The notes beneath the pieces were generated by a model that saw only the letters and a list, made by a program, of their open reading frames with translations, was not told where the DNA came from and did no database searches. DNA of 64,000 bases from Flavobacterium sp. LC2016-23 (GTDB taxonomy: Bacteria; Bacteroidota; Bacteroidia; Flavobacteriales; Flavobacteriaceae), in NCBI RefSeq assembly GCF_009674775.1, contig NZ_WKKE01000001.1, positions 62,001 through 126,000 of the forward strand, in the 5' to 3' direction. Of this stretch, positions 1 through 64,000 are shown piece by piece (the first letter of the stretch is position 1; each line of letters opens with the position of its first letter). The position numbers were made by a program, and so were the translations under genes.

Positions 1-1154
1 AACAGGACAGAGTTGATGTTTTGAAAAAATATGCCGATTATTCCTGGAGTCTGGATCCAACGCATTACACGATTTTCGAACATTTAGGTTCCGATTCGGA
101 AGAGCAGCAATGGGCCAATTACAGAATTGCAGAAACGCCAAGTAAAGGAATTATGATGTGGGGAAAAATGACAGATCCTTATAATGAACTGTCAATGGGA
201 TACACAAGTAATATTTCAAGAATGACAAGCGGTAGTCGTGGTTTTACAGCAAATCGATTGATGGGTTATGCAGAAAGTCATGATGAAGAACGTCTGATGT
301 ATAAAAATATACAATACGGAGCTTCAAACGGAACGTATAACGTGAACACATTAAATACCGCCTTATCCAGAATGTCTGCTATCGGAGCGGTTTCTCTATT
401 GGTGCCGGGCCCGAAAATGATCTGGCATTTTGGAGAATTAGGATGGGATGATTCTATTTTTACCTGTAATAATGGTACGGTAAATGATGCCTCTTCAACC
501 ATTTCGGGAGATTGTAAGTTAGACACAAAACCACAGCCTCAATGGGTGGAGAATTGGCTGGGAAATTCAAATAGAAATAAAATCTACAACGATTGGGCTA
601 AAATGATTACGCTAAAAACTACAGAGCCGGTATTTTTGGGAACACCGACCATAGCGAATGCGAGTTCTTTAAGTGTTAACATAAAAATCACCAATGCAAA
701 TTTAGCTTCAACGCAACTAAAAGATGTGTTGATTTTGGCCAACTTTGGATTGACACCTCAAAATGTAGCGACAGGTTTTCAGTACACAGGAACTTGGTAT
801 AATCTAATGGATAATACCACCATAAATGTTACTGATGCTACAGCACCGATAAGTATTCCTGCAGGAGAATACAGAATCTACGGTAACAAACAGGCAAATT
901 TGGCAATAGCTGATTTTGAAAAAGGGAATACGGTAAATCTGTATCCAAACCCGGTCTCCGATTATTTTACCTTAAATGTAATCACATCAAAAGTGCAGAT
1001 ATATTCCGTTTCGGGTCAATTGGTAAAAAGTTTTGTAACGAATGGAAATGCAGATTTTCAGTTTTCGGTAACAGACCTGACAACAGGATTGTATCTCGTT
1101 AAAGCTGTTGATGAAAATAATAAAACACAAGTGATGAAATTCATCAAGAAATAA
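1..1154 (+). CDS. Alpha-amylase (GH13), C-terminal part, with type IX sorting domain; 5' truncated by window edge
   Basis: The reading frame is open to the left edge (first full codon at base 3), so the N-terminus is missing. The visible part holds a GH13 region IV-like motif, AESHDEER, whose His-Asp pair fits the transition-state stabiliser. A FEHLGS stretch near the left edge probably carries the acid/base Glu. A small beta domain follows, and the last ~75 residues start with LYPNPVSDYF and end in a Lys-rich tail. That is the usual type A sorting domain of the type IX secretion system, so the enzyme is expected at the cell surface or secreted, acting on starch-like glucans. A strong hairpin terminator follows 23 bases after the stop. 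Family assignment is firm; exact substrate is not known. Confidence 0.88.
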   Translation, partial: QDRVDVLKKYADYSWSLDPTHYTIFEHLGSDSEEQQWANYRIAETPSKGIMMWGKMTDPYNELSMGYTSNISRMTSGSRGFTANRLMGYAESHDEERLMYKNIQYGASNGTYNVNTLNTALSRMSAIGAVSLLVPGPKMIWHFGELGWDDSIFTCNNGTVNDASSTISGDCKLDTKPQPQWVENWLGNSNRNKIYNDWAKMITLKTTEPVFLGTPTIANASSLSVNIKITNANLASTQLKDVLILANFGLTPQNVATGFQYTGTWYNLMDNTTINVTDATAPISIPAGEYRIYGNKQANLAIADFEKGNTVNLYPNPVSDYFTLNVITSKVQIYSVSGQLVKSFVTNGNADFQFSVTDLTTGLYLVKAVDENNKTQVMKFIKK

Positions 1155-1176
1155 TGGTTTGTTAGTTATGTAAAAG

Positions 1177-1208
1177 GGCTGTCTGTAAATAGACAGCCTT
1201 TTTATTTT
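1177..1208 (+). terminator. Rho-independent terminator after the alpha-amylase
   Basis: An 8-bp perfect stem GGCTGTCT/AGACAGCC with a 6-nt loop is followed by TTTTTATTTT. It also lies just beyond the 3' end of the minus-strand gene at 1224 and could serve both strands, though the T-run is better on the plus strand. Confidence 0.85.
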
Positions 1209-1223
1209 GATGCTTTTTCTAAT

Positions 1224-1448
1224 TTATTTCTTTTCGTTGTATTCACCAATAACGGCAAAATAACCAAAAGTTCCCAAGCCCAGAACAATTAAAGGAGTGA
1301 GAATAAAAAGGATTATAATCCCAAATACAAGATCATCCTGCTTGTCTGACAGCAGTTTTGGTAAACCAAATTCAAAAACGCAAAAATAGGCAGCAGCAAC
1401 TGCCAGTATCACCCATAGAAAACCTAACGCCTGTTTGATTGTATTCAT
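1224..1448 (-). CDS. Small two-helix membrane protein, unknown function
   Basis: This 74-residue protein has two hydrophobic segments (about residues 8-28 and 42-68) separated by a short charged loop (LLSDKQDD). No known domain is recognised. It starts 11 bases after the stop of the MFS transporter on the same strand, so the two are probably cotranscribed. Its role may be accessory to that transporter, but this is inference from position only. Confidence 0.65.
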   Translation of the reverse strand: MNTIKQALGFLWVILAVAAAYFCVFEFGLPKLLSDKQDDLVFGIIILFILTPLIVLGLGTFGYFAVIGEYNEKK

Positions 1449-1459
1449 TTTTTTTAAAT

Positions 1460-2956
1460 TTAAAGGTGATTAATTTTGTTTTTATTATCAATGTAAATCA
1501 TTCCAATTATAAAGCATACCGAAGCAATAACAATAGGATACCATAATCCGTCCAGATAAAAATCAGTTTTTCCTGTTTCTTTGGCATGTGTTACAAAATA
1601 AGTGGATATCGCAGGAAGCAATCCTCCAAAAATTCCATTTCCAACATGATAAGGCAAAGACATCGACGTATATCTGATCTTGGCTGGAAACATTTCTACC
1701 AAAAATGCTGCAATCGGTCCGTATACCATAGTGACAAATAAAACCTGAATAAAAACCAGTAAAATCAAGGTCCACTCATCATTGGAATTAATAAGGATGG
1801 AGACGTTGGTCTGAGGTTCTTTCTTCGTATTAAAAGCCGTTGTTTTTTCTATATACGAAGTTCCGTCAGTGTAGGTTTTTGAAATTGTGGTGATTACGTC
1901 ATTATTTTTTGTTGTTTCCGTGTTTTGACTTCTTTTTTCTACAATTTCAGATTTGGTGCTTACAGCTGTAGTCGTATACATTGTTTTGTAAATGGGCCTG
2001 TACAGTAAAATGGCAAGCAGCATTCCGCCCATCATAATGTATTTTCGTCCTATCTTGTCGCTCAGCCACCCGAAAACAATAAAAAAGGGAGTTCCTAACA
2101 ATAGGGCAATTCCCAGTAGTTCATCAACTTGGGAGGAGTCTATGTTCATTACTGTTTTCATAAAGCTCATGGCATAGAATTGTCCGGTGTACCAAACTAC
2201 GCCCTGTCCCATTGTCGCGCCAAATAAGGCCAGTAAAACAAATTTTAAGTTATATCGGTTACCAAAGCTTTCTTTTAACGGATTTGTACTGGTAGTGCCT
2301 TCTTTTTTAGCTTTAGCAAAAACAGGAGACTCGTCCATGTTTTTTCGAATCAGATAAGAGATGCCAACCATAACAATAGATACCCAAAACGGTACACGCC
2401 ATCCCCAGGAATCAAAATCTTCAGCTGACAACACATTTTTTGTGGCTAATATGACCATTAGAGAGATAAATAAACCAACAGTCGCAGTAGTCTGAATCCA
2501 GGAGGTCCAGTATCCCTTTTGCCCCAGAGGAGCATGCTCAGCAACATAAGTGGCTGCTCCGCCATATTCTCCGCCAAGAGCAAGTCCTTGCAGTAAACGC
2601 AGGATAAGTACCAGTAAAGGTGCTAAAAAGCCGATTGTTTCATAGCTGGGAATACAGCCGATTAAGAAGGTTGAGCCACCCATTAATAGTAAAGTAGCCA
2701 TAAAAGTATATTTGCGCCCAATGATATCTCCAAGTCTTCCAAAGAATAAAGCACCAAAAGGGCGAACTACAAATCCGGCGGCAAAAGTAGCTAAAGTGGA
2801 TAAAAAAGCTGCAGTCGGATTATCAGTCGGAAAGAATTTGGTGGAGATTACGACGGCCAGACTTCCAAAAATATAGAAGTCATACCATTCTATCATTGTT
2901 CCCATTGAGGAGGCCGAAATTACTTTCCAAATGCCTTTTGTAGAGTTTTTACTCAT
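1460..2956 (-). CDS. MFS transporter, metabolite:H+ symporter (ProP/KgtP-like) family
   Basis: The 498-residue inner-membrane protein opens with GTMIEWYDFYIFG, the hallmark of the metabolite:H+ symporter branch. It also has the loop motif GRLGDIIGRKY between helices 2 and 3 and a second DKIGRKY copy in the second half. It would import an organic acid, betaine, proline or similar solute with protons; the substrate cannot be read from sequence. Odd feature: a polar, Thr/Lys-rich insert of about 75 residues (roughly 322-397), rich in TTT, NTETTK and KTYTDG, sits in the second half between helices. No biosynthetic neighbour gives the substrate. A small membrane gene follows in the same transcript. 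Confidence 0.85.
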   Translation of the reverse strand: MSKNSTKGIWKVISASSMGTMIEWYDFYIFGSLAVVISTKFFPTDNPTAAFLSTLATFAAGFVVRPFGALFFGRLGDIIGRKYTFMATLLLMGGSTFLIGCIPSYETIGFLAPLLVLILRLLQGLALGGEYGGAATYVAEHAPLGQKGYWTSWIQTTATVGLFISLMVILATKNVLSAEDFDSWGWRVPFWVSIVMVGISYLIRKNMDESPVFAKAKKEGTTSTNPLKESFGNRYNLKFVLLALFGATMGQGVVWYTGQFYAMSFMKTVMNIDSSQVDELLGIALLLGTPFFIVFGWLSDKIGRKYIMMGGMLLAILLYRPIYKTMYTTTAVSTKSEIVEKRSQNTETTKNNDVITTISKTYTDGTSYIEKTTAFNTKKEPQTNVSILINSNDEWTLILLVFIQVLFVTMVYGPIAAFLVEMFPAKIRYTSMSLPYHVGNGIFGGLLPAISTYFVTHAKETGKTDFYLDGLWYPIVIASVCFIIGMIYIDNKNKINHL

Positions 2957-3114
2957 AAATTATCTTGTGTTTTCAATAACAAATAAAATCATTAGGTATC
3001 ATTTTACGAATATATGAGATATTTTTTTATTTAGTTAATACTTTTTTAACAAAATTATATAATTGTTGAATTTACACTTTTTGGTAATTAAAAGTTTACA
3101 AATAAGATGTTTTT

Positions 3115-3295
3115 TTACCGCAAAGGACGAAGGTTTGCACAATCCCGATAGCTATCTGGAGCAAAGGTTTTATTAAAAGTTGTAAATCAAAGAAGTTTTA
3201 ATCATGCACCAAAGAAAAAAAGCAAAGGTTCACAAAGCTTAAACTAACTTTGCGAACCTTTGCGTAAATCTTTGCGTACTCTGCGGTAAAACTTT
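3115..3295. repeat. GCAAAG-rich inverted-repeat element, copy 1
   Basis: The element is bounded by ACCGCAAAG on the left and CTCTGCGGT on the right. Inside, bases 3222-3237 and 3248-3263 form a 16-bp inverted repeat with one mismatch and a 10-nt loop. Further CTTTGCG copies lie to the right. A related element with the same core motif lies at 29368-29518, so this is a dispersed noncoding repeat family. Confidence 0.7.
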
Positions 3296-3360
3296 TGGCA
3301 AGAATCGGAATAGAGAATATATAAGTAATGCATTTGTCAAAAGATATTAAAAACAAAAAA

Positions 3361-3380
3361 CCCGAATATTTCTATTCGGG
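3361..3380 (-). terminator. Terminator of tRNA-Phe
   Basis: CCCGAATA/TATTCGGG stem of 8 bp with a TTTC loop. On the minus strand it is followed by TTTTTTGTTTTT, 10 bases after the tRNA 3' end. Confidence 0.85.
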
Positions 3381-3389
3381 TTTTAACGG

Positions 3390-3462
3390 TGGTGCCTCCA
3401 GGGATCGAACCAGGGACACATGGATTTTCAGTCCATTGCTCTACCATCTGAGCTAAGGCACC
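3390..3462 (-). tRNA. tRNA-Phe (anticodon GAA)
   Basis: Read on the minus strand, a 73-nt cloverleaf begins GGTGCCT and closes with AGGCACC plus discriminator A. The D-arm contains AGCTCAGATGGTAGAGC. The anticodon arm is ATGGA-CTGAAAA-TCCAT with anticodon GAA. The T-arm contains GGTTCGATCC. The CCA end is not encoded (the genome reads CCG after the discriminator). A terminator follows. Confidence 0.97.
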
Positions 3463-3534
3463 GTGCTGATTGCGGGTGCAAAGATAGAATCATTTTTCGT
3501 TTATCCAAAACATTTTTTAAAAAAAATCAATTCG

Positions 3535-3542
3535 TATCTTTG
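3535..3542 (+). promoter_or_regulatory. Bacteroidota -7 box upstream of coaX
   Basis: TATCTTTG matches the TAnnTTTG consensus. It ends 19 bases before the chosen ATG at 3562, which supports that start over longer in-frame starts. Confidence 0.6.
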
Positions 3543-3561
3543 CATTTATAAAAAAGTAAAC

Positions 3562-4296
3562 ATGATTTTAACTGTTGATGTTGGTAATACCAGAATTAAA
3601 GCTGCTGTCTTTGAGGGAAGTACTGTTGTTGAAAATTTTGTTTTTGAGAAAAATGAGCTTGAAAAAAAAATTAAAAAAATTTTAAAAAAATTTCAAAATT
3701 GTTCCGATTTGGTCGTTGCTTCGGTCGGAAATATCGAAAAACAGTCTTTTTTGGCTTTCGAAAAGGAACTCAATATTCATTTTTTAACACATGAAGATAT
3801 TTTTCCCTTCACCAATCAATATGCAACCCCAAAAACTTTAGGAATTGACAGAATGGTTTTGGCTGCGGGTGCCACTTTGCAGTTTCCAAAACAAAACAGA
3901 TTAGTAATTGATGCAGGAACTTGTATTACCTACGATTTTATCGACGAAAAGGACAATTATCTGGGCGGAGCAATTTCTCCTGGCTTAAGATTGCGTTATG
4001 AGGCTTTGCACAATTTCACGGCCAGACTGCCTTTGCTGACTTTGGAGTCGCCGGAACACTATATAGGGAATTCCACTAAAGAGGCGATTCATTCTGGTGT
4101 TGTGAATGGGTTCGTCTATGAGATTGATGGTTTTATCGATGAATATCGGGCAAACTTTTCAAATTTTATAATAATTTTAACGGGTGGCGATGCAGATTTT
4201 TTGGCTAAACGATTAAAAAATACCATATTTGCCAATTCAAATTTCCTTCTGGAAAGTTTGAGCCAAACATTTCAATATAAAATCGACAATGATTAA
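3562..4296 (+). CDS. coaX: Type III pantothenate kinase
   Basis: The enzyme phosphorylates pantothenate, the first step of coenzyme A synthesis, in the cytoplasm. The N-terminus ILTVDVGNTRIK is the phosphate-binding motif of the ASKHA fold. LGIDRMV and IDAGTCITYD are the family's conserved substrate and Asp motifs, and LTGGDAD near the C-terminus is the adenosine motif. The length of 244 residues is normal for the family. The frame is open further upstream, but ATG 3562 aligns with the family start and follows a -7 box. It overlaps the next gene by 8 bases, so the two are translationally coupled at the head of a plus-strand run reaching to ppiD. Confidence 0.95.
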   Translation: MILTVDVGNTRIKAAVFEGSTVVENFVFEKNELEKKIKKILKKFQNCSDLVVASVGNIEKQSFLAFEKELNIHFLTHEDIFPFTNQYATPKTLGIDRMVLAAGATLQFPKQNRLVIDAGTCITYDFIDEKDNYLGGAISPGLRLRYEALHNFTARLPLLTLESPEHYIGNSTKEAIHSGVVNGFVYEIDGFIDEYRANFSNFIIILTGGDADFLAKRLKNTIFANSNFLLESLSQTFQYKIDND

Positions 4297-5518
4297 AAAA
4301 ATTATAATAAGTACCTGTTTACTTATATCGTTCGTTTCATTCGCGCAACAAGGTACTGCTTCCCCATATTCCTTTTACGGAATTGGAGATGTAAAGTTCA
4401 AAGGAACTCTTGAATTCAGATCTATGGCAGGTGTTGCGGTAGAACAGGATAGTATACATTTGAATATTGAAAATCCGGCAAGTTATGCCAGTTTGGGACA
4501 AACGACTTTTTCTGTAGGAGGAACTTTTGGAACTTCTAAGATTAAAACAGAAGGAGAAACTTCAAAAGCACAAAGATCAACTTTTGATTATCTGGCAGTG
4601 GGAATTCCTATGGGGAAATTCGGAGCAGCATTTGGTCTGGTTCCTTTGTCGGCTGTAGGGTATAGAATTGCAAATGATAATACAGATACTCCCAATGCTG
4701 TAAGCAGTCAGCTGGAAGGAAAAGGAGGCGTTAATAAAGTGTTCTTTGGTTTAGGCTATAAAATTACGCCGAAATGGAACATTGGAGCAGATGTGCAATA
4801 TGATTTTGGTAAAATTACGACCACCAGTATAGAACTTGTAACAGATGTTCAAAATGCAACCAGAGAAGAGAATATTTCTAAAATATCAGGTGCTACGTTT
4901 AACATTGGTACCATGTATCAAACCAGGATTTATCAGAAAATGAATTTATATACCAGCCTGAGCTATAATTTTTCCGGTAATTTAAATTCTGATAATACCA
5001 GAACTGTTCAGGTTGATGGTGATGCAGATCCATATACGTATCCTGTTACTTCAACCGACTTGAAATTGCCTAGTAAATTTACCATTGGAGCCGGTATTGG
5101 AGAAGCCAGAAAATGGTTGATTGGTACTACTTTGGCTTTTCAGGGAGATGGAAAACTGAATAATCATTACAATACAGTAGACGATGTGCGTTATGAAAAA
5201 TATGCCAAATACGCTATTGGAGGTTATTATATTCCGAACTATACTTCTTTCTCAAGTTATTTTAGCAGAATCACCTACAGAGCAGGTCTTAAATACGAAA
5301 AAATTGGTTTAATCATAAATAACGAATCAGTTAATGATGTAGGTATGAGTTTAGGTGCAGGTTTCCCGATTACAGGATCTTTTTCAAATGTGAATTTTGG
5401 AGTTGAGTTTGGTAAAAGAGGAACGACTACTTCAGGTTTGGTTCAGGAAAATTATCTGAACTTTAGTATAGGTTTTTCTTTCAACGACAAATGGTTCGTG
5501 AAAAGTAAATACAACTAA
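4289..5518 (+). CDS. Putative outer-membrane beta-barrel protein
   Basis: The 409-residue protein has a signal peptide ending SFAQQ and then many alternating Gly/aromatic beta strands, ending in a strand with aromatic residues (SIGFSFNDKWFVKSKYN), as expected for an outer-membrane barrel. The early motif ASPYSFYGIGD and the statement-like strand 'SSMAG-VEQDS' layout resemble FadL/OmpP1-type proteins only in general build. No catalytic or binding motif is visible. Its start overlaps coaX by 8 bases and it is followed by lptC, so envelope assembly is a reasonable context. Function unknown. Confidence 0.75.
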   Translation: MIKKIIISTCLLISFVSFAQQGTASPYSFYGIGDVKFKGTLEFRSMAGVAVEQDSIHLNIENPASYASLGQTTFSVGGTFGTSKIKTEGETSKAQRSTFDYLAVGIPMGKFGAAFGLVPLSAVGYRIANDNTDTPNAVSSQLEGKGGVNKVFFGLGYKITPKWNIGADVQYDFGKITTTSIELVTDVQNATREENISKISGATFNIGTMYQTRIYQKMNLYTSLSYNFSGNLNSDNTRTVQVDGDADPYTYPVTSTDLKLPSKFTIGAGIGEARKWLIGTTLAFQGDGKLNNHYNTVDDVRYEKYAKYAIGGYYIPNYTSFSSYFSRITYRAGLKYEKIGLIINNESVNDVGMSLGAGFPITGSFSNVNFGVEFGKRGTTTSGLVQENYLNFSIGFSFNDKWFVKSKYN

Positions 5519-5556
5519 GAAGAGCTTACTATTTTTTTAAGCTCATTACAATTTAC

Positions 5557-5564
5557 TACATTTG
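5557..5564 (+). promoter_or_regulatory. -7 box immediately before lptC
   Basis: TACATTTG matches TAnnTTTG and ends only 4 bases before the lptC ATG. A weak 7-bp hairpin without a T-run lies just upstream (5522-5544). If this box is used, the lptC mRNA would be leaderless or nearly so. Confidence 0.4.
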
Positions 5565-5568
5565 GCAA

Positions 5569-6120
5569 ATGAATTTACCAAAGAAATATATAATAACCAT
5601 TGTCACAGTGCTAGCTGTGACAATGTTTTTTGGGTGCGAAAGTAATTTTAAAGAAGTTCAGAAAATTAACTTTTCAGAGTTTGTTCCCGGAAGTGACGCC
5701 GATACCGTTAATATAAAATATACAGATTCCGGACGCATAACCGGAGTACTGATCAGTTCAAAAATGCTGGATTATTCTAATCTTGAATTCCCGTTTACAG
5801 AATTTCCCAAAGGCATCGATGTTACCTTATATGATAAAAAACAAAAGCGTACTTTTATCCGGTCCAATTATGCGGTTTCGTACAAACAAACTGGAATTAT
5901 TGACCTGCAGGGAAAGGTGAAAATTACTTCAGAAACAGGTCAGATGCTTGAAACAGAGCAATTGTATTTTGATCAGAAGAACGAATGGTTTTATACGGAA
6001 AGAAAATTTAAGCTTACCGATGCAAAAGGAGTTTCTTACGGACAGGGAATAGATTTTAGTAAAGACTTTAAAGTAATCAATTCACAGCGAATAACAGGCG
6101 AATTAGAAGCCGAAGAATAA
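5569..6120 (+). CDS. lptC: LPS export protein LptC
   Basis: The 183-residue lipoprotein or anchored periplasmic protein has N-terminal hydrophobic residues 8-22 and a lipobox-like FFGC, Cys23. The body is the OstA/LptC jelly-roll type seen in Bacteroidota: FTEFPKGIDVTLYD, a YAVSYKQTGIIDLQGKV strand pair, and ETEQLYFDQKNEWFYT. LptC bridges LptB2FG in the inner membrane to LptA during lipopolysaccharide transport. It sits between a barrel gene and a small membrane gene in one direction. Only 4 bases separate it from a -7 box. Confidence 0.85.
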   Translation: MNLPKKYIITIVTVLAVTMFFGCESNFKEVQKINFSEFVPGSDADTVNIKYTDSGRITGVLISSKMLDYSNLEFPFTEFPKGIDVTLYDKKQKRTFIRSNYAVSYKQTGIIDLQGKVKITSETGQMLETEQLYFDQKNEWFYTERKFKLTDAKGVSYGQGIDFSKDFKVINSQRITGELEAEE

Positions 6121-6129
6121 ATACATATT

Positions 6130-6324
6130 ATGGGCATATTAAAATATACACAATACGTTTACTTAATAATTGCAGTTGCGTTTATTTATGACGGAATTAC
6201 AAAGTTAAATGATCCTGCGACTAATCCGTGGTTAAGTTTTATAATTGCCGGCGTTAGTATTTTTATGTTTTTCTTCAGAAGAAAATATGCGAAAAGATTT
6301 GACGATCATTATAAAAAACAATAA
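6130..6324 (+). CDS. Small membrane protein, unknown function
   Basis: 64 residues with two predicted helices (about residues 8-22 and 35-50) and a basic end (FRRKYAKRFDDHYKKQ). It starts 9 bases after lptC and ends 3 bases before the CorC-like gene, so it is part of that operon. No family is recognised. Confidence 0.65.
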   Translation: MGILKYTQYVYLIIAVAFIYDGITKLNDPATNPWLSFIIAGVSIFMFFFRRKYAKRFDDHYKKQ

Positions 6325-6327
6325 AAA

Positions 6328-7587
6328 ATGGAGATTAGTATTATAATACTATGTTTAATACTATCAGCCTTTTTTTCAGGAATGGAAATAGCTTTTATTT
6401 CCTCGAACAAAATTTATCTTGAAATAGAAAAAAAACAAGACAATTTTGTTTCCCAAATCCTGACCAGACTTACAGAGAATCCTTCCAAGTTTATTGCTGC
6501 AATGCTTATTGGTAACAACGTGGCACTTGTAGTTTACGGATTTTTTATGGGAGATCTGATTCTGGCTCAAATCCCTAAATTTGGACAGCATTTTTCGGAT
6601 CTTACAAGTTTATTGATCCAGACCGTCATTTCTACTTTTATCGTTTTAATAACGGCAGAATTTTTTCCCAAAGTTTTTTTTCAGATTTATGCCAATTCAT
6701 TAATTCGGATTTTTGCCATTCCGGCCTATCTGTTTTATAGATTATTTTACTATATCTCAACCTTCTTTATATGGATCTCAGACTTTATTTTAAGGAAGTT
6801 TTTCAAAACAGAAGGAGATCAGGTGCAGCTGTACTTCAGTAAAATAGAACTGGGCAATTATATCACCGAGCAAATGAGTTCTGTTGAAGATAATGAAGAA
6901 GTAGATTCCGAAATTCAGATTTTTCAAAATGCCTTAGAGTTTTCAGGTGTAAAAGCACGTGATATTATGACGCCCCGTACAGAAATTGTCGATATAGATT
7001 TATTTGACAGTGTTGGGGAACTTAAGGATTTGTTTGTAGAAACCGGCTATTCTAAAATTGTAGTGAGCCAAAATTCGCTCGATGATATTGTAGGTTACGT
7101 GCATTCTTTTGACTTGTTCAAAAAGCCGAAAACAATTAAATCTGTTTTGATGACCGTTGAGTTTGTTCCGGAAACCATTTCGATAAAAGATGCCCTGAAC
7201 CTGCTGATCAAAAAAAGGAGAAATGTAGCTGTGGTGCTGGACGAACACGGAGGAACTTCAGGTATAATAACCATCGAGGATATCGTAGAAGAGCTTTTTG
7301 GTGAAATAGAAGATGAGCACGATTTAGACGAAGAACTGATAGAACAGGAACTGGGAGAAGGTAAATATTTGTTTTCGACACGACTGGATGTAGAGTATCT
7401 GAATGAAGTTTATAAACTGGCTATTCCTGAAGAAGATTCCTACGGGACTTTAGGTGGTTTCATCGTGAATTCCACCAAGGATATTCCGCAAAAAGGCGAA
7501 GAAATCGTTATTGGACGCTACTATTTTGTAATAGAGGAAGCCACAAACAAGAAAATTGAATTGGTAAAAATGACTATAAAAGAGTAA
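6328..7587 (+). CDS. CNNM/CBS/CorC-domain membrane protein (hemolysin family)
   Basis: 419 residues with three parts. An N-terminal DUF21/CNNM transmembrane domain covers residues 1-155 (helices at the start and around 60-80, 95-115 and 130-150). A pair of CBS domains follows at about 205-330 (MTPRTEIVDID; VVLDEHGGTSGIITIEDIVEELFGEI is split between CBS2 motifs). A CorC/HlyC domain lies at about 340-415 (DSYGTLGGFIV). Family members are proposed to take part in Mg2+/Co2+ efflux; the old name hemolysin is not a proven activity here. It is the fifth gene in the coaX run, with 3 bases between it and the gene before. Confidence 0.88.
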   Translation: MEISIIILCLILSAFFSGMEIAFISSNKIYLEIEKKQDNFVSQILTRLTENPSKFIAAMLIGNNVALVVYGFFMGDLILAQIPKFGQHFSDLTSLLIQTVISTFIVLITAEFFPKVFFQIYANSLIRIFAIPAYLFYRLFYYISTFFIWISDFILRKFFKTEGDQVQLYFSKIELGNYITEQMSSVEDNEEVDSEIQIFQNALEFSGVKARDIMTPRTEIVDIDLFDSVGELKDLFVETGYSKIVVSQNSLDDIVGYVHSFDLFKKPKTIKSVLMTVEFVPETISIKDALNLLIKKRRNVAVVLDEHGGTSGIITIEDIVEELFGEIEDEHDLDEELIEQELGEGKYLFSTRLDVEYLNEVYKLAIPEEDSYGTLGGFIVNSTKDIPQKGEEIVIGRYYFVIEEATNKKIELVKMTIKE

Positions 7588-7635
7588 TTTTTTTAGTAAT
7601 TAAAAAAAAATGTGCAAAATAAAACACTAGTTGTA

Positions 7636-7664
7636 TTGTTATTAACTAGATAATTGTATTTTCG
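7636..7664 (+). promoter_or_regulatory. Promoter of the PpiD-like gene
   Basis: TTG at 7636-7638, an 18-nt spacer, and TATTTTCG at 7657-7664 fit the Bacteroidota -33/-7 pattern. It lies in the 109-base gap after the CorC gene and ends 32 bases before the ATG. Confidence 0.6.
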
Positions 7665-7696
7665 CAAACTGAATATAAAAATTAACGATAATAAAA

Positions 7697-9796
7697 ATGG
7701 CAGTTTTAGCAAAAATTAGACAGCGTTCCGCTTTATTGATAGGAGTTATTGCACTTGCATTATTTGCATTTATAATACAAGATCTGTTCACAAGAGGGAC
7801 TTTCGGTCAAAGTTCAAAAGATGTAGGAAGCATCGATGGAAAAGATATTTCATTTGAAGACTTTAGAGTTAAAGTTAGTAATGTTGAAAAAAGTGGACAA
7901 GGGATTTCTTCCACTGAAGCTGCAAACAGAGTTTGGGACCAGGAGGTTTCAATCGCTTTATTGTCATCTCAGTTTGATAAACTAGGATTGAGAGTAGGTG
8001 AAAAACACCTTTTGGAAGTTTTAAAAGCAGATCCGAATATTGGTAAAAACCCAATGTTCCTGAATGCAGCCGGTATGTTTGATATCGTTAAATTCAAGGA
8101 GTACTTTAAAGCTAATCCTGAAGCGGCACAATATATTTCTGAGAAAGAAAAAGATGCTACTTTAAACGCAAAATTTCAAATCTACAATACTTTAGTAAAA
8201 TCAGGACTTTACACAACTGCTAGTGAAGGAAAACTGAAATATGAAATGGAAGCCAACAAAGTAAACTTTGGTTATGCTGCCGGATTGTATTCTTCTATTA
8301 AAGACAGCGAAGTGAAAATTTCTGATTCAGATATTGTTGATTATATGAAGAAAAACGAGAAAAAATTCAAAGCGGATGAAACTCGTGAAATTCAATATGT
8401 TTTAGTAGAAGACAAACCGTCAAAAGAAGACGAAGCTGAAATCAAAGCTAAAATCACTGGATTATTATCAGGAAGTGTTGTTTACAATGCTAAAACAGGT
8501 AAAAATGATACTTTGCCAGGTTTCAGAAATGCAACGAACATTGCTGAATTTGTAAATGCAAATTCTGATATTCCTTATGATTCTACTTATATTGCTAAAA
8601 ATAATTTGCCTGCAGTTGATGCTGATAAATTATTCAGTTTAGCGCCGGGTGAAATCTACGGACCTTATGTTTATGGTAAATACTACTGTATTTCTAAATC
8701 TCAGGGATTTAAAGCGGGAGTTAATGCAAAAGCAAGTCATATCTTAATCGGATATACAGGATCTCAGACTCCAAATACAAAAGAAAAAAGAACGAAAGAA
8801 GAAGCTAAAGCCAAAGCAGAAGAAATTCTGGCTCAGGTTCAGGCAAATCCGGACAGCTTTATGATGCTGGCGTTTACAAGCTCTGATGATTCATCTGCAC
8901 AACAAGGTGGTGATTTAGGTTATTTTGGTCCAAACCAGATGGTAAAACCATTCAATGACTTTGTATTCAGCAACGGAATTGGTAAAATTGGTTTAGTTGA
9001 AACTCCTTTCGGATTTCATATTATCAAAATTACAGATAAACAAGACGGAATTCGTTTAGCTACAATTGCTCAGAAAATTGAGCCTTCTGAAGCTACTTCT
9101 GATAAAGTATTTACTTTGGCTACCAAATTTGAAATGGAAGCTGCTGATAAAGATTTTAATGCTACGGCAAAAGAATTAGGTTTGAAAGTTGCTGCGCCGG
9201 TAACGGCAAAAGCAATGGATGAAGCGTTTGGTCCTTTAGGAAACCAACGTAACATTGTAAGATGGGCATTTGACAAAGAAACAAACAAAGGGGATGTGAA
9301 AAGATTTGAATTGGCTAATATTGGGCACGTAATTGCACAATACAAAAGCGAAAACAAATCTGGTTTAGTATCTGTAAATTTAGCAAGACCTTATGTTGAG
9401 CCAATCTTAAAAAACAAGAAAAAAGCTGAAATGTTAAAAGCTAAAATGACAGGTTCAAGCCTTGAAGCAATTGCTAAAAGTGCTGGTGTTGCTGTTCAGC
9501 AGGCTACTAATGTAACTATGGACAATCCGGTTCTTCCAGGAGGAGTTGGACAAGAGCCAAAAGTGGTAGGGAATGCATTCGCTTTAGCTGCTAATAAAAT
9601 TTCTGCTCCAATCGAAGGAAATACAGGTGTTTATGTTGTTAAAACTATTAGCGTAGTAAAAGCGCCGGCTATACCAAATCATGCTGAATATGTTGCAAAA
9701 GTGAAAGCACAAAGCGCATCTGATGCAAGCAGAATATTACCAGCGTTAAAAAACAATGCAAAAATTGAAGATAACAGGTTACAGTTTAACTACTAG
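7697..9796 (+). CDS. Peptidyl-prolyl isomerase, PpiD/SurA-like periplasmic foldase
   Basis: 699 residues. A single N-terminal transmembrane helix (about 14-32, IGVIALALFAFIIQDLF) anchors a large periplasmic domain, as in PpiD. A SurA_N-like helical domain follows. A parvulin PPIase domain lies at about 345-455, with the signatures KASHILIGY, DSSAQQGGDLGYFGPNQMV and ETPFGFHIIKI. The C-terminal half is a long chaperone region. It would assist folding of exported and outer-membrane proteins, which fits the upstream lptC and barrel genes. It has its own promoter and a strong terminator after it. Confidence 0.92.
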   Translation: MAVLAKIRQRSALLIGVIALALFAFIIQDLFTRGTFGQSSKDVGSIDGKDISFEDFRVKVSNVEKSGQGISSTEAANRVWDQEVSIALLSSQFDKLGLRVGEKHLLEVLKADPNIGKNPMFLNAAGMFDIVKFKEYFKANPEAAQYISEKEKDATLNAKFQIYNTLVKSGLYTTASEGKLKYEMEANKVNFGYAAGLYSSIKDSEVKISDSDIVDYMKKNEKKFKADETREIQYVLVEDKPSKEDEAEIKAKITGLLSGSVVYNAKTGKNDTLPGFRNATNIAEFVNANSDIPYDSTYIAKNNLPAVDADKLFSLAPGEIYGPYVYGKYYCISKSQGFKAGVNAKASHILIGYTGSQTPNTKEKRTKEEAKAKAEEILAQVQANPDSFMMLAFTSSDDSSAQQGGDLGYFGPNQMVKPFNDFVFSNGIGKIGLVETPFGFHIIKITDKQDGIRLATIAQKIEPSEATSDKVFTLATKFEMEAADKDFNATAKELGLKVAAPVTAKAMDEAFGPLGNQRNIVRWAFDKETNKGDVKRFELANIGHVIAQYKSENKSGLVSVNLARPYVEPILKNKKKAEMLKAKMTGSSLEAIAKSAGVAVQQATNVTMDNPVLPGGVGQEPKVVGNAFALAANKISAPIEGNTGVYVVKTISVVKAPAIPNHAEYVAKVKAQSASDASRILPALKNNAKIEDNRLQFNY

Positions 9797-9828
9797 GTTC
9801 AGAGTGTAGTACGTAAATAAAAATAGTT

Positions 9829-9866
9829 AGCCCGAAATGTTCTTTGGAATGTTTCGGGCTTTTTTA
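9829..9866 (+). terminator. Terminator after the PpiD-like gene
   Basis: AGCCCGAAA/TTTCGGGCT 9-bp stem (9829-9837 and 9852-9860) followed by TTTTTATTT. Confidence 0.88.
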
Positions 9867-10051
9867 TTTCGATTTATTTAGCAGGTTTTATTTGTAATAA
9901 ATATCATTCAAATTTTGTTTAATTATATAAGAATTATAGAAATACAATCTAAAAAATTTGGCTTTTTCAAAATATTAATGTTAATTTGTCTGAATTTTTG
10001 TTTTAGCAAATGGTATAAAACATTAAACAGGTTTAATAAAATAAAAGAGCT

Positions 10052-10102
10052 ATGATGAAAAAATACTTTAATAATCAGGTCTTTAATGGTTTTTATGTTT
10101 AA
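10052..10102 (+). CDS. Possible 16-residue leader ORF
   Basis: ATG ATG AAA AAA starts a 16-residue frame whose stop (TAA, 10100-10102) overlaps the ATG at 10095 of the next gene as ATGTTTAA. A very short frame could arise by chance; the coupling geometry is the only support. Confidence 0.25.
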   Translation: MMKKYFNNQVFNGFYV

Positions 10103-10547
10103 GTTGTTTAAAAAGAAACCCAGAGAATATTCCAAAATTGAAAATCATATTTTTGGAATCATCACTGAACTATTAAAAGTCGGCAGTACTGACATTAATT
10201 GTGATGAATTGGGAGGGAAGTATTATTTAAGCAACGAAGAACAGCACTTTAAAGTAACCATACTGGGACACGATAATGTGATCAGATTGACCAATACGCG
10301 TGATTCTGTTGCTGAAAAATACGACAAGATTTTTGTTGAGGATGTTTTAAAAGCGGTAAAAGAAGAAAAGCACCGCAGGATGGAAGTAGTCTACGATTCA
10401 ATTACCAATAGTATAGAAAAGATGGCAGAGCGTTTACATAACACTCTTATCGAGTCCAATTCTGTTGTTGATTCGAATGAGCAGGAAAATCAGATAGTCC
10501 GGCGCCTCGAAACGAAACATATTAAAAATAAAAAAGTAAATTATTAA
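10095..10547 (+). CDS. Hypothetical cytoplasmic protein
   Basis: About 150 residues, with a basic start (FKLFKKKPREY), a mixed alpha/beta body (KYYLSNEEQHFKVTILGHDNVIR) and a long charged helix toward the C-terminus (KAVKEEKHRRMEVVYDSI). No signal peptide or membrane segment is present. Two in-frame ATGs exist, 10086 and 10095. I chose 10095 because the encoded MFKLFKKK start is compact and couples with the small frame before it, but 10086 is equally possible. No family is recognised. It converges on the GHMP kinase gene with 34 bases between. Confidence 0.6.
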   Translation: MFKLFKKKPREYSKIENHIFGIITELLKVGSTDINCDELGGKYYLSNEEQHFKVTILGHDNVIRLTNTRDSVAEKYDKIFVEDVLKAVKEEKHRRMEVVYDSITNSIEKMAERLHNTLIESNSVVDSNEQENQIVRRLETKHIKNKKVNY

Positions 10548-10581
10548 AAAAACTTTTTATTTTAAAATACAAATGATGTAC

Positions 10582-11496
10582 CTACAAGATCATTTCGTCA
10601 TACGAAAGAATAGTTTCATAGCCCCTTGAAGCGAAATAGTCCTTCGGATTTTCTTTCGATATTGCCATAACAAAATCGCCTCCCCAGGCTCCAAGACTCT
10701 TAACGACACCATTAAAATCAGAAAAAGCAATCTCTTTTATAGTTTGTAATTCTAAGATAGTACTTAAATGAATTTCATGTTTTTCGACAGCGGAAGCAAA
10801 TTCTTTTAGCGTTTTAGCATTTACAATTGTCTCTGTTATTTTATCATTGTCTGCAATATTTTTTGCTAAATGCTCATTTTTGTTATTATAATAAGCATTT
10901 ATGGCAACCCTGCTATTTTGTTTTTTATTAAGATAAACAAAGTAAATATAATCTCTGAAATCAGGATTAAAATCAACAGTATCTACAACAGGCAAATTCT
11001 GATCTAAACGGTATATAACAGGAGTATTGTTTTGAGCGCAGGCAATGTCGTAACCACTGCCTCCAAAGCTGTTTTTGAGCAAAGTAAAAGCATCGATTTT
11101 AGTCCATTGTGCAATATTGTTCAATAAAGTAGAGGAGGTTCCCAGTCCCCAGTTTTTGGGAAATGTAAGGTGCGTGTTTACTTTGTATCCTTTTGCAGAA
11201 TCAATAAAATCAGGGTTGAGCAGATATGCTTCATGTAAAATACTGATTAATGTCGTTTTTACATTTTCGATTTTAGATCCGGTATTGTTTATAACTTCAG
11301 AAAAGGTAATCGTGTCTTCAAACCAGATGTGCTCATCAAAATCAAAACTTTTCCATTGAATTCCGGGAACAGAATCGTTTTCAACGATTAAATTCTGACC
11401 AAATTTAGTTGGTAAAGCAAGTGCTTCTGCACCATCTAAAACTAAATATTCGCCTGTAATTAATAGTTTTCCGTTACTATAATAGGTTGTTTTCAT
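10582..11496 (-). CDS. GYDIA-type GHMP kinase (mevalonate-pathway kinase candidate)
   Basis: 304 residues with an N-terminal YYSNGKLLITGEYLVLDGA (the GHMP N-motif, GEYxVLxGA), the ATP loop GLGTSST, and FGGSGYDIACAQ, which gives the GYDIA family its name. The C-terminus has a GAWGGDF motif equivalent to the GHMP motif 3. These enzymes phosphorylate small alcohols or phosphates. The neighbouring HMG-CoA reductase on the same strand, 113 bases upstream, points to mevalonate or phosphomevalonate phosphorylation for isoprenoid synthesis. The exact substrate is inferred from context. Confidence 0.85.
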   Translation of the reverse strand: MKTTYYSNGKLLITGEYLVLDGAEALALPTKFGQNLIVENDSVPGIQWKSFDFDEHIWFEDTITFSEVINNTGSKIENVKTTLISILHEAYLLNPDFIDSAKGYKVNTHLTFPKNWGLGTSSTLLNNIAQWTKIDAFTLLKNSFGGSGYDIACAQNNTPVIYRLDQNLPVVDTVDFNPDFRDYIYFVYLNKKQNSRVAINAYYNNKNEHLAKNIADNDKITETIVNAKTLKEFASAVEKHEIHLSTILELQTIKEIAFSDFNGVVKSLGAWGGDFVMAISKENPKDYFASRGYETILSYDEMIL

Positions 11497-11538
11497 GCTT
11501 CAATTTTAAAATAAATTCCAATTCCGAAGCCTCAGGGT

Positions 11539-11573
11539 AAATTCCAAATTCCAACAATTGGGATTTGGAATTT
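11539..11573. repeat. TTGGAATTT-type hairpin, copy 1
   Basis: Bases 11539-11554 and 11558-11573 form a 16-bp inverted repeat with one mismatch and a 3-nt loop, built from two AAATTCCAA units. It lies 37 bases beyond the HMG-CoA reductase stop. Related hairpins or repeats lie at 29629-29653 and 54203-54297. Confidence 0.7.
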
Positions 11574-11609
11574 ATTCAGAAGCTCTAATACTTGAAATTT
11601 TTATTTATT

Positions 11610-12923
11610 TTATTTTCTAAGATTTTCGATAAATTCCACTACGGCACTATGGGAAATCGCATTTTTCTTAAAATGAGATTTAATTAAATGACGCTCTTCT
11701 TCAGTAGCTTCAAATTGATTGATGATGTTGTTTAGGTGCATTTTCATATGACCTTCCTGAATTCCGGTTGTCGTCAGCGAACGCAAAGCGGCAAAGTTTT
11801 GAGCCAGTCCGGCAACTGCAACAATTTGCATTAATTCTTCTGCTGAAGGTTTTTCGAGTATCTCTAAACATAACTTTACCAAAGGATGTAAAGAAGTTAA
11901 TCCGCCGACAGTACCTAAGGCCAATGGTATTTCAAGCCAGAAGGTGAAAATTCCATTTTCGATTTTAGCATGCGACAAACTTGCATATTGACCATTTTTT
12001 GCCGCGTAGGCGTGCACGCCGGCTTCTACTGCTCTGAAATCATTTCCGGTTGCCAGAATGACTGCGTCAACACCATTCATAATGCCTTTGTTGTGCGTTA
12101 CCGCTCTAAAAGGCTCCACTTCGGCAATTTGAACAGCTTGTACAAATCGTTCCGCAAAATCCTGTGGATTTGCAATATGTTTTTCAGTTAAATCTTCAAC
12201 AGGACAGGAAACTTCGGCTCTGACAATACAATTAGGAACATAATTAGACAGAATACTCATGATGACATTAAGGGTTTCGTTTTCATCAAACGCATCAGAA
12301 TTCTGAAATTCTTCCTTTAAGGTTGATGCAAATTGCTCGAGGCAGGAGTTGATAAAGTTGGCTCCCATGCTGTCTTTGGTTTCGAAAGTAGCATGAAGCT
12401 GAAAGTAATGTTCCAGGAGGTTTCGCTTGTCTTTGAGCTGAATATCGAGAATTCCGCCACCACGTTGCTGCATGTTTTTAGTGATGCTTTGAGTATTCGA
12501 GAAAAATAGCGGTTTTATCTGATCGAAGAAGGATTGTAATTTTTGTGCATCTCCATTGAAAGTAAAATGAACCTGACCAATTTTTTGCGTATCTATTACA
12601 GTTGCTTTAAATCCGCCGCGGGTTGACCAGTATTTTGCCGATTTTGAAGCCGCTGCTACCACCGAACTCTCTTCAATTGCCATGGGTATGGTTTTGTACT
12701 TTCCGTTTATCAGAAAGTTAGGAGCAACTCCTAGTGGTATATATAAATTGGTAATAGTGTTTTCTATGAATTCATCGTGCAGTTGTTGAAGCTTGTCGTC
12801 TGAATTCCAGTAATTTCCTATTATTTTAAGGGCCTCCTCAGGAGTTGAAAAATAGGTTTCTGCAATCCAGTTTACTTTTTCTTTTTTGGATAATTTCGAA
12901 AATCCGGCAACGGCGTTGTTCAT
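11610..12923 (-). CDS. mvaA: Hydroxymethylglutaryl-CoA reductase, class II (degradative type)
   Basis: 437 residues, the usual length of class II HMG-CoA reductases. Visible motifs: IEESSVVAAASKSAK with the catalytic Glu; TRGGF; DSMGANFINSCLE; HNKGIMNGVDAVILATGNDFRAVEA with the catalytic Lys and Asp; LGTVGG; and EGHMKMH with the catalytic His. It interconverts HMG-CoA and mevalonate. Together with the adjacent GHMP kinase, a biosynthetic role in the mevalonate pathway is most likely, despite the family's 'degradative' label. The frame is open upstream to 13037, but the start at 12923 (MNNAVAGFSKLSKKEK) matches the family and lies 29 bases after a -7 box. Confidence 0.93.
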   Translation of the reverse strand: MNNAVAGFSKLSKKEKVNWIAETYFSTPEEALKIIGNYWNSDDKLQQLHDEFIENTITNLYIPLGVAPNFLINGKYKTIPMAIEESSVVAAASKSAKYWSTRGGFKATVIDTQKIGQVHFTFNGDAQKLQSFFDQIKPLFFSNTQSITKNMQQRGGGILDIQLKDKRNLLEHYFQLHATFETKDSMGANFINSCLEQFASTLKEEFQNSDAFDENETLNVIMSILSNYVPNCIVRAEVSCPVEDLTEKHIANPQDFAERFVQAVQIAEVEPFRAVTHNKGIMNGVDAVILATGNDFRAVEAGVHAYAAKNGQYASLSHAKIENGIFTFWLEIPLALGTVGGLTSLHPLVKLCLEILEKPSAEELMQIVAVAGLAQNFAALRSLTTTGIQEGHMKMHLNNIINQFEATEEERHLIKSHFKKNAISHSAVVEFIENLRK

Positions 12924-12952
12924 TCTCAGTATATTAAATAGTAATGTTGCCG

Positions 12953-12960
12953 CAAATATA
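12953..12960 (-). promoter_or_regulatory. -7 box of HMG-CoA reductase
   Basis: TATATTTG on the minus strand, matching TAnnTTTG, 29 bases before ATG 12923. No clear TTG is seen at the usual -33 distance. It lies inside the longer ORF and so supports the shorter start. Confidence 0.5.
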
Positions 12961-13105
12961 CCAATTATAGGGTTTTGTTTGTAATCTATTTGAAAATTGA
13001 AAAGTACGCAATCGTTATTTTTTTTAACATTTAACACTTGAAATGTGTATTATGTTTATTTTTTTTACTAAAATTGGGCTCTTTTTTATATTTAAAATAA
13101 TTCTA

Positions 13106-15277
13106 ATGAATGCAAGTAAAATTACTGTAATATTTTTGTTATTAGTTGGTACCGTTTTCGGACAACAAAAAATCACTGTTGAGAATATTTACGGCGGCGC
13201 TTTCCGGGCCAAAGGAATGGATGAACTTCAATCCCTGAAAAATACAGATCAGTATACGGTATTGAATGTAGATCAGGCCAGCCGGAGTATGCAAATTGAC
13301 TTATATGATTTTGCAACACTGAAAAAAGTATCGAATTTAATTGATACCAAAAATCATAAGGAACTTGCAGACGGCATTGACAGTTATACTTTTGATGCTT
13401 CAGAAAAAAAGATTTTAATTGCCTGCAACTCAGTTAAAATTTTCCGTCACTCTTTTACTGCAGATTATTTTTTATACGATATTACTTCGAAGTCACTAAC
13501 CAAACTGTTTGACTTCAAAATTCAGGAGCCGACTTTTTCTCCTGATGGGACCAAAATAGCTTACGCCAGAGAAAATAACTTATACATTTACGACATCGCT
13601 TCAAAAAAAGCAACCGCTGTTACAACTGACGGGAAGAAAAATGCAATCATTAATGGTATTACGGACTGGGTTTATGAAGAAGAGTTTGCTTTTGTAAGAG
13701 CATTCGACTGGAGTAAAGACAGTAAAAAATTAGCGTATATCCGTTTTGACGAAAGCGCTGTTCCCGAATTTTCAATGTCCATGTTTCATAAAGATTTATA
13801 TCCGACAATTGAGACTTTTAAATATCCGAAAGCAGGAGAGAAAAATTCAGTAGTTTCATTGCATATTTATGATGCTGCAGCAAATACAGCCAAAAAAGTT
13901 GATTTAGGAAACTATAATGATTTTTATATTGCCAGATTACAGTGGACAAACGATGCTAATGTATTGTCAGCTCAGGTGCTGAACCGCCACCAGGATAATT
14001 TAGATTTGTTATTTGTAGATGGAACAACGGCTGCTGCAAAAGTGGTTTTGAATGAAAAAGACAAAGCGTATGTAGATGTTACGGATAATTTGACTTTCCT
14101 AAAAGACAACAGTTTTATCTGGACAAGCGAAAAAGACGGTTTTAATCATATCTATGTGTATGATAAAGCCGGAAAATTAAAAAATCAGGTTACAAAAGGA
14201 AACTGGGAAGTAACTTCCTACTACGGTTTCGACGAAAAAACAAAAACTATTTTCTATCAGTCTACTGAAAATGGTTCGATTAACAGAGATATTTACAGAA
14301 TTGGCTTAGACGGAAAAAACAAAGTACGTTTAACTTCAAAAGTAGGAACAAGTGTTGCGACTTTTAGCCCAAATTTCCAATATTTCATTACTACTTTTTC
14401 CAGTAATTTAGTACCAACGACTTATACTTTAAATGAGTCAAAAGCAGGAAAAGAAATTCAGGTTATCGAAAACAATCAGGCGCTTGCTGATAAATTGAAA
14501 GGATATAATCTTCCTGCTAAAGAATTCTTTGTGCTGAAAACGGCTAAAGGGAATGAGTTAAATGCTTGGATTTTAAAGCCAAAAGATTTTGACGCTTCTA
14601 AAAAATATCCTGTTTTCATGTATCAATACTCTGGTCCGGGATCTCAACAGGTAAATAATGACTGGAATAACACCGATGACTATTGGTTTTTATCGCTTAC
14701 GCAACAAGGCTATATTGTAGTTTGTGTGGATGGTAGGGGAACCGGTTTTAAAGGTGCTGATTTCAAAAAAGTAACACAATTACAATTAGGAAAATACGAA
14801 GTGGAAGATCAGATTGATGCTGCCAAAGTAATCGGTGCTTATCCGTATGTGGATGCGTCAAGAATTGGAATCTTCGGATGGAGTTATGGAGGTTTTATGG
14901 CTTCAAACTGTATTTTTCAGGGGAACGATGTTTTCAAAATGGCAATCGCTGTTGCTCCGGTAACCAACTGGCGTTTTTATGACAGTGTTTACACGGAAAG
15001 ATACATGCAGACGCCTCAGGAAAATGCAGGCGGTTATGATCAGAACTCTCCAATAAATCATGTTGATAAATTAAAAGGTAAATTTTTACTAATTCACGGT
15101 TCCGGTGATGATAACGTTCATGTGCAAAATTCAATGCAGATGATGGAAGCTTTAATTCAGGCGAACAAACAATTTGATTCGCAAATATATCCGGATAAAA
15201 ATCACGGTATTTATGGCGGAAAAACCAGAATTCAGCTTTATAATAAAATGACTAACTTTATCAAAGAAAATTTATAA
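13106..15277 (+). CDS. Dipeptidyl peptidase IV (S9 family serine peptidase)
   Basis: 723 residues. The start at 13106 gives a clean signal peptide ending TVFGQQ; the longer frame upstream is not needed. The N-terminal two-thirds form the eight-bladed propeller, including the WVYEEEF motif with the double Glu that fixes the free N-terminus of substrates. The C-terminal alpha/beta-hydrolase domain has GWSYGG (Ser593), SGDDNVH (Asp668) and DKNHGIYGG (His700). It cuts X-Pro and X-Ala dipeptides from peptides in the periplasm or on the surface. Two POT dipeptide transporters follow directly, which fits a peptide-scavenging set. It diverges from HMG-CoA reductase. Confidence 0.95.
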   Translation: MNASKITVIFLLLVGTVFGQQKITVENIYGGAFRAKGMDELQSLKNTDQYTVLNVDQASRSMQIDLYDFATLKKVSNLIDTKNHKELADGIDSYTFDASEKKILIACNSVKIFRHSFTADYFLYDITSKSLTKLFDFKIQEPTFSPDGTKIAYARENNLYIYDIASKKATAVTTDGKKNAIINGITDWVYEEEFAFVRAFDWSKDSKKLAYIRFDESAVPEFSMSMFHKDLYPTIETFKYPKAGEKNSVVSLHIYDAAANTAKKVDLGNYNDFYIARLQWTNDANVLSAQVLNRHQDNLDLLFVDGTTAAAKVVLNEKDKAYVDVTDNLTFLKDNSFIWTSEKDGFNHIYVYDKAGKLKNQVTKGNWEVTSYYGFDEKTKTIFYQSTENGSINRDIYRIGLDGKNKVRLTSKVGTSVATFSPNFQYFITTFSSNLVPTTYTLNESKAGKEIQVIENNQALADKLKGYNLPAKEFFVLKTAKGNELNAWILKPKDFDASKKYPVFMYQYSGPGSQQVNNDWNNTDDYWFLSLTQQGYIVVCVDGRGTGFKGADFKKVTQLQLGKYEVEDQIDAAKVIGAYPYVDASRIGIFGWSYGGFMASNCIFQGNDVFKMAIAVAPVTNWRFYDSVYTERYMQTPQENAGGYDQNSPINHVDKLKGKFLLIHGSGDDNVHVQNSMQMMEALIQANKQFDSQIYPDKNHGIYGGKTRIQLYNKMTNFIKENL

Positions 15278-15304
15278 TCTAAATCTTATTAACCTTTAAA
15301 AATA

Positions 15305-17182
15305 ATGAATAATATGGGAGAAACTCAAGTAAAAACTGGGCATCCAAAAGGACTTTGGGTATTGTTTGGAACGGAGATGTGGGAGCGATTCAACTTTTAT
15401 GGAATGCGAGCTTTATTAACTTTATTTCTTGTGAATTCATTATTGATGAAGGAAGAAGAAGCGTCTTTAATTTATGGAGGTTTCCTTGGACTTTGTTACC
15501 TGACGCCAATGTTGGGTGGTTTTGTAGCCGATCGTTTTTTAGGTAACAGAAATTGTATCCTTTTAGGCGGATTAACAATGGCTATTGGGCAGTTGTTGTT
15601 GTTTACCAGTGGAAGTGTTTTTGGCACTAATTTAAGTCTGGCAACTACTATTATGTATTGTGGATTAGGAGCGATTGTTTTTGGTAACGGATTTTTCAAA
15701 CCAAATATTTCAAGTATGGTGGGGAGTTTGTATCCAAAACAGGAAAAAACAAAACTGGATACTGCTTTTACTATTTTCTACATGGGAATCAATATTGGAG
15801 CTTTCTTAGGTCAGTCAATCTGCCCATTATTAGGAGACGTTGTTGATACAGGTGGTGTGAGAGATATTCACGCTTTTAAATGGGGATTCTTAGCGGCTTC
15901 TGTAGCAATGCTTTTAGGAACAATACTTTTTTATGTTTTAAAAAACAAATATGTAGTATCTCCGGAAGGAAGACCTTTGGGAGGATTGCCATCTAAAAAT
16001 GTAGCGGAAGATTTTGAAGAAGGAGAAGCACAAAAAGCTAATTTTTCGACCAAAGCATTAATTGGTGCTGGTATTGCATTTGTAATTTTAGGTTTGTTTT
16101 TTCACTATGTATTGGGGCAAAATCTAATTTATACATTGATTTATTCAAGCGGACTGGCTTTGGCCGGATTGATCATATCTGATTCTTCGCTGACTAAAAT
16201 TGAGAGAGATAGGATTTTTGTAATTTATATCGTTTCGTTTTTCATTATTTTCTTTTGGGCAGCTTTTGAACAGGCAGGTTCTTCGTTGACTTTTATTGCA
16301 AATAATCAAACGGACAGACACTTTTTTGGCTGGCAGATGCCGCCATCTATGGTACAGATTTTTAACGGACTATTTGTTGTAGTTCTTGCCGTTCCTTTTA
16401 GTGTATTGTGGGATTATCTAAGAGCAAAAAGCAAAGAACCAATATCACCGGTGAAATTGGCTATAGGTTTAGTTATGATTACAGTAAGTTTCTTTATGAT
16501 TGCTACTCAGGTTTCCTATATTGGAACTTCAGGATTGCTATTGGTTAAATGGCTTATTTTGTTATACTTTTTAAATACTTGTGCAGAGTTATGTTTGTCA
16601 CCAATTGGTTTGTCATTGGTGGGTAAATTATCTCCAAAACGTTTTGCTTCTTTATTATTTGGAGTTTTCTTTTTGTCTAACGCTTCAGGTTATGCATTGG
16701 GTGGAACTTTAGGATCTATTTTGCCTCCAACAGGCGATAAATATAAAGCTGCGGAGAAAGTTAATGTCGACCTGGCCTCAATATTAGAAAATAAAACGGT
16801 AGCAAATGGAGCAGAATTGTTTGCTTTGGCAAAATTACAGATTGCCAAAATCGATAAGGAAAAATCTAAAGAATTTAAATTAGATGTAGAAAAAAAGATT
16901 GAAAATATTGCCGAAATAAAAAGCCAGAAAGAATTGGCAGCAAAGACAAATGTGAAGTTTGTAAATAATTTTACGGCAAAAGACACCACATTTACGGTAA
17001 AAGAATTAGATATTATCAAAGAAAAAAAGATTGTAACAGTTTCTTATCCTGAGTTTGCCGGATTTATCATTCACAACTTATATGAGTTTTTTATGGTATT
17101 TGTGGTTCTTACAGGTATCGCGGCACTTGTATTGTTTGCTTTGACTCCATTCTTGAAAAAAATGATGCATGGAGTCAGATAA
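15305..17182 (+). CDS. POT-family proton:oligopeptide transporter, first copy
   Basis: 625 residues, a 12-14-helix inner-membrane symporter. The ExxERFxFYG motif is seen as EMWERFNFYGM (residues 24-34), together with FKPNISSMVGSLY and GINIGAFLG. It imports di- and tripeptides with protons. An extra charged domain of about 110 residues (approximately 480-590, Lys/Glu-rich) lies before the last helix, as in some Bacteroidota members. It begins 27 bases after DPP IV and its end adjoins the second POT gene, so the three form one unit. ATG 15314 is an alternative start. Confidence 0.93.
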   Translation: MNNMGETQVKTGHPKGLWVLFGTEMWERFNFYGMRALLTLFLVNSLLMKEEEASLIYGGFLGLCYLTPMLGGFVADRFLGNRNCILLGGLTMAIGQLLLFTSGSVFGTNLSLATTIMYCGLGAIVFGNGFFKPNISSMVGSLYPKQEKTKLDTAFTIFYMGINIGAFLGQSICPLLGDVVDTGGVRDIHAFKWGFLAASVAMLLGTILFYVLKNKYVVSPEGRPLGGLPSKNVAEDFEEGEAQKANFSTKALIGAGIAFVILGLFFHYVLGQNLIYTLIYSSGLALAGLIISDSSLTKIERDRIFVIYIVSFFIIFFWAAFEQAGSSLTFIANNQTDRHFFGWQMPPSMVQIFNGLFVVVLAVPFSVLWDYLRAKSKEPISPVKLAIGLVMITVSFFMIATQVSYIGTSGLLLVKWLILLYFLNTCAELCLSPIGLSLVGKLSPKRFASLLFGVFFLSNASGYALGGTLGSILPPTGDKYKAAEKVNVDLASILENKTVANGAELFALAKLQIAKIDKEKSKEFKLDVEKKIENIAEIKSQKELAAKTNVKFVNNFTAKDTTFTVKELDIIKEKKIVTVSYPEFAGFIIHNLYEFFMVFVVLTGIAALVLFALTPFLKKMMHGVR

Positions 17183-17183
17183 A

Positions 17184-18668
17184 ATGGAGAAAACAATTAC
17201 GTTAGAAGAAATTCAGAATTTTAAGGGCAATTACCCAAAACAATTGTGGTATTTGTTTTTTGTTGAAATGTGGGAACGTTTCTGTTTTTACGGAATGCGT
17301 GGGGTGCTTACATTTTTTATGGTAGATCAGCTTTTATTAAAAGATGAACATGCTAATTTACAATACGGGGCCATTCAGGCTTTTGTGTATGCTTTTACTT
17401 TTATCGGAGGTATTTTTGCCGATAAAGTATTAGGGTTTAAAAAATCATTATTTTTTGGTGGAATCGTCATGATTCTCGGAAATCTTTTGATTGCCTTTTC
17501 GCCACAGGTTATGTTTTATTATGGTATTGCATTTTCTATTATTGGAACAGGTTTTTTTAAACCGAATGTTTCTTCAATGGTAGGGGAATTGTATCATGAA
17601 GATGATAACAGGCGAGACGCAGGTTATGGGATGTTTTATGCAGGTATCAATGTGGGAGGTCTTTTAGGAGGCGCCTTATGTATTTATCTGGGTAAATATT
17701 ATTCCTGGCAATTGTGCTTTTTATCTGCAGCAGTAGTCATGTTTTTGGGGTTGGTTACGTTTTTATTTACCAAAAAATACTTAGGCCCAATTGGAGATTC
17801 GCCATTATTAAATTTAGAGCCTGGTAAGAGAAGAATTCGCGAGATAGCAGTCTATGCAATATCAATTTTAAGCTTACCGTTTATTTTCATAATGGTGAAA
17901 AATACAGATTATACAGATTATTTCATGTATACAATCGGTATTGTTGCTGTTCTTTATTTTACATATGAACTAATTAAGTTAGGGGATGTGAAACTGCAGA
18001 AAAAGCTCTTTGCAGCCTTTTTGTTTGTATTTTTCTATTTGTTATTTAATGCAATCTATGAGCAAAGTGGTGGTTCGTTATCTCTTTTTGCTAAAGATAA
18101 CTTAAGTAATAAACTGTTGTTTTTTAACATTGATCCCAATGTTGTAAATAATAGTTCGAATACCTTCTTTGTGGTCGTGTTAAGTCCGCTTATTGGTCTG
18201 TTGTGGATATGGCTTGGAAAGAAAAGAATTGAACCTAATACTTTAATTAAATTCGGAATTGGATTCTTGTTTTTGGGAGCTTCTTTTTATATTTTTTATC
18301 TCACGAAATTCTTCGCAAATTCTGAAGGTATTGCCTCTTTAAATGTGTTTACTTTTGCTTATTTAGTAACGACTATTGGTGAACTTTGTTTAGGGCCAAT
18401 CGGAATGTCGATTATTACGAAGCTGTCGCCAAAAAGATTATTTGGTATGATGATGGGATTGTGGTTTCTGGCCAGTGCGTTTGGACAATTATTCGCCGGA
18501 AAGCTGGGTGCAGAAATATCCAGATCAAATACGGGCGTTACTTTACTTTCAAAACTGCAGTCTTATACAGAAGGGTATTATCAACTGGCGATTTATTCTG
18601 TTGTTGCCGGAGTTATTTTAATTGCAGTTTCGCCAATTATTAGAAAATTAATGCAAGAAGTAAAATAG
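17184..18668 (+). CDS. POT-family proton:oligopeptide transporter, second copy
   Basis: 494 residues with the same signature (EMWERFCFYGMRG at about 29-41), FKPNVSSMVGELY and GINVGGLLGG. It lacks the charged insert of the first copy. The chosen ATG lies one base after the stop of the first POT gene. An upstream ATG at 17169 would overlap it by 14 bases, so coupling is tight either way. The two copies are diverged and may differ in peptide preference. Regulated with DPP IV if the operon reading is right. Confidence 0.92.
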   Translation: MEKTITLEEIQNFKGNYPKQLWYLFFVEMWERFCFYGMRGVLTFFMVDQLLLKDEHANLQYGAIQAFVYAFTFIGGIFADKVLGFKKSLFFGGIVMILGNLLIAFSPQVMFYYGIAFSIIGTGFFKPNVSSMVGELYHEDDNRRDAGYGMFYAGINVGGLLGGALCIYLGKYYSWQLCFLSAAVVMFLGLVTFLFTKKYLGPIGDSPLLNLEPGKRRIREIAVYAISILSLPFIFIMVKNTDYTDYFMYTIGIVAVLYFTYELIKLGDVKLQKKLFAAFLFVFFYLLFNAIYEQSGGSLSLFAKDNLSNKLLFFNIDPNVVNNSSNTFFVVVLSPLIGLLWIWLGKKRIEPNTLIKFGIGFLFLGASFYIFYLTKFFANSEGIASLNVFTFAYLVTTIGELCLGPIGMSIITKLSPKRLFGMMMGLWFLASAFGQLFAGKLGAEISRSNTGVTLLSKLQSYTEGYYQLAIYSVVAGVILIAVSPIIRKLMQEVK

Positions 18669-18695
18669 ACGACATTTTGCAATTCAAATTTTGTT

Positions 18696-18703
18696 TAGAT
18701 TTG
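18696..18703 (+). promoter_or_regulatory. -7 box of the first thioredoxin-like gene
   Basis: TAGATTTG, 18 bases before the ATG at 18722. A TTG lies 16 bases upstream (18677-18679), slightly closer than usual. Confidence 0.45.
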
Positions 18704-18721
18704 TAAAAAATTAAAACGATC

Positions 18722-19189
18722 ATGAAAAAAATATTTTTAGTAGCCTTGTTTATAATTGGTGCTTTTACTTCACAGGCACAGGAATTAAAATGGTATACAG
18801 ATGTTAAAGAAGCCATTACGGTAAGTAATAAAGAAAACAAACCAATGTTGCTGTTTTTTACAGGAAGCGACTGGTGTGGCTGGTGTATAAGATTGCAAAA
18901 TGAAGTTTTAAAAACACCTGAATTCACCAAGTGGGCAAGTCAGAATGTTGTTTTAGTTGAATTGGATTATCCAAGAAGAACGCCTCAGACTCCGGAGTTG
19001 AAAAATCAGAATAACGAATTACAGCAAGCTTTTGGAATACAAGGTTTTCCAACGATTTACTTTACAAGTGCCGAAGCCAAAGACGGAAAGGTTAATTTTA
19101 AAGGCCTTGGTCAGACCGGATATGTTGCCGGAGGTCCGTCAGCGTGGTTAGCAGTTGCCGAAGGAATTGTTCATCCAAATAAATCTTAA
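18722..19189 (+). CDS. Exported thioredoxin-fold protein with intact CGWC
   Basis: 155 residues with a signal peptide ending SQAQE. The fold starts LKWYTDVKEAITVS, then MLLFFTGSDWCGWCIRLQ carries the active-site pair Cys52 and Cys55, and GFPTIYF holds the cis-Pro. It belongs to the thioredoxin_7/DUF255-like group of periplasmic thiol proteins, probably a disulfide reductase or isomerase. Partner proteins cannot be named. It is the intact member of a tandem set; two diverged copies without the CxxC follow at 19412 and 20135. Confidence 0.88.
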   Translation: MKKIFLVALFIIGAFTSQAQELKWYTDVKEAITVSNKENKPMLLFFTGSDWCGWCIRLQNEVLKTPEFTKWASQNVVLVELDYPRRTPQTPELKNQNNELQQAFGIQGFPTIYFTSAEAKDGKVNFKGLGQTGYVAGGPSAWLAVAEGIVHPNKS

Positions 19190-19217
19190 AACAAAGAAAC
19201 ACTTATAAATTTTTACA

Positions 19218-19249
19218 AAACTCCTTACAGCGACGTAAGGAGTTTTTTT
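19218..19249 (+). terminator. Terminator after the first thioredoxin-like gene
   Basis: CTCCTTAC/GTAAGGAG stem (19221-19228 and 19235-19242), extended by AAA/TTT, followed by a T-run. Confidence 0.88.
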
Positions 19250-19351
19250 GTTTAGTAAGAAAAAGTATCCACATGTGTTTGTGTTAATTGTTGTTTTAAT
19301 ATTTAATTATATTAAAAAAAACAAATAGTGTATTTTTTATATTAATAAAAA

Positions 19352-19381
19352 TTGGAAAATTAAAATATTATGTTAATTTCG
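19352..19381 (+). promoter_or_regulatory. Promoter of the second thioredoxin-like gene
   Basis: TTG at 19352-19354, exactly 19 nt, then TAATTTCG at 19374-19381. The box and the TATTATG just before it recur upstream of the third copy. Confidence 0.6.
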
Positions 19382-19411
19382 TTATGCTAATCTAACCAAA
19401 AACCTATCGAT

Positions 19412-19864
19412 ATGACCAAAAAATTACTTACCCTACTGTTCTTTTTAGGTTCATTTTTAATGCAGTCTCAAAATTTAGTCTGGAGAACTAATATGACCGA
19501 TGCAATTGCAATAAGTAATGAACAAAGAAAACCAATGCTCATTTTATTCACCGCCGCTGGCGTGCCGGATAATCTTCAAAATGAAATATTCAAAACACCG
19601 GATTTTGCGGTCTGGTCAAGAGACAATGTTATCCTCGTAAAATTAGATTTATCGGATATTAATGCATCTGAAAGTGATAAAGAGCAAAACCTCAGATTAA
19701 AAAATGCTTTTGGTGTTGTAGATTTACCAGAGGTATGTTATGCCAGTGCTTCCATCAGGAAGAATAAAACTACTTTTAGTGCATTAGGGAAAATTGCTTA
19801 TAAGCCTGGTGGTGCGCGATCGTGGATTTCAGAATCAGATGCTATTTTGCATCCTAGTGAATGA
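19412..19864 (+). CDS. Exported thioredoxin-fold paralogue lacking CxxC, copy 2
   Basis: 150 residues, signal peptide ending LMQSQ. It aligns with the 18722 protein from start to end (NMTDAIAISNEQRKPML; LQNEIFKTPDF; RLKNAFGV). The active site is gone: where copy 1 reads FTGSDWCGWCIRLQ this one reads FTAAG-VPDNLQ, three residues shorter and with no Cys. The cis-Pro position is kept but changed from GFPT to DLPE, followed by a new Cys (EVCYA). It cannot act as a classical thiol reductase. A structural, binding or single-Cys role is possible. It has its own promoter and terminator. Confidence 0.8.
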   Translation: MTKKLLTLLFFLGSFLMQSQNLVWRTNMTDAIAISNEQRKPMLILFTAAGVPDNLQNEIFKTPDFAVWSRDNVILVKLDLSDINASESDKEQNLRLKNAFGVVDLPEVCYASASIRKNKTTFSALGKIAYKPGGARSWISESDAILHPSE

Positions 19865-19879
19865 ATAAAATTTAAATTA

Positions 19880-19936
19880 AGTTTCTTAGTTTAATTTGTA
19901 GAATCCCTTTTTGCTGTTCAGTAAAAAGGGATATTT
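19880..19936 (-). pseudogene. Relic of the comEC 3' end between thioredoxin-like copies 2 and 3
   Basis: Read on the minus strand, bases around 19883-19936 match the last ~18 codons of comEC (20602-20660) with only a few substitutions and two single-base indels. The final codons still read GFYKLN and then a stop. The match extends past the hairpin stem into flanking bases, so it is not just a shared terminator. Confidence 0.65.
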
Positions 19937-19939
19937 TTT
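19903..19939 (+). terminator. Terminator after thioredoxin-like copy 2
   Basis: ATCCCTTTTT/AAAAAGGGAT 10-bp stem (19903-19912 and 19923-19932) with a 10-nt loop, then ATTTTTTT. It overlaps the comEC relic. Confidence 0.8.
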
Positions 19940-20071
19940 TACAATTAAAAAAGAGCAAATGAACTATTGTTATTTAAACCCCTTATTTTTTTTATTATAT
20001 AAAATATTTATCGTTTTAATAATAAATTTCATTTTACTTTATGTTTATTCTGTTTTTAATGATAATATCTA

Positions 20072-20101
20072 TTGTTTTTTAAGTGTATTATGCTAATTTA
20101 G
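20072..20101 (+). promoter_or_regulatory. Promoter of the third thioredoxin-like gene
   Basis: TTG at 20072-20074, exactly 19 nt, then TAATTTAG at 20094-20101. It matches the promoter of copy 2 in both spacing and flanks (TATTATG before the box). Confidence 0.55.
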
Positions 20102-20134
20102 TTTTTATTTGTTAACTTAATTAACTGCCCGTTT

Positions 20135-20584
20135 ATGAATAGAAAACTACTTATCCTACTATTTTTTTTAGTTACATTTTTGACAAAGGCGCAGAATGTA
20201 GTCTGGACCACAAACGTGACTGATGCTATTGCATTGAGTAAAGAACAAAGAAAACCATTGTTGATTTTGTTTACTGGAACAGGTGCATCTGAAAATCTCC
20301 AGATACAGGTTTTTAATACTCCTGAATTTCAGAATTGGTCCCGTAAAAAAGTCATATTAGTAAAACTTGATCTGTCTGCTGAGACTTCCAGCGAGATAAG
20401 AGAGCAAAGCATTAAATTAAAAAATGCTTTTAATATTGTCGAATTACCGGAAGTGTGTTTTGCCTTCGCTAACACCAGGAATGGAAAAACAATGTTTCAG
20501 GCACTTGGGAAATTATCCTATAAAAATGAGGGAGCAAAAAGCTGGATATCACAATCTGAAGTGATTTTAAATCCGCTTGAATAG
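20135..20584 (+). CDS. Exported thioredoxin-fold paralogue lacking CxxC, copy 3
   Basis: 149 residues, signal peptide ending LTKAQN. It is closest to copy 2 (TDAIALSKEQRKPLLILF; LKNAFNIVELPEVCF; AKSWISQSE). The CxxC segment is again missing three residues (FTGTG-ASENLQ). The cis-Pro is in ELPE and is followed by Cys, as in copy 2. The shared three-residue deletion shows that copies 2 and 3 arose from one already degenerate ancestor. Its terminator lies inside the convergent comEC gene. Confidence 0.8.
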   Translation: MNRKLLILLFFLVTFLTKAQNVVWTTNVTDAIALSKEQRKPLLILFTGTGASENLQIQVFNTPEFQNWSRKKVILVKLDLSAETSSEIREQSIKLKNAFNIVELPEVCFAFANTRNGKTMFQALGKLSYKNEGAKSWISQSEVILNPLE

Positions 20585-20601
20585 GCCTGTATAATAATTT
20601 C

Positions 20602-22638
20602 CTAGTTTAATTTGTAGAATCCCATTTCGTCTGTTGAGTGAAACGGGATTCTTTTTTTGGAGCAGCTCATTTTCCAGTATTTTTGAAGGGAATACGAATT
20701 TGATGCATCAGATACAATTATTTTGGGTTTCAGATCAAGCAAGACCCGATCTAAGTTGATCTTCGGAGATTGTGTAAGAATCAAAATGTCCGGGCAGCTG
20801 TTTCTTTTGTAGACACCGCTACTGTCAATCAACAATATCTTTTGATTGTTAAAAAAGAAGGTGTTTTTAATTTTGCTTATTGACTTTATGCATTCAGGAT
20901 TTCCTATTATATTTAGAGATATGCTGTTTTGTTCCGAACCTCTGTTTTTGAAATTTTCATTGGTGAAAAGAAGGATTTTTTTTCCGTTTCGTTCCGTAAT
21001 AATGGTTTTTTTCTTCGCATGATAGACAATCAGTTCGTGTTTTTCTTCAAGATCTTTTTTGGTTATAATAAAGGATAGCTGGACAAAAATCACAGAAATA
21101 AAAACAGCGACTAATTTAGGGTAACTGGGTTTTTTTAACCAAAAAACGGTAGTGATGGTTAAGACATAGAATGCAAGGAAATAATAAAAATTGAAACCGA
21201 TATCACGGATTACAAAAGATTCTAATGAAGCTACACCATGCGTAATGAGGTTTAGAATGCAAATACTTTTTTCGAAAATTTTAATTAAGAAAATAGGGCA
21301 ACTGGTAAACACAGAAATTAGCATTACTACAATTCCTGTAATCATTATAAAAGATAAAACGGGAAGGATAAGAATATTGGTTACAAAAAACAGACAGGGA
21401 AATTGGTGAAAGTAATACAAACAAATGGGGAAAGTTCCGATTTGAGCGGCAAAAGAAACAGTGAGAGCTTCCCATACGTAAGTTGAAATTTTATTTTTTG
21501 GTTTCCAGATCCCTTTTAGTAACGGTTGTATCCATAGAATTGAGAAAAGCGCAATATAACTTAACTGAAATCCAACATCGAACAAAAAGTAGGGCTCGAA
21601 CAATAAGATCAGAAGAATTGAAATTAATAAGGTATGGTAAATATTGCTGCCGCGTCTTAAATGATTTCCAATCGCCAGAAAGGAAAACATAATAACAGAA
21701 CGCAAGACTGGAGGCGAAAGGCCTGAAATAATCCCGAAAAGACTTAATGATACCAAAATGGCTATTAATTTCATAAGGGAACCCTTTCTTGTATTGGGGA
21801 TTGGTTTTAAAATAAACAATATAAATAACATGATATAACCCACATGAAGTCCCGAAACAGATAAAATATGCGTTGCTCCTGAATATTGATAATCCCTGAT
21901 GATATCAGAAGAAATTTCCTGGCGCTGGCCCAAGATCAATGCCATTGCGACATTCATTTCTGTTTTGTTGAAATGGGCTTTTTCAAGATTGTAGATGATT
22001 CGGGAGTTTAGCATTGATGCATAAAACCAAACAGTCTTTTCGATTTTTTTGCTGATCTCTATTTCGGCTTTAGAAATATAGACCTGCGCATATATTTTCT
22101 TATTGGAAAGATATTTAGCATAATCAAACTGATTCGGATTTTTAGGTGCAGTTGTGTGTTGTAAAAGGGCTTTTGTCTGAATGGTATTTCCGATAATAAA
22201 CGTATTCGGAAGATTATCTTTCTGAATGTTTACAATAATTTTACCCCTGTAAATGCTACTTTTAATATGATTTAAACATGCAACATATCTATCGTTATAC
22301 CTATTGCTTTTCAATTGTTCTGTTAATGTAAAAGAAATAGTTTGTTCATCTTCGAAAGCTTTTTTATAGTGGATATAATTGGATGGCTGAAGGGAGTCTG
22401 TGTGGAATAATAAAGTAATAATTCCAAGCCAGAATGAAATAAGACAGGTACTTATTCCGAAAAAAAGGAGTAGTTTTTTATTTTTTCCGGATAAAAAATA
22501 GAGCATTAAAAAAAGAATTTCCGTAATTAGTATAGTCGCAACAGCAACGAAAATTGTGGGTTGCCAATAGTAAGAAACCAATATGCCGGTTATAAAACAA
22601 ATTGTAATTTTAGCCAACGGGAAATCTAATACTTTCAT
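20602..22638 (-). CDS. comEC: ComEC/Rec2-type DNA-uptake channel protein
   Basis: 678 residues with multiple transmembrane helices. The competence-domain signature is YSGATHILSVSGLHVGYI, preceded by an OB-fold DUF4131 region (about residues 90-200). The C-terminal ~120 residues (LIVYHAKKKTIITERNGK) are soluble, but I see no HxHxDH motif of a metallo-beta-lactamase domain, as is usual in this phylum. ComEC carries single-stranded DNA across the inner membrane in transformation. Last gene of the surE-lpxB run. Its final codons contain the terminator of the convergent thioredoxin-like gene. Confidence 0.9.
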   Translation of the reverse strand: MKVLDFPLAKITICFITGILVSYYWQPTIFVAVATILITEILFLMLYFLSGKNKKLLLFFGISTCLISFWLGIITLLFHTDSLQPSNYIHYKKAFEDEQTISFTLTEQLKSNRYNDRYVACLNHIKSSIYRGKIIVNIQKDNLPNTFIIGNTIQTKALLQHTTAPKNPNQFDYAKYLSNKKIYAQVYISKAEIEISKKIEKTVWFYASMLNSRIIYNLEKAHFNKTEMNVAMALILGQRQEISSDIIRDYQYSGATHILSVSGLHVGYIMLFILFILKPIPNTRKGSLMKLIAILVSLSLFGIISGLSPPVLRSVIMFSFLAIGNHLRRGSNIYHTLLISILLILLFEPYFLFDVGFQLSYIALFSILWIQPLLKGIWKPKNKISTYVWEALTVSFAAQIGTFPICLYYFHQFPCLFFVTNILILPVLSFIMITGIVVMLISVFTSCPIFLIKIFEKSICILNLITHGVASLESFVIRDIGFNFYYFLAFYVLTITTVFWLKKPSYPKLVAVFISVIFVQLSFIITKKDLEEKHELIVYHAKKKTIITERNGKKILLFTNENFKNRGSEQNSISLNIIGNPECIKSISKIKNTFFFNNQKILLIDSSGVYKRNSCPDILILTQSPKINLDRVLLDLKPKIIVSDASNSYSLQKYWKMSCSKKRIPFHSTDEMGFYKLN
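20617..20658 (+). terminator. Terminator of thioredoxin-like copy 3, embedded in comEC
   Basis: GAATCCC/GGGATTC stem (20617-20623 and 20645-20651), extended inward by TTTC/GAAA after one mismatch, then a run of seven T. It lies wholly inside the comEC coding sequence. Confidence 0.75.
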
Positions 22639-22691
22639 GGCTTAAAAGTATTAAATTTTTGTAAGAAAAATAATATTTTATTGAAAAATAA

Positions 22692-23177
22692 TTATTCGAT
22701 AACCCTGTTGATCTGAACAAATGAATTTTGGTAATATGGTTCTTTAGTCGAGGAAATTATAACGCCCTTTGAAGTTGAAGAATGTATAAATTTTATTTCA
22801 CTGCCCGTTTTTTCCGTAATAAGCCCAACGTGGTTGATTTGTCTGCTTTTGTTGGTTTTAAAGAAAATCAGGTCTCCTTTTTGGGCATCATAAAAGGGTA
22901 TCACTTTTCCAATTTTTGATTGTTCGTACGAACTTCTCGGCATCGTAATGTTTTCAGTCTGGAAAGTAGTGAAAACTAATCCCGAGCAATCATAGCCACT
23001 TTTAGTTGTGCCTCCGGCCTTGTACCGAACACCAAGATTATCAGTAGCAGTATCAATTAAATGCTTCACTCTATTTTTGTTTTCCCTTTTCGATTCATTT
23101 TTAACGACTGCTGCAGAACTTGATTTACAGGAAGTAAAAATGATGAACAATAGGGCGAAAACAAATACTTTTTTCAA
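22692..23177 (-). CDS. NlpC/P60 (C40) cell-wall hydrolase, lipoprotein
   Basis: 161 residues with a lipobox-like FTSC (Cys17) after the signal helix. The C40 domain has GYDCSGLVF with the catalytic Cys64, INHVGL with His116, and FIHSS with His132, all present. Such enzymes cut gamma-D-Glu-diaminoacid bonds in peptidoglycan peptides. It is placed between lpxB (11 bases upstream) and comEC on one strand. Confidence 0.92.
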   Translation of the reverse strand: MKKVFVFALLFIIFTSCKSSSAAVVKNESKRENKNRVKHLIDTATDNLGVRYKAGGTTKSGYDCSGLVFTTFQTENITMPRSSYEQSKIGKVIPFYDAQKGDLIFFKTNKSRQINHVGLITEKTGSEIKFIHSSTSKGVIISSTKEPYYQNSFVQINRVIE

Positions 23178-23188
23178 AACAAAATCTT

Positions 23189-24310
23189 TTAAAGTTGTTT
23201 TTTTAAATCAGCTACAATAAGTTTTGCAGTTTTTTCGCTGGCGCCAACTCCGCCTAATTTCTGCTCTAAAATATCATAATTTTTTAGCAGTGCATCGCGA
23301 TAAGCAGGCTCCAGTAATTTTTGTAATTCTTCTTTAATGCGTCTGGTAGTGCACTCACTCTGAATTAATTCAGTTACCACTTCCTGATCCATAATTAAGT
23401 TGACAAGGGAGATGTACTTTAAGGTAATAATACGTTTTGCAATCTGATAGGAAATGTTACTTCCTTTGTAACACACCACTTCCGGAACTTTAAACAAAGC
23501 GGTTTCTAAAGTTGCCGTACCGGAGGTTACCAATGCCGCAGTTGAAGATCGAAGTAAATCGTAGGTTTTATTCGAAATAAACTTGATGTTTTTGTTGGTG
23601 ATAAATTGCTGGTAAAATTCAAAATCCTGACTTGGCGCTCCTGCAATTACAAATTCATATTCCTGAAAATCATCTACAACACTCAGCATTACGCTCAGCA
23701 TTTTAGTAATTTCCTGCTGACGGCTTCCCGGTAAAACGGCTATAATTGGTTTTTCGCTCAGATGATTTTCTTTTCTAAAAACAGCTTCATCAAAAGGTGG
23801 TTGGTTCTGAATAGCATCAATTAAAGGATGCCCCACAAAATCTACAGGAAATTGATGTTTATCTTCATAGAAACTTTTCTCAAAAGGCAAGATGACAAAC
23901 ATTTTGTCCACATCTTGTTTAATAGCCTTGATTCTGCTTTCTTTCCAGGCCCATATTTGCGGGGAAATATAATAATGCGTTTTGTAATTAAGCGCTTTGG
24001 CCCATTTTGCAATACGCATATTAAAACCCGGGTAATCAATGAAAATAAGAACATCAGGCTGAAAGGCTGTGATGTCTTTTTTACAAAAAGTAATGTTTGA
24101 TAAAATGGTTTTTAAATTAAAAACAACTTCAATAAAACCCATAAATGCCAGTTCACGATAGTGTTTTACTAAAGTTCCGCCTGCTTTTTGCATTAAATCA
24201 CCGCCCCAAAATCTAATTTCAGCCTGAGGATCTTCCTTGTATAACGCTTTCATTAAATTAGAGCCATGCAGGTCTCCCGAGGCTTCACCAGCTATTATAT
24301 AGTATTTCAT
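23189..24310 (-). CDS. lpxB: Lipid-A-disaccharide synthase
   Basis: 373 residues, GT19 fold. N-terminal IIAGEASGDLHGSNLMKAL is the family signature; FIDYPGFNMRIAKWAK, YISPQIWAWKESR and AVLPGSRQQEI are the conserved donor and acceptor motifs. It joins UDP-diacylglucosamine and lipid X to make lipid A disaccharide at the inner membrane. It lies in the minus-strand run surE, small membrane gene, lpxB, NlpC/P60, comEC. Confidence 0.96.
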   Translation of the reverse strand: MKYYIIAGEASGDLHGSNLMKALYKEDPQAEIRFWGGDLMQKAGGTLVKHYRELAFMGFIEVVFNLKTILSNITFCKKDITAFQPDVLIFIDYPGFNMRIAKWAKALNYKTHYYISPQIWAWKESRIKAIKQDVDKMFVILPFEKSFYEDKHQFPVDFVGHPLIDAIQNQPPFDEAVFRKENHLSEKPIIAVLPGSRQQEITKMLSVMLSVVDDFQEYEFVIAGAPSQDFEFYQQFITNKNIKFISNKTYDLLRSSTAALVTSGTATLETALFKVPEVVCYKGSNISYQIAKRIITLKYISLVNLIMDQEVVTELIQSECTTRRIKEELQKLLEPAYRDALLKNYDILEQKLGGVGASEKTAKLIVADLKKQL

Positions 24311-24377
24311 ATTCGTATTTTTGAGAATGTGTTCTTTTTTTCAACAGAACTAATTTTTTGCAAAGCAAAGATAAGAT

Positions 24378-24650
24378 TTAAATAAACATAGTAGAAATTG
24401 CCAGAACAATCACAGCTAAGATAACACCACGAGCCATAAATTCTTTGTCTTTCTTTAAAAGTATGGCAAAAACGGCGAGGTCTAAAATAGTTCCCAAAGT
24501 GATAATTTTTCCTAAATAGCCATGATCTTTAATAGTTTTGAATCCTGTTGCCAGGTCAAATTGGGTAAAAAACGTAATAAATAAATAACTTCCTAAAAGA
24601 GAAGTAAAAATTCCAACGATAAAACCGATGAGCAGTTCTTTTTTATTCAT
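24378..24650 (-). CDS. Small membrane protein, unknown function
   Basis: 90 residues with three predicted helices (about residues 6-26, 48-63 and 72-90). Its start overlaps the surE stop by 8 bases and lpxB follows 67 bases later, so it is coupled to surE. No family is recognised. Confidence 0.7.
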   Translation of the reverse strand: MNKKELLIGFIVGIFTSLLGSYLFITFFTQFDLATGFKTIKDHGYLGKIITLGTILDLAVFAILLKKDKEFMARGVILAVIVLAISTMFI

Positions 24651-25422
24651 TTAAATTCCAGGTGTTAAGTTGTTGTATTGTATGATGGGCCGTTAAGTCA
24701 AATTGGACAGGTACTACCGAAATGTAGCCGTTTTCCAGTGCCCATTCGTCAGTATCTTCCCCTTTATCTTCGTTTACAAATTTCCCTGTCAGCCAGTAGT
24801 AATCTTTGCCGAAGGGGGTTTGTCTTTTATCAAATTTTTGGGCATAATACGCTTTCGCCTGGCGGCAAATCTTTATTCCTTTGATTTCATTTTTCTTCAA
24901 TTTTGGAAAATTGACATTTAAGACAATTCCTTTAGGAAGTTTATTCTCGAGGGTTTCCAGGGTGATTTTTTTGATAAAAGATTTGATAGGTTCGAAATCC
25001 GCATTCCAGTCAAAGTCCAGTAAAGAAAATCCAATGGCGGGAATTCCTTCGATTCCTGCCTCAACCGCGGCACTCATGGTTCCCGAATAAATTACATTTA
25101 TAGAAGAGTTGGAGCCGTGATTTACTCCGGAAACACAAAGATCCGGTTTTCTCTTCAGGATTTCATTAACGGCAAGTTTTACACAGTCGACCGGAGTTCC
25201 GGAACAGCTGTATTCTGCGATGGTGTCATTTTCTCCTGAAATTCTATCCAGATAAAGCGTATTGTTTATGGTAATCGCATGTCCCATGGCACTTTGCGGT
25301 TTGTCCGGTGCAACAACAAGTACTTCTCCAATGGTTTCCATAACACTTATCAAAGCTCTGATTCCCGGAGCGAGAATACCATCATCGTTGGTGACTAATA
25401 TAAGTGGTTTTTCTTGTTTCAT
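24643..25422 (-). CDS. surE: 5'/3'-nucleotidase SurE
   Basis: 259 residues. The metal-binding motif LVTNDDGILAPGI is at the N-terminus; VVAPDKPQSAMGHAIT and VSGVNHGSNSS are the other two conserved motifs. It removes phosphate from nucleoside monophosphates and is linked to stationary-phase survival. It is first in its operon, 36 bases after a -7 box. Confidence 0.96.
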   Translation of the reverse strand: MKQEKPLILVTNDDGILAPGIRALISVMETIGEVLVVAPDKPQSAMGHAITINNTLYLDRISGENDTIAEYSCSGTPVDCVKLAVNEILKRKPDLCVSGVNHGSNSSINVIYSGTMSAAVEAGIEGIPAIGFSLLDFDWNADFEPIKSFIKKITLETLENKLPKGIVLNVNFPKLKKNEIKGIKICRQAKAYYAQKFDKRQTPFGKDYYWLTGKFVNEDKGEDTDEWALENGYISVVPVQFDLTAHHTIQQLNTWNLNE

Positions 25423-25458
25423 GTTGCAGATATTTGGCAGTTAAAAGGATAAAAAAAG

Positions 25459-25466
25459 CAAATGTA
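25459..25466 (-). promoter_or_regulatory. -7 box of the surE operon
   Basis: TACATTTG on the minus strand, 36 bases before the surE ATG. No good -33 TTG at the expected distance. Confidence 0.5.
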
Positions 25467-25625
25467 GTGACAGAATTTATTAGAATAGTAACAAATAAAA
25501 TAAAATTTGTCAACTAAATAAAAGTTAACTTTGGGAAGTAAAACATTTTTATATCTTTAACAAAAAATTATAGTGAACTTGGCTTAACTGGCATAGTTTT
25601 TACCGTAACTTAGATTAAAAAATTG

Positions 25626-27812
25626 ATGAATGCTATTATTAAATTTATGAAAAGAAATTATAAAATACTTATAGCCGTATTATGCTTGTCGTTAACCTTA
25701 TTTGCTTTTAAAATAAATGCCGATAAGACAGTTGATCCGGATCCAAACAGAGATAAAACCCTGTTAGAATTACTTGCCTTCGTGATTGAAAAAGGACATT
25801 ACAGTCCCGCAGAAATTAACGATGAGTTTTCTAAAGGAATTTTTAAAGATTATATAGATGCGCTGGATCCCTCAAAAAGATTCTTCCTTCAGTCTGATAT
25901 TGATGAATTCAAGCAATATGAGCTGATGCTGGACGATCAGTTCCTGAATAAGGACCTTACGTTCTTCAATCTTACGTATACAAGATTGATGAAACGTATG
26001 GAAGAAAGCAAAAAACGCTATAAGACTATTTTAGCCCAGCCCTTCAACTACAATGTTGATGAGACTTTTAATGCTGATTATGAGCATTTGCCTTATGCTA
26101 AAAATGCAGTTGAAATCAACGAAAGATGGAGAAAGCAGATTAAACTTTCAACCCTTTCTTCTCTTGTAACGAAACAAAAATTAGAAGAGGATAAAAAGAA
26201 AACAGATCCTGCTTACAAAGCAAAATCTTTTGAAACTTTAGAAAAAGAAACCCGCGAAAGTTCTTTAAAATCGCTGGACGATAATTTCAGCCTTATTAAG
26301 GATTTAAATAAAGAAGATTGGTTTTCTGTGTACGTAAATTCTATTATGACACGTTTTGATCCGCATACAAGTTATTTTGCACCGGAAGAAAAAGACCGTT
26401 TTGATGTAAATATCAGTGGAAAACTTGAAGGTATTGGAGCAAGACTGACAAAGAAAAATGACTTTACACAGATAGATGAATTGATTTCAGGCGGACCTGC
26501 ATGGAAAGGAAAACAACTGGAAGCCGGTGATTTAATTTTGAAAGTAGCACAAGGAAACGAAGAGCCTGTAGATGTTGTAGGCATGCGTCTGGACGATGTT
26601 GTTAAGAAAATTAAAGGACATAAAGGTACTGAGGTTAAGCTTACCGTTAAAAAAGTGGACGGAAGCATCAAGGTTATTTCTATTATAAGAGACGTAGTCG
26701 AAATAGAAGAAACGTATGCTAAATCCAGTATTGTTGAGAAAAACGGATTAAAATACGGCGTAATTTATTTGCCTAAATTTTATATCGATTTTGAAAATAA
26801 AGATGGCCGTGACGCCGGAAAAGATATTGCTCTTGAAGTGGAAAGACTGAAGAAAGAAGATATCAACGGAATCGTACTTGACGTTCGTGACGATGGAGGA
26901 GGATCTTTATCTACAGTAGTGGATATTGCCGGTTTATTTATCGAGGAAGGACCAATTGTGCAGGTAAAATCTGCAGGTAAAAAGAAAGAGGTTCTATACG
27001 ATAAAGATAAAAAAATCGAGTGGGATGGACCGTTAGTAATTATGGTAAACAGTTTCTCAGCTTCTGCATCGGAAATTTTAGCAGCTGCAATTCAGGATTA
27101 CAAACGTGGCGTTATTATCGGAAGTAAACAAACATACGGAAAAGGAACAGTACAAAATGTACTTGATCTGAATCAGTTTGTTCGTAATGCTAATTACGGA
27201 GACCTGGGTGCTCTGAAAATTACAGGACAAAAGTTTTACAGAATCAACGGAGGTTCAACTCAGTTAGAAGGTGTTCATAGTGATGTTGTTATGCCGGATC
27301 GTTATGCTTACCTGAAAATGGGAGAGCGTGATATTGATAATGCAATGCCGTGGGATAAAATAGACCCGGCTGATTACAGCACCTGGACTTCAAATGAAAA
27401 ATTCAATCAGGCAATTGCAAACAGCACCAGCAGAATTGCACAAAATGCTCAATTTAAATTAATTGAAGATAATGCAAAATGGATTGATATTAAAAGTAAA
27501 GAGAATACGTATAGCTTAAATATTACAAGCTTTAAGGCAACTCAGGAACAGGTTGAAAATGAAGGTAAAAAATACAAACCAATTTCAGAATATAGAAATA
27601 ATTTAGTGTTTAAGTCTTTGCCTTACGAAGAGCTTGAAATTAAAAACGATGCTACCTTAAAAGAGAAAAGAGAAGCCTGGCACCAGGCATTATCAAAAGA
27701 TGTTTATGTAGAAGAAGCCTTAAATGTTTTAGATGATTTACAGACTAATAAATCCTCTATGGTTAAAAATAATTCTTCAAAATTAAAAAAAGATAAATTA
27801 GTAAAATCTTAA
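25626..27812 (+). CDS. Carboxy-terminal processing (tail-specific) protease, S41
   Basis: About 728 residues. An N-terminal signal or anchor helix (ILIAVLCLSLTLFAF) is followed by a long helical region, a PDZ domain (about 245-330, LEGIGARLTKKNDFTQIDEL), and the S41 core with SFSASASEILAAAIQ (nucleophile Ser) and KQTYGKGTVQ (general-base Lys). A C-terminal DUF3340-like domain ends in a Lys/Ser-rich tail. It degrades or trims periplasmic proteins. TTG 25623 and ATG 25647 are alternative starts. A strong terminator follows. Confidence 0.94.
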   Translation: MNAIIKFMKRNYKILIAVLCLSLTLFAFKINADKTVDPDPNRDKTLLELLAFVIEKGHYSPAEINDEFSKGIFKDYIDALDPSKRFFLQSDIDEFKQYELMLDDQFLNKDLTFFNLTYTRLMKRMEESKKRYKTILAQPFNYNVDETFNADYEHLPYAKNAVEINERWRKQIKLSTLSSLVTKQKLEEDKKKTDPAYKAKSFETLEKETRESSLKSLDDNFSLIKDLNKEDWFSVYVNSIMTRFDPHTSYFAPEEKDRFDVNISGKLEGIGARLTKKNDFTQIDELISGGPAWKGKQLEAGDLILKVAQGNEEPVDVVGMRLDDVVKKIKGHKGTEVKLTVKKVDGSIKVISIIRDVVEIEETYAKSSIVEKNGLKYGVIYLPKFYIDFENKDGRDAGKDIALEVERLKKEDINGIVLDVRDDGGGSLSTVVDIAGLFIEEGPIVQVKSAGKKKEVLYDKDKKIEWDGPLVIMVNSFSASASEILAAAIQDYKRGVIIGSKQTYGKGTVQNVLDLNQFVRNANYGDLGALKITGQKFYRINGGSTQLEGVHSDVVMPDRYAYLKMGERDIDNAMPWDKIDPADYSTWTSNEKFNQAIANSTSRIAQNAQFKLIEDNAKWIDIKSKENTYSLNITSFKATQEQVENEGKKYKPISEYRNNLVFKSLPYEELEIKNDATLKEKREAWHQALSKDVYVEEALNVLDDLQTNKSSMVKNNSSKLKKDKLVKS

Positions 27813-27838
27813 TTTTACAGAAGATTAATTTGTTATTA

Positions 27839-27879
27839 AAACGCTCCGAAAGTTTATATTTACGGAGCGTTTTTTTTTA
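27839..27879 (+). terminator. Terminator after the S41 protease
   Basis: ACGCTCCG/CGGAGCGT stem (27841-27848 and 27863-27870) followed by nine T. Confidence 0.9.
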
Positions 27880-27899
27880 TGTATTTTAAGTATAAGAAT

Positions 27900-28679
27900 A
27901 TGAGAAAATTTCTTTTTTTGGTCTTGATAACTTTTATGTTTTTTTCCTGCAAAAAAGAAGTAGAAATCGGGAATGAAGTGACAGAAAAGCAACCTCATTT
28001 TACTTCTAATCAAAACAGTTCTGATTCCTTGTACACAGTGGCTTATCTGCCAACATCGACAACGAAACAAATTGTAAGGCATAAGTATTATACACTTTCT
28101 TATAACGAAAAGTACGAGCAGGCAGAATGGGTGGCCTATGAACTAAAGAAAGAATATTTGAAAAACGGGAATTACAAGCGTCCGTATTTTATTGAAGATC
28201 CCAAAGTAATAACGGGTTCTGCCGATTGGAGGAATTATAAAAAATCAGGATATGACAAAGGCCATCTTTGTCCGGCGGGCGATATGGAATTTGATATAAA
28301 TGCCTATAATGACACTTTTTATACTTCAAACATTTCGCCTCAGAAGCATGATTTTAATAGCGGCATCTGGAATAGAATAGAACAGAAAACGCGCTATTGG
28401 GCTGGAAAATATAATGATATTTATGTAGTAACGGGAGGTGTTTTGAAAGATTCAGATAAAAAAATAGGAACAGAAGAAGTTGCTGTTCCTAAATATTTTT
28501 ATAAAATCATTCTGGCTAAATCAGGAAATAAACATAAAGCCATTGCTTTTTTAGTCCCAAACGAGGATAGTGATAAGTCGCTTTACGATTTTGTAGTTCC
28601 TGTTGAAACTATTGAAAACAGGACCGGAATTGATTTCTTTCCGAATTTAAAAAACTTAAAAAGCAGTCAGGATTTTTAA
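27900..28679 (+). CDS. DNA/RNA non-specific endonuclease (NUC1 family), lipoprotein
   Basis: 259 residues from ATG 27900. The start gives a signal helix ending FFSC (lipobox Cys17). The beta-beta-metal core has GYDKGHLCPAGDM with the catalytic His122, and the NISPQKHDFN-WNRIEQ layout provides the metal-binding Asn. It would hydrolyse extracellular or periplasmic DNA and RNA, possibly for nutrient supply or in relation to comEC. The last 24 bases overlap the end of rpe on the other strand. Confidence 0.92.
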   Translation: MRKFLFLVLITFMFFSCKKEVEIGNEVTEKQPHFTSNQNSSDSLYTVAYLPTSTTKQIVRHKYYTLSYNEKYEQAEWVAYELKKEYLKNGNYKRPYFIEDPKVITGSADWRNYKKSGYDKGHLCPAGDMEFDINAYNDTFYTSNISPQKHDFNSGIWNRIEQKTRYWAGKYNDIYVVTGGVLKDSDKKIGTEEVAVPKYFYKIILAKSGNKHKAIAFLVPNEDSDKSLYDFVVPVETIENRTGIDFFPNLKNLKSSQDF

Positions 28680-29318
28680 GTCGGCAATAGTGGCTGTAGG
28701 GTTTTCGGCTTTAAAGACAAAGCTTCCTGCAACCAAAACATCTGCTCCGGCTTCTACTAGTTGTTTTGCATTTTTATTGGTTACACCACCATCAATTTCG
28801 ATAATTGTGGAGGCATTTTTGCGGGTAATCAGTTCTTTTAGTTTTTTTACTTTAGTATAGGTGTTTTCAATAAAGGACTGCCCGCCAAAACCCGGATTGA
28901 CACTCATTATACAGACAAGATCAATATCATTGATCACATCTTCTAATAAATCAATATTAGTATGAGGATTAATAGCTACTCCGGCTTTCATTCCTTCCGC
29001 TTTGATAGCCTGTAATGTTCTGTGCAGGTGTGGGCAGGCTTCGTAATGAACTGTTAATCCATTTGCTCCTAAATCAGCAAAAGTTTTGATGTAACGATCC
29101 GGATCGATAATCATTAAATGTACATCAATATATTTTTTGGCATGTTTGGAAATAGCTTCTAAAACAGGCATTCCAAAAGAAATGTTGGGAACAAAAACAC
29201 CATCCATAATATCAATATGAAACCAGTCAGCCTCGCTGTTATTGATCATTTCGATATCACGCTGTAAATTGGCAAAATCAGCTGCTAAAACAGAAGGTGC
29301 AATAAGTGTATTTTTCAT
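28656..29318 (-). CDS. rpe: Ribulose-phosphate 3-epimerase
   Basis: 220-residue TIM barrel with the PS00-type motifs HIDIMDGVFVPNISFG (metal-binding His and Asp) and MSVNPGFGGQSFI, plus EIDGGVTNKNA. It interconverts ribulose 5-phosphate and xylulose 5-phosphate in the pentose phosphate pathway. It converges on, and overlaps by 24 bases, the nuclease gene. Confidence 0.97.
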   Translation of the reverse strand: MKNTLIAPSVLAADFANLQRDIEMINNSEADWFHIDIMDGVFVPNISFGMPVLEAISKHAKKYIDVHLMIIDPDRYIKTFADLGANGLTVHYEACPHLHRTLQAIKAEGMKAGVAINPHTNIDLLEDVINDIDLVCIMSVNPGFGGQSFIENTYTKVKKLKELITRKNASTIIEIDGGVTNKNAKQLVEAGADVLVAGSFVFKAENPTATIADLKILTAF

Positions 29319-29367
29319 TGTGTAGTGGTGTGTTGTTTTTTTACAAAGATAAATTTTTTATGATTTG

Positions 29368-29518
29368 CAGTGAAATTTAACCGCAAAGTCCGCAAAGATT
29401 TGCGCAAAGTTCGCAAAGTATTTATTTAAAAATATTACGGATACAAATTCCGCAAAGCTTTGCGAACTTTGCGGTTACAACATTTCACTGAGATAAAATC
29501 CTTGCGATCCTTGCGGTT
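29368..29518. repeat. GCAAAG-rich inverted-repeat element, copy 2
   Basis: Nested inverted repeats. The outer arms are CAGTGAAAT (29368-29376) and ATTTCACTG (29482-29490). Next inside are AACCGCAAAG (29379-29388) and CTTTGCGGTT (29467-29476). The core is a perfect 16-bp pair at 29403-29418 and 29458-29473. A further CCTTGCGGTT lies at 29509-29518. The core resembles the element at 3115-3295. Confidence 0.75.
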
Positions 29519-29535
29519 AAAAAATAAAATAAAAA

Positions 29536-29556
29536 ACTCCGGTAATCAGCCGGAGT
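29536..29556 (-). terminator. Terminator of the primary sigma factor gene
   Basis: ACTCCGG/CCGGAGT 7-bp stem with a 7-nt loop. On the minus strand it is followed by TTTTTATTTTATTTT. It lies 125 bases beyond the stop. Confidence 0.8.
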
Positions 29557-29628
29557 TTCAATCATCAATCAAAAAACGAACAGTCAATCAAACTGTTGTT
29601 TGCTGTAAAATTCCAGATTTGAAAATAC

Positions 29629-29653
29629 AAATTCCAATTTTGAATTGGAATTT
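29629..29653. repeat. TTGGAATTT-type hairpin, copy 2
   Basis: AAATTCCAATT (29629-29639) and AATTGGAATTT (29643-29653) form a perfect 11-bp stem with a 3-nt loop, 28 bases beyond the sigma-factor stop. Partial TTCCA and TTGGAA units flank it. Confidence 0.65.
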
Positions 29654-29680
29654 GGGATTTACATATTGGAATCCAGGTTT

Positions 29681-30544
29681 TTAACCTAAATAAGTTTTAA
29701 GGATTTTACTTCTTGAAGTATGTTTTAATCTGCGGATTGCTTTTTCCTTAATCTGACGTACACGTTCACGGGTTAAGTCGAAAGTTTCTCCAATTTCTTC
29801 TAATGTCATTGGATGCTGATCGCCAAGACCAAAATACAAACGAACTACATCTGCCTCTCTTGGAGTTAATGTTTCTAACGAACGCTCAATTTCAGTACGA
29901 AGTGATTCGTGGATTAATTCTCTGTCAGGGTTTGGAGATTCTCCGGAACGTAAAACGTCATAAAGGTTAGAATCTTCACCTTCCACAAGAGGTGCATCCA
30001 TAGATAAGTGACGGCCAGAGTTTTTCATAGACTCTTTTACATCATTTACGGTCATGTCAAGTTCTTTTGCAATTTCCTCAGCAGAAGGCGGACGCTCATT
30101 AGATTGCTCTAGTAAAGCGTACATTTTGTTGATTTTATTGATAGAACCAATTTTGTTCAATGGTAAACGTACAATACGTGATTGTTCTGCCAGCGCCTGA
30201 AGGATCGATTGACGAATCCACCAAACTGCGTAAGAGATAAATTTGAAACCACGCGTTTCATCAAAACGCTGAGCCGCTTTAATTAGACCTAAGTTTCCTT
30301 CGTTAATTAAATCAGGAAGTGTTAATCCTTGATTTTGATATTGTTTTGCCACAGAAACTACGAAACGTAGGTTGGCTTTTGTTAATTTTTCTAAAGCTCT
30401 TTGATCACCGGCCTTTATTCTTTGTGCTAATTCTACCTCTTCATCAGCGGTAATCAGGTCAACTTTTCCGATTTCTTGTAGATATTTATCTAACGATGCA
30501 GTTTCACGATTAGTTACCTGCTTGGTGATTTTAAGTTGTCTCAT
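29681..30544 (-). CDS. rpoD: Primary RNA polymerase sigma factor (Bacteroidota RpoD/SigA)
   Basis: 287 residues. Region 1.2 is near residues 15-45 ([20 protein letters not shown]), region 2 has [22 protein letters not shown] and [11 protein letters not shown], region 3 is mid-protein, and region 4 has the helix-turn-helix [28 protein letters not shown]. There is no region 1.1 or large non-conserved region, as is normal for the primary sigma of this phylum. It should read the TTG-N19-TAnnTTTG promoters seen across the window. Confidence 0.97.
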
Positions 30545-30629
30545 GTTCTTGTCTCCCTATTTTTTTAAAGTGTACAAATAGTTATACGTAAGAAGTGGAG
30601 AAAAAGTTACAACGAATTGAAAAAAAGTT

Positions 30630-31286
30630 TTAAAATTTATAACTAACGCCCGAATGAATTGAGAAACTATAAGGTTTAGCAGCGCCGTTTTCTTTGAAAG
30701 TACTTAAGTAGTATTTAAAGATAGGATTGATATCCAGATTAAATTTAGAATTTAGTTTATAGCTGATTCCTATCCTTAAATTGTATGAAAAATTGATTCC
30801 TGAAATATTTTTTGCTTCTCCAATGTTTTGCGTAGCAACTTTTTCAGATTTTAAGGAAAGCTGGTTTTGATCTGAAATTAAGAAGCTAAATCCCGTAAAA
30901 GCTTCCATTCCGATTTTGCTTTCCTCTTTTTTGAAAGCATACACAAACTCTATTGGAAGTTCATAATAAGATAAATTTGGTATTAAGTCAACTTCACTTG
31001 AACCGGCGAAGGTTTGTTTTCCTGCGCTTTTGGCGGAGTCTTTTTTTTTACGGTTCGTGATTTTATTAATTTTGTGTTTACCTGTTCTTTTTAAGAATGA
31101 CTTTGCATTTTTTATATTGGTAAAAATTTCAATAAAAGAGTCGTGAAGATTGTCTTCTGCTTCTGCATCATTGGGGCAATACTTGAGACTTAACACAAAA
31201 AGAGTCTTTTTATACATTTCGTATAACGCTTCTTGTGCTTTTCTGTTTTGCCTGCAACAGTCTTTGATGAGTTGGTCTAAATTCAA
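30630..31286 (-). pseudogene. Chimeric ORF: ECF sigma region 2 joined in frame to the end of an outer-membrane barrel
   Basis: 218 residues starting at TTG 31286. Residues 1-60 are a clear ECF sigma N-terminus (LIKDCCRQNRKAQEALYEMY; PNDAEAEDNLHDSFIEIFTNIKN). The similarity stops at NIKN, and sigma region 4 is absent. After a basic stretch (about 60-90) the rest is beta-barrel-like (YYELPIEFVYAFKKEESKIGMEAF; YNLRIGISYKLNSKFNLDINP) and ends in Phe (SIHSGVSYKF), as outer-membrane proteins do. No signal peptide is present, so the barrel half could not be exported. The likeliest origin is a deletion that fused a sigma gene to a downstream barrel gene. Confidence 0.7.
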
Positions 31287-31370
31287 ATTTTATTTTTTAT
31301 TCTAACTTACGTTTTATAATCAATAGTATTAAAACAATAAAAAGGTTGCGTGGTGAAATAGAAAATAAAT

Positions 31371-31406
31371 AAAACCCTTGTTTCCAAATTAAGAAACAAG
31401 GGTTTT
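31371..31406 (-). terminator. Terminator of operon A
   Basis: AACCCTTGTTTC/GAAACAAGGGTT 12-bp perfect stem (31373-31384 and 31393-31404), followed on the minus strand by TTTATTTATTTT. It separates operon A from the chimeric sigma ORF. Confidence 0.88.
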
Positions 31407-31433
31407 TAGGAGAAAAAACATTGCTTATTTTTT

Positions 31434-33221
31434 TTAATTTACTGTTGAATCTTTGACTTCAAAAGTTTCTTTTAAGGAAACAGGAGTCCCTTCATTTGTA
31501 AATCCTTCGAGGTTTACTTCGTATTTTCCTGAAACATCAGAAGTAAAAAAGGAGATTATGTTTTCTGTGTTGTCTAAAGTTAATTCCGGCTGCCAAAGCA
31601 ATTGATACCTGTAATCCGGAATTCTTTCGTATTTGCTTTTATCGGTGTAATCTTCTTTGAAAGCGATGATTTTATTCTGAGGTCTTTGAATCTCCGTTTT
31701 TAAAATATAAGGGCCATTTGCCGATGTTACGTAATCCGTGTTTTTAGTAGTGAAATTGATAACGCCATTAAAAGCCTTGGGACCATAAAAATAGACGCCC
31801 GGAACAATGCTGACTTTATAGATATTTTCTGTTTTATAAGTAAATAATTCATTTACATTCTGGATTAAAAGCCCGTCCACCAGGACCAAAGCCGGTTCCG
31901 AAAAATATTCCAGATCGTAATTGATATCTCTCAGGTTTAAAGAATAATTATTGTCTTTTTCACGATAATACATCTCTTTTACAACTTCTGTAATGGTTTC
32001 TTTTAGGGTTGGGAATTTTGTATAATCCCCCAATACATATTCTTTTTCCAGCGGATGATAAAACGGAAAAGTACTCTGATTAGCCGCTATACTGTCTTTT
32101 TTTAGCGGGTAATACGAATTCTCTATCTGATTAGCAATAGATCTTTGTTCGATAGCTTGTTTGTAATCAGTGGTCAGGGATAGCTCATCAGTGGTTTTTA
32201 AGTCAGACAAATTGTATCCTGTGTTTCTGTCAAGTTCTATTTTATAGTCGTTTTTGTCATTTTCCACTACCTGAACCACAACATTCGAATAGTTTGGGTT
32301 TTTATCCAGTATAAAGTTGAACCTTCCCGAAGCATTGGTCTGAACAATTTTAAAGGCAAATTCTTTACCGGGAATAGATAATGCTACGTTTTTATGGCTT
32401 ACCTGCTTAGGGTCTTTGCTATTTGTAATGACGCCTGAAATAATCTCACCTCTAAGCTCAGGAATAAACTGGATTGAATCATTTATACGGTTTGTTATTT
32501 CATTAGTAGAATTGAATTTTACAAACTCTGAGGCGTTCATTTGTTTTTTAGCAGGTAAATTGTCGATTTTCTTTACGGAAAGAGAAAAGCTTCCTTTGCT
32601 GATTTCAGGAGTTAAAGATTTTATTTTTAACTGAACCAGTTCTCTTTCCTGAAAGGTGTTTTTATCTAATGCTATTTCAAAAGTTTTGTTCTTAATCTGA
32701 TTTTCTGTAACAGATTCATTTTCTGTCTCTTTTGTTTTTTTGTTTTGGGAGTCAGCGTCTTTATCTGAGGTGCTTTTTTTACCGGCTACATAGGGATTGA
32801 TTAATACAAGATCCGTTTTGGAAGTTTTAAACTCATTTTTGTTTAACATCCATTTGGTGTAGGCAATAAGTTTGTAGTTGCCTGTTTCAATGGTGGATGG
32901 TATGAAAAAATCACCTTGTCCTTTCCCGTTATCCAGATAAATTTTATTGGTAAAAACAACCTGATTGTCACTATTGATAAGATCAACATAAGCAATTTTG
33001 CTGATTTTGCTCAAAGCGTTATTGGACGGATTAATACAATACAATTTGCAGTGCAGCGTCTCTCCTGCAATTAATGTGGTGTTGTTTAAATGAACAAATA
33101 TATTTTCATTCGTAGCTGTACTAATAGTTTCATTTTTGTTTAATGAACTATTTTGGGCAATAGCAAAAGTATTTATTGCTATTAGCATTATTGTGCTGGT
33201 TATTCGTTTTAATCTATCCAA
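31434..33221 (-). CDS. MG2-like exported protein with barrel-less TonB-plug-like module, operon A
   Basis: 595 residues from a TTG start. The signal peptide ends TFAIAQ. An MG2 (macroglobulin-like) beta domain follows (about 40-135: VHLNNTTLIAGETL; FFIPSTIETGNYKLIAYTKWML), a second beta region (about 180-340, ELRGEIISG), then FPTLKETITEVV and VLVDGLLIQNVNELFTYKTENI with FYGPKAFNGVINFTTK (about 420-500). That last part resembles a TonB receptor plug but no barrel follows. The start overlaps the DUF4249 stop by 13 bases, as in operon B. Function unknown; a trapping or assembly role beside the TonB receptor is inferred. Confidence 0.75.
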   Translation of the reverse strand: MDRLKRITSTIMLIAINTFAIAQNSSLNKNETISTATNENIFVHLNNTTLIAGETLHCKLYCINPSNNALSKISKIAYVDLINSDNQVVFTNKIYLDNGKGQGDFFIPSTIETGNYKLIAYTKWMLNKNEFKTSKTDLVLINPYVAGKKSTSDKDADSQNKKTKETENESVTENQIKNKTFEIALDKNTFQERELVQLKIKSLTPEISKGSFSLSVKKIDNLPAKKQMNASEFVKFNSTNEITNRINDSIQFIPELRGEIISGVITNSKDPKQVSHKNVALSIPGKEFAFKIVQTNASGRFNFILDKNPNYSNVVVQVVENDKNDYKIELDRNTGYNLSDLKTTDELSLTTDYKQAIEQRSIANQIENSYYPLKKDSIAANQSTFPFYHPLEKEYVLGDYTKFPTLKETITEVVKEMYYREKDNNYSLNLRDINYDLEYFSEPALVLVDGLLIQNVNELFTYKTENIYKVSIVPGVYFYGPKAFNGVINFTTKNTDYVTSANGPYILKTEIQRPQNKIIAFKEDYTDKSKYERIPDYRYQLLWQPELTLDNTENIISFFTSDVSGKYEVNLEGFTNEGTPVSLKETFEVKDSTVN

Positions 33222-34435
33222 AATAAAGGTTTAATGTTAGATGAAATTTTAGTACAGTCACCACAAGGGGCAGGAGTAAAAACATAGGTCGTGTTATTAT
33301 TAAGGGCGGCAAAAAACACATACTCTGTTCCCGTCCCTGTAACTATCGAATATATTTGCGGTCCTCTGCAGAATTTGTCGTTAAAGCAGTTCGCTAATGA
33401 TATTGTTTTACTGCAATCAGCAATAAATGGCGGGTAGGGATCGTCTTTAAAGATATCCCTGAAATTAAAAAAGATTCTTTTTGATGAAACGGATGAGACT
33501 TCAAAATAGCCAATTATTTTCTCGTCAGAATTATCATTTGATTTTAAATTACCATAATTAAATCCCGGCTGAACTTGTGATAAAAGACTAGAGGAAGTAG
33601 AAAGGTTTTTTAAGGTTTTGTAATAGGTATAAGAGGCTAGATTCTGAACGTATTCCCTTACTATGATGCTGTATCGTTCGTAAAGTATCGGACTGTTGAC
33701 GTCTATAAAACGGATTGGGAGGTTGATTCGGTCTTCGCTCAGTCCTACATTGCTGATTAATAGTAAGTCATCTGATTTTTTAGTGGTAAAACAAACCCTT
33801 GATTCTCCGTTATCTCTCGGAACAGTCAGATACGTAAAATCAGGACCGGGATTGCTCGGATCTAAGATTAGTTTATTGGGTTTCCAGTCCGGAGATACTA
33901 TTTTATAAGTTTCATCATATTCGAATCTGTAAAATTGTGATTTTGAAGTCGGATCATAACTGGTCACTACTATTTGTACCCCTTTTTGTCCATCGATGGT
34001 TTCGATTTTTGGTTCCACCTGAATTTCAGTAACAGGAGTTAAAATTTCTGGTGCAGACGAGTATGATTTTCCGTCCGGGGTTGTAATATTCAGTTGATAT
34101 GATTTTCCGGGAATCGCCTGAAAAGGATTGTTTGAAACATAAAGCCCGGAGAATTCTTCAAATTCAAATTCATAGCTGTTGTTGTCGCTATCTGTAACGT
34201 AGACAATTGCTCCTTTTTCAGGAGATGGTCCATTTTCCTCCAAACGATAGGATCTGGTGATTTTTATTTCCTGCTTTTTTAATTCATTTGTAATGATTCC
34301 CTGAACAACAGGTATGCTTTCAAAGGTGTTGGTTTGAAAAGCATATTGTTCGGTACAGCTCCCCATAAAAAGGCAGGAAAGTGCCAGGGCAATTGTTTTG
34401 CCTAAAAAGTTAATATGTTGCATTATAAATTTCAT
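33209..34435 (-). CDS. DUF4249 lipoprotein, operon A copy 2
   Basis: 408 residues. The lipobox is FMGSC (Cys27) and the family body begins YAFQTNTFESIPVVQGIITNE, with repeated Ig-like strands (KIETIDGQKGVQIVV; FYRFEYDETYKIV). The last ~75 residues are Cys-rich (CSKTIS, NCFND, CRGP, CGDC) and end SNIKPLFWID. It is nearly the same as copy 1 up to FNFRDIF; the segment after that is much more diverged. DUF4249 proteins pair with TonB receptors and are probably surface or outer-membrane lipoproteins that bind the ligand, but this is not proven. Confidence 0.85.
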   Translation of the reverse strand: MKFIMQHINFLGKTIALALSCLFMGSCTEQYAFQTNTFESIPVVQGIITNELKKQEIKITRSYRLEENGPSPEKGAIVYVTDSDNNSYEFEFEEFSGLYVSNNPFQAIPGKSYQLNITTPDGKSYSSAPEILTPVTEIQVEPKIETIDGQKGVQIVVTSYDPTSKSQFYRFEYDETYKIVSPDWKPNKLILDPSNPGPDFTYLTVPRDNGESRVCFTTKKSDDLLLISNVGLSEDRINLPIRFIDVNSPILYERYSIIVREYVQNLASYTYYKTLKNLSTSSSLLSQVQPGFNYGNLKSNDNSDEKIIGYFEVSSVSSKRIFFNFRDIFKDDPYPPFIADCSKTISLANCFNDKFCRGPQIYSIVTGTGTEYVFFAALNNNTTYVFTPAPCGDCTKISSNIKPLFWID

Positions 34436-34532
34436 AAGCAGGTAAATTTGTATTCTCTTTTTTCTTACTGACTATTTGGTGTAACAACTAAAATGTGTCA
34501 GGTATTGATAATTAATTGTGTTTATTGTTTTT

Positions 34533-35753
34533 TTAATCTATCCAGAATAAAGGCCTGATATTGGATGAAATTTGAGTGCAATCACCACAAGGTGATGGAA
34601 CAAATATAATTGTTGACATATAGTTCTGAGATCCGTAAAATATAAACTCTCGTCCTAATCCCGTAACTAAGGAATATATTTTTGGGCCATCACAACCCAA
34701 ATTCCAGCAATTACTTAATTCCAGTGGAGTACAACTGAAAAAAAATGAAGGATTTGGCTCCGTTATAAAGATATCCCTGAAATTGAAAAATATTCTTTTT
34801 GATGAAATTGACGATACCTCAAATAAGCCAATTATTTTCTCATCCGGATTATCATTTGATTTTAAATTACCATAATTAAAACCTGGTTGTACTTGTGAAA
34901 GCAGACTTGCAGAAGTAGAAAGATTTTTCAGTGTTTTATAATACGTATAAGATTCTAAATTCTGAACATATTGACGGACTATAATACTGTAACGTTCCAT
35001 AATAATCGGATCCTTGATGTTTATGAAGCGTATGGGTAAATTGATACGATCTTCGCTAAGGCCTACATTGCTTATCAGAAGTAAATCATCTGATTTTTTT
35101 GTGGTATAACATATTCTTGATTCGCCGTTAGTTCTGGGAACAGTAAGATAGGTGAATTCAGGTCCCGGGTTGCTCGGGTCTACAATAAGCTTATTAGGTT
35201 TCCAGTCGGGCGCTACAATTTTGTATGTTTCGTCATATTCGAATCTGTAAAATTGTGATTTTGAACTTGGGTCAGAACTGGTCACCCTTATTTGTACTCC
35301 TTTTTCTCCGTCAATGGTTTCGATTTTTGGCTCTACTTCAATTTCACTAACAGGAGTCAGCGTTTCCCTCTCAGACGAATATGATTTTCCCTCTTTGGTA
35401 GTGAAATTTAATTGATAGGATCTCCCGGCCACTGCCTGAAAAGGATTGTTGGAAACATAAAGACCCGAGAAGTCTTCAAATTCAAATTCATAGCTATTGT
35501 TTTCGCTGTCGGTTACATAGACAATTGCTCCTTTTTCCGGAGTTGGTCCGTTTTCCTCCAGACGATAGGACCTCGTAATCTTAATTTCCTGTTTTTTTAA
35601 CTCATTGGTAATGTTTGCCTGAACAACAAGTATATTTTCAAATGTATTGGTTTGAAAAGCGTATTGCTCAGTACAACTGCCTAAAGAAAGGCAAAAAAGT
35701 ACTAAAACAATTGCTTTACACAGAAAACGAATATGTTGAATTACGAACTTCAT
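34533..35753 (-). CDS. DUF4249 lipoprotein, operon A copy 1
   Basis: 406 residues, lipobox SLGSC (Cys27). It follows the TonB receptor gene by 9 bases. It is a close paralogue of the next gene: long stretches such as SYTYYKTLKNLS and SQVQPGFNYGNLKSND are identical or nearly so. The C-terminal Cys-framed segment differs (SCTPLELSNCWNLGCDGPK against DCSKTISLANCFNDKFCRGPQ) before both rejoin at CGDCT-ISSNI-PLFWID. This is a tandem duplication inside the operon; operon B has only one DUF4249 gene. Confidence 0.85.
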   Translation of the reverse strand: MKFVIQHIRFLCKAIVLVLFCLSLGSCTEQYAFQTNTFENILVVQANITNELKKQEIKITRSYRLEENGPTPEKGAIVYVTDSENNSYEFEFEDFSGLYVSNNPFQAVAGRSYQLNFTTKEGKSYSSERETLTPVSEIEVEPKIETIDGEKGVQIRVTSSDPSSKSQFYRFEYDETYKIVAPDWKPNKLIVDPSNPGPEFTYLTVPRTNGESRICYTTKKSDDLLLISNVGLSEDRINLPIRFINIKDPIIMERYSIIVRQYVQNLESYTYYKTLKNLSTSASLLSQVQPGFNYGNLKSNDNPDEKIIGLFEVSSISSKRIFFNFRDIFITEPNPSFFFSCTPLELSNCWNLGCDGPKIYSLVTGLGREFIFYGSQNYMSTIIFVPSPCGDCTQISSNIRPLFWID

Positions 35754-35762
35754 TTATGAGTA

Positions 35763-38543
35763 TTAAAATTTGACATTATACGTTATGGTTGGAATTGGCA
35801 CCGAAAATATAGACGTTTTGTATGCTTTTATCTCTCCATTAGTCGTCACAAAAAAGATAGAATACGGATTGTTTCGGCCTAAAACATTATAAATCGATAT
35901 GTTCCAGAAGCTATGTGACAGCTTTTTGATTTTGTGATTCCCTTCGATGTTAAAACCAACATCTAATCGGTAATAATCAGGAATTCTAAATTTATTCCTG
36001 TCACTATACAAGGTGTATTCCAGGCCATTATAGACATAGCTTCCTATAGGATACGTAATTGGTCTTCCCGATTGATATACAAAATTACTGGAAAGACTGT
36101 ATCTTTTTGTGAATTTATAGTTTAATACCGCACTCACTTCATGTGGCTTGTCAAAATTTGTCGGGAAATAATGGCCATTGTTTACCTTTTCTTCCGCAAA
36201 CTGACTGTCTGATTTAATGAAAGTACGGGCATACGTATAGCCTAACCAGCCATTAAGGTTGCCAGTATTTTTTTTGATTAACAATTCTACGCCATAAGCT
36301 TTTCCTTCTCCCTGAAGTAATTGTGTTTCTGGGTTTTTATTCAATAGCAATTCAGCACCCACCTTATAGTCTAATAAATTATTAGATTTTTTATAATATC
36401 CTTCTAAACTAAGTTCTACTTTGTCATCGTCCAGGTTTTTATAGAAGCCTAATGAAAATTGCTGTGCTTTTTGAGGGGCTATATTTAAATCAGATAACTT
36501 CCAGGCGTCAGTAGGTGATTGTGTTGTATTGCTGGTTAACAGGTGAATATATTGATACGTTTTGTCATAGCTGGCTTTTACAGAGAAATCGTCGGTAAAT
36601 AAGTAGCGTGCTGCAATTCGGGGCTCAAATCCGCCATAGGTTTTGATAGCTTCATTTTTCTTGTAATATTGGGAGCCTATTACCGTATTGTCGTTGATAG
36701 GAGCATTACTTTGATAAATTCTTTCCGTTGCTTCACCCAGGGCTGAATAACTCGAATAGCGTAAACCTAAAGTGATTAGTAGTTTTTCAGTAATATTATA
36801 ATTGTCTGCAAAATAAACCGCTGATTCTAATGCCTTCTCGCCGTCTAGGTTTACTGAAATTAAAGTAGCATCTTCCGGTTTTTTTGGATGCAGATATCCG
36901 GGATCAACATTATAAAGTTTACTTGAGATTCCATAATTAAAAGCGTGCTTTTTATTTAAGGTATAATTCCCATTTAGAATACCCTGGGTTTCATTTAGTT
37001 TATATCCGTAATCAAACGAATTGATTCCTCCGTTGTCATAGTCAATATTGAATTTGTATTCACTATTCGTAAATATCAGATCGGCTTTACTTTTAGCATT
37101 GAATGTGTGATTCCACTTTAGAGAAACCAGTGCATTGCTGTATTTATACACAGAATCCGAAGAAATGCTAAAACGATCTTTACTGTAATATAAAGTGGTC
37201 TCAATATTGTTATTGGTACTTATTTTGTGATTGTATTTTAGGATTCCGTCAAAAAATGAGGCTTCACTGTTTTTTAAAGATTCATCTTTTAATCGTTTTA
37301 GGATCCATTCAGAATAGGTTCCTCTGATGCCGACTAATAAGCTTGCTTTGTTTTTTATTATTGGCGTGCTGATCGAAAGGTTGCTTGTTACAGATCCGAT
37401 TCCTCCTTCACCTGAGAATTTTTCAGGATTTCCATTTTTTGTGGTAATATCAAAAACAGAAGATAGTCTTCCTCCAAACCTTGCCGGGATACTCCCTTTG
37501 TAGATGTCTACTTTGCTGGTGGTGTAGGGATTAACAGCAGAGAAAAAACCCAGGAAATGCGAGGTATTGTATAAAACAGCATTGTCTAAAAGGATTAAGT
37601 TCTGATCGTCTTTTCCTCCGCGTACATTAAATCCTGCGGAACCTTCACCGGTGGTTTTTATTCCGGGTAAAGTAGTGGCAACCCTGAAGATATCGCGTTC
37701 CCCAAGAACCAGCGGAATATTTTTTATTCCTTCAACATCTATACTGGAAACTCCGGCTACGGCAGTTTTTACATTTCGATTCGCATTTTTATTGATGACT
37801 ACTTCGTCGAGCTCATTGATGCTTTCGTAAAGCGTTACATCCAGCTTGCCATCGTCGTAGACCATAATTGGTTGTGTGTCTTTTCTATGGTTGATGGACT
37901 CTATCTCTATATAATTGAGGCCGTAAGGAACTTCAATTTTATAATAACCCTGTTCGTCAGTTGTGGTGCTGATGTTTTTATCGCGCACTTTAATGGTTAC
38001 GTTAGAAAGAGGCTTTTTAGTTTTTTCATTCTTAATATTCCCTGATAATGTGTACGATTTTAATTCTTCTCCTTTTTTCTCTTTACCAATATAAGTGATG
38101 CCATTACTGGTAGTGTTTTGCTTTTTTGCATCCAGCTGCTGGTGAAACAAAGGTTTTGTTGTGCCTTTGTTTTCGGCAACAACTGTTTGAGCAGGGGGTA
38201 CGGTTTCAAAATAATTATCAGGCAGGGAACTATGAATGATAGTATTTTTTGTCAGTATTATTTTTTTATTGGTAATGAAGTAATTCAGGTTTGTTTTTTC
38301 GAAAACAGCGCTTAATACTTCGTCAATGGAAGTGTCGGTGTAAGTTCCGTTTATTACAACAGTTTCAGATTTTATCCAGTTTTCATCAAAATAAAATCGG
38401 TATCCCGCTATTTTTTCGAGACTTTCTATTGCTGTTTTTAAGTCAGCATTTTTAAATTCAATTGAGATGTTGTTCTTTTTTTCCTGACTAAACGATACCG
38501 TATGAAAAGCTAATAAAAATAGGGCTAATATAATTTTTCTCAT
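35763..38543 (-). CDS. STN-domain TonB-dependent outer-membrane receptor, operon A
   Basis: 926 residues. The signal peptide ends TVSFSQ. An STN domain (about 25-100: FKNADLKTAIESLEKIAGYRFYF) is followed by a carboxypeptidase-regulatory-like domain (about 160-245), a plug (about 260-375: FNVRGGKDDQNLILLDNAVLYN; PARFGGRLSSVFDI) and a 22-strand-type barrel ending PTITYNVKF. STN domains usually contact an anti-sigma factor, yet no intact sigma/anti-sigma pair is adjacent. I chose ATG 38543, 4 bases after the upstream stop, because it gives a clean signal peptide and matches operon B; ATG 38561 would overlap the upstream gene. Confidence 0.9.
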   Translation of the reverse strand: MRKIILALFLLAFHTVSFSQEKKNNISIEFKNADLKTAIESLEKIAGYRFYFDENWIKSETVVINGTYTDTSIDEVLSAVFEKTNLNYFITNKKIILTKNTIIHSSLPDNYFETVPPAQTVVAENKGTTKPLFHQQLDAKKQNTTSNGITYIGKEKKGEELKSYTLSGNIKNEKTKKPLSNVTIKVRDKNISTTTDEQGYYKIEVPYGLNYIEIESINHRKDTQPIMVYDDGKLDVTLYESINELDEVVINKNANRNVKTAVAGVSSIDVEGIKNIPLVLGERDIFRVATTLPGIKTTGEGSAGFNVRGGKDDQNLILLDNAVLYNTSHFLGFFSAVNPYTTSKVDIYKGSIPARFGGRLSSVFDITTKNGNPEKFSGEGGIGSVTSNLSISTPIIKNKASLLVGIRGTYSEWILKRLKDESLKNSEASFFDGILKYNHKISTNNNIETTLYYSKDRFSISSDSVYKYSNALVSLKWNHTFNAKSKADLIFTNSEYKFNIDYDNGGINSFDYGYKLNETQGILNGNYTLNKKHAFNYGISSKLYNVDPGYLHPKKPEDATLISVNLDGEKALESAVYFADNYNITEKLLITLGLRYSSYSALGEATERIYQSNAPINDNTVIGSQYYKKNEAIKTYGGFEPRIAARYLFTDDFSVKASYDKTYQYIHLLTSNTTQSPTDAWKLSDLNIAPQKAQQFSLGFYKNLDDDKVELSLEGYYKKSNNLLDYKVGAELLLNKNPETQLLQGEGKAYGVELLIKKNTGNLNGWLGYTYARTFIKSDSQFAEEKVNNGHYFPTNFDKPHEVSAVLNYKFTKRYSLSSNFVYQSGRPITYPIGSYVYNGLEYTLYSDRNKFRIPDYYRLDVGFNIEGNHKIKKLSHSFWNISIYNVLGRNNPYSIFFVTTNGEIKAYKTSIFSVPIPTITYNVKF

Positions 38544-38547
38544 TTCT

Positions 38548-39318
38548 TTAATTGACTTCATTAGGGATAAGACTGTTTATTTCTTTGATTAAATTTTCAA
38601 TAAAAACGTTCTTATCGGATTTTTCTAATTGAGTGTTAGAGTTATAGTATTTTTTTATTTTGCTTTTGTGCTCTGGAAAAATTTCAATAACGTCACTTTT
38701 CGAACTTATTTTGTAATAGGCGTCTTTGTACTTTAAGATGTACTCATTTTTTTCTTTGAATTCGTCAGAGCTATTCTGATTAGTCCCGTCAGAAATTGTT
38801 TTGGTATCGATAACTTTTGTCTTGTTTTTATGGTGTTTGATGTAAAGTATGTTGTTTTTTGAAAAGATAATTTCCTGATAATAACCAGTCATGTAAGCCG
38901 GGCATGCAGGATTGTTGAAATTGATATTAATAAATTTTTTGTTGTTAAGAGTAAACCAGGCCGTTTTCTCTTTGATCAGGCTCATACCCAAATAATCGTA
39001 TTCACCAGTAGCTTTCAAAACTATGATGTCATTATTAATATCATATTTAAGATCCATATTGTAGTAATCCTGACCCTCGTAGTTAAGATCTCCTTTGCTG
39101 TAGTTGTTGGAGAAATAATAGCTATGGCTTTTATCCAGTGTCCTGTAGAGATTAACATGGCGGGGGGCATTGTACAGTTCTAAGTTTTGTTTACCAACAG
39201 TCTTGTCAAACCAGTTGTATAAAGAAGAAGTATTGCTTGTCTGGCTATGTATTGTACAGATATTTAATAATAATCCAAATAAAATAAGGAAAATAGATTT
39301 ATTTTGATAATTTTTCAA
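38548..39318 (-). CDS. Small exported protein of unknown function, first gene of operon A
   Basis: 256 residues with a signal peptide ending CTIHSQ. The body is polar and beta-rich (SLYNWFDKTVGKQNLELYN; GQDYYNMDLKYDINNDIIVLK; GYYQEIIF-NNILYIKHHK). The first gene of operon B (45217-45942) shares the same layout and motifs. No known domain is recognised. It lies 37 bases after a -7 box shared in form with operon B. Confidence 0.75.
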   Translation of the reverse strand: MKNYQNKSIFLILFGLLLNICTIHSQTSNTSSLYNWFDKTVGKQNLELYNAPRHVNLYRTLDKSHSYYFSNNYSKGDLNYEGQDYYNMDLKYDINNDIIVLKATGEYDYLGMSLIKEKTAWFTLNNKKFININFNNPACPAYMTGYYQEIIFSKNNILYIKHHKNKTKVIDTKTISDGTNQNSSDEFKEKNEYILKYKDAYYKISSKSDVIEIFPEHKSKIKKYYNSNTQLEKSDKNVFIENLIKEINSLIPNEVN

Positions 39319-39355
39319 AATATTGTGTGGTTTTGATGATTTGTATTGATGATTT

Positions 39356-39363
39356 CAAAAGTA
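39356..39363 (-). promoter_or_regulatory. -7 box of operon A
   Basis: TACTTTTG on the minus strand with the flank AATACTTTTGAAA. It ends 37 bases before the first ATG. The same box in nearly the same position precedes operon B. Confidence 0.55.
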
Positions 39364-39513
39364 TTAAAAAATGGGATAAAAATCACACAGTAACTGTTAA
39401 AACATACTATTTTTTATTTTTTTAAGGCAATAATTCGTCTTATTCCACAAACTGTTCCAAAAGGTGGGACTGCTAATTAGAACAGTTCATTGCCCGAAAT
39501 TTATACCAAAAAT

Positions 39514-41250
39514 TTAATTGGAATTGGATTTTTTTACTTCGATAATCTCCCTTATAAACACAGGTTTTCCGCTTGCTGAGAAACCTTCTAATACGATCTC
39601 AAATTGTCCGGATATATCTGATGTGTAAAATTTAATAGTTGTATCAGTTAAATCGGCACTGGGTAACCACAAAAGTTGATGTCTGTAATCCGGAATTCGC
39701 GTGTTTTTACTGTCTGAATAGTCCGGTTGAAAGTATTCTTTTTTGCCATGAGGTCTCAAAAGTTCCGGTCTTATTATAAAAGTACCTTTAAGTTTTGTTT
39801 TGTAATCTCCGTTTTTTGTGGTAAACGCCACAACTCCGTTAAATGATTTTGCACCATAATAATAAAGTCCTTTTACAACATTAATTTTATAAATATTCTT
39901 AGGGCTATAGCTGAAAAATTCGTTTAAATCATCAAGAATAAGTCCGTCAACCACAACTAAAGGTTCTGACGAAGATTCATAATTTTCATCATAATCAAAT
40001 ACATGCAAAGAATAGTTTTTATTATTTTTTCTAAAGACCACTCCACTTACCACTTCTGTAATGGTTTCTTCCATGGTTGGAAATCTTGTAAAATCATCCA
40101 GTTTATATTCTTTGGATAAAGTGCCATAAAACGGAGCAAAGTTAGCAGGAGTAAGCAAACTGTCTTTTTTTATGTTGTAATAGGCGTTTTCTACCTGACT
40201 TGAAACCAATCTTTCGGTTATATTTTTGTCGGATTCCGGATTGAATTTCAGATCAGAAAATTTTAAGTCAGAAAGATCCGCTTCCTTTTGTTTGTCCATT
40301 TCAATGGTATAACTTTCTTTGTTATATTCCAGTACCTGAACGATAATATTTGAGTTTGGATTTGCTTTTTCTATATTAAAAATAAACTTCCCTTGCTCAT
40401 CTGTCTTTGCTACTTTTACATCATAATTTTTACCTATGATAGAAAGACTGATCTTTTTATTTTTAACTTCTTCACTAGCAGATGTTATTCTGCCGGATAT
40501 TATTTCTCCTCTTAATTCAGGTAAAACAAAATTTGAGGTATTAACGATATTGCTATTAGATGAATTCTGATTTTTTGACTGATAATCGTTAAAAATTATT
40601 TTGTTTTGAGCTAAAAAACCATCTGTCTTTCTTACCGAAATCATATAATTTCCTTTTAAAAAATCATCAGAACCGGCATTGACTTTTAATTCGGCCTGTT
40701 CCCGGGTATTAAATATTTTGTTCTTTAAATCAAACGAAATGTTGTCATTAGTTGTGCGTGTTATTACCAGCTCTTTTGGATCGATAACAGGATCAGAAAC
40801 TGCATTTTCTTTATAAGGATTTACAATATAAATATCAGAATTGAAATAAGCTCCGGAGCCATTATTTGACAGCATCCAGTTTGTATATCCAATAATTTTA
40901 TAGGTTCCGGTTTCTAATGTAGTTGGAATAAAAAAATCGCCATGACTGCTTCCGTTTTCCAGAAATAGTTTATGAGTAACAATGGTCTTTTTATTAGTAT
41001 CAATAAGTTCAAAATAAGCAACTTTAGTATATTTTGTGGGTGCATTTGTTGTTTTGTCCATACAAAATATTTTATAGTACAAAGTCTCTCCTGTTAAGAA
41101 AGAGTTTGTATTGGTGCTGATGAAAACCGACTCGTTTAAATTTTTGTCGATAGTTTTAAGTTCCGCTAAAGCATTGTTTTTCTGAGCAAATACAATTTGC
41201 TGATAACTTAGTACTAAAGTTATCACTAATAAATATCTTAATCTATCCAA
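39514..41250 (-). CDS. MG2-like exported protein with barrel-less TonB-plug-like module, operon B
   Basis: 578 residues from TTG 41250. The signal peptide ends QIVFAQ. Same domain order as the operon A protein: MG2 domain (SFLTGETLYYKIFC; FFIPTTLETGTYKIIGYTNWML), ELRGEIISG region, FPTMEETITEVV, then VVVDGLILDDLNEFFSYSPKNI and YYGAKSFNGVVAFTTK, with no barrel after. The longer frame starts inside DUF4249 and yields no signal peptide. No ATG occurs between the DUF4249 stop and the MG2 domain, so TTG is the only sensible start. Function unknown. Confidence 0.75.
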   Translation of the reverse strand: MDRLRYLLVITLVLSYQQIVFAQKNNALAELKTIDKNLNESVFISTNTNSFLTGETLYYKIFCMDKTTNAPTKYTKVAYFELIDTNKKTIVTHKLFLENGSSHGDFFIPTTLETGTYKIIGYTNWMLSNNGSGAYFNSDIYIVNPYKENAVSDPVIDPKELVITRTTNDNISFDLKNKIFNTREQAELKVNAGSDDFLKGNYMISVRKTDGFLAQNKIIFNDYQSKNQNSSNSNIVNTSNFVLPELRGEIISGRITSASEEVKNKKISLSIIGKNYDVKVAKTDEQGKFIFNIEKANPNSNIIVQVLEYNKESYTIEMDKQKEADLSDLKFSDLKFNPESDKNITERLVSSQVENAYYNIKKDSLLTPANFAPFYGTLSKEYKLDDFTRFPTMEETITEVVSGVVFRKNNKNYSLHVFDYDENYESSSEPLVVVDGLILDDLNEFFSYSPKNIYKINVVKGLYYYGAKSFNGVVAFTTKNGDYKTKLKGTFIIRPELLRPHGKKEYFQPDYSDSKNTRIPDYRHQLLWLPSADLTDTTIKFYTSDISGQFEIVLEGFSASGKPVFIREIIEVKKSNSN

Positions 41251-42452
41251 AATGAAGGTTTTATGTTTGATGAAAAAGAGGTGCAATCTCCACATTGTAT
41301 GGTATATAATATCAATTTCGGAAGCTCTTGCGTTGGGAAAAACACTCTTGCCCGGCTTTCGATCAATTCTACTATAGTCGGGCCCTGACAAGTTGAATTT
41401 GGGCTTGTACTATAGCAATTATTGAAATAAAAATTGCCGGCTTCAAACTCAGGAATTACAGCCGGGCAGTAATATTGGTATTCCGGAGGGGATGTTTTGG
41501 GAAAAAGATCAGTAAAGTTGAAAAATATTCTTTTTTCAGAATAAGACGACACCTCAAAAAAACCAATTACTTTTTCACGGGGATTATCAACAGAACTGAT
41601 ATTTCCACGAAAGAAACCGGGCTGTGTCTGGGATAATATGCTTCCATTATCTGATATTTCTTTCAGTGTTTCATAATAGGTATGTGCAGCAAGACTTTGG
41701 ACGTATTGTTTGACAAGAATACTATATCTGTTTCGAATCATAGGGTCTTTGCTGCTAATGAATTTAACGGGAAAATTGCTCACCCGGTCTTCAGATAAGT
41801 CGTTGGTGCCTGTTAGTAATATTTCATTAGATTTCTGATCGGAATAACAAGTTCGGGCCTCTGTAGTCCTTGGTCTGAACGATACAATATTGCCCGCGGG
41901 AATAGCTTCCTCAGCATTCCACATAGGCGCTACAACTTTATACGTTTCGTCATATTTATATCTGTAATATCTGGATGTATTTGTGGGGTCCGAGCTGTTT
42001 ACTTCAATTTGCACACCCGGTATTCCGTCTTTGGTGATTACGTTTGGTATTACACTTGCAATCTGCGTCTGGGTGGTCAGTTTTTCTGTAGTTGAAACAT
42101 AGGTTCTTCCGTTTTTGGTTAAAATATGTAATTGGTACTGTCGTTCGGGAACTGCCTGAAATTTAACCGCAGATACGTAGGAAGAACCAACTTCGGCAAA
42201 ATCGTATTTGTTTCCTAAATCATCGGTTACATTTACAGTAGCCTGAGATTCAAATTGCGGAAAGCTTTCTTCCAGAGAATACGTTCTGGAAATTTTTACT
42301 TCATGGTTTTTATATTCGTTTGTTAAGGTAGCTTCTACTATTATAACATCTTCAAAGTCGTTATTTTGATAATTATACGGCGTCGTGCAGCTGAAAATTG
42401 ATGCTAAGAGTGCAATTGCGGGAAAGCTATATAGAAGGATCTTTTTCATCAT
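41238..42452 (-). CDS. DUF4249 lipoprotein, operon B
   Basis: 404 residues, lipobox SIFSC (Cys22), then TTPYNYQNNDFEDVIIVEATLTNE. It is paralogous to the operon A pair throughout (YDETYKVVAPMWN; YVQSLAAHTYYETLKEIS; GFFEVSSYSEKRIFFNFTDLF) and ends CGDCTSFSSNIKPSFWID. The Cys-framed C-terminal segment is longer than in operon A (CPAVIPE, NNCYS, TCQGP). It starts 2 bases after the TonB receptor stop; ATG 42449 is an alternative. Confidence 0.85.
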   Translation of the reverse strand: MMKKILLYSFPAIALLASIFSCTTPYNYQNNDFEDVIIVEATLTNEYKNHEVKISRTYSLEESFPQFESQATVNVTDDLGNKYDFAEVGSSYVSAVKFQAVPERQYQLHILTKNGRTYVSTTEKLTTQTQIASVIPNVITKDGIPGVQIEVNSSDPTNTSRYYRYKYDETYKVVAPMWNAEEAIPAGNIVSFRPRTTEARTCYSDQKSNEILLTGTNDLSEDRVSNFPVKFISSKDPMIRNRYSILVKQYVQSLAAHTYYETLKEISDNGSILSQTQPGFFRGNISSVDNPREKVIGFFEVSSYSEKRIFFNFTDLFPKTSPPEYQYYCPAVIPEFEAGNFYFNNCYSTSPNSTCQGPTIVELIESRARVFFPTQELPKLILYTIQCGDCTSFSSNIKPSFWID

Positions 42453-42454
42453 CT

Positions 42455-45205
42455 TTAAAATTTAAAATTATAAGTAATAGTGGGTACAGGCATTCCAAAA
42501 ATAGAAGTTTGATATGCTTTTACCTGTCCTTCTTTCGTTACAAAAAAGATGGAATACGGATTGTTTCTGCCTAATACATTATAGACTGAAATGTTCCAAA
42601 AGCTATGTGCCAGTTTCTTTATCTTATGGTTTCCTTCGATATTTAATCCTATATCGAGTCTGTAATAATCAGGAATTCTAAATTTATTTCGGTCACTGTA
42701 GAGCGTATATTCTGCTCCTTCATACGTGTATTTTCCAATAGGATACGTAACGGGTCTGCCGGTTTGATAAACAAAATTAGAGGAAAAGCTGTAACGATGT
42801 GTGAATTTGTAATTCATTACGATACTTACATCATGAGGTTTGTCAAAATTGGCTGGGAAATAATTCCCGCCATTTACCTGTTCATCATTAAACGGACTGT
42901 CCAGTTTTATAAAAGCTCTTGAATAGGTATAGCCAATCCATCCGTTAAGCCTTCCGTATGATTTTTTTAATAAAAATTCTACTCCGTAGGCTTTTCCTTC
43001 CCCCTGCAATAATTCGGTTTCCAGATTTTGATTTAAAAGTATATTGGCTCCTACTTTGTAGTCTAAAATATTCCTGGAAGTTTTATAATACCCTTCCAGG
43101 CTTAGTTCTAAATGCTCGTAATCTAATGTTTTAAAAAGACCTAACGAATACTGTAATCCGCTTTGCGGTTTAACATTCAGATCCGATAATTTCCAGGTAT
43201 CTGTTGGTGATTGTGTGGTATTGTTGGATAATAAATGGATGTATTGAAAATTTTTGTCGAAGCCGGCTTTTATAAAGAAACTATCATCAACAATATATCG
43301 TAATCCAATTCGGGGTTCAAAACCTCCGGAGGAATTAATGACCTCATTATTCCCGTATTTTTTTTCCTCTATGACGGTTGATGGTGTTTTTGGAACTCCA
43401 TCCTGATAAATCTTTTGGGTTGATTCTCCCAAAGCGGCATAAAACGAATATCTTGCACCGATATCAAGCAGTAATTTTTCTGTAATTTCAAACTTATCCG
43501 AGAAAAACAATGCTGATTCCCATCCTTTTTCAGCATCAATTCTTATGGGAGCTATCAATGAAGATTCACCATTTGGACTTAATTGTCCGGGATTAATTTT
43601 ATAAAGTTTCCCGGAGAGTCCGTAAGTAAATTTATGTTTATCACTGTACAGTGTATTAAATTTTAAATTGACCTGGGTTTCGTCAATTTTATATTTAAAA
43701 ACAAATGATTCAGGATTAGTGGATTCATAATCAATACTGAATTTATATTCGCTGTTGGTTACGTTAAATTCACTGCTTGTTTTTTCATTAAAAGCATGTT
43801 TCCATTTCAAAGAAACAAGCCTGTTGCTGTACTTGTATAAAGAGTCAGGCGTTATCGTGTACGCATCTTTGCTGTAATATACAGTTCCTTCAACAGCGTT
43901 GTTTTTGTTTATTTTATGACTGTATTTTGCAATTAAATCATAAAAAGAGGCATGGCTGTTTTTTAAATTTTCATCGTCCAGGGTTTTTAAAATCCAGTCA
44001 GAATAGGTGGCTCTTCCTCCAACCAATAAGCTTGCTTTTCCTTTTACAACAGGAATTGAAGCAGTAAGATTGCTTGTCACGGGACCTAAGCCTCCTTCGC
44101 CGGTAAATTTTTCTGTATTGCCATTTTTAGAAATAATATCAAAAACAGAGGATAATCTGCCTCCATATTCGGAGGGAATTCCTCCTTTATAAATGTCTAC
44201 TTTGTTAATAGTATAAGGGTTAAGAGAAGAGAAGAATCCGAACAGGTGAGTAGGGTTGTATAACGTTGCATTGTCTAGTAATACAAGATTTTGATCTTCC
44301 TTTCCTCCGCGCACATTAAAACCGGACGAACCTTCACCTGCAGTTTTTACTCCGGGAATGGTCAGGGCAACTTTAAGAATGTCTCTTTCGCCAAGAACCA
44401 AAGGAATCGTTTTTACTCCTTCTGCTTCAATTGTGGTAACGCCCGTTATCGCAGTCCTGACATTCTGATTGCCTTTTCCGTTTACAACAACTTCATCCAG
44501 TTGGTTTACTTTTTCAGTGGTCGAAAAATCAAGAGTACCATTGCTGTAAATCATTATTTTTCGGGAAGCAGGTCTGTAAAAAAGGGATTCAATTTCGATA
44601 GTACTTATTCCGGTCGGAAGTTTTAAGCTGTAAAATCCCTCTGCATTAGTAATCGTGCTGGCAGAGGTGTTTTTTACTTTAACAGTAATATCTGCCAAAG
44701 GTTTATTGTCTTTTAAGTCCGTAATATGTCCTGAAAGCGTATAGAAATCAATTTCAGAATCTTCAGCTTCTTTTCCAATTAAGGCAATTGTAGCAGTTGT
44801 ATCTGTTTTGTCTTTTTTAACCGAATCATATTGTTGGAAAAAGATTGGGGTTTTTGCTTTTTCAGGACCCTTTTTGACTTTTCCTTGGTATTTGTCGTAA
44901 ATAATACTGTTTTTCGTTAGTATGATTTTAGTGTCATCAATAAAAAAATTAAGCTCTGTATCTTCAAAAATTTTAGCCAATACTTCCTGTATGCTTTTAT
45001 CGGAATAACTTCCTGATATCAAAACGGTTTTGTCAAACCAATCCTCCTGAAAATAAAAGGTATAATGGGTTGAAGCTTCTATTTTTTTTAAAACCTCGAT
45101 TCTGTTAGTATTACTGTAACTGATGCTAATGTTTGTTTTTTGACCCTGCGCATACATGAATTGATTTAAACCAAAAAATAATAAAATAATAGTAAATATT
45201 CTCAT
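42455..45205 (-). CDS. STN-domain TonB-dependent outer-membrane receptor, operon B
   Basis: 916 residues, signal peptide ending FMYAQ. The domain order matches operon A: STN (about 25-100: EVLKKIEASTHYTFYFQEDWF), carboxypeptidase-regulatory-like (about 155-235), plug (GFNVRGGKEDQNLVLLDN; YGGRLSSVFDI) and barrel ending PTITYNFKF. The last barrel strands are almost the same as in operon A (YTLYSDRNKFRIPDYYRLD; SFWNIS-YNVLGRNNPYSIFFVT), while outer-loop regions differ. It starts 11 bases after the small exported gene. Confidence 0.9.
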   Translation of the reverse strand: MRIFTIILLFFGLNQFMYAQGQKTNISISYSNTNRIEVLKKIEASTHYTFYFQEDWFDKTVLISGSYSDKSIQEVLAKIFEDTELNFFIDDTKIILTKNSIIYDKYQGKVKKGPEKAKTPIFFQQYDSVKKDKTDTTATIALIGKEAEDSEIDFYTLSGHITDLKDNKPLADITVKVKNTSASTITNAEGFYSLKLPTGISTIEIESLFYRPASRKIMIYSNGTLDFSTTEKVNQLDEVVVNGKGNQNVRTAITGVTTIEAEGVKTIPLVLGERDILKVALTIPGVKTAGEGSSGFNVRGGKEDQNLVLLDNATLYNPTHLFGFFSSLNPYTINKVDIYKGGIPSEYGGRLSSVFDIISKNGNTEKFTGEGGLGPVTSNLTASIPVVKGKASLLVGGRATYSDWILKTLDDENLKNSHASFYDLIAKYSHKINKNNAVEGTVYYSKDAYTITPDSLYKYSNRLVSLKWKHAFNEKTSSEFNVTNSEYKFSIDYESTNPESFVFKYKIDETQVNLKFNTLYSDKHKFTYGLSGKLYKINPGQLSPNGESSLIAPIRIDAEKGWESALFFSDKFEITEKLLLDIGARYSFYAALGESTQKIYQDGVPKTPSTVIEEKKYGNNEVINSSGGFEPRIGLRYIVDDSFFIKAGFDKNFQYIHLLSNNTTQSPTDTWKLSDLNVKPQSGLQYSLGLFKTLDYEHLELSLEGYYKTSRNILDYKVGANILLNQNLETELLQGEGKAYGVEFLLKKSYGRLNGWIGYTYSRAFIKLDSPFNDEQVNGGNYFPANFDKPHDVSIVMNYKFTHRYSFSSNFVYQTGRPVTYPIGKYTYEGAEYTLYSDRNKFRIPDYYRLDIGLNIEGNHKIKKLAHSFWNISVYNVLGRNNPYSIFFVTKEGQVKAYQTSIFGMPVPTITYNFKF

Positions 45206-45216
45206 TGGGATAATTT

Positions 45217-45942
45217 CTACAGATTTAAATTGTTAATGTATTTCATTAGGCTTTTGATAAATAACGAGGGGTCTTCTTTTTTTAAGTTTCGGTTCTTAAA
45301 ATAGAAATCATTTATTTTTCTTTTGTCGTCAGGATATAATTTTATGATTTCTTTTTTCTCATTTATTAAATGAAAATCCTTTTCCTTTAAAAGGATATAA
45401 TCATATTTGGGAAGATACTCGATGTATGAAATGTTCTCTTTCATGGCATTGTTTCTCTCCTTGTAATACTTGATGTAAAGTGTTGTATTGTTAGTAAGAT
45501 TTACTTCTTCGTAATAGCCTTTTTTGAAATTCGTAGAATTTAGTTCTTTTAGGTTAATAAATTTTTGATTACCAATTTTAAAAGAACTGACATAATCCTT
45601 AACGATATTTATTTTTGTAGTGTTGGATTCGCTATACGGCTTTAAAACTAATTCATCAGCATAGATGTCATATTTTAAGTATAAATCAAAATAGTCCTGG
45701 CCATTATAAGTAACACTGCCGTTTTTAAAATCATCAATATAATAACGATTCTGATTGTGGGCTGTTTTATCAAAGTTTAAGTGGGCTGGTCCATTTTTGA
45801 GATCTAAAGATTCTATTCCAAGATTTTTATCAAACCAGTTATAAGTAGAAATTTCATTATTGGTTTGGCTGTGAATACTGTAAATGTTTAGGAATAATCC
45901 AAATAAAATTAAAAAATACAGTTTTTTTTGAAGTTTTTTCAA
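45217..45942 (-). CDS. Small exported protein of unknown function, first gene of operon B
   Basis: 241 residues, signal peptide ending YSIHSQ. Paralogue of the first gene of operon A: STYNWFDKNLGIESLDLKNGPAHLN, NGQDYFDLYLKYDI, KKGYYEEVNL-NNTTLYIKYYK. No known domain. It is 38 bases downstream of a -7 box. Confidence 0.75.
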   Translation of the reverse strand: MKKLQKKLYFLILFGLFLNIYSIHSQTNNEISTYNWFDKNLGIESLDLKNGPAHLNFDKTAHNQNRYYIDDFKNGSVTYNGQDYFDLYLKYDIYADELVLKPYSESNTTKINIVKDYVSSFKIGNQKFINLKELNSTNFKKGYYEEVNLTNNTTLYIKYYKERNNAMKENISYIEYLPKYDYILLKEKDFHLINEKKEIIKLYPDDKRKINDFYFKNRNLKKEDPSLFIKSLMKYINNLNL

Positions 45943-45980
45943 AGGATTTTTGGTTTTTTGTGTTTTTGGTTTGGTGTTTC

Positions 45981-45988
45981 CAAAAGTA
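45981..45988 (-). promoter_or_regulatory. -7 box of operon B
   Basis: TACTTTTG on the minus strand with the flank GATACTTTTGGAAA, ending 38 bases before the first ATG. It matches operon A in sequence and distance. Confidence 0.55.
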
Positions 45989-46034
45989 TCAAAAAAATAT
46001 TATAAAACCATTTTTATTTATTCTTTCCAAACGA

Positions 46035-46068
46035 AAAACCCCAATTCAAATAAATGAATTGGGGTTTT
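46035..46068 (-). terminator. Terminator of pnp
   Basis: AAAACCCCAATTCA/TGAATTGGGGTTTT 14-bp perfect stem with a 6-nt loop. On the minus strand it is followed by more T. It lies 33 bases beyond the pnp stop. Confidence 0.9.
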
Positions 46069-46101
46069 CTATGAATAAACCTTTAGTAAACTAAGATCTG
46101 A

Positions 46102-48237
46102 TTACTCTTTTTTGTCCTCACGCGGAGGTCTTTGTAAAAGTGCTTTTCTGGACACTTTTTCTTTTCTTGTTTTAGGATCAAGACCTAAGTATTTCACTTC
46201 AAAAACATCTCCCATGTTTACAACATCGGTAACGTTTTCAGTACGTTCCCAGGCTAGCTCAGATACGTGAAGCAATACTTCATTTCCTGGCGCGGAAGTA
46301 TATTCTACTACAGCTCCAAAGTCAAGCATTTTGATGACTTTTACTTCATAAGCTTCTCCTACCTGAGGTTTGAATGTAATAGACTTAATTTTAGCCAGTA
46401 CTGCTTCAATTCCTGCAGGATCTGTACCTAAGATTTCGATAACACCTTCTTCGTTTACTTCGTTGATTACGATAGTTGTTCCCGTAGCTTTTTGTAATTC
46501 CTGAATTACTTTTCCACCAGGTCCGATTAATGCTCCAATAAAGTTTCCGGGAATAGTTCTGGTAATGATTTTTGGTGCGTATGCTTTTACATCTTCTCTT
46601 GGAGCAGCAATAGTTTCTGTTAATTTCCCTAAGATATGTAAACGTCCTTCACGAGCTTGTCCTAAAGCCTGCTCCATAATATCATAACGTAATCCGTCAA
46701 TTTTGATATCCATTTGACAAGCAGTAATACCGTCAGCAGTTCCCGTTACTTTAAAGTCCATATCTCCTAAGTGATCTTCATCACCTAAAATATCAGACAA
46801 TACAGCAAATTTCTCACCATCAGTAATTAATCCCATAGCAATACCTGAAACAGGTTTTACCATTTGAACTCCGGCATCCATAAGAGCCATTGTTCCGGCA
46901 CAAACTGTTGCCATAGAAGAAGAACCATTAGATTCTAAAACTTCAGAAACAATACGGATGGTATATGGACAATCAACAGGAATCATGTTTTTCAAAGCTC
47001 TTTGAGCCAAGTTACCATGACCAACTTCTCTTCTTGAAGTTCCTCTTAGAGGTTTTGCTTCACCGGTAGAGAAAGGAGGGAAGTTATAGTGTAAATAGAA
47101 TTTCTCTTCACCTTGTTCGGATGGAGAATCAATTTGGTTTGCTTCTCTTGAAGTTCCTAAAGTTACGGTAGCCAGGGCCTGAGTTTCTCCACGGGTAAAT
47201 AAAGCAGAACCGTGAACTCTTGGCAAATAATCAGTCTCACACCAGATTGGTCTGATGTCAGTTGTTTTTCTTCCGTCTAAACGAACACCTAATTCCAATA
47301 CTACGTTACGAACAGCTTCTTTGTTTGTTTTGTAGAAGTATTTAGAAACTAAATCACCGTCAGCCGCTAATTCTTCTTCAGTAAATAAAGCTTTTATTTC
47401 TTCTTTTACTTCAGCAAATGCAGCAGTTCTTTCGTGTTTGGCTGAACCAACTTTAGCAATAGCGTAAATCTTATCGTAAGCTGCAGCTTTTACTTTTTTG
47501 TAAATTTCTTCGTTTTCTTTCTCACCTTCGTAAGTACGAATTTCTTTCTTTCCAAAAGCAGCTTGCAGGCGTAATTGTGCTTGAATCTGAACTTTTATAG
47601 CTTCGTGAGCAAATTTAATGGCTTCAACCATTTCTGCTTCTGAAATTTCTTTCATCTCACCTTCAACCATGGCAACTGAGTCCAAAGAAGCTCCAATCAT
47701 CATGTCGATGTCAGATTTTTCTAAGTCTGTTCTGCTTGGGTTGATTACAAATTTTCCGTCGATACGTGCTACACGAACTTCAGAAATTAAGTTGTAAAAA
47801 GGAATATCTGAAACGGCTAAGGCTGCAGAGGCAGCTAAACCGGCTAAAGCATCAGGCATAACTTCTTCGTCATGAGACATTAACTGAATCATAACTTGTG
47901 TTTCAGCATGATAATCGTCTGGGAAAAGCGGACGTAAAACACGGTCTACTAATCTCATTGTTAATACTTCGCTGTCGCTAGGTCTTGCCTCTCTCTTGAA
48001 GAAACCTCCCGGGAAACGACCAGCTGCGGCAAATTTTTCGCGATAATCTACCGTTAATGGTAAGAAATCAACGTTTGGGTTAGCGGTACGAGCTGAAACT
48101 GCTGTTGCAAGTATCATCGTGTCGCCCATTCTTACTACTACAGAACCATCCGCTTGTTTTGCTAAACGGCCTGTCTCGATTGTGATGCTTCTGCCATCAC
48201 CTAAATCGATTTTTTCTACAAATAATTGTGGAATCAT
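46102..48237 (-). CDS. pnp: Polyribonucleotide nucleotidyltransferase (PNPase)
   Basis: 711 residues, full length. Two RNase PH domains ([64 protein letters not shown]) are followed by KH ([15 protein letters not shown]) and S1 ([20 protein letters not shown]) RNA-binding domains. It degrades RNA 3' to 5' using phosphate. The order rpsO then pnp on the same strand is the common bacterial pairing. The 5' leader contains a stem with a CAA-rich loop (48264-48319). Confidence 0.97.
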
Positions 48238-48263
48238 AAATTTTTTCCTTATTGGTTATACAA

Positions 48264-48319
48264 TGGGTTTTAGTTGTGTTGTAGTTGTTGTGTGTAGTTG
48301 TTGTTTATTCTAAAACCCA
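48264..48319 (-). promoter_or_regulatory. Stem-loop in the pnp leader with CAA-rich loop
   Basis: TGGGTTTTAG (48264-48273) and CTAAAACCCA (48310-48319) form a perfect 10-bp stem around a 36-nt loop. On the minus strand the loop is made of repeated ACAACAACTAC-like units with almost no G. It lies 26 bases before the pnp ATG. A regulatory role is inferred. Confidence 0.45.
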
Positions 48320-48380
48320 ATGAAAAACCAAACTTTTTTTCTTATAAAATGCTTGTAATAAATATATTCCGTAAAAAACA

Positions 48381-48406
48381 AAAAGAGGCACTTTCGCACC
48401 TCTTTT
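48381..48406 (-). terminator. Terminator or attenuator after rpsO
   Basis: AAAAGAGG/CCTCTTTT 8-bp stem with an inner GAAA loop on the minus strand, followed by TTTTGTTTTTT. It lies 9 bases beyond rpsO and upstream of pnp. Confidence 0.8.
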
Positions 48407-48415
48407 CTATATTGA

Positions 48416-48682
48416 TTATTTTCTGATATTCAATACTTTGATAATCTCACGATATCTGTTGATCTCTTTCTTTTTCAAGTAATCCAACAAAGATCTTCTT
48501 TTACCTACTAACAGTACAAGAGAACGCTCAGTGTTGTAATCGTGACGATTTTTTTTCAAGTGCTCAGTTAAGTGTGAAATTCTGTAAGTGAACAATGCAA
48601 TTTGAGCTTCTGCTTTTCCAGTGTTTGTTGCTTCACCGTGCTGTGCAAAAATCTCTTCCTTTTTTTCTTTAGTTAAATACAT
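48416..48682 (-). CDS. rpsO: 30S ribosomal protein S15
   Basis: 88 residues, with QIALFTYRISHLTEHLKKNRHDYNTERSLVLLVGKRRSLLDYLKK, seen here in parts (HLTEHLKKNRHDY; VGKRRSLLDYLKK), the S15 signature. It binds 16S rRNA in the 30S platform. In many bacteria it represses its own mRNA; the 53-base leader could allow this, but I cannot show the fold. pnp follows on the same strand. Confidence 0.97.
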   Translation of the reverse strand: MYLTKEKKEEIFAQHGEATNTGKAEAQIALFTYRISHLTEHLKKNRHDYNTERSLVLLVGKRRSLLDYLKKKEINRYREIIKVLNIRK

Positions 48683-48735
48683 TCCAATATTATTTAATGA
48701 TTTTTATGTAGTCCGACATCTTTTGTAAGACGGTG

Positions 48736-48743
48736 CAAAATTA
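48736..48743 (-). promoter_or_regulatory. -7 box of rpsO
   Basis: TAATTTTG on the minus strand, 53 bases before the ATG. Confidence 0.55.
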
Positions 48744-48845
48744 CATTTTTTTTTCGAAAAAATAAATTTAAAGACTGAAAAATTTAAAGTTCAGATAATT
48801 TAGGCGAAAAAATGCCATTCTGGTAATTCTTTAAGTGCTTAATTT

Positions 48846-49301
48846 TTAAAATAATTTAGCAACTTCCTGATTTACAAATTCTAAAAACCTTTCGTCAGCT
48901 TCCGTAAACGGATCAATAACGTGACTGTCAATGTCAATCTGGCCGATGTTTTGTCCGTTTACAAATAAAGGAACTACGATTTCTGACTTTACCGTAAAAC
49001 TGCAGGCGATATAATTGTCTTGTGCAGCAACGTCCGGTACCACAAAGTTGGCATTGCTTTCCGCAACCTGACCACAGATTCCTTTTCCAAAAGGAATTAC
49101 GGTGTGATCGGTTTCTGCCCCTACATAAGGACCTAAATGCAGCGTTTTGTTTTCGTGATTCGCAAAATAGAAGCCAACCCAATTGTAATATTCGACGTTT
49201 TCGTTTAACAGTTGGCAGACAGCTAATAGTTTTTCGTCCCTAACCGTATTTGTATCAGCGATTATAGCGCTTATTTTTGGTTGTAATTCCTGAAATGTCA
49301 T
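48846..49301 (-). CDS. msrC: Free methionine-(R)-sulfoxide reductase (GAF domain)
   Basis: 151 residues, a single GAF domain. YYNWVGFYFANHENKTLHLGP and IPFGKGICGQVA, YIACSFTVKSEIVVPL and IGQIDIDS are the fRMsr motifs. Cys76 and Cys100 match two of the family's three redox Cys; the third is not obvious. It reduces free L-methionine-(R)-sulfoxide in the cytoplasm with thioredoxin. It is divergent from xrtF, with promoters 25 bases apart. Confidence 0.88.
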   Translation of the reverse strand: MTFQELQPKISAIIADTNTVRDEKLLAVCQLLNENVEYYNWVGFYFANHENKTLHLGPYVGAETDHTVIPFGKGICGQVAESNANFVVPDVAAQDNYIACSFTVKSEIVVPLFVNGQNIGQIDIDSHVIDPFTEADERFLEFVNQEVAKLF

Positions 49302-49317
49302 AATGCAAAATTTTATG

Positions 49318-49325
49318 CAAAAGTA
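49318..49325 (-). promoter_or_regulatory. -7 box of the methionine sulfoxide reductase gene
   Basis: TACTTTTG on the minus strand, 16 bases before the ATG. Confidence 0.55.
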
Positions 49326-49350
49326 TTTAATACTGAATTTAAAAAATACA

Positions 49351-49358
49351 TAAATTTG
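49351..49358 (+). promoter_or_regulatory. -7 box of xrtF
   Basis: TAAATTTG, 13 bases before the TTG start at 49372. It faces away from the divergent -7 box at 49318-49325. Confidence 0.5.
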
Positions 49359-49371
49359 TTAAAAATTTCAC

Positions 49372-49908
49372 TTGAAAAAATATCTACTTCAATTTAAACC
49401 CTTTCTGATTTTTATAGGCACTTTTTTCGCTGCTTATATCGGATTGACGATAATTTATAAATTTTACTTAAACAGTTTTGAAGCAAATGATATTGATGGA
49501 ATAACCACAATGGTTGGTCATAATGTAGACCAGCTGATGCAGTTGTTTAATGAAAATACCAAAGTTGTCAAAAGTCTTTCAGGTCCTTACTTAGAAGTTC
49601 GTTATAATAATAAGTTCACCATTATCATAGTAGAAGGATGTAATGCTCTAAGTGTTATTATTCTTTTTGTTTCTTTTGTGATAGCCTTTTCCGGAAAGTT
49701 TAAAACGACTTTGCTGTTTATTCTGTTTGGTATTGTTCTGATTTATGTTATGAATGTCATCCGAATTGGTTTATTGACAGTATTGCTGTATCATTTTCGG
49801 GAACAGGAACATTTTCTGCATGGAGTCCTTTTTCCATTAATCATCTACGGATTGGTTTTTGGTTTATGGGTTTTTTGGGTCAACAAATTTTCAAAATATG
49901 CTAAATAA
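49372..49908 (+). CDS. xrtF: Exosortase family protein XrtF
   Basis: 178 residues with about six helices. The exosortase catalytic triad is visible: VEGCNA (Cys90), NVIRIG (Arg131) and FLHG (His150). Exosortases cut and attach envelope proteins that carry a C-terminal sorting signal. The XrtF type is found in Flavobacteriia. The start is TTG; the first in-frame ATG is at residue 47 and would remove a helix, so TTG is preferred. The end overlaps the associated gene by 11 bases. Confidence 0.92.
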   Translation: MKKYLLQFKPFLIFIGTFFAAYIGLTIIYKFYLNSFEANDIDGITTMVGHNVDQLMQLFNENTKVVKSLSGPYLEVRYNNKFTIIIVEGCNALSVIILFVSFVIAFSGKFKTTLLFILFGIVLIYVMNVIRIGLLTVLLYHFREQEHFLHGVLFPLIIYGLVFGLWVFWVNKFSKYAK

Positions 49909-50344
49909 AATAAAGGACCATAAGGGGAAAATCATATTTGCGGTTTTTATAATAGTAGGCTTTGGTTTGATAAGAGCTTTTGAAAAGACAATGTTTTATG
50001 ATCCTTTTTTAGCTTATTTTGATTCCGATTTTAAAGGACTGCCTTTCCCCAAAGTTAATGTCTTTAAACTTTTTTGCGGACTTTTACTGCGGTATTTTCT
50101 AAACACGGTCTTATCGCTCCTTCTTATTTATGTACTGTTTCGCGATTTAGAAATGGTTAAGTTTAGTGCCTTTTTGTACGGCTTTTTTCTGGTGATTCTT
50201 TTCGCGGTTTTTTTTGTGATTTTGGAATATTTTGCCGACGGAAGCTGGTTGCTTTTTTACGTTAGAAGATTTATTATTCAGCCTGTTTTTGTATTGCTTT
50301 TTATTCCGGCCTTTTATTACCAGATGCAGGGGGGCAAAAAATAA
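49898..50344 (+). CDS. Exosortase F system-associated membrane protein
   Basis: 148 residues, about four helices. The start at ATG 49898 gives MLNKIKDHKGKIIF; the longer frame lies within xrtF. RAFEKTMFYDPFL-YF and YVRRFIIQPVFVLLFIPAFYY are conserved features of the family always found beside xrtF. Its biochemical role is unknown. It is coupled to xrtF by the 11-base overlap. Confidence 0.88.
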   Translation: MLNKIKDHKGKIIFAVFIIVGFGLIRAFEKTMFYDPFLAYFDSDFKGLPFPKVNVFKLFCGLLLRYFLNTVLSLLLIYVLFRDLEMVKFSAFLYGFFLVILFAVFFVILEYFADGSWLLFYVRRFIIQPVFVLLFIPAFYYQMQGGKK

Positions 50345-50377
50345 CATTTTATTTTGTTTTTTCTGCCGTCTTTTGGA

Positions 50378-50385
50378 TATTTTTG
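50378..50385 (+). promoter_or_regulatory. -7 box just before the HYC_CC_PP gene
   Basis: TATTTTTG, ending 5 bases before ATG 50391. A TTG lies 21 nt upstream (50354-50356). If used, the transcript would have almost no leader. Confidence 0.45.
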
Positions 50386-50390
50386 CAATT

Positions 50391-50789
50391 ATGAATGTAA
50401 AGAAGTGCACCGGATTATTTTTAGCCTTCCTTTTGTTGGTTTCCAACATTGGGTTTGCTTTTGATGTGCATTATTGTGGAGGAAAAATTGCTTCCGTTTC
50501 TTTAAATACCACAGCTTCTGTTTCTCCTGAAAAAAAATGTTGCGGGGCTTCTGAGAAAAAATCATCCTGTTGTAAAGACAAAGTAGTTCATTTCGAAAAA
50601 AAATCGGATAATGCTACCTTTAAATTATTCTTTTTTCAGCTTGCTTTTCCTGCCGTCATTCAGGAATTCCAGCCAATTGCTTTTCTGGCGGTACCAAATT
50701 TTAAAAGCCATCAGATCATTTCGTATTATTCTGATGCGAATGCACCTCCTTTATATCAGTTATACAGACAATATATTTTTTACGCCTGA
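50391..50789 (+). CDS. HYC_CC_PP-family exported Cys-rich protein
   Basis: 132 residues, signal helix at 8-24. The three name-giving motifs are seen: HYC at 27-29, Cys-Cys pairs at 50-51 and 60-61 in a Lys-rich stretch, and Pro-Pro at 119-120. The long frame upstream belongs to the exosortase gene region; ATG 50391 is the natural start. The Cys layout suggests metal binding. It is first in a set with a TonB receptor and an HMA protein. Confidence 0.88.
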   Translation: MNVKKCTGLFLAFLLLVSNIGFAFDVHYCGGKIASVSLNTTASVSPEKKCCGASEKKSSCCKDKVVHFEKKSDNATFKLFFFQLAFPAVIQEFQPIAFLAVPNFKSHQIISYYSDANAPPLYQLYRQYIFYA

Positions 50790-50893
50790 TTTTAATATTT
50801 AGAATCAAGTCTCTCAAGGCTTGTATTGTACTGTTTTGGTGTTTCCTGAAAACGTCAAAAACAGAATTTTCTAAATAATTAAAATCATTTTTT

Positions 50894-52900
50894 ATGCAAA
50901 AAAAGATCATGCTTTTTGTGATGTTTTTGCTTTCCGTTTCCGTGTTTTCGCAAGAAGACCTGGAAGAAGTGAAAATTACAAAAAAGCAAAAAGGAATTAA
51001 AAAATCCTATACTGTTACCGCCAACACGACTCTCATTACAAGTAAAGAATTACTAAAGGCCGCTTGTTGTAACCTTGCTGAAAGTTTCGAAACAAATCCG
51101 TCGATTGATGTGAATTTTTCGGATGCTTTAACGGGAACCAAACAAATAAAAATGCTGGGCTTAACCAGTCCGTATTTAATGATTACGGAAGAGAATATTC
51201 CGTCAGTCCGAGGAGCTTCTCAGGCTTACGGCTTATCGTTTACCCCGGGAACCTGGATCGAAAGTGTTCAGATTACCAAAGGTGCCGGAAGTGTTATTAA
51301 TGGTTATGAAAGTATTTCAGGCCAAATTAACACAGAACTATTAAAACCGTTAGGTGACATTCCGTTTTTTATAAATGCTTACGGATCTACTGATTCGCGT
51401 TTTGAGCTGAATACCCATTTCAATAAAAAATTATCCGATAAATGGGCAACAAGTCTCTTTCTTCATGGGAATACACGCGTGGCAAAGAATGATATGAATA
51501 AGGACGGTTTTCTGGATAATCCTTTAGGAAAACAAATCAATATTCTGAACCGGTATCAGTATTACGATGCCGAAAGCGGTTTGGTGAGTTTTATCAATTT
51601 CAGGTATATGAATGATAAAAAACAAACGGGTGAGGTTAATTTTGATAAAGACCGGGACAGGGGAACCACTAACTATTGGGGTTCGGAAATCAACACGGAA
51701 CGTTTTGAAGTTTCTACAAAAATAGGCTATGTTTTTAAGGATATGCCGTATCAGAGTATTGGTTTTCAAAATGCTTTCAATAGCCATAATCAGGAATCTT
51801 ATTTTGGTCTAAACCAGTATAACATCAAACAAAATAGTTATTATTCGAATTTGATTTTTAATTCGATTATCAACAACACGATGCACAAATTCACCACAGG
51901 TTTGAATTTTTCTTATGACCAGTACCAGGAGTTTGTAAATGTAAATGATTACAGCAGAATCGATAATTCGGTTGGGGCATTTTTTGAATACACCTATGAT
52001 AACACCGATAACTTCAGTGTGATTTTAGGCGGAAGAGTCGATAACCATAACCGCTTAGGTTTTTTTGTAACACCGCGTTTGCACATGCGATACAATCCGT
52101 GGAAAGACGGCGTGCTTCGTTTTTCAGCCGGGAGAGGAAAGCGTTCTGCGAATATTTTTGCTGAAAACCAGCAGCTTTTTGCCAGTTCAAGAACATTTTC
52201 AATTTTAGACCAAAACGGAAAAATTTACGGTTTAAATCCTGAAATAGCATGGAATTATGGTGTGAGTTTTTCTCAGAAATTCAAATTGTTGGGTCAAAAC
52301 GCAGATGCCGGATTTGATTTATATCGTACGGATTTTCAGAATCAGGCCGTTGTCGATTTGATGCAAAGCCCTCAGGAAGTTTTATTTTATAATCTTAAAG
52401 GAAATTCATTTGCGAATAGCCTTCAGGTGGAGTTCAATTATGAGTTAATTCACAATCTCAATCTTAGAACAGCTTATAAGTATTACGATATTCAGACCGA
52501 TTACCTGCGAGGAACTTTTCAAAGGCCTTTGCAGGCAAAACACCGTTTTTTAGGAAACCTCGAATATGAAACCAATTTAAATAACGACAGGCAATGGAAG
52601 TTTGATTACACTTTTAACTGGTCAGGAAAACAGCAATTACCCTATACGGCATCAAATCCGGCAGCAGATCAGTTTCCTGATTTTTCCCCTTCTTATGCTG
52701 TTATGAATATGCAGGTTACCAGAGTTTTTTCTCCGGTATTTGAAGTCTATATCGGCGGGGAAAACATAGGGAATTACAAGCAGGAAAAAGCAATTTTAGG
52801 ATCCAGTGATCCTTTCGGACCTAACTTTGATGCTTCTGTAGCATATGCGCCAATATTTGGGCAAATGTATTATGCAGGATTACGATTTAAAATAAAATAA
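50894..52900 (+). CDS. TonB-dependent receptor of the metal (copper) type
   Basis: 668 residues, signal peptide ending SVFSQ. No regulatory-like domain precedes the plug. The plug begins LLKAACCNLAESFETNPSID, with Cys58-Cys59, then IKMLGLTSPYLMI and SISGQINTELLKP. The barrel ends FGQMYYAGLRFKIK. The dicysteine in the plug and the Cys-rich neighbours on both sides point to import of a heavy metal or metal complex, most likely copper; the substrate is inferred. Confidence 0.88.
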   Translation: MQKKIMLFVMFLLSVSVFSQEDLEEVKITKKQKGIKKSYTVTANTTLITSKELLKAACCNLAESFETNPSIDVNFSDALTGTKQIKMLGLTSPYLMITEENIPSVRGASQAYGLSFTPGTWIESVQITKGAGSVINGYESISGQINTELLKPLGDIPFFINAYGSTDSRFELNTHFNKKLSDKWATSLFLHGNTRVAKNDMNKDGFLDNPLGKQINILNRYQYYDAESGLVSFINFRYMNDKKQTGEVNFDKDRDRGTTNYWGSEINTERFEVSTKIGYVFKDMPYQSIGFQNAFNSHNQESYFGLNQYNIKQNSYYSNLIFNSIINNTMHKFTTGLNFSYDQYQEFVNVNDYSRIDNSVGAFFEYTYDNTDNFSVILGGRVDNHNRLGFFVTPRLHMRYNPWKDGVLRFSAGRGKRSANIFAENQQLFASSRTFSILDQNGKIYGLNPEIAWNYGVSFSQKFKLLGQNADAGFDLYRTDFQNQAVVDLMQSPQEVLFYNLKGNSFANSLQVEFNYELIHNLNLRTAYKYYDIQTDYLRGTFQRPLQAKHRFLGNLEYETNLNNDRQWKFDYTFNWSGKQQLPYTASNPAADQFPDFSPSYAVMNMQVTRVFSPVFEVYIGGENIGNYKQEKAILGSSDPFGPNFDASVAYAPIFGQMYYAGLRFKIK

Positions 52901-52929
52901 TAACTTTATAAACTTTAATATTCAACAAA

Positions 52930-53271
52930 ATGAAAACTATAATTTTAATTGCCCTGATTGCTGTTTTTGGATTATCAGCCCAGGCTCAGACTAAGAAAAA
53001 CAAGAATTTAAAATATGCCACAGAAGTAAATGGTAATTGTGAACAATGCAAAAAACGTATCGAAAAAGCTGCTTTTGGGGTACCGGGCGTAAAGACGGCT
53101 AACTGGGATATTAGTTCGCACCAGCTTACTGTAATTCTGAACGAAGAGAAATCTTCTCCGGATGACCTTAATAAAGCAATTGCAAAGGCTGGGCACGATA
53201 CGAAAGAGATAAAAGCAGCTCAGGCAGATTATGATAATTTGCATACCTGCTGTAAGTATGAAAGAAAATAA
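52930..53271 (+). CDS. Exported heavy-metal-associated (HMA) domain protein
   Basis: 113 residues, signal peptide ending SAQAQ. The HMA domain has VNGNCEQCKKRIEKAA (Cys37, Cys40), GVPGVKTANWD and the usual beta-alpha-beta layout, followed by a short tail ending HTCCKYERK (Cys107, Cys108). It starts 29 bases after the TonB receptor and would hold the metal in the periplasm. A strong terminator follows. Confidence 0.9.
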   Translation: MKTIILIALIAVFGLSAQAQTKKNKNLKYATEVNGNCEQCKKRIEKAAFGVPGVKTANWDISSHQLTVILNEEKSSPDDLNKAIAKAGHDTKEIKAAQADYDNLHTCCKYERK

Positions 53272-53276
53272 TTTTG

Positions 53277-53305
53277 AAGGCCCGGGTTTAAACCGGGCCT
53301 TTTTG
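53277..53305 (+). terminator. Terminator of the metal module
   Basis: AAGGCCCGG/CCGGGCCTT 9-bp GC-rich stem (53277-53285 and 53293-53301) followed by TTTT. Confidence 0.88.
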
Positions 53306-53399
53306 AATCGTTAATTTATCTTTAAAATACCGCATTTTATTGTGGTTGAAGTAAATTATTGTTACTTTCACGAACTTATAAATATAACCAAACGCATTT

Positions 53400-54080
53400 A
53401 TGAATAATTTCGACTGGACTCAATTAATTAACCCTGAATTTTATATTACGTTAAGTGTCGGAGGATTTCAGATTGGGTTATATATTGTTTTGTTTATCGT
53501 ATTCGCTGAGACAGGACTTTTTGCAGGGTTTTTTCTGCCCGGAGATAGTTTGCTTTTTTTAGCGGGTATTTATAGTCGTGATTTGATTCAGAATGTGGTT
53601 TCTATTCCAAGCGATTTTATAAACGTATTTTTGCTTTCAACTTTGGTTGCAGTGATGGGCGTTTTGGGTAATATGACAGGATATTGGTTTGGAGCCAAGA
53701 GTGGATATTATTTGTTTAAAAAAGAAGACTCCTTCTGGTTTAAAAAGAAATATTTATTGCAGTCAAAAGATTTCTTTGAGAAATATGGGGGTAAGGCTAT
53801 TATCTATGCTCGTTTTCTTCCGATTTTCAGGACTTTCGCGCCAATCATCGCCGGAATAGTTTCTATGGATAAAAAGAAATTTATGTTTTATAATATTCTG
53901 AGTTCATTTCTCTGGTCATTTTTATTGATCTTTTCAGGACACTACTTATATGGCGTTTTTCTAAAAGAAGGAATAGATTTAAAAGAACATATCGAATACA
54001 TTATTATTATCATTATAATCATCTCTACATTTCCGGTTTTACTTAAATTATTAAAGAAAAGACCAAGCGAAAAAATATAA
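53400..54080 (+). CDS. DedA-family membrane protein
   Basis: 226 residues with the VTT/DedA features FAETGLFAGFFLPGDSLLFLAG, GNMTGYWFGAKSG and YGGKAIIYARFLPIFRTFAPIIAG (Arg and Pro of the conserved motif). Members move phospholipids or undecaprenyl phosphate across the inner membrane. A C-terminal Ile-rich helix precedes a basic end. It stands alone, with its own terminator. Confidence 0.9.
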   Translation: MNNFDWTQLINPEFYITLSVGGFQIGLYIVLFIVFAETGLFAGFFLPGDSLLFLAGIYSRDLIQNVVSIPSDFINVFLLSTLVAVMGVLGNMTGYWFGAKSGYYLFKKEDSFWFKKKYLLQSKDFFEKYGGKAIIYARFLPIFRTFAPIIAGIVSMDKKKFMFYNILSSFLWSFLLIFSGHYLYGVFLKEGIDLKEHIEYIIIIIIIISTFPVLLKLLKKRPSEKI

Positions 54081-54106
54081 ACATAAAAATATACAAACAT
54101 AAAAAA

Positions 54107-54137
54107 AGTCCGAAGCTAAAACTTCGGACTTTTTTTA
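54107..54137 (+). terminator. Terminator after the DedA gene
   Basis: AGTCCGAAG/CTTCGGACT 9-bp stem with a 6-nt loop (54107-54115 and 54122-54130), flanked by A and T runs, so it could work on both strands. Confidence 0.9.
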
Positions 54138-54202
54138 TGTGATACAGTCAGTGATAAAAATACGAATCAGCTACTATATTATTTTGATACTATTTACGTG
54201 CT

Positions 54203-54300
54203 AATTGGGATTTGGAATTTCAGTATTGGAATTTAAAATTACACCCTAGCTTCAGTATTGGAATTTGGAATTTATCCCCATGCTGCGCAATTTGAATTTA
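54203..54300. repeat. TTGGAATTT-type repeat cluster, copy 3
   Basis: A 16-base direct repeat, TTCAGTATTGGAATTT, occurs at 54219-54234 and 54251-54266, with further GGATTTGGAATTT-like units on both sides. It lies just beyond the rodA stop. The motif is the same as at 11539 and 29629, but here the copies are direct rather than inverted. Confidence 0.65.
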
Positions 54301-54311
54301 ACTTGTAAAGT

Positions 54312-55547
54312 TTACCATTCATTAACCTTATTAGCATCCATTTTTAAGAAGATGAACAATAAGATAGTGAAGCCCCAGAGTCCGGAACCACCGTAGGAGA
54401 AGAAAGGCAATGGCACTCCAATAGTTGGAAAAATTCCTGCCACCATGGCAATGTTTACAAAAAAGTGGGTGAATAAAATTCCGGCCACACAATACCCGTA
54501 AACCCGGCTGAATTTTGTCTTCTGCCTTTCGGCTAAATAAATGACTCTTAATAACAATCCGACAAAAAGGGCGATAACCACTAAGGATCCGAGGAATCCC
54601 CACTCTTCACCAACAGTTGTAAAGATATAATCCGTATGCTGTTCGGGTACAAAGCCACCTTTGGTTTGAGTTCCTTCCAGAAAACCCTTTCCCATCCAGC
54701 CACCGGACCCAATGGCAATCTCAGATTGATTGGTGTTGTATCCGATCCCTTTCATATCGACAGTTTTTCCTAAAAGAATATTGAAACGGTCTCTATGGTG
54801 TTGTTTGAAAACATTGTCAAATACATAATCAACAGAAAGAACAAAGCCTGAAATTATAGCCAGCAAGATCGCACTTAAAAGAAGGTTTCGATCGACGACT
54901 CTTCCCTTGAAATAGATAATGGTTAAGACGGCCAGAGAGATTAAAATTACGACATAAGGCTCCAGGACCAGCGTTAAAACAAACAGTAATATCGCTAAAA
55001 AGCCCGTCCATACGTACCATGCCGGTAATCCTTCGCGAAACAAAACGACGATAAAAATACTATAGATTAGCGCACTTCCCGGGTCGGGTTGTGGTAATAT
55101 CAGAAGAACCGGTAAAAACACAATCGCTAAAGCCTGAATTTGCCTGTTGGTTTCTTTTAAATTAATCTGACTGTCACTCAGGTATTTTGCCAGTGCCAGT
55201 GAAGTTGCAGCTTTGGCAAACTCTGAAGGTTGTATCGTGAAACTTCCAATGGCATACCAGCATCTCTGACCGGCAATTGTTTTTCCAAAAAGGAATAAAC
55301 CTGCCAATGACAGTAAGGACACGCCAAAAATAATACTGGCGTATTTTTCATAAAATTTACCATCTACAAAGAGAACAATAAAAATTAAAGGAATGGTACA
55401 GGCAATAAAAATTAATTGCTTTTCATACGTACCATCAGTAGATAATAATGAAGAAGAATAGATGTTTAGCCACCCCAATACCACAAGTACAGCGTAGATA
55501 ATAACACTTATCCAGTCAATATTATTTTTTACACTTTGATTTCTCAT
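54312..55547 (-). CDS. rodA: Rod shape-determining glycosyltransferase RodA
   Basis: 411 residues, about ten helices (SEDS family). [57 protein letters not shown] and [14 protein letters not shown] are the SEDS signatures, including the catalytic-type Asp. It polymerises peptidoglycan with PBP2. It lies 13 bases after mrdA, at the end of the mre operon. Confidence 0.96.
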   Translation of the reverse strand: [411 protein letters not shown]

Positions 55548-55560
55548 TTGAAATGATCTT

Positions 55561-57525
55561 TTAATTTTCTTTTGTTGTGTCTACTGTAGTTTTTTTAATC
55601 TCTGTTTTTGGGGTTACCGTTTTTGGAACAATAATCTTAGCTTTTAAAACGGAATCTTTTGGTGTAGATTCAATTAAGCTCGCCGGATTTATTCCTCCAA
55701 CTTTGGCATATTCGCTAACTAAGCTTTTGTTTAAAACCCGAATTTCCAGATCGGTTCTTGAGATTTTTTTTCTTAGGTATTTTTCCACCATCAAACTGGC
55801 AATTGGCCCCGCAACCGTTGCTCCAAAACCTCCATTTTCAATCATAATCGCGATTGCGATTTTAGGATTGTCTTTTGGTGCAAAAGCCACAAAAATAGAG
55901 TGGTCTTTTAGTTTTGTTCTCACACCATCGATTTTTGCATAGTTTTCAGCCGTTCCCGTTTTTCCGCAAATATCGATTCCTTCCACTCTTAAAGCGTAAG
56001 CAGTTCCCTTGTTGTATACATCAAACAAACCACTGATAACCGGAGGAAAATACTTTTTGTCAATTGTAGTCTCGTGTTTCGTGGTAAATTTTGCATCAAT
56101 TTTTTTGCCTTCAATTTTTTTAATAATATGAGGCGTATAGTAATATCCCTGATTGGCAACAGTCGCCATCATATTGGCTAATTGAATTGGGGTCATTAAA
56201 ACTTCTCCCTGTCCAATCGCGTTTGATACAATAGTAGTACTTCTCCAGCCGCCATTAGGGTATATTTTTTTGTAAGTTTTCGAGGTTGGAATATTTCCTT
56301 TTTTACCGGTTGGTAAATCGTATCCCATAAATTGGCCTAAACCGAAACTTTTTACGTGATTACTCCATACATCTACCGCTTTCGCAGGGTCACCATATTT
56401 ATTAATCGTCAGCATATACGACTGGGCAAAATAGGTATTACACGAATTGTAAATTCCATTATGCAACTGGTGTGGTCCAAAACCGTGGCATTTCATAAAA
56501 CGGCCTCTACCATAACTAAAACCATGATGGCACATAAAAGTAGTTTGTTCGTTAATGACACCTTCCTGTAGGGCAACCAGTCCGGTTAAGATTTTAAACG
56601 GAGATCCCGGAGGATATTCCGCTAAAAGACCTCTGTCGTACAATGGTTTTGCGATAGAATCGTGATACAAAAGCGTATAGTTTTTAGATCTTTGACGCCC
56701 AACCAAAATACCCGGATCATAAGACGGAGCCGTAACCAGTGCAAGGATTTCACCTGTTTTAGGTTCAATTGCCACAATTCCCCCTCTTTTATTAATCATC
56801 AATTCTTCCCCATACTTTTGAAGTTCGGCATCTATAGTAAGGTTAATATCTTCTCCTGCTACTGCAATCGTATCGTATTTTCCTTCTTTATAAGAACCAA
56901 TTTCCCGGTTGTATTTGTCTTTCTGAATGTATTTTACACCTTTTATTCCGCGTAAAATTTCCTCGTAGCTTTCTTCAACGCCTTGTTTTCCAATTAAATC
57001 TCCACTATTGTAGTATGGATTTTTGGCAATTAATCGTTCGTTTACCTGCGTGATGAAACCAAAAATATTGGCACCATAATCCACTTCGTAATCACGAAGT
57101 GATCTTTTTTGGAAATAAAAGCCTTCATATTTCCTGATTTTCTCCTGAAAAGCAGCAAATTCGGCTTTATTTAATTGAGATAGAAAAACGGAAGGCAATC
57201 TCGGACTGTATACCCGGGCCTTGGCAATTCTTTTCTGGTACTCGTCTTTTGTGATATTCAATAACGTACAGAATTCATCCACGTTCAGGTCTTCCTTGAT
57301 TTCGCGCGGAATAACCATGATGTCATAAGAGGCCTGGTTGGCTACTAATAATTTACCGTTTCGGTCATAGATGTATCCTCTTTCGGGATAATCATAGACT
57401 TTCTTAATTGCGTTATTTTCTGATTTTAATTTGAAAGAATCATCAATAATCTGCAAATAAAATATCCTGATCACTAGCAAAGATGCTGCAATAATAATTA
57501 AAGAGGGCAGCAGAACTTTTCTCAT
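55561..57525 (-). CDS. mrdA: Penicillin-binding protein 2 (cell elongation transpeptidase)
   Basis: 654 residues. An N-terminal membrane helix is followed by a dimerisation domain and a transpeptidase domain with SPFK (Ser308, Lys311), YNSCNTYF (SxN) and CGKTGTAEN (KTG, Lys522). The C-terminal tail is Thr/Lys-rich. It crosslinks peptidoglycan during elongation, with RodA and MreC. The start overlaps the mreD stop by 4 bases (ATGA). Confidence 0.96.
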   Translation of the reverse strand: MRKVLLPSLIIIAASLLVIRIFYLQIIDDSFKLKSENNAIKKVYDYPERGYIYDRNGKLLVANQASYDIMVIPREIKEDLNVDEFCTLLNITKDEYQKRIAKARVYSPRLPSVFLSQLNKAEFAAFQEKIRKYEGFYFQKRSLRDYEVDYGANIFGFITQVNERLIAKNPYYNSGDLIGKQGVEESYEEILRGIKGVKYIQKDKYNREIGSYKEGKYDTIAVAGEDINLTIDAELQKYGEELMINKRGGIVAIEPKTGEILALVTAPSYDPGILVGRQRSKNYTLLYHDSIAKPLYDRGLLAEYPPGSPFKILTGLVALQEGVINEQTTFMCHHGFSYGRGRFMKCHGFGPHQLHNGIYNSCNTYFAQSYMLTINKYGDPAKAVDVWSNHVKSFGLGQFMGYDLPTGKKGNIPTSKTYKKIYPNGGWRSTTIVSNAIGQGEVLMTPIQLANMMATVANQGYYYTPHIIKKIEGKKIDAKFTTKHETTIDKKYFPPVISGLFDVYNKGTAYALRVEGIDICGKTGTAENYAKIDGVRTKLKDHSIFVAFAPKDNPKIAIAIMIENGGFGATVAGPIASLMVEKYLRKKISRTDLEIRVLNKSLVSEYAKVGGINPASLIESTPKDSVLKAKIIVPKTVTPKTEIKKTTVDTTKEN

Positions 57526-58028
57526 CTTTTATTGGGCTTAATAAGATATATTATTATAATGGAAACGATTATGGTAAAAATAGAACTGAATAAAGTTCGG
57601 AGTAAAATGTCACCAATAAATTTAAACTGGAAAGCTTCAAGCGTAAACAGGATAATGTGGTGCAGTATCACGGAAACTAAAATAAAGGAAAACCTTTCCG
57701 GCGTAAGTGATTCGTTTAGTTTTATAGTCTGATATTCGTAACTCAGTCCAAATGAAAATTTGAAAATATAAGGCCTGTAATATGCTAAAATAACACAGGC
57801 TGTCGCATGAATTCCGCCTGAATTACAAAACATGTCCATCGTTAATCCCAGCAAAAAACTGGAGATAATTAAACCCGATTTATTACTGTTTACAGGATAG
57901 AGAATAATGTATAATATATAAGGAAAAGGACTTATGTATCCTAAGAAATTCATATTATTGAAAATAACAACCTGAATTGCCAGTAACATAATAAATCGAA
58001 AAATATTGACTAACAATGCGCTATTCAT
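57522..58028 (-). CDS. mreD: Rod shape-determining protein MreD
   Basis: 168 residues, about five helices (FPYILYIILYPVNSNKSGLIISSFLLGL; GLTMDMFCNSGGIHATACVILAYYRP seen in parts). It is weakly conserved, but position between mreC and mrdA with overlaps of 8 and 4 bases settles the call. Confidence 0.9.
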   Translation of the reverse strand: MNSALLVNIFRFIMLLAIQVVIFNNMNFLGYISPFPYILYIILYPVNSNKSGLIISSFLLGLTMDMFCNSGGIHATACVILAYYRPYIFKFSFGLSYEYQTIKLNESLTPERFSFILVSVILHHIILFTLEAFQFKFIGDILLRTLFSSIFTIIVSIIIIYLIKPNKR

Positions 58029-58845
58029 CTTTCTCCTTTTTTTCTAAATTAATAAGTTCTTCTCTGTCTTTACTTTTAATAATGTAAACATGTCCCAGAT
58101 TGGTCATGTCATTAAACAGTTTTACGTTGATCACATAGAAACTGGTTTTATCCTTAATGTATATTTTATCTACCGTTCCGATGTTAATTCCTTCCGGGAA
58201 AATTACAGATTGGCCACCGGTCACAATCGTATCTCCTTTTCTGATCGAAGCTAATCTTGGAACGTCTTCCAGCTGTACAAATCCGGTACTTTTACCATTC
58301 CAGGTCAAAGAACCAAAGTGATTTGATTTCTTGATTTTGGCATTGATCTGCGATTTCATATTCAGAATACTAACCACAGTAGAATAGTTTTTTGAAGTAT
58401 TGTCTACAACACCAATAATTCCTAGACTATTGATAACCCCCATATCCGGTTTCACCCCTTCTTTTGCACCGGAGTTTAAAGTGATATAGTTTTCATGTGT
58501 ATTGTAGGAGTTGTGAATCACCTTTGAAACAATAATATCCGCAGGTTTAACACCTTTGATGCTGTCTGCTAAAGGTACCTTTGTGGTATCTTCCTTATTG
58601 AATAAAAGACTTTTTAATCTTGCGTTTTCAAGTACCAGTTCGTCGTTTTGTGTTCTTAGATTCAAATATTCGTTTACGCGATTAATTCTTTCATAAACAC
58701 CTCCGCTTAAAAAATTCGCTGAACTGATTACTCTGCTTCTATGGTACGAATGAGATTGAATTGTGAGAGCCAACGAAATACCTAAAAGCAGCAAAAACAG
58801 CAATCGATTACTGTTTCTTATAATGAAATTAAAAATTTGCTGCAT
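58021..58845 (-). CDS. mreC: Rod shape-determining protein MreC
   Basis: 274 residues: an N-terminal membrane helix (about 12-28), a coiled coil (about 55-90, NEYLNLRTQNDELVLENARLKS) and the double beta-barrel periplasmic domain (ITLNSGAKEGVKPDMGVINSLGIIGVV in part; GDTIVTGGQSVIFPEGINIGTV in part). It links MreB to PBP2. It overlaps mreD by 8 bases and lies 110 bases after mreB. Confidence 0.94.
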   Translation of the reverse strand: MQQIFNFIIRNSNRLLFLLLLGISLALTIQSHSYHRSRVISSANFLSGGVYERINRVNEYLNLRTQNDELVLENARLKSLLFNKEDTTKVPLADSIKGVKPADIIVSKVIHNSYNTHENYITLNSGAKEGVKPDMGVINSLGIIGVVDNTSKNYSTVVSILNMKSQINAKIKKSNHFGSLTWNGKSTGFVQLEDVPRLASIRKGDTIVTGGQSVIFPEGINIGTVDKIYIKDKTSFYVINVKLFNDMTNLGHVYIIKSKDREELINLEKKEKDE

Positions 58846-58955
58846 TTCTTGTTCGGTTATTTTGTTTCAGGATATGCTATTGGGTTCAAATTTTATTAGA
58901 GTCAGATGATTCAATCTGACTCTGATAAAAATATAGGAATTGTTTATTTTGAATC

Positions 58956-59984
58956 TTATTTTATTAAGATGCTTTTGAATTTTGCAATATTTTTAAGGGC
59001 CATTCCTGTTCCGCGAACAACAGCTCTTAACGGGTCTTCAGCAATATAAACCGGTAAATCTGTTTTTTGTGAAATACGTTTGTCAAGACCTCTTAACATC
59101 GATCCTCCACCAGCTAAATAAATACCGGTGTTGTAAATATCGGCTGCTAATTCAGGAGGAGTTTGTGATAAGGTTTCCATTACGGCATCTTCAATACGCT
59201 GAATCGATTTGTCTAATGCTTTCGCGATTTCACGGTAAGAAACATCTACTTGTTTTGGTTTACCGGTAAGTAAATCTCTACCCTGAACCGACATATCTTC
59301 AGGAGGACCGTCTAAATCTTCGATAGCAGCTCCAATCTGAATTTTTATTTTCTCAGCAGTACTTTCTCCAACAAAAAGGTTGTGTTGTGTACGCATGTAA
59401 TATACAATATCATTTGTGAAAACGTCCCCTGCAATTTTTACAGATTTGTCACATACAATTCCGCCTAAGGCAATAACCGCAATTTCAGTTGTTCCACCAC
59501 CAATATCAACAATCATGTTTCCTTTTGGCTGCATGATATCGATACCGATACCAATTGCTGCTGCCATTGGCTCATGAATCAGATACACTTCTTTTCCGTT
59601 TACTCGTTCACACGATTCTTTTACGGCACGCATTTCAACCTCAGTAATTCCGGAAGGAATACATACTACCATTCTTAAAGCGGGAGTAAACATTCTCTTT
59701 TTCAATGCCGGAATACTTTTAATGAACATATTGATCATTTTTTCCGAAGCATCAAAATCGGCAATTACACCGTCCTTCAAAGGCCTTATGGTCTTGATGT
59801 TTTCATGCGTTTTACCTTGCATCATGTTGGCTTCCTTACCAACTGCAATGATTTTGCCTGATATTCTGTCACGTGCAACGATTGACGGACTATCAATAAC
59901 AACTTTATCATTATGTATGATTAAAGTGTTTGCGGTACCAAGGTCTATCGCAATATCCTCGGTCATGAAATCAAAAAATCCCAT
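58956..59984 (-). CDS. mreB: Rod shape-determining protein MreB
   Basis: 342 residues, actin fold. IAIDLGTANTLI (phosphate 1), MIVDIGGGTTEIAVIALGG (phosphate 2), YLIHEPMAAAIGIG and YLAGGGSMLRGLD (adenosine motif) are all present. It forms filaments that guide cell-wall elongation. First gene of the mre operon, 40 bases after a -7 box. Confidence 0.98.
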   Translation of the reverse strand: MGFFDFMTEDIAIDLGTANTLIIHNDKVVIDSPSIVARDRISGKIIAVGKEANMMQGKTHENIKTIRPLKDGVIADFDASEKMINMFIKSIPALKKRMFTPALRMVVCIPSGITEVEMRAVKESCERVNGKEVYLIHEPMAAAIGIGIDIMQPKGNMIVDIGGGTTEIAVIALGGIVCDKSVKIAGDVFTNDIVYYMRTQHNLFVGESTAEKIKIQIGAAIEDLDGPPEDMSVQGRDLLTGKPKQVDVSYREIAKALDKSIQRIEDAVMETLSQTPPELAADIYNTGIYLAGGGSMLRGLDKRISQKTDLPVYIAEDPLRAVVRGTGMALKNIAKFKSILIK

Positions 59985-60024
59985 AAGTTTTTTAGGGGTT
60001 TAAAATGTTATAAATTATTTTGAA

Positions 60025-60032
60025 CAAAGTTA
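60025..60032 (-). promoter_or_regulatory. -7 box of the mreB operon
   Basis: TAACTTTG on the minus strand, 40 bases before the mreB ATG and just beyond the purH stop; any -33 element would lie in the purH 3' end. Confidence 0.5.
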
Positions 60033-60038
60033 AACAAA

Positions 60039-61565
60039 TTAATGTTTAAAATGACGTGTTCCTGTAAATACCATTGCAAGATTATTTTCGTTGCAATAAT
60101 TTATGCTTAATTCGTCTTTTATTGATCCTCCTGGCTGAATAACAGCGGTTATTCCTGCTTTTTTGGCTAATTCCACACAATCCGGAAAAGGGAAAAAGGC
60201 ATCGCTTGCCATTGAAGCTCCTGTCAGATCAAAACCGAAAGCTTTAGCCTTGTCAATAGCCTGCATTAAAGCATCAACTCTTGAAGTCTGACCCGTTCCG
60301 GATGAGATTAAAGTTCCGTTTTTAGCAAAAACAATCGTATTTGATTTGGTGTTCTTGCAGATTTTCGAAGCAAATATTAAATCTTCTACTTCCTGAGCGG
60401 TCGGCGCTGTAGTAGTAACGGTTTTTAAATGCTCTTTAGTATCCGTAATATTGTTTCTGTCCTGAATTAACAAACCGTTAAGACATGTTCTCACTTGTCT
60501 TGAAGGTAATTCCACTTCATTCTGAACCAATATAATTCTGTTTTTCTTTTCCTGTAAAACCGTAATGGCTTCCTCATCATAACTTGGGGCGATTACCACT
60601 TCACAGAATAATTTGTTGATTTCCTGGGCTGTAGCCAGATCAATTTTAGTGTTTGCAATCAAAACTCCGCCAAACGCAGAAGTAGGATCACAAGCCAAAG
60701 CGGCTAAGTAAGCCTCGCTGATCGTTTTTCTTGAAGCTAAACCACAAGCATTGTTATGTTTTAAGATGGCGAAAGTTGGCCCGTCAGTTTTAAACTCATT
60801 AATTAAGTTGACCGCAGCATCTACATCCAGCAGGTTGTTGTATGATAACTCTTTTCCGTGCACTTTTTTAAACATCGCGTCAAAATCGCCGAAGAAGAAT
60901 CCTTTTTGGTGCGGATTTTCGCCGTAACGTAAAATCTGACCGTTATCAATACTTTCTTTATAAATGGTTTCATCTGTATTGAAGTAATTAAAAATCGCAC
61001 CATCATAATGAGAGGAAACATGGAATGCTTTTGTCGCAAACAACCTTCTGTTTTCAAGCGTTGTTGCTCCGTTTTGTGCTGTAATCAAATCCAGAAGCAA
61101 ACTGTATTCATTTACCGAAGCTACAATCACAGTGTCTTTGAAGTTTTTGGCACCGGCACGGATTAAGGAGATTCCGCCAATATCAATTTTTTCAATAATA
61201 TCCTGTTCGCTGGCACCTGAAGCAACTGTTTTTTCAAACGGATACAAATCAACAATCACTAAGTCAATCTGAGGGATATCAAACTCCTTCATTTGCTGAA
61301 CGTCACTTTCGTTATCCTGACGGTTTAAGATTCCGCCAAAAATTTTCGGGTGTAACGTTTTTACTCTTCCGCCAAGAATTTCCGGAAAAGAAGTGATGTC
61401 CTCAACCGGAACTACAGGAATACCTAAATTTTTGATAAAATCTTCAGTTCCTCCGGTTGAATAAAGTGTTACGTTTTGTTCGTGTAATTTTCTAACGATT
61501 GGCTCCAGTCCATCTTTCGAAAAAACAGATATTAACGCCGATTGTATTGTTTTAGTTGTGCTCAT
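60039..61565 (-). CDS. purH: Bifunctional AICAR formyltransferase / IMP cyclohydrolase
   Basis: 508 residues. The N-terminal IMP cyclohydrolase domain (SALISVFSKDGLEPIVRKL; STGGTEDFIKN; LGGRVKTLHPKIFGGIL) is joined to the AICAR transformylase domain (LRYGENPHQKGFFF; AILKHNNACGLA; SDAFFPFPDCVE; IQPGGSIKDE). It makes IMP in the last two steps of purine synthesis. ATG 61565 (MSTTKTIQSAL) is chosen over 61592 because the -7 box lies across the longer start. Confidence 0.97.
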   Translation of the reverse strand: MSTTKTIQSALISVFSKDGLEPIVRKLHEQNVTLYSTGGTEDFIKNLGIPVVPVEDITSFPEILGGRVKTLHPKIFGGILNRQDNESDVQQMKEFDIPQIDLVIVDLYPFEKTVASGASEQDIIEKIDIGGISLIRAGAKNFKDTVIVASVNEYSLLLDLITAQNGATTLENRRLFATKAFHVSSHYDGAIFNYFNTDETIYKESIDNGQILRYGENPHQKGFFFGDFDAMFKKVHGKELSYNNLLDVDAAVNLINEFKTDGPTFAILKHNNACGLASRKTISEAYLAALACDPTSAFGGVLIANTKIDLATAQEINKLFCEVVIAPSYDEEAITVLQEKKNRIILVQNEVELPSRQVRTCLNGLLIQDRNNITDTKEHLKTVTTTAPTAQEVEDLIFASKICKNTKSNTIVFAKNGTLISSGTGQTSRVDALMQAIDKAKAFGFDLTGASMASDAFFPFPDCVELAKKAGITAVIQPGGSIKDELSINYCNENNLAMVFTGTRHFKH

Positions 61566-61589
61566 TGTGTAGTTATGATTTTCAGACTG

Positions 61590-61597
61590 CAAAAGTA
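61590..61597 (-). promoter_or_regulatory. -7 box of purH
   Basis: TACTTTTG on the minus strand, 24 bases before ATG 61565. It overlaps the longer ORF start. Confidence 0.55.
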
Positions 61598-61730
61598 GTT
61601 TTTTTAAATATTATTTTAAAGAAAATTAATGTAACATTATGGTAAAAAAATCTACTGATGAGTAACTTAACTTTTGTTAGGTTTTTGATTTTAAATTATT
61701 GAATTTTACTTTATTGAAAAATTACGAAAT

Positions 61731-62978
61731 ATGATTGTTTATCTAAGGTTACTAAAAGAAAGTTTAAGCTTTGCCATAAATGCTTTACGGAATAATAAAT
61801 TACGTACTTTATTGTCATTACTTGGTGTAACAATCGGTATTTTTTCGATTATTGCGGTACTTGCTGCAGTAGATTCTTTAGACCGTAAAATTTCCAAGGA
61901 TTTGAGCAGTTTAGATAAAAATACAATTTATTTGATGAAATATTGTTTTGGGCCTTCTGAAATTCCGCAATGGAAAAGAGAGCAGTTCCCAAACGTGAAG
62001 TATGATGAATACATTGCTTTAAAAAATTCGCTTAACAATACACAACAGGTCGGCTATCAGCTTTTTGTCAATCACGAAAGTTTAAAATACGATTCTAAAA
62101 CCGTTGCCGACGTCAATATTGTGCCGTCTTCTTTTGAAATGGTCGATATTGACGGATTGAGTTTTGATAAAGGAAGGTTCTACAACGAATCGGAATCGAA
62201 TTCAGGAACCGCCGTTATTGTTTTGGGATATGAAATTGCACAGGGTCTTTTTGGTACAATGGATCCCATCGGGAAAAACATCAGGCTTTACGGACAGCGT
62301 TTTACCGTAATTGGGGTGATAACCAAACAAGGGGCAGGTTTTTTTGGCGATAGTAATGATACCTCTGTCTATTTACCGGCCAATTTTTTACGCCGAATGT
62401 ATGGCGACAGCGATTCGATGACACCGGTAATTGTATTAAAACCCGTTAAAGGAGTTGATATGGATGCTTATAAGGCCGAAATAGCACAAAAAATAAGAGG
62501 AATCCGCGGGATGAAGGCGGGTGAAATGGACAACTTTTTTATTAATGTACTTTCCGGTTTTACCGATTTTATTGACGGAATTCTAGGTCAGATGAATGTG
62601 GTAGGCTGGATTATCAGTGGCTTTTCGCTGTTGGTTGGTGGTTTCGGTATTGCTAATATTATGTTTGTTTCCGTAAAAGAACGTACCAATCTTATCGGAA
62701 TCCAGAAATCGTTAGGAGCCAAAAACAGGTTTATTTTATTCCAGTTTTTGTTCGAAGCTATTATTTTATCGGTCATCGGAGGAATCATCGGCTTGCTGAT
62801 GGTTTGGGGAATTTCGGTTATATTGACCAAAGCACTGGATTTTGAATTCGTTTTAAGCTTCGGAAATATAATTTTAGGAACCAGTCTGGCCGCACTTATC
62901 GGATTGATTTCGGGAATTTTACCGGCAATTTCTGCTGCAAATCTGGATCCCGTTGAGGCCATCAGGACCGGAATGTAA
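61731..62978 (+). CDS. ABC transporter permease (MacB/FtsX type)
   Basis: 415 residues. An N-terminal helix (about 20-48, NNKLRTLLSLLGVTIGIFSIIAV) is followed by a MacB_PCD periplasmic core (about 55-250) and three C-terminal FtsX-type helices (VVGWIISGFSLLVGGFGIANIMFVSVKERT; IGIQKSLGA; PVEAIRTGM). It belongs to type VII ABC systems that drive export or envelope mechanics; no ATPase gene lies beside it here, so partners are encoded elsewhere. Confidence 0.92.
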   Translation: MIVYLRLLKESLSFAINALRNNKLRTLLSLLGVTIGIFSIIAVLAAVDSLDRKISKDLSSLDKNTIYLMKYCFGPSEIPQWKREQFPNVKYDEYIALKNSLNNTQQVGYQLFVNHESLKYDSKTVADVNIVPSSFEMVDIDGLSFDKGRFYNESESNSGTAVIVLGYEIAQGLFGTMDPIGKNIRLYGQRFTVIGVITKQGAGFFGDSNDTSVYLPANFLRRMYGDSDSMTPVIVLKPVKGVDMDAYKAEIAQKIRGIRGMKAGEMDNFFINVLSGFTDFIDGILGQMNVVGWIISGFSLLVGGFGIANIMFVSVKERTNLIGIQKSLGAKNRFILFQFLFEAIILSVIGGIIGLLMVWGISVILTKALDFEFVLSFGNIILGTSLAALIGLISGILPAISAANLDPVEAIRTGM

Positions 62979-63076
62979 ATTCAAACCCTAAAAAAAATCA
63001 TCTTTTTTAAAGCTTCAAATTTTATTTTGATGGAGAATTTATTGTAATTTTAATAGCTTAATTAAAATATGATAAC

Positions 63077-64000
63077 ATGATACCAGTAAAAGCTTATGCA
63101 GCATACGATGCAGAAAATCCGTTAAAACCTTATACGTTTGAAAGAAAAGAAGTTGGTGCTCATCAGGTTCAGATAGAAATCCTGTATAGTGGTGTTTGCC
63201 ATTCTGATATTCACACTGCAAAAGGAGAATGGGGTCCGGTAAATTATCCATTAGTTCCGGGACACGAAATCGTAGGCCGAATTGTTGCTGTTGGAAGTGA
63301 GGTTTCTAAATTTAAAGTTGGCGAACTGGCCGGAGTAGGGTGTTTTGTGGATTCCTGCAGAACGTGTCCGAGCTGTCAGGCAGGTGAGGAACAATTTTGT
63401 GATGAAGGAATGACAGGGACTTACAATAGTGTGGAACGAGGAACTGATATTCCGACAAGGGGCGGTTATTCGACCAGTATTATTGTCGATGAAAATTACA
63501 CCCTTCACGTTTCTGAAAAATTAGATTTAAAAGGAGTAGCACCTTTATTGTGTGCCGGAATCACTACCTATTCTCCATTACGCTATTTAAAAGTAGGTAA
63601 GGGGCATAAAGTAGGTGTTTTAGGCTTAGGCGGCTTAGGGCATATGGCTGTAAAATTTGCGGTTTCCTTTGGTGCCGAAGTGACGATGTTAAGCCATTCT
63701 CCGTCTAAGGAAGCAGATGCTAAAAAACTAGGAGCGCATCATTTTGCCCTGACCTCAAATCCGCAAACCATGGAATCATTGGCGAACAGCTTCGATTTTA
63801 TTTTAAATACCGTTTCGGCTAAACACGATCATAATGCTTATCTGAATTTGCTGAAAACAAACGGAACAATGATTGTAGTAGGAGCACCTCCTGCACCAGC
63901 AGAAATCCCTGTTTTTACGTTAATCATGAAAAGAAGAAGTATCATGGGAAGTTTGATTGGCGGCATCAAAGAGACGCAGGAAATGTTAGATTACTGTGCT
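63077..64000 (+). CDS. Zinc-dependent NAD(P) alcohol dehydrogenase, 3' truncated by window edge
   Basis: 308 residues are visible with no stop before the edge; about 40 more would be expected. Catalytic zinc ligands Cys41 (GVCHSD) and His63 (PGHE), structural zinc Cys94, Cys97, Cys100 and Cys108, and the nucleotide-binding GVLGLGGLGHMAVKFA are all present. The layout is that of the cinnamyl-alcohol/YahK-like class of broad aldehyde reductases. ATG 63077 is the only fitting start. Confidence 0.93.
   Translation, partial: MIPVKAYAAYDAENPLKPYTFERKEVGAHQVQIEILYSGVCHSDIHTAKGEWGPVNYPLVPGHEIVGRIVAVGSEVSKFKVGELAGVGCFVDSCRTCPSCQAGEEQFCDEGMTGTYNSVERGTDIPTRGGYSTSIIVDENYTLHVSEKLDLKGVAPLLCAGITTYSPLRYLKVGKGHKVGVLGLGGLGHMAVKFAVSFGAEVTMLSHSPSKEADAKKLGAHHFALTSNPQTMESLANSFDFILNTVSAKHDHNAYLNLLKTNGTMIVVGAPPAPAEIPVFTLIMKRRSIMGSLIGGIKETQEMLDYCA

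Follow-up and report, generated by a model that had tools for sequence, protein, structure and literature searches.

The window analysed here is a stretch of 64,000 nt from Flavobacterium sp. LC2016-23 (NZ_WKKE01000001.1, 62,001-126,000), and all positions given below are window positions. Between pnp and an rpoD-like gene it contains nine ORFs on the minus strand, which form two head-to-tail operons. Using S for the small exported protein, T for the TonB receptor, D for the DUF4249 lipoprotein and M for the MG2 protein, operon B (45942-39514) reads S-T-D-M and operon A (39318-31434) reads S-T-D-D-M (Table 1). A broken remnant of an ECF sigma cassette adjoins operon A (30630-31286), and no Rfam elements were found in 31000-46300.

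Table 1. Genes and signals of the two operons and of the borders of the variable site.
Feature	Position	Strand	Remark
pnp	46102..48237	-	upstream border of variable site
Terminator-like hairpin and T run, between pnp and operon B	46036..46066	-	read directly from sequence
TACTTTTG, Bacteroidota -7 promoter-like box, operon B	45981..45988	-	38 nt before S start
Operon B S, 241-aa exported protein, TTG start, no lipobox	45217..45942	-	no Pfam/NCBIfam family
Operon B T, STN-like N-terminus, CarboxypepD_reg, LDEVVV TonB-box-like stretch, plug, barrel	42455..45205	-	
Operon B D, DUF4249 lipoprotein	41238..42452	-	Pfam 153 bits vs cut-off 28.5
Operon B M, MG2/plug-like exported protein without barrel	39514..41250	-	TTG start inside D end, 13-nt overlap
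TACTTTTG, -7 promoter-like box, operon A	39356..39363	-	37 nt before S start
Operon A S, 256-aa exported protein, TTG start	38548..39318	-	
Operon A T, TonB receptor, 932 aa	35763..38561	-	
Operon A D2, DUF4249 lipoprotein, first D in transcription order	34533..35753	-	
Operon A D1, DUF4249 lipoprotein, 78% identical to D2	33209..34435	-	
Operon A M, MG2/plug-like exported protein, 595 aa	31434..33221	-	13-nt overlap with D1
Terminator-like hairpin (AAAACCCTTGTTTC..GAAACAAGGGTTTT, T-rich tail), after operon A	31371..31406	-	read directly from sequence
rpoD-like sigma factor gene	29681..30544	-	downstream border of variable site; proteins 99-100% identical genus-wide

The first-pass annotation had described two paralogous operons with a common gene order and with D doubled in operon A, and this holds for all nine ORFs. 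In the BLAST comparison of A with B, the four families match pairwise along their full length (E-values from 1e-43 down to 0), as had also been claimed, and the identity is 38% over 250 aa for S, 58% over 928 for T, 44-45% over about 410 for D and 41% over 598 for M. The genes lie where they had been placed, except that the start of M in operon B is at about 41250 (TTG) and not at 41391; the ORF 39514-41391 is this gene plus an unsupported N-terminal extension. Junction spacing is kept, both M genes overlapping their respective D by 13 nt. The further statement that the loop regions differ is wrong for T, in which the barrel is 64% identical between A and B with one gap column and the plug is 75% identical; the STN/CarboxypepD part is 40% identical with 13 gap columns.

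Both T proteins exceed the Pfam cut-offs for CarboxypepD, Plug and a barrel model (PF00593 in operon A, PF25183 in operon B). STN scores 27.6 bits in T of operon A, just under the cut-off of 28.4, and has no match in T of operon B, though the two N-termini align. A TonB-box-like motif is present in both (LDEVVV in operon B, LDEVVI in operon A); across the 125 complete modules described below, every T ends in F and the strict TonB-box pattern is found in 65 of the 125 T proteins and in none of the 125 M proteins. DUF4249 is well over the Pfam cut-off in all three D proteins of the window, and a strict pattern detects a lipobox in 117 of the 175 D proteins of the parsed modules. After the Cys, D reads C-T/S-E/T-P/Q-Y, with one acidic residue at +3 in most D proteins and none in D of operon B, while the consensus for surface-lipoprotein export in F. 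johnsoniae is SDDFE (PMC5080379). With an export signal this poor compared with SDDFE, D could face the periplasm. No useful sequence relatives of S, D or T were found in the PDB.

S and M had been said to have no assigned role, and indeed no informative match to either was obtained in Pfam, NCBIfam or the literature. For S, no Pfam or NCBIfam family was detected. The model of S (operon A homologue) is confident (mean pLDDT 85.6, pTM 0.79) and predicts helices at the N-terminus, followed by a series of beta strands and a helical C-terminal part; neither the PDB (best E 0.16, TM 0.11) nor the viral fold library gave a significant fold match. S represents the module-associated branch of a wider family of small exported proteins that has no name; members of this family were found in 47 of 198 genomes of the phylum, many of them stand-alone.

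For M, Pfam MG2 is sub-threshold in both proteins of the window (24.7 and 26.5 vs 32.8 bits), and the model (pLDDT 79.8) is matched by Foldseek to macroglobulin-domain proteins (E 8e-12). The relatives of M form a family of 780-930 aa, and the one that was scanned carries MG2, CarboxypepD and Plug with no barrel. M had been annotated as a barrel-less MG2/plug protein; this agrees with the Plug match of the long relatives, while in the window proteins themselves the plug stays below the Pfam thresholds. We infer a plug in M from these long relatives, from the plug of the colicin I receptor, which M matches weakly by profile (E 0.037), and from an hhalign alignment that places M 255-498 in register with the CarboxypepD-plug part of T at low probability (E 0.013, prob 3%). 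A thioester or CGEQ motif was found in none of 125 M proteins, and our literature search returned nothing on MG2-plug proteins. In nearly all modules, S and M have N-terminal signal-peptide-like stretches and no lipobox, and no type-9 C-terminal domain was seen by eye in either; because of these features, S and M are probably periplasmic.

Upstream of S we found the box TANNTTTG, which we take to be the Bacteroidota -7 element, in 78 of 114 distinct regions (about 11 in shuffles) at a median distance of 37 nt. The same box precedes T in 1 and M in 7 of the 114. Among the 125 modules, the start codon of M is TTG in 112, and the last D gene and M share a 13-nt overlap in 92; in the window, terminator-like hairpins lie between pnp and operon B and after operon A. 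Given the promoter-like box at S only, the D/M overlap and the flanking hairpins, every module is most likely transcribed as a single unit.

In order to follow up the proposal that the gene set is conserved in a fixed order, the co-occurrence check suggested in the first-pass annotation was run, and S-T-D-M recurs class-wide. A single-sequence search found S in 9 of 60 relatives, and a profile search found it in 43 of 120 genomes of the genus Flavobacterium; in the first eight other genomes examined, S-T-D(1-3)-M is located at the pnp/rpoD site in all eight. A sample of the phylum contains S in 18 of 198 genomes, including five other families of the class in which the module was then seen. In the fetched neighbourhoods, S-T-D(1-4)-M is present in two further genera of the same family and, at unrelated loci, in these other families, with the order S-T-M-D at one locus (L128).

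Named genomes were also scanned independently, with M as the only query, and this yielded 75 loci, nearly all from Flavobacterium. T, D and M are in order in all 75 (T is frameshifted in two), with at least one D directly after T in 75 of 75, and the same order and strand including S are kept in 73 of 73 uncut loci, S being absent only in two contig-edge loci. Separately, 125 complete S-T-D(1-4)-M modules from Flavobacterium, two related genera and several other families of the class were parsed, with 114 distinct T, some genomes having been reached by two routes. The parser requires the order S-T-D-M, so this number describes abundance, and the scan with M alone is the unbiased test of order. 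Most parsed modules (87 of 125) contain one D, with two in 29, three in 6 and four in 3. Some T-D-M sets exist without S, and S-like and long M-like proteins also occur alone. Within the genus, the module is present in 20 of 24 genomes of at least 4.4 Mb and in 9 of 61 smaller ones, and the median genome size is 5.0 Mb with the module vs 3.2 Mb without it (p 4e-6, without phylogeny correction).

Within the genus, the four genes diverge jointly. Correlations between their distance matrices are 0.69-0.92, and 0.58-0.91 after regressing out the Pnp distance, while Pnp distances correlate with those of the module genes at only 0.06-0.35. T clusters agree with M clusters (adjusted Rand 0.98) and with S clusters (0.97), and by this typing operon B of the window is type T8 and operon A is type T20. 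Two modules were captured at each of nine loci, one of which is that of the window, and the two are always of different types, a result that is not significant alone given the type frequencies. In the ML tree, A groups with F. cupreum and relatives (nearest 96% identity) and B groups with other species (83%), so that the two are in separate well-supported groups. Judged by these sequences, A and B are two old types, each closer to modules of other species, rather than the products of a recent duplication. Two ligand specificities in the receptor loops, as first suggested, are not supported, the barrels being nearly indel-free and the types old and divergent.

Module types were also compared between loci whose pnp-rpoD interval is complete. 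Of the 10 pairs of such loci in which the two Pnp proteins reach 99% identity or more, 8 have no module type in common. Where a genome lacks the module, pnp and rpoD either lie side by side or enclose other cassettes. The simplest reading of these comparisons is that whole modules are replaced as a unit at the fixed pnp-rpoD site. Joint divergence can arise from such exchange as one block, without physical contact between the proteins.

The median distances within the genus are 1.27 for S, 1.06 for M, 0.92 for D, 0.57 for T and 0.10 for Pnp. The T barrel is almost indel-free across about 106 modules, and the T N-terminus diverges about twice as fast as the barrel. Special periplasmic recognition was considered as an explanation of this N-terminal variation and rejected, because a control receptor/DUF4249 pair without S and M has a similar ratio (1.6-2.6 vs 1.7-2.2). 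When each type is represented by a single module, the divergence of D tracks that of the barrel of T (partial 0.58) and scarcely that of its N-terminus (0.18), in 400 of 400 resamplings. Tracking of the T N-terminus by S and M is true over all pairs and is lost with one module per type, where S and M follow the N-terminus and the barrel about equally; only the link between D and the barrel survives.

Taken together, we consider it fairly probable that operons A and B represent two types of a single four-gene outer-membrane TonB module, in which S and M assemble with a T-D complex. T would be the TonB-energised transporter, with D as its lipoprotein partner in the outer membrane, packed against the barrel of T. 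S and M, exported and probably periplasmic, would join this complex. M may correspond to the front, periplasmic half of such a receptor (CarboxypepD and plug), preceded by a macroglobulin domain and lacking the barrel; it would bind the periplasmic face of T, either as acceptor for incoming cargo or as a stand-in plug that gates T. We infer import rather than export from the kinship with importers and the bias towards large genomes, and complex formation and the sub-cellular sides are proposed in the same conditional sense. The first-pass annotation had thought of peptides or proteins as ligands; a macroglobulin fold by itself says little in favour of a protein ligand.

The typed replacement could also be read as an "allotype" locus, at which many divergent and mutually incompatible versions of a four-protein TonB complex are swapped between close relatives under identity rather than diet pressure, with S, which diverges fastest and has no matching fold, setting the type. 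We regard this as doubtful, and the same doubt attaches to the pressures that belong to it, which might be avoidance of phage, bacteriocins or competitors, or private ligand exchange.

A signalling receptor, in which T would sense a ligand via STN and signal through S and M to a sigma/anti-sigma pair or another regulator instead of importing it, appears unlikely to us. The STN-like domain in T and the ECF sigma cassette just downstream in 18 of 75 loci, a broken remnant of which lies next to operon A, are what such a receptor would lead one to expect; however, 57 of the 75 loci show no ECF sigma cassette and no FecR-type gene is present in any parsed module. A regulatory role for the neighbouring HTH and response-regulator genes was also discarded, since the same genes occupy the site without the module and thus look like independent cargo of the site.

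It is quite improbable that T, D and M instead serve to assemble an envelope product or to export it, M acting as a chaperone or plug in the periplasm. Such an assembly or export machine would accommodate the resemblance of M to a barrel-less receptor front half, and the outer-membrane assembly machine of F. johnsoniae is known to recruit unexpected lipoprotein and barrel subunits (PMC12611786). However, T keeps the plug, the barrel and the TonB-box-like motif as in transporters, and the accessory distribution of the module (43 of 120 genus genomes, mostly large) fits nutrient uptake better. The weakest alternative, a very improbable one, is that the variable pnp-rpoD site, which also holds unrelated cassettes or nothing, gathered unrelated envelope genes whose movement as a block would give joint divergence without interaction, and it appears largely refuted, since other families across the class have this gene set at different loci in unchanged order, and since the modules preserve their internal spacing and carry a single promoter-like box each.

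The four-gene TonB module can be compared with several known systems. TonB receptor/DUF4249 pairs are widespread, and no cargo or mechanism for them is described in the open-licence literature searched, where DUF4249 is named in one paper. The genome of LC2016-23 itself has two further pairs (L024 and L025), both without S and M. That the two proteins are partners, as the first-pass annotation held, has independent genetic support from BT2172/BT2173 of Bacteroides thetaiotaomicron, a TonB receptor with CarboxypepD and plug beside a DUF4249 lipoprotein, which function together genetically (PMC11003636). Unlike such pairs, the module adds S and M in a fixed order and has up to four D genes. It shares with SusCD and RagAB the logic of a barrel plus a lipoprotein and the CarboxypepD N-terminal extension, but the two T match the SusC/RagA model TIGR04056 only weakly (30.0 and 54.5 bits), far below its cut-off of 368 bits, and its lipoprotein is of the DUF4249 family, no SusD model being matched by D.

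M belongs to the same family as the long, uncharacterised MG2-CarboxypepD-Plug proteins of Bacteroidota, which unlike M mostly occur singly or as tandem pairs with no T or D beside them, and M of the genus is without about 250 aa of the middle part present in them. Like the alpha-2-macroglobulin and complement family, M has MG-type domains, but it has no thioester motif, only about one third of the length and an overall TM-score of 0.23. As far as the literature shows, the module is undescribed in Bacteroidota, which is weak evidence since only open-licence papers were covered. What is new is the two conserved partners S and M and the pattern of typed replacement, the pair of TonB receptor and DUF4249 being already known.

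For the biology of these bacteria, TonB receptor/DUF4249 pairs thus gain two conserved partners, namely S, with a confident model and no match among solved structures, and M, a barrel-less macroglobulin/plug protein, and the whole set appears to be inherited and replaced as one typed unit. From this we predict a T-D-S-M complex with type-specific pairing, so that no mixing between types would occur in two-copy strains. Natural double-copy strains such as the one studied here would be ready-made tests of cross-talk between the types.

Across Flavobacterium, the interval between pnp and the rpoD-like gene, in which both modules of the window lie, is a variable cargo site bounded by two near-invariant housekeeping genes, and its contents in other genomes are exemplified in the table. 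No integrase was noticed among the ORFs listed for these intervals in Flavobacterium. Beside operon A lies a fused ORF, which looks like a deletion remnant of an ECF sigma/barrel gene pair, because at locus L016 each of the two genes stands intact on its own.

Features of the window and of other loci (L numbers)
Feature	Locus	Position	Strand
Fused ORF: ECF sigma factor N-terminus, outer-membrane barrel protein C-terminus	Window	30630-31286	-
ECF sigma factor and outer-membrane barrel protein genes, unfused	L016	15322-17332	
Receptor/DUF4249 pair lacking STN, S and M	L025 (own genome)	6754-9993	
Interval empty (examples)	L297, L299, L300, L302, L304		
Interval with response-regulator cassette (examples)	L296, L303		
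Interval with HTH (examples)	L298, L305		
Disrupted S	L091	about 3347	
Disrupted S	L104	13393-14094	
Four S-like proteins, tandem	L290	4644-8068	
S-like protein	L142	8344-9123	

TTG is the predominant start codon of M (112 of 125 parsed modules) and of the small exported protein S (87 of 125), and is perhaps a brake on their translation. In two loci S is disrupted by stops or a frameshift, and the adjoining T, D and M genes are open. The S-like proteins of L290 and L142 are encoded next to an apparent small-conductance mechanosensitive channel gene.

The receptor family of the L025-type pair has a strong match in 97 of 101 Flavobacterium genomes, and such pairs appear nearly universal in the genus. 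Long MG2-CarboxypepD-Plug proteins lacking the barrel were also observed (L223, L228-L231), commonly as tandem pairs with no receptor/DUF4249 pair nearby; they are a widespread, uncharacterised family of Bacteroidota.
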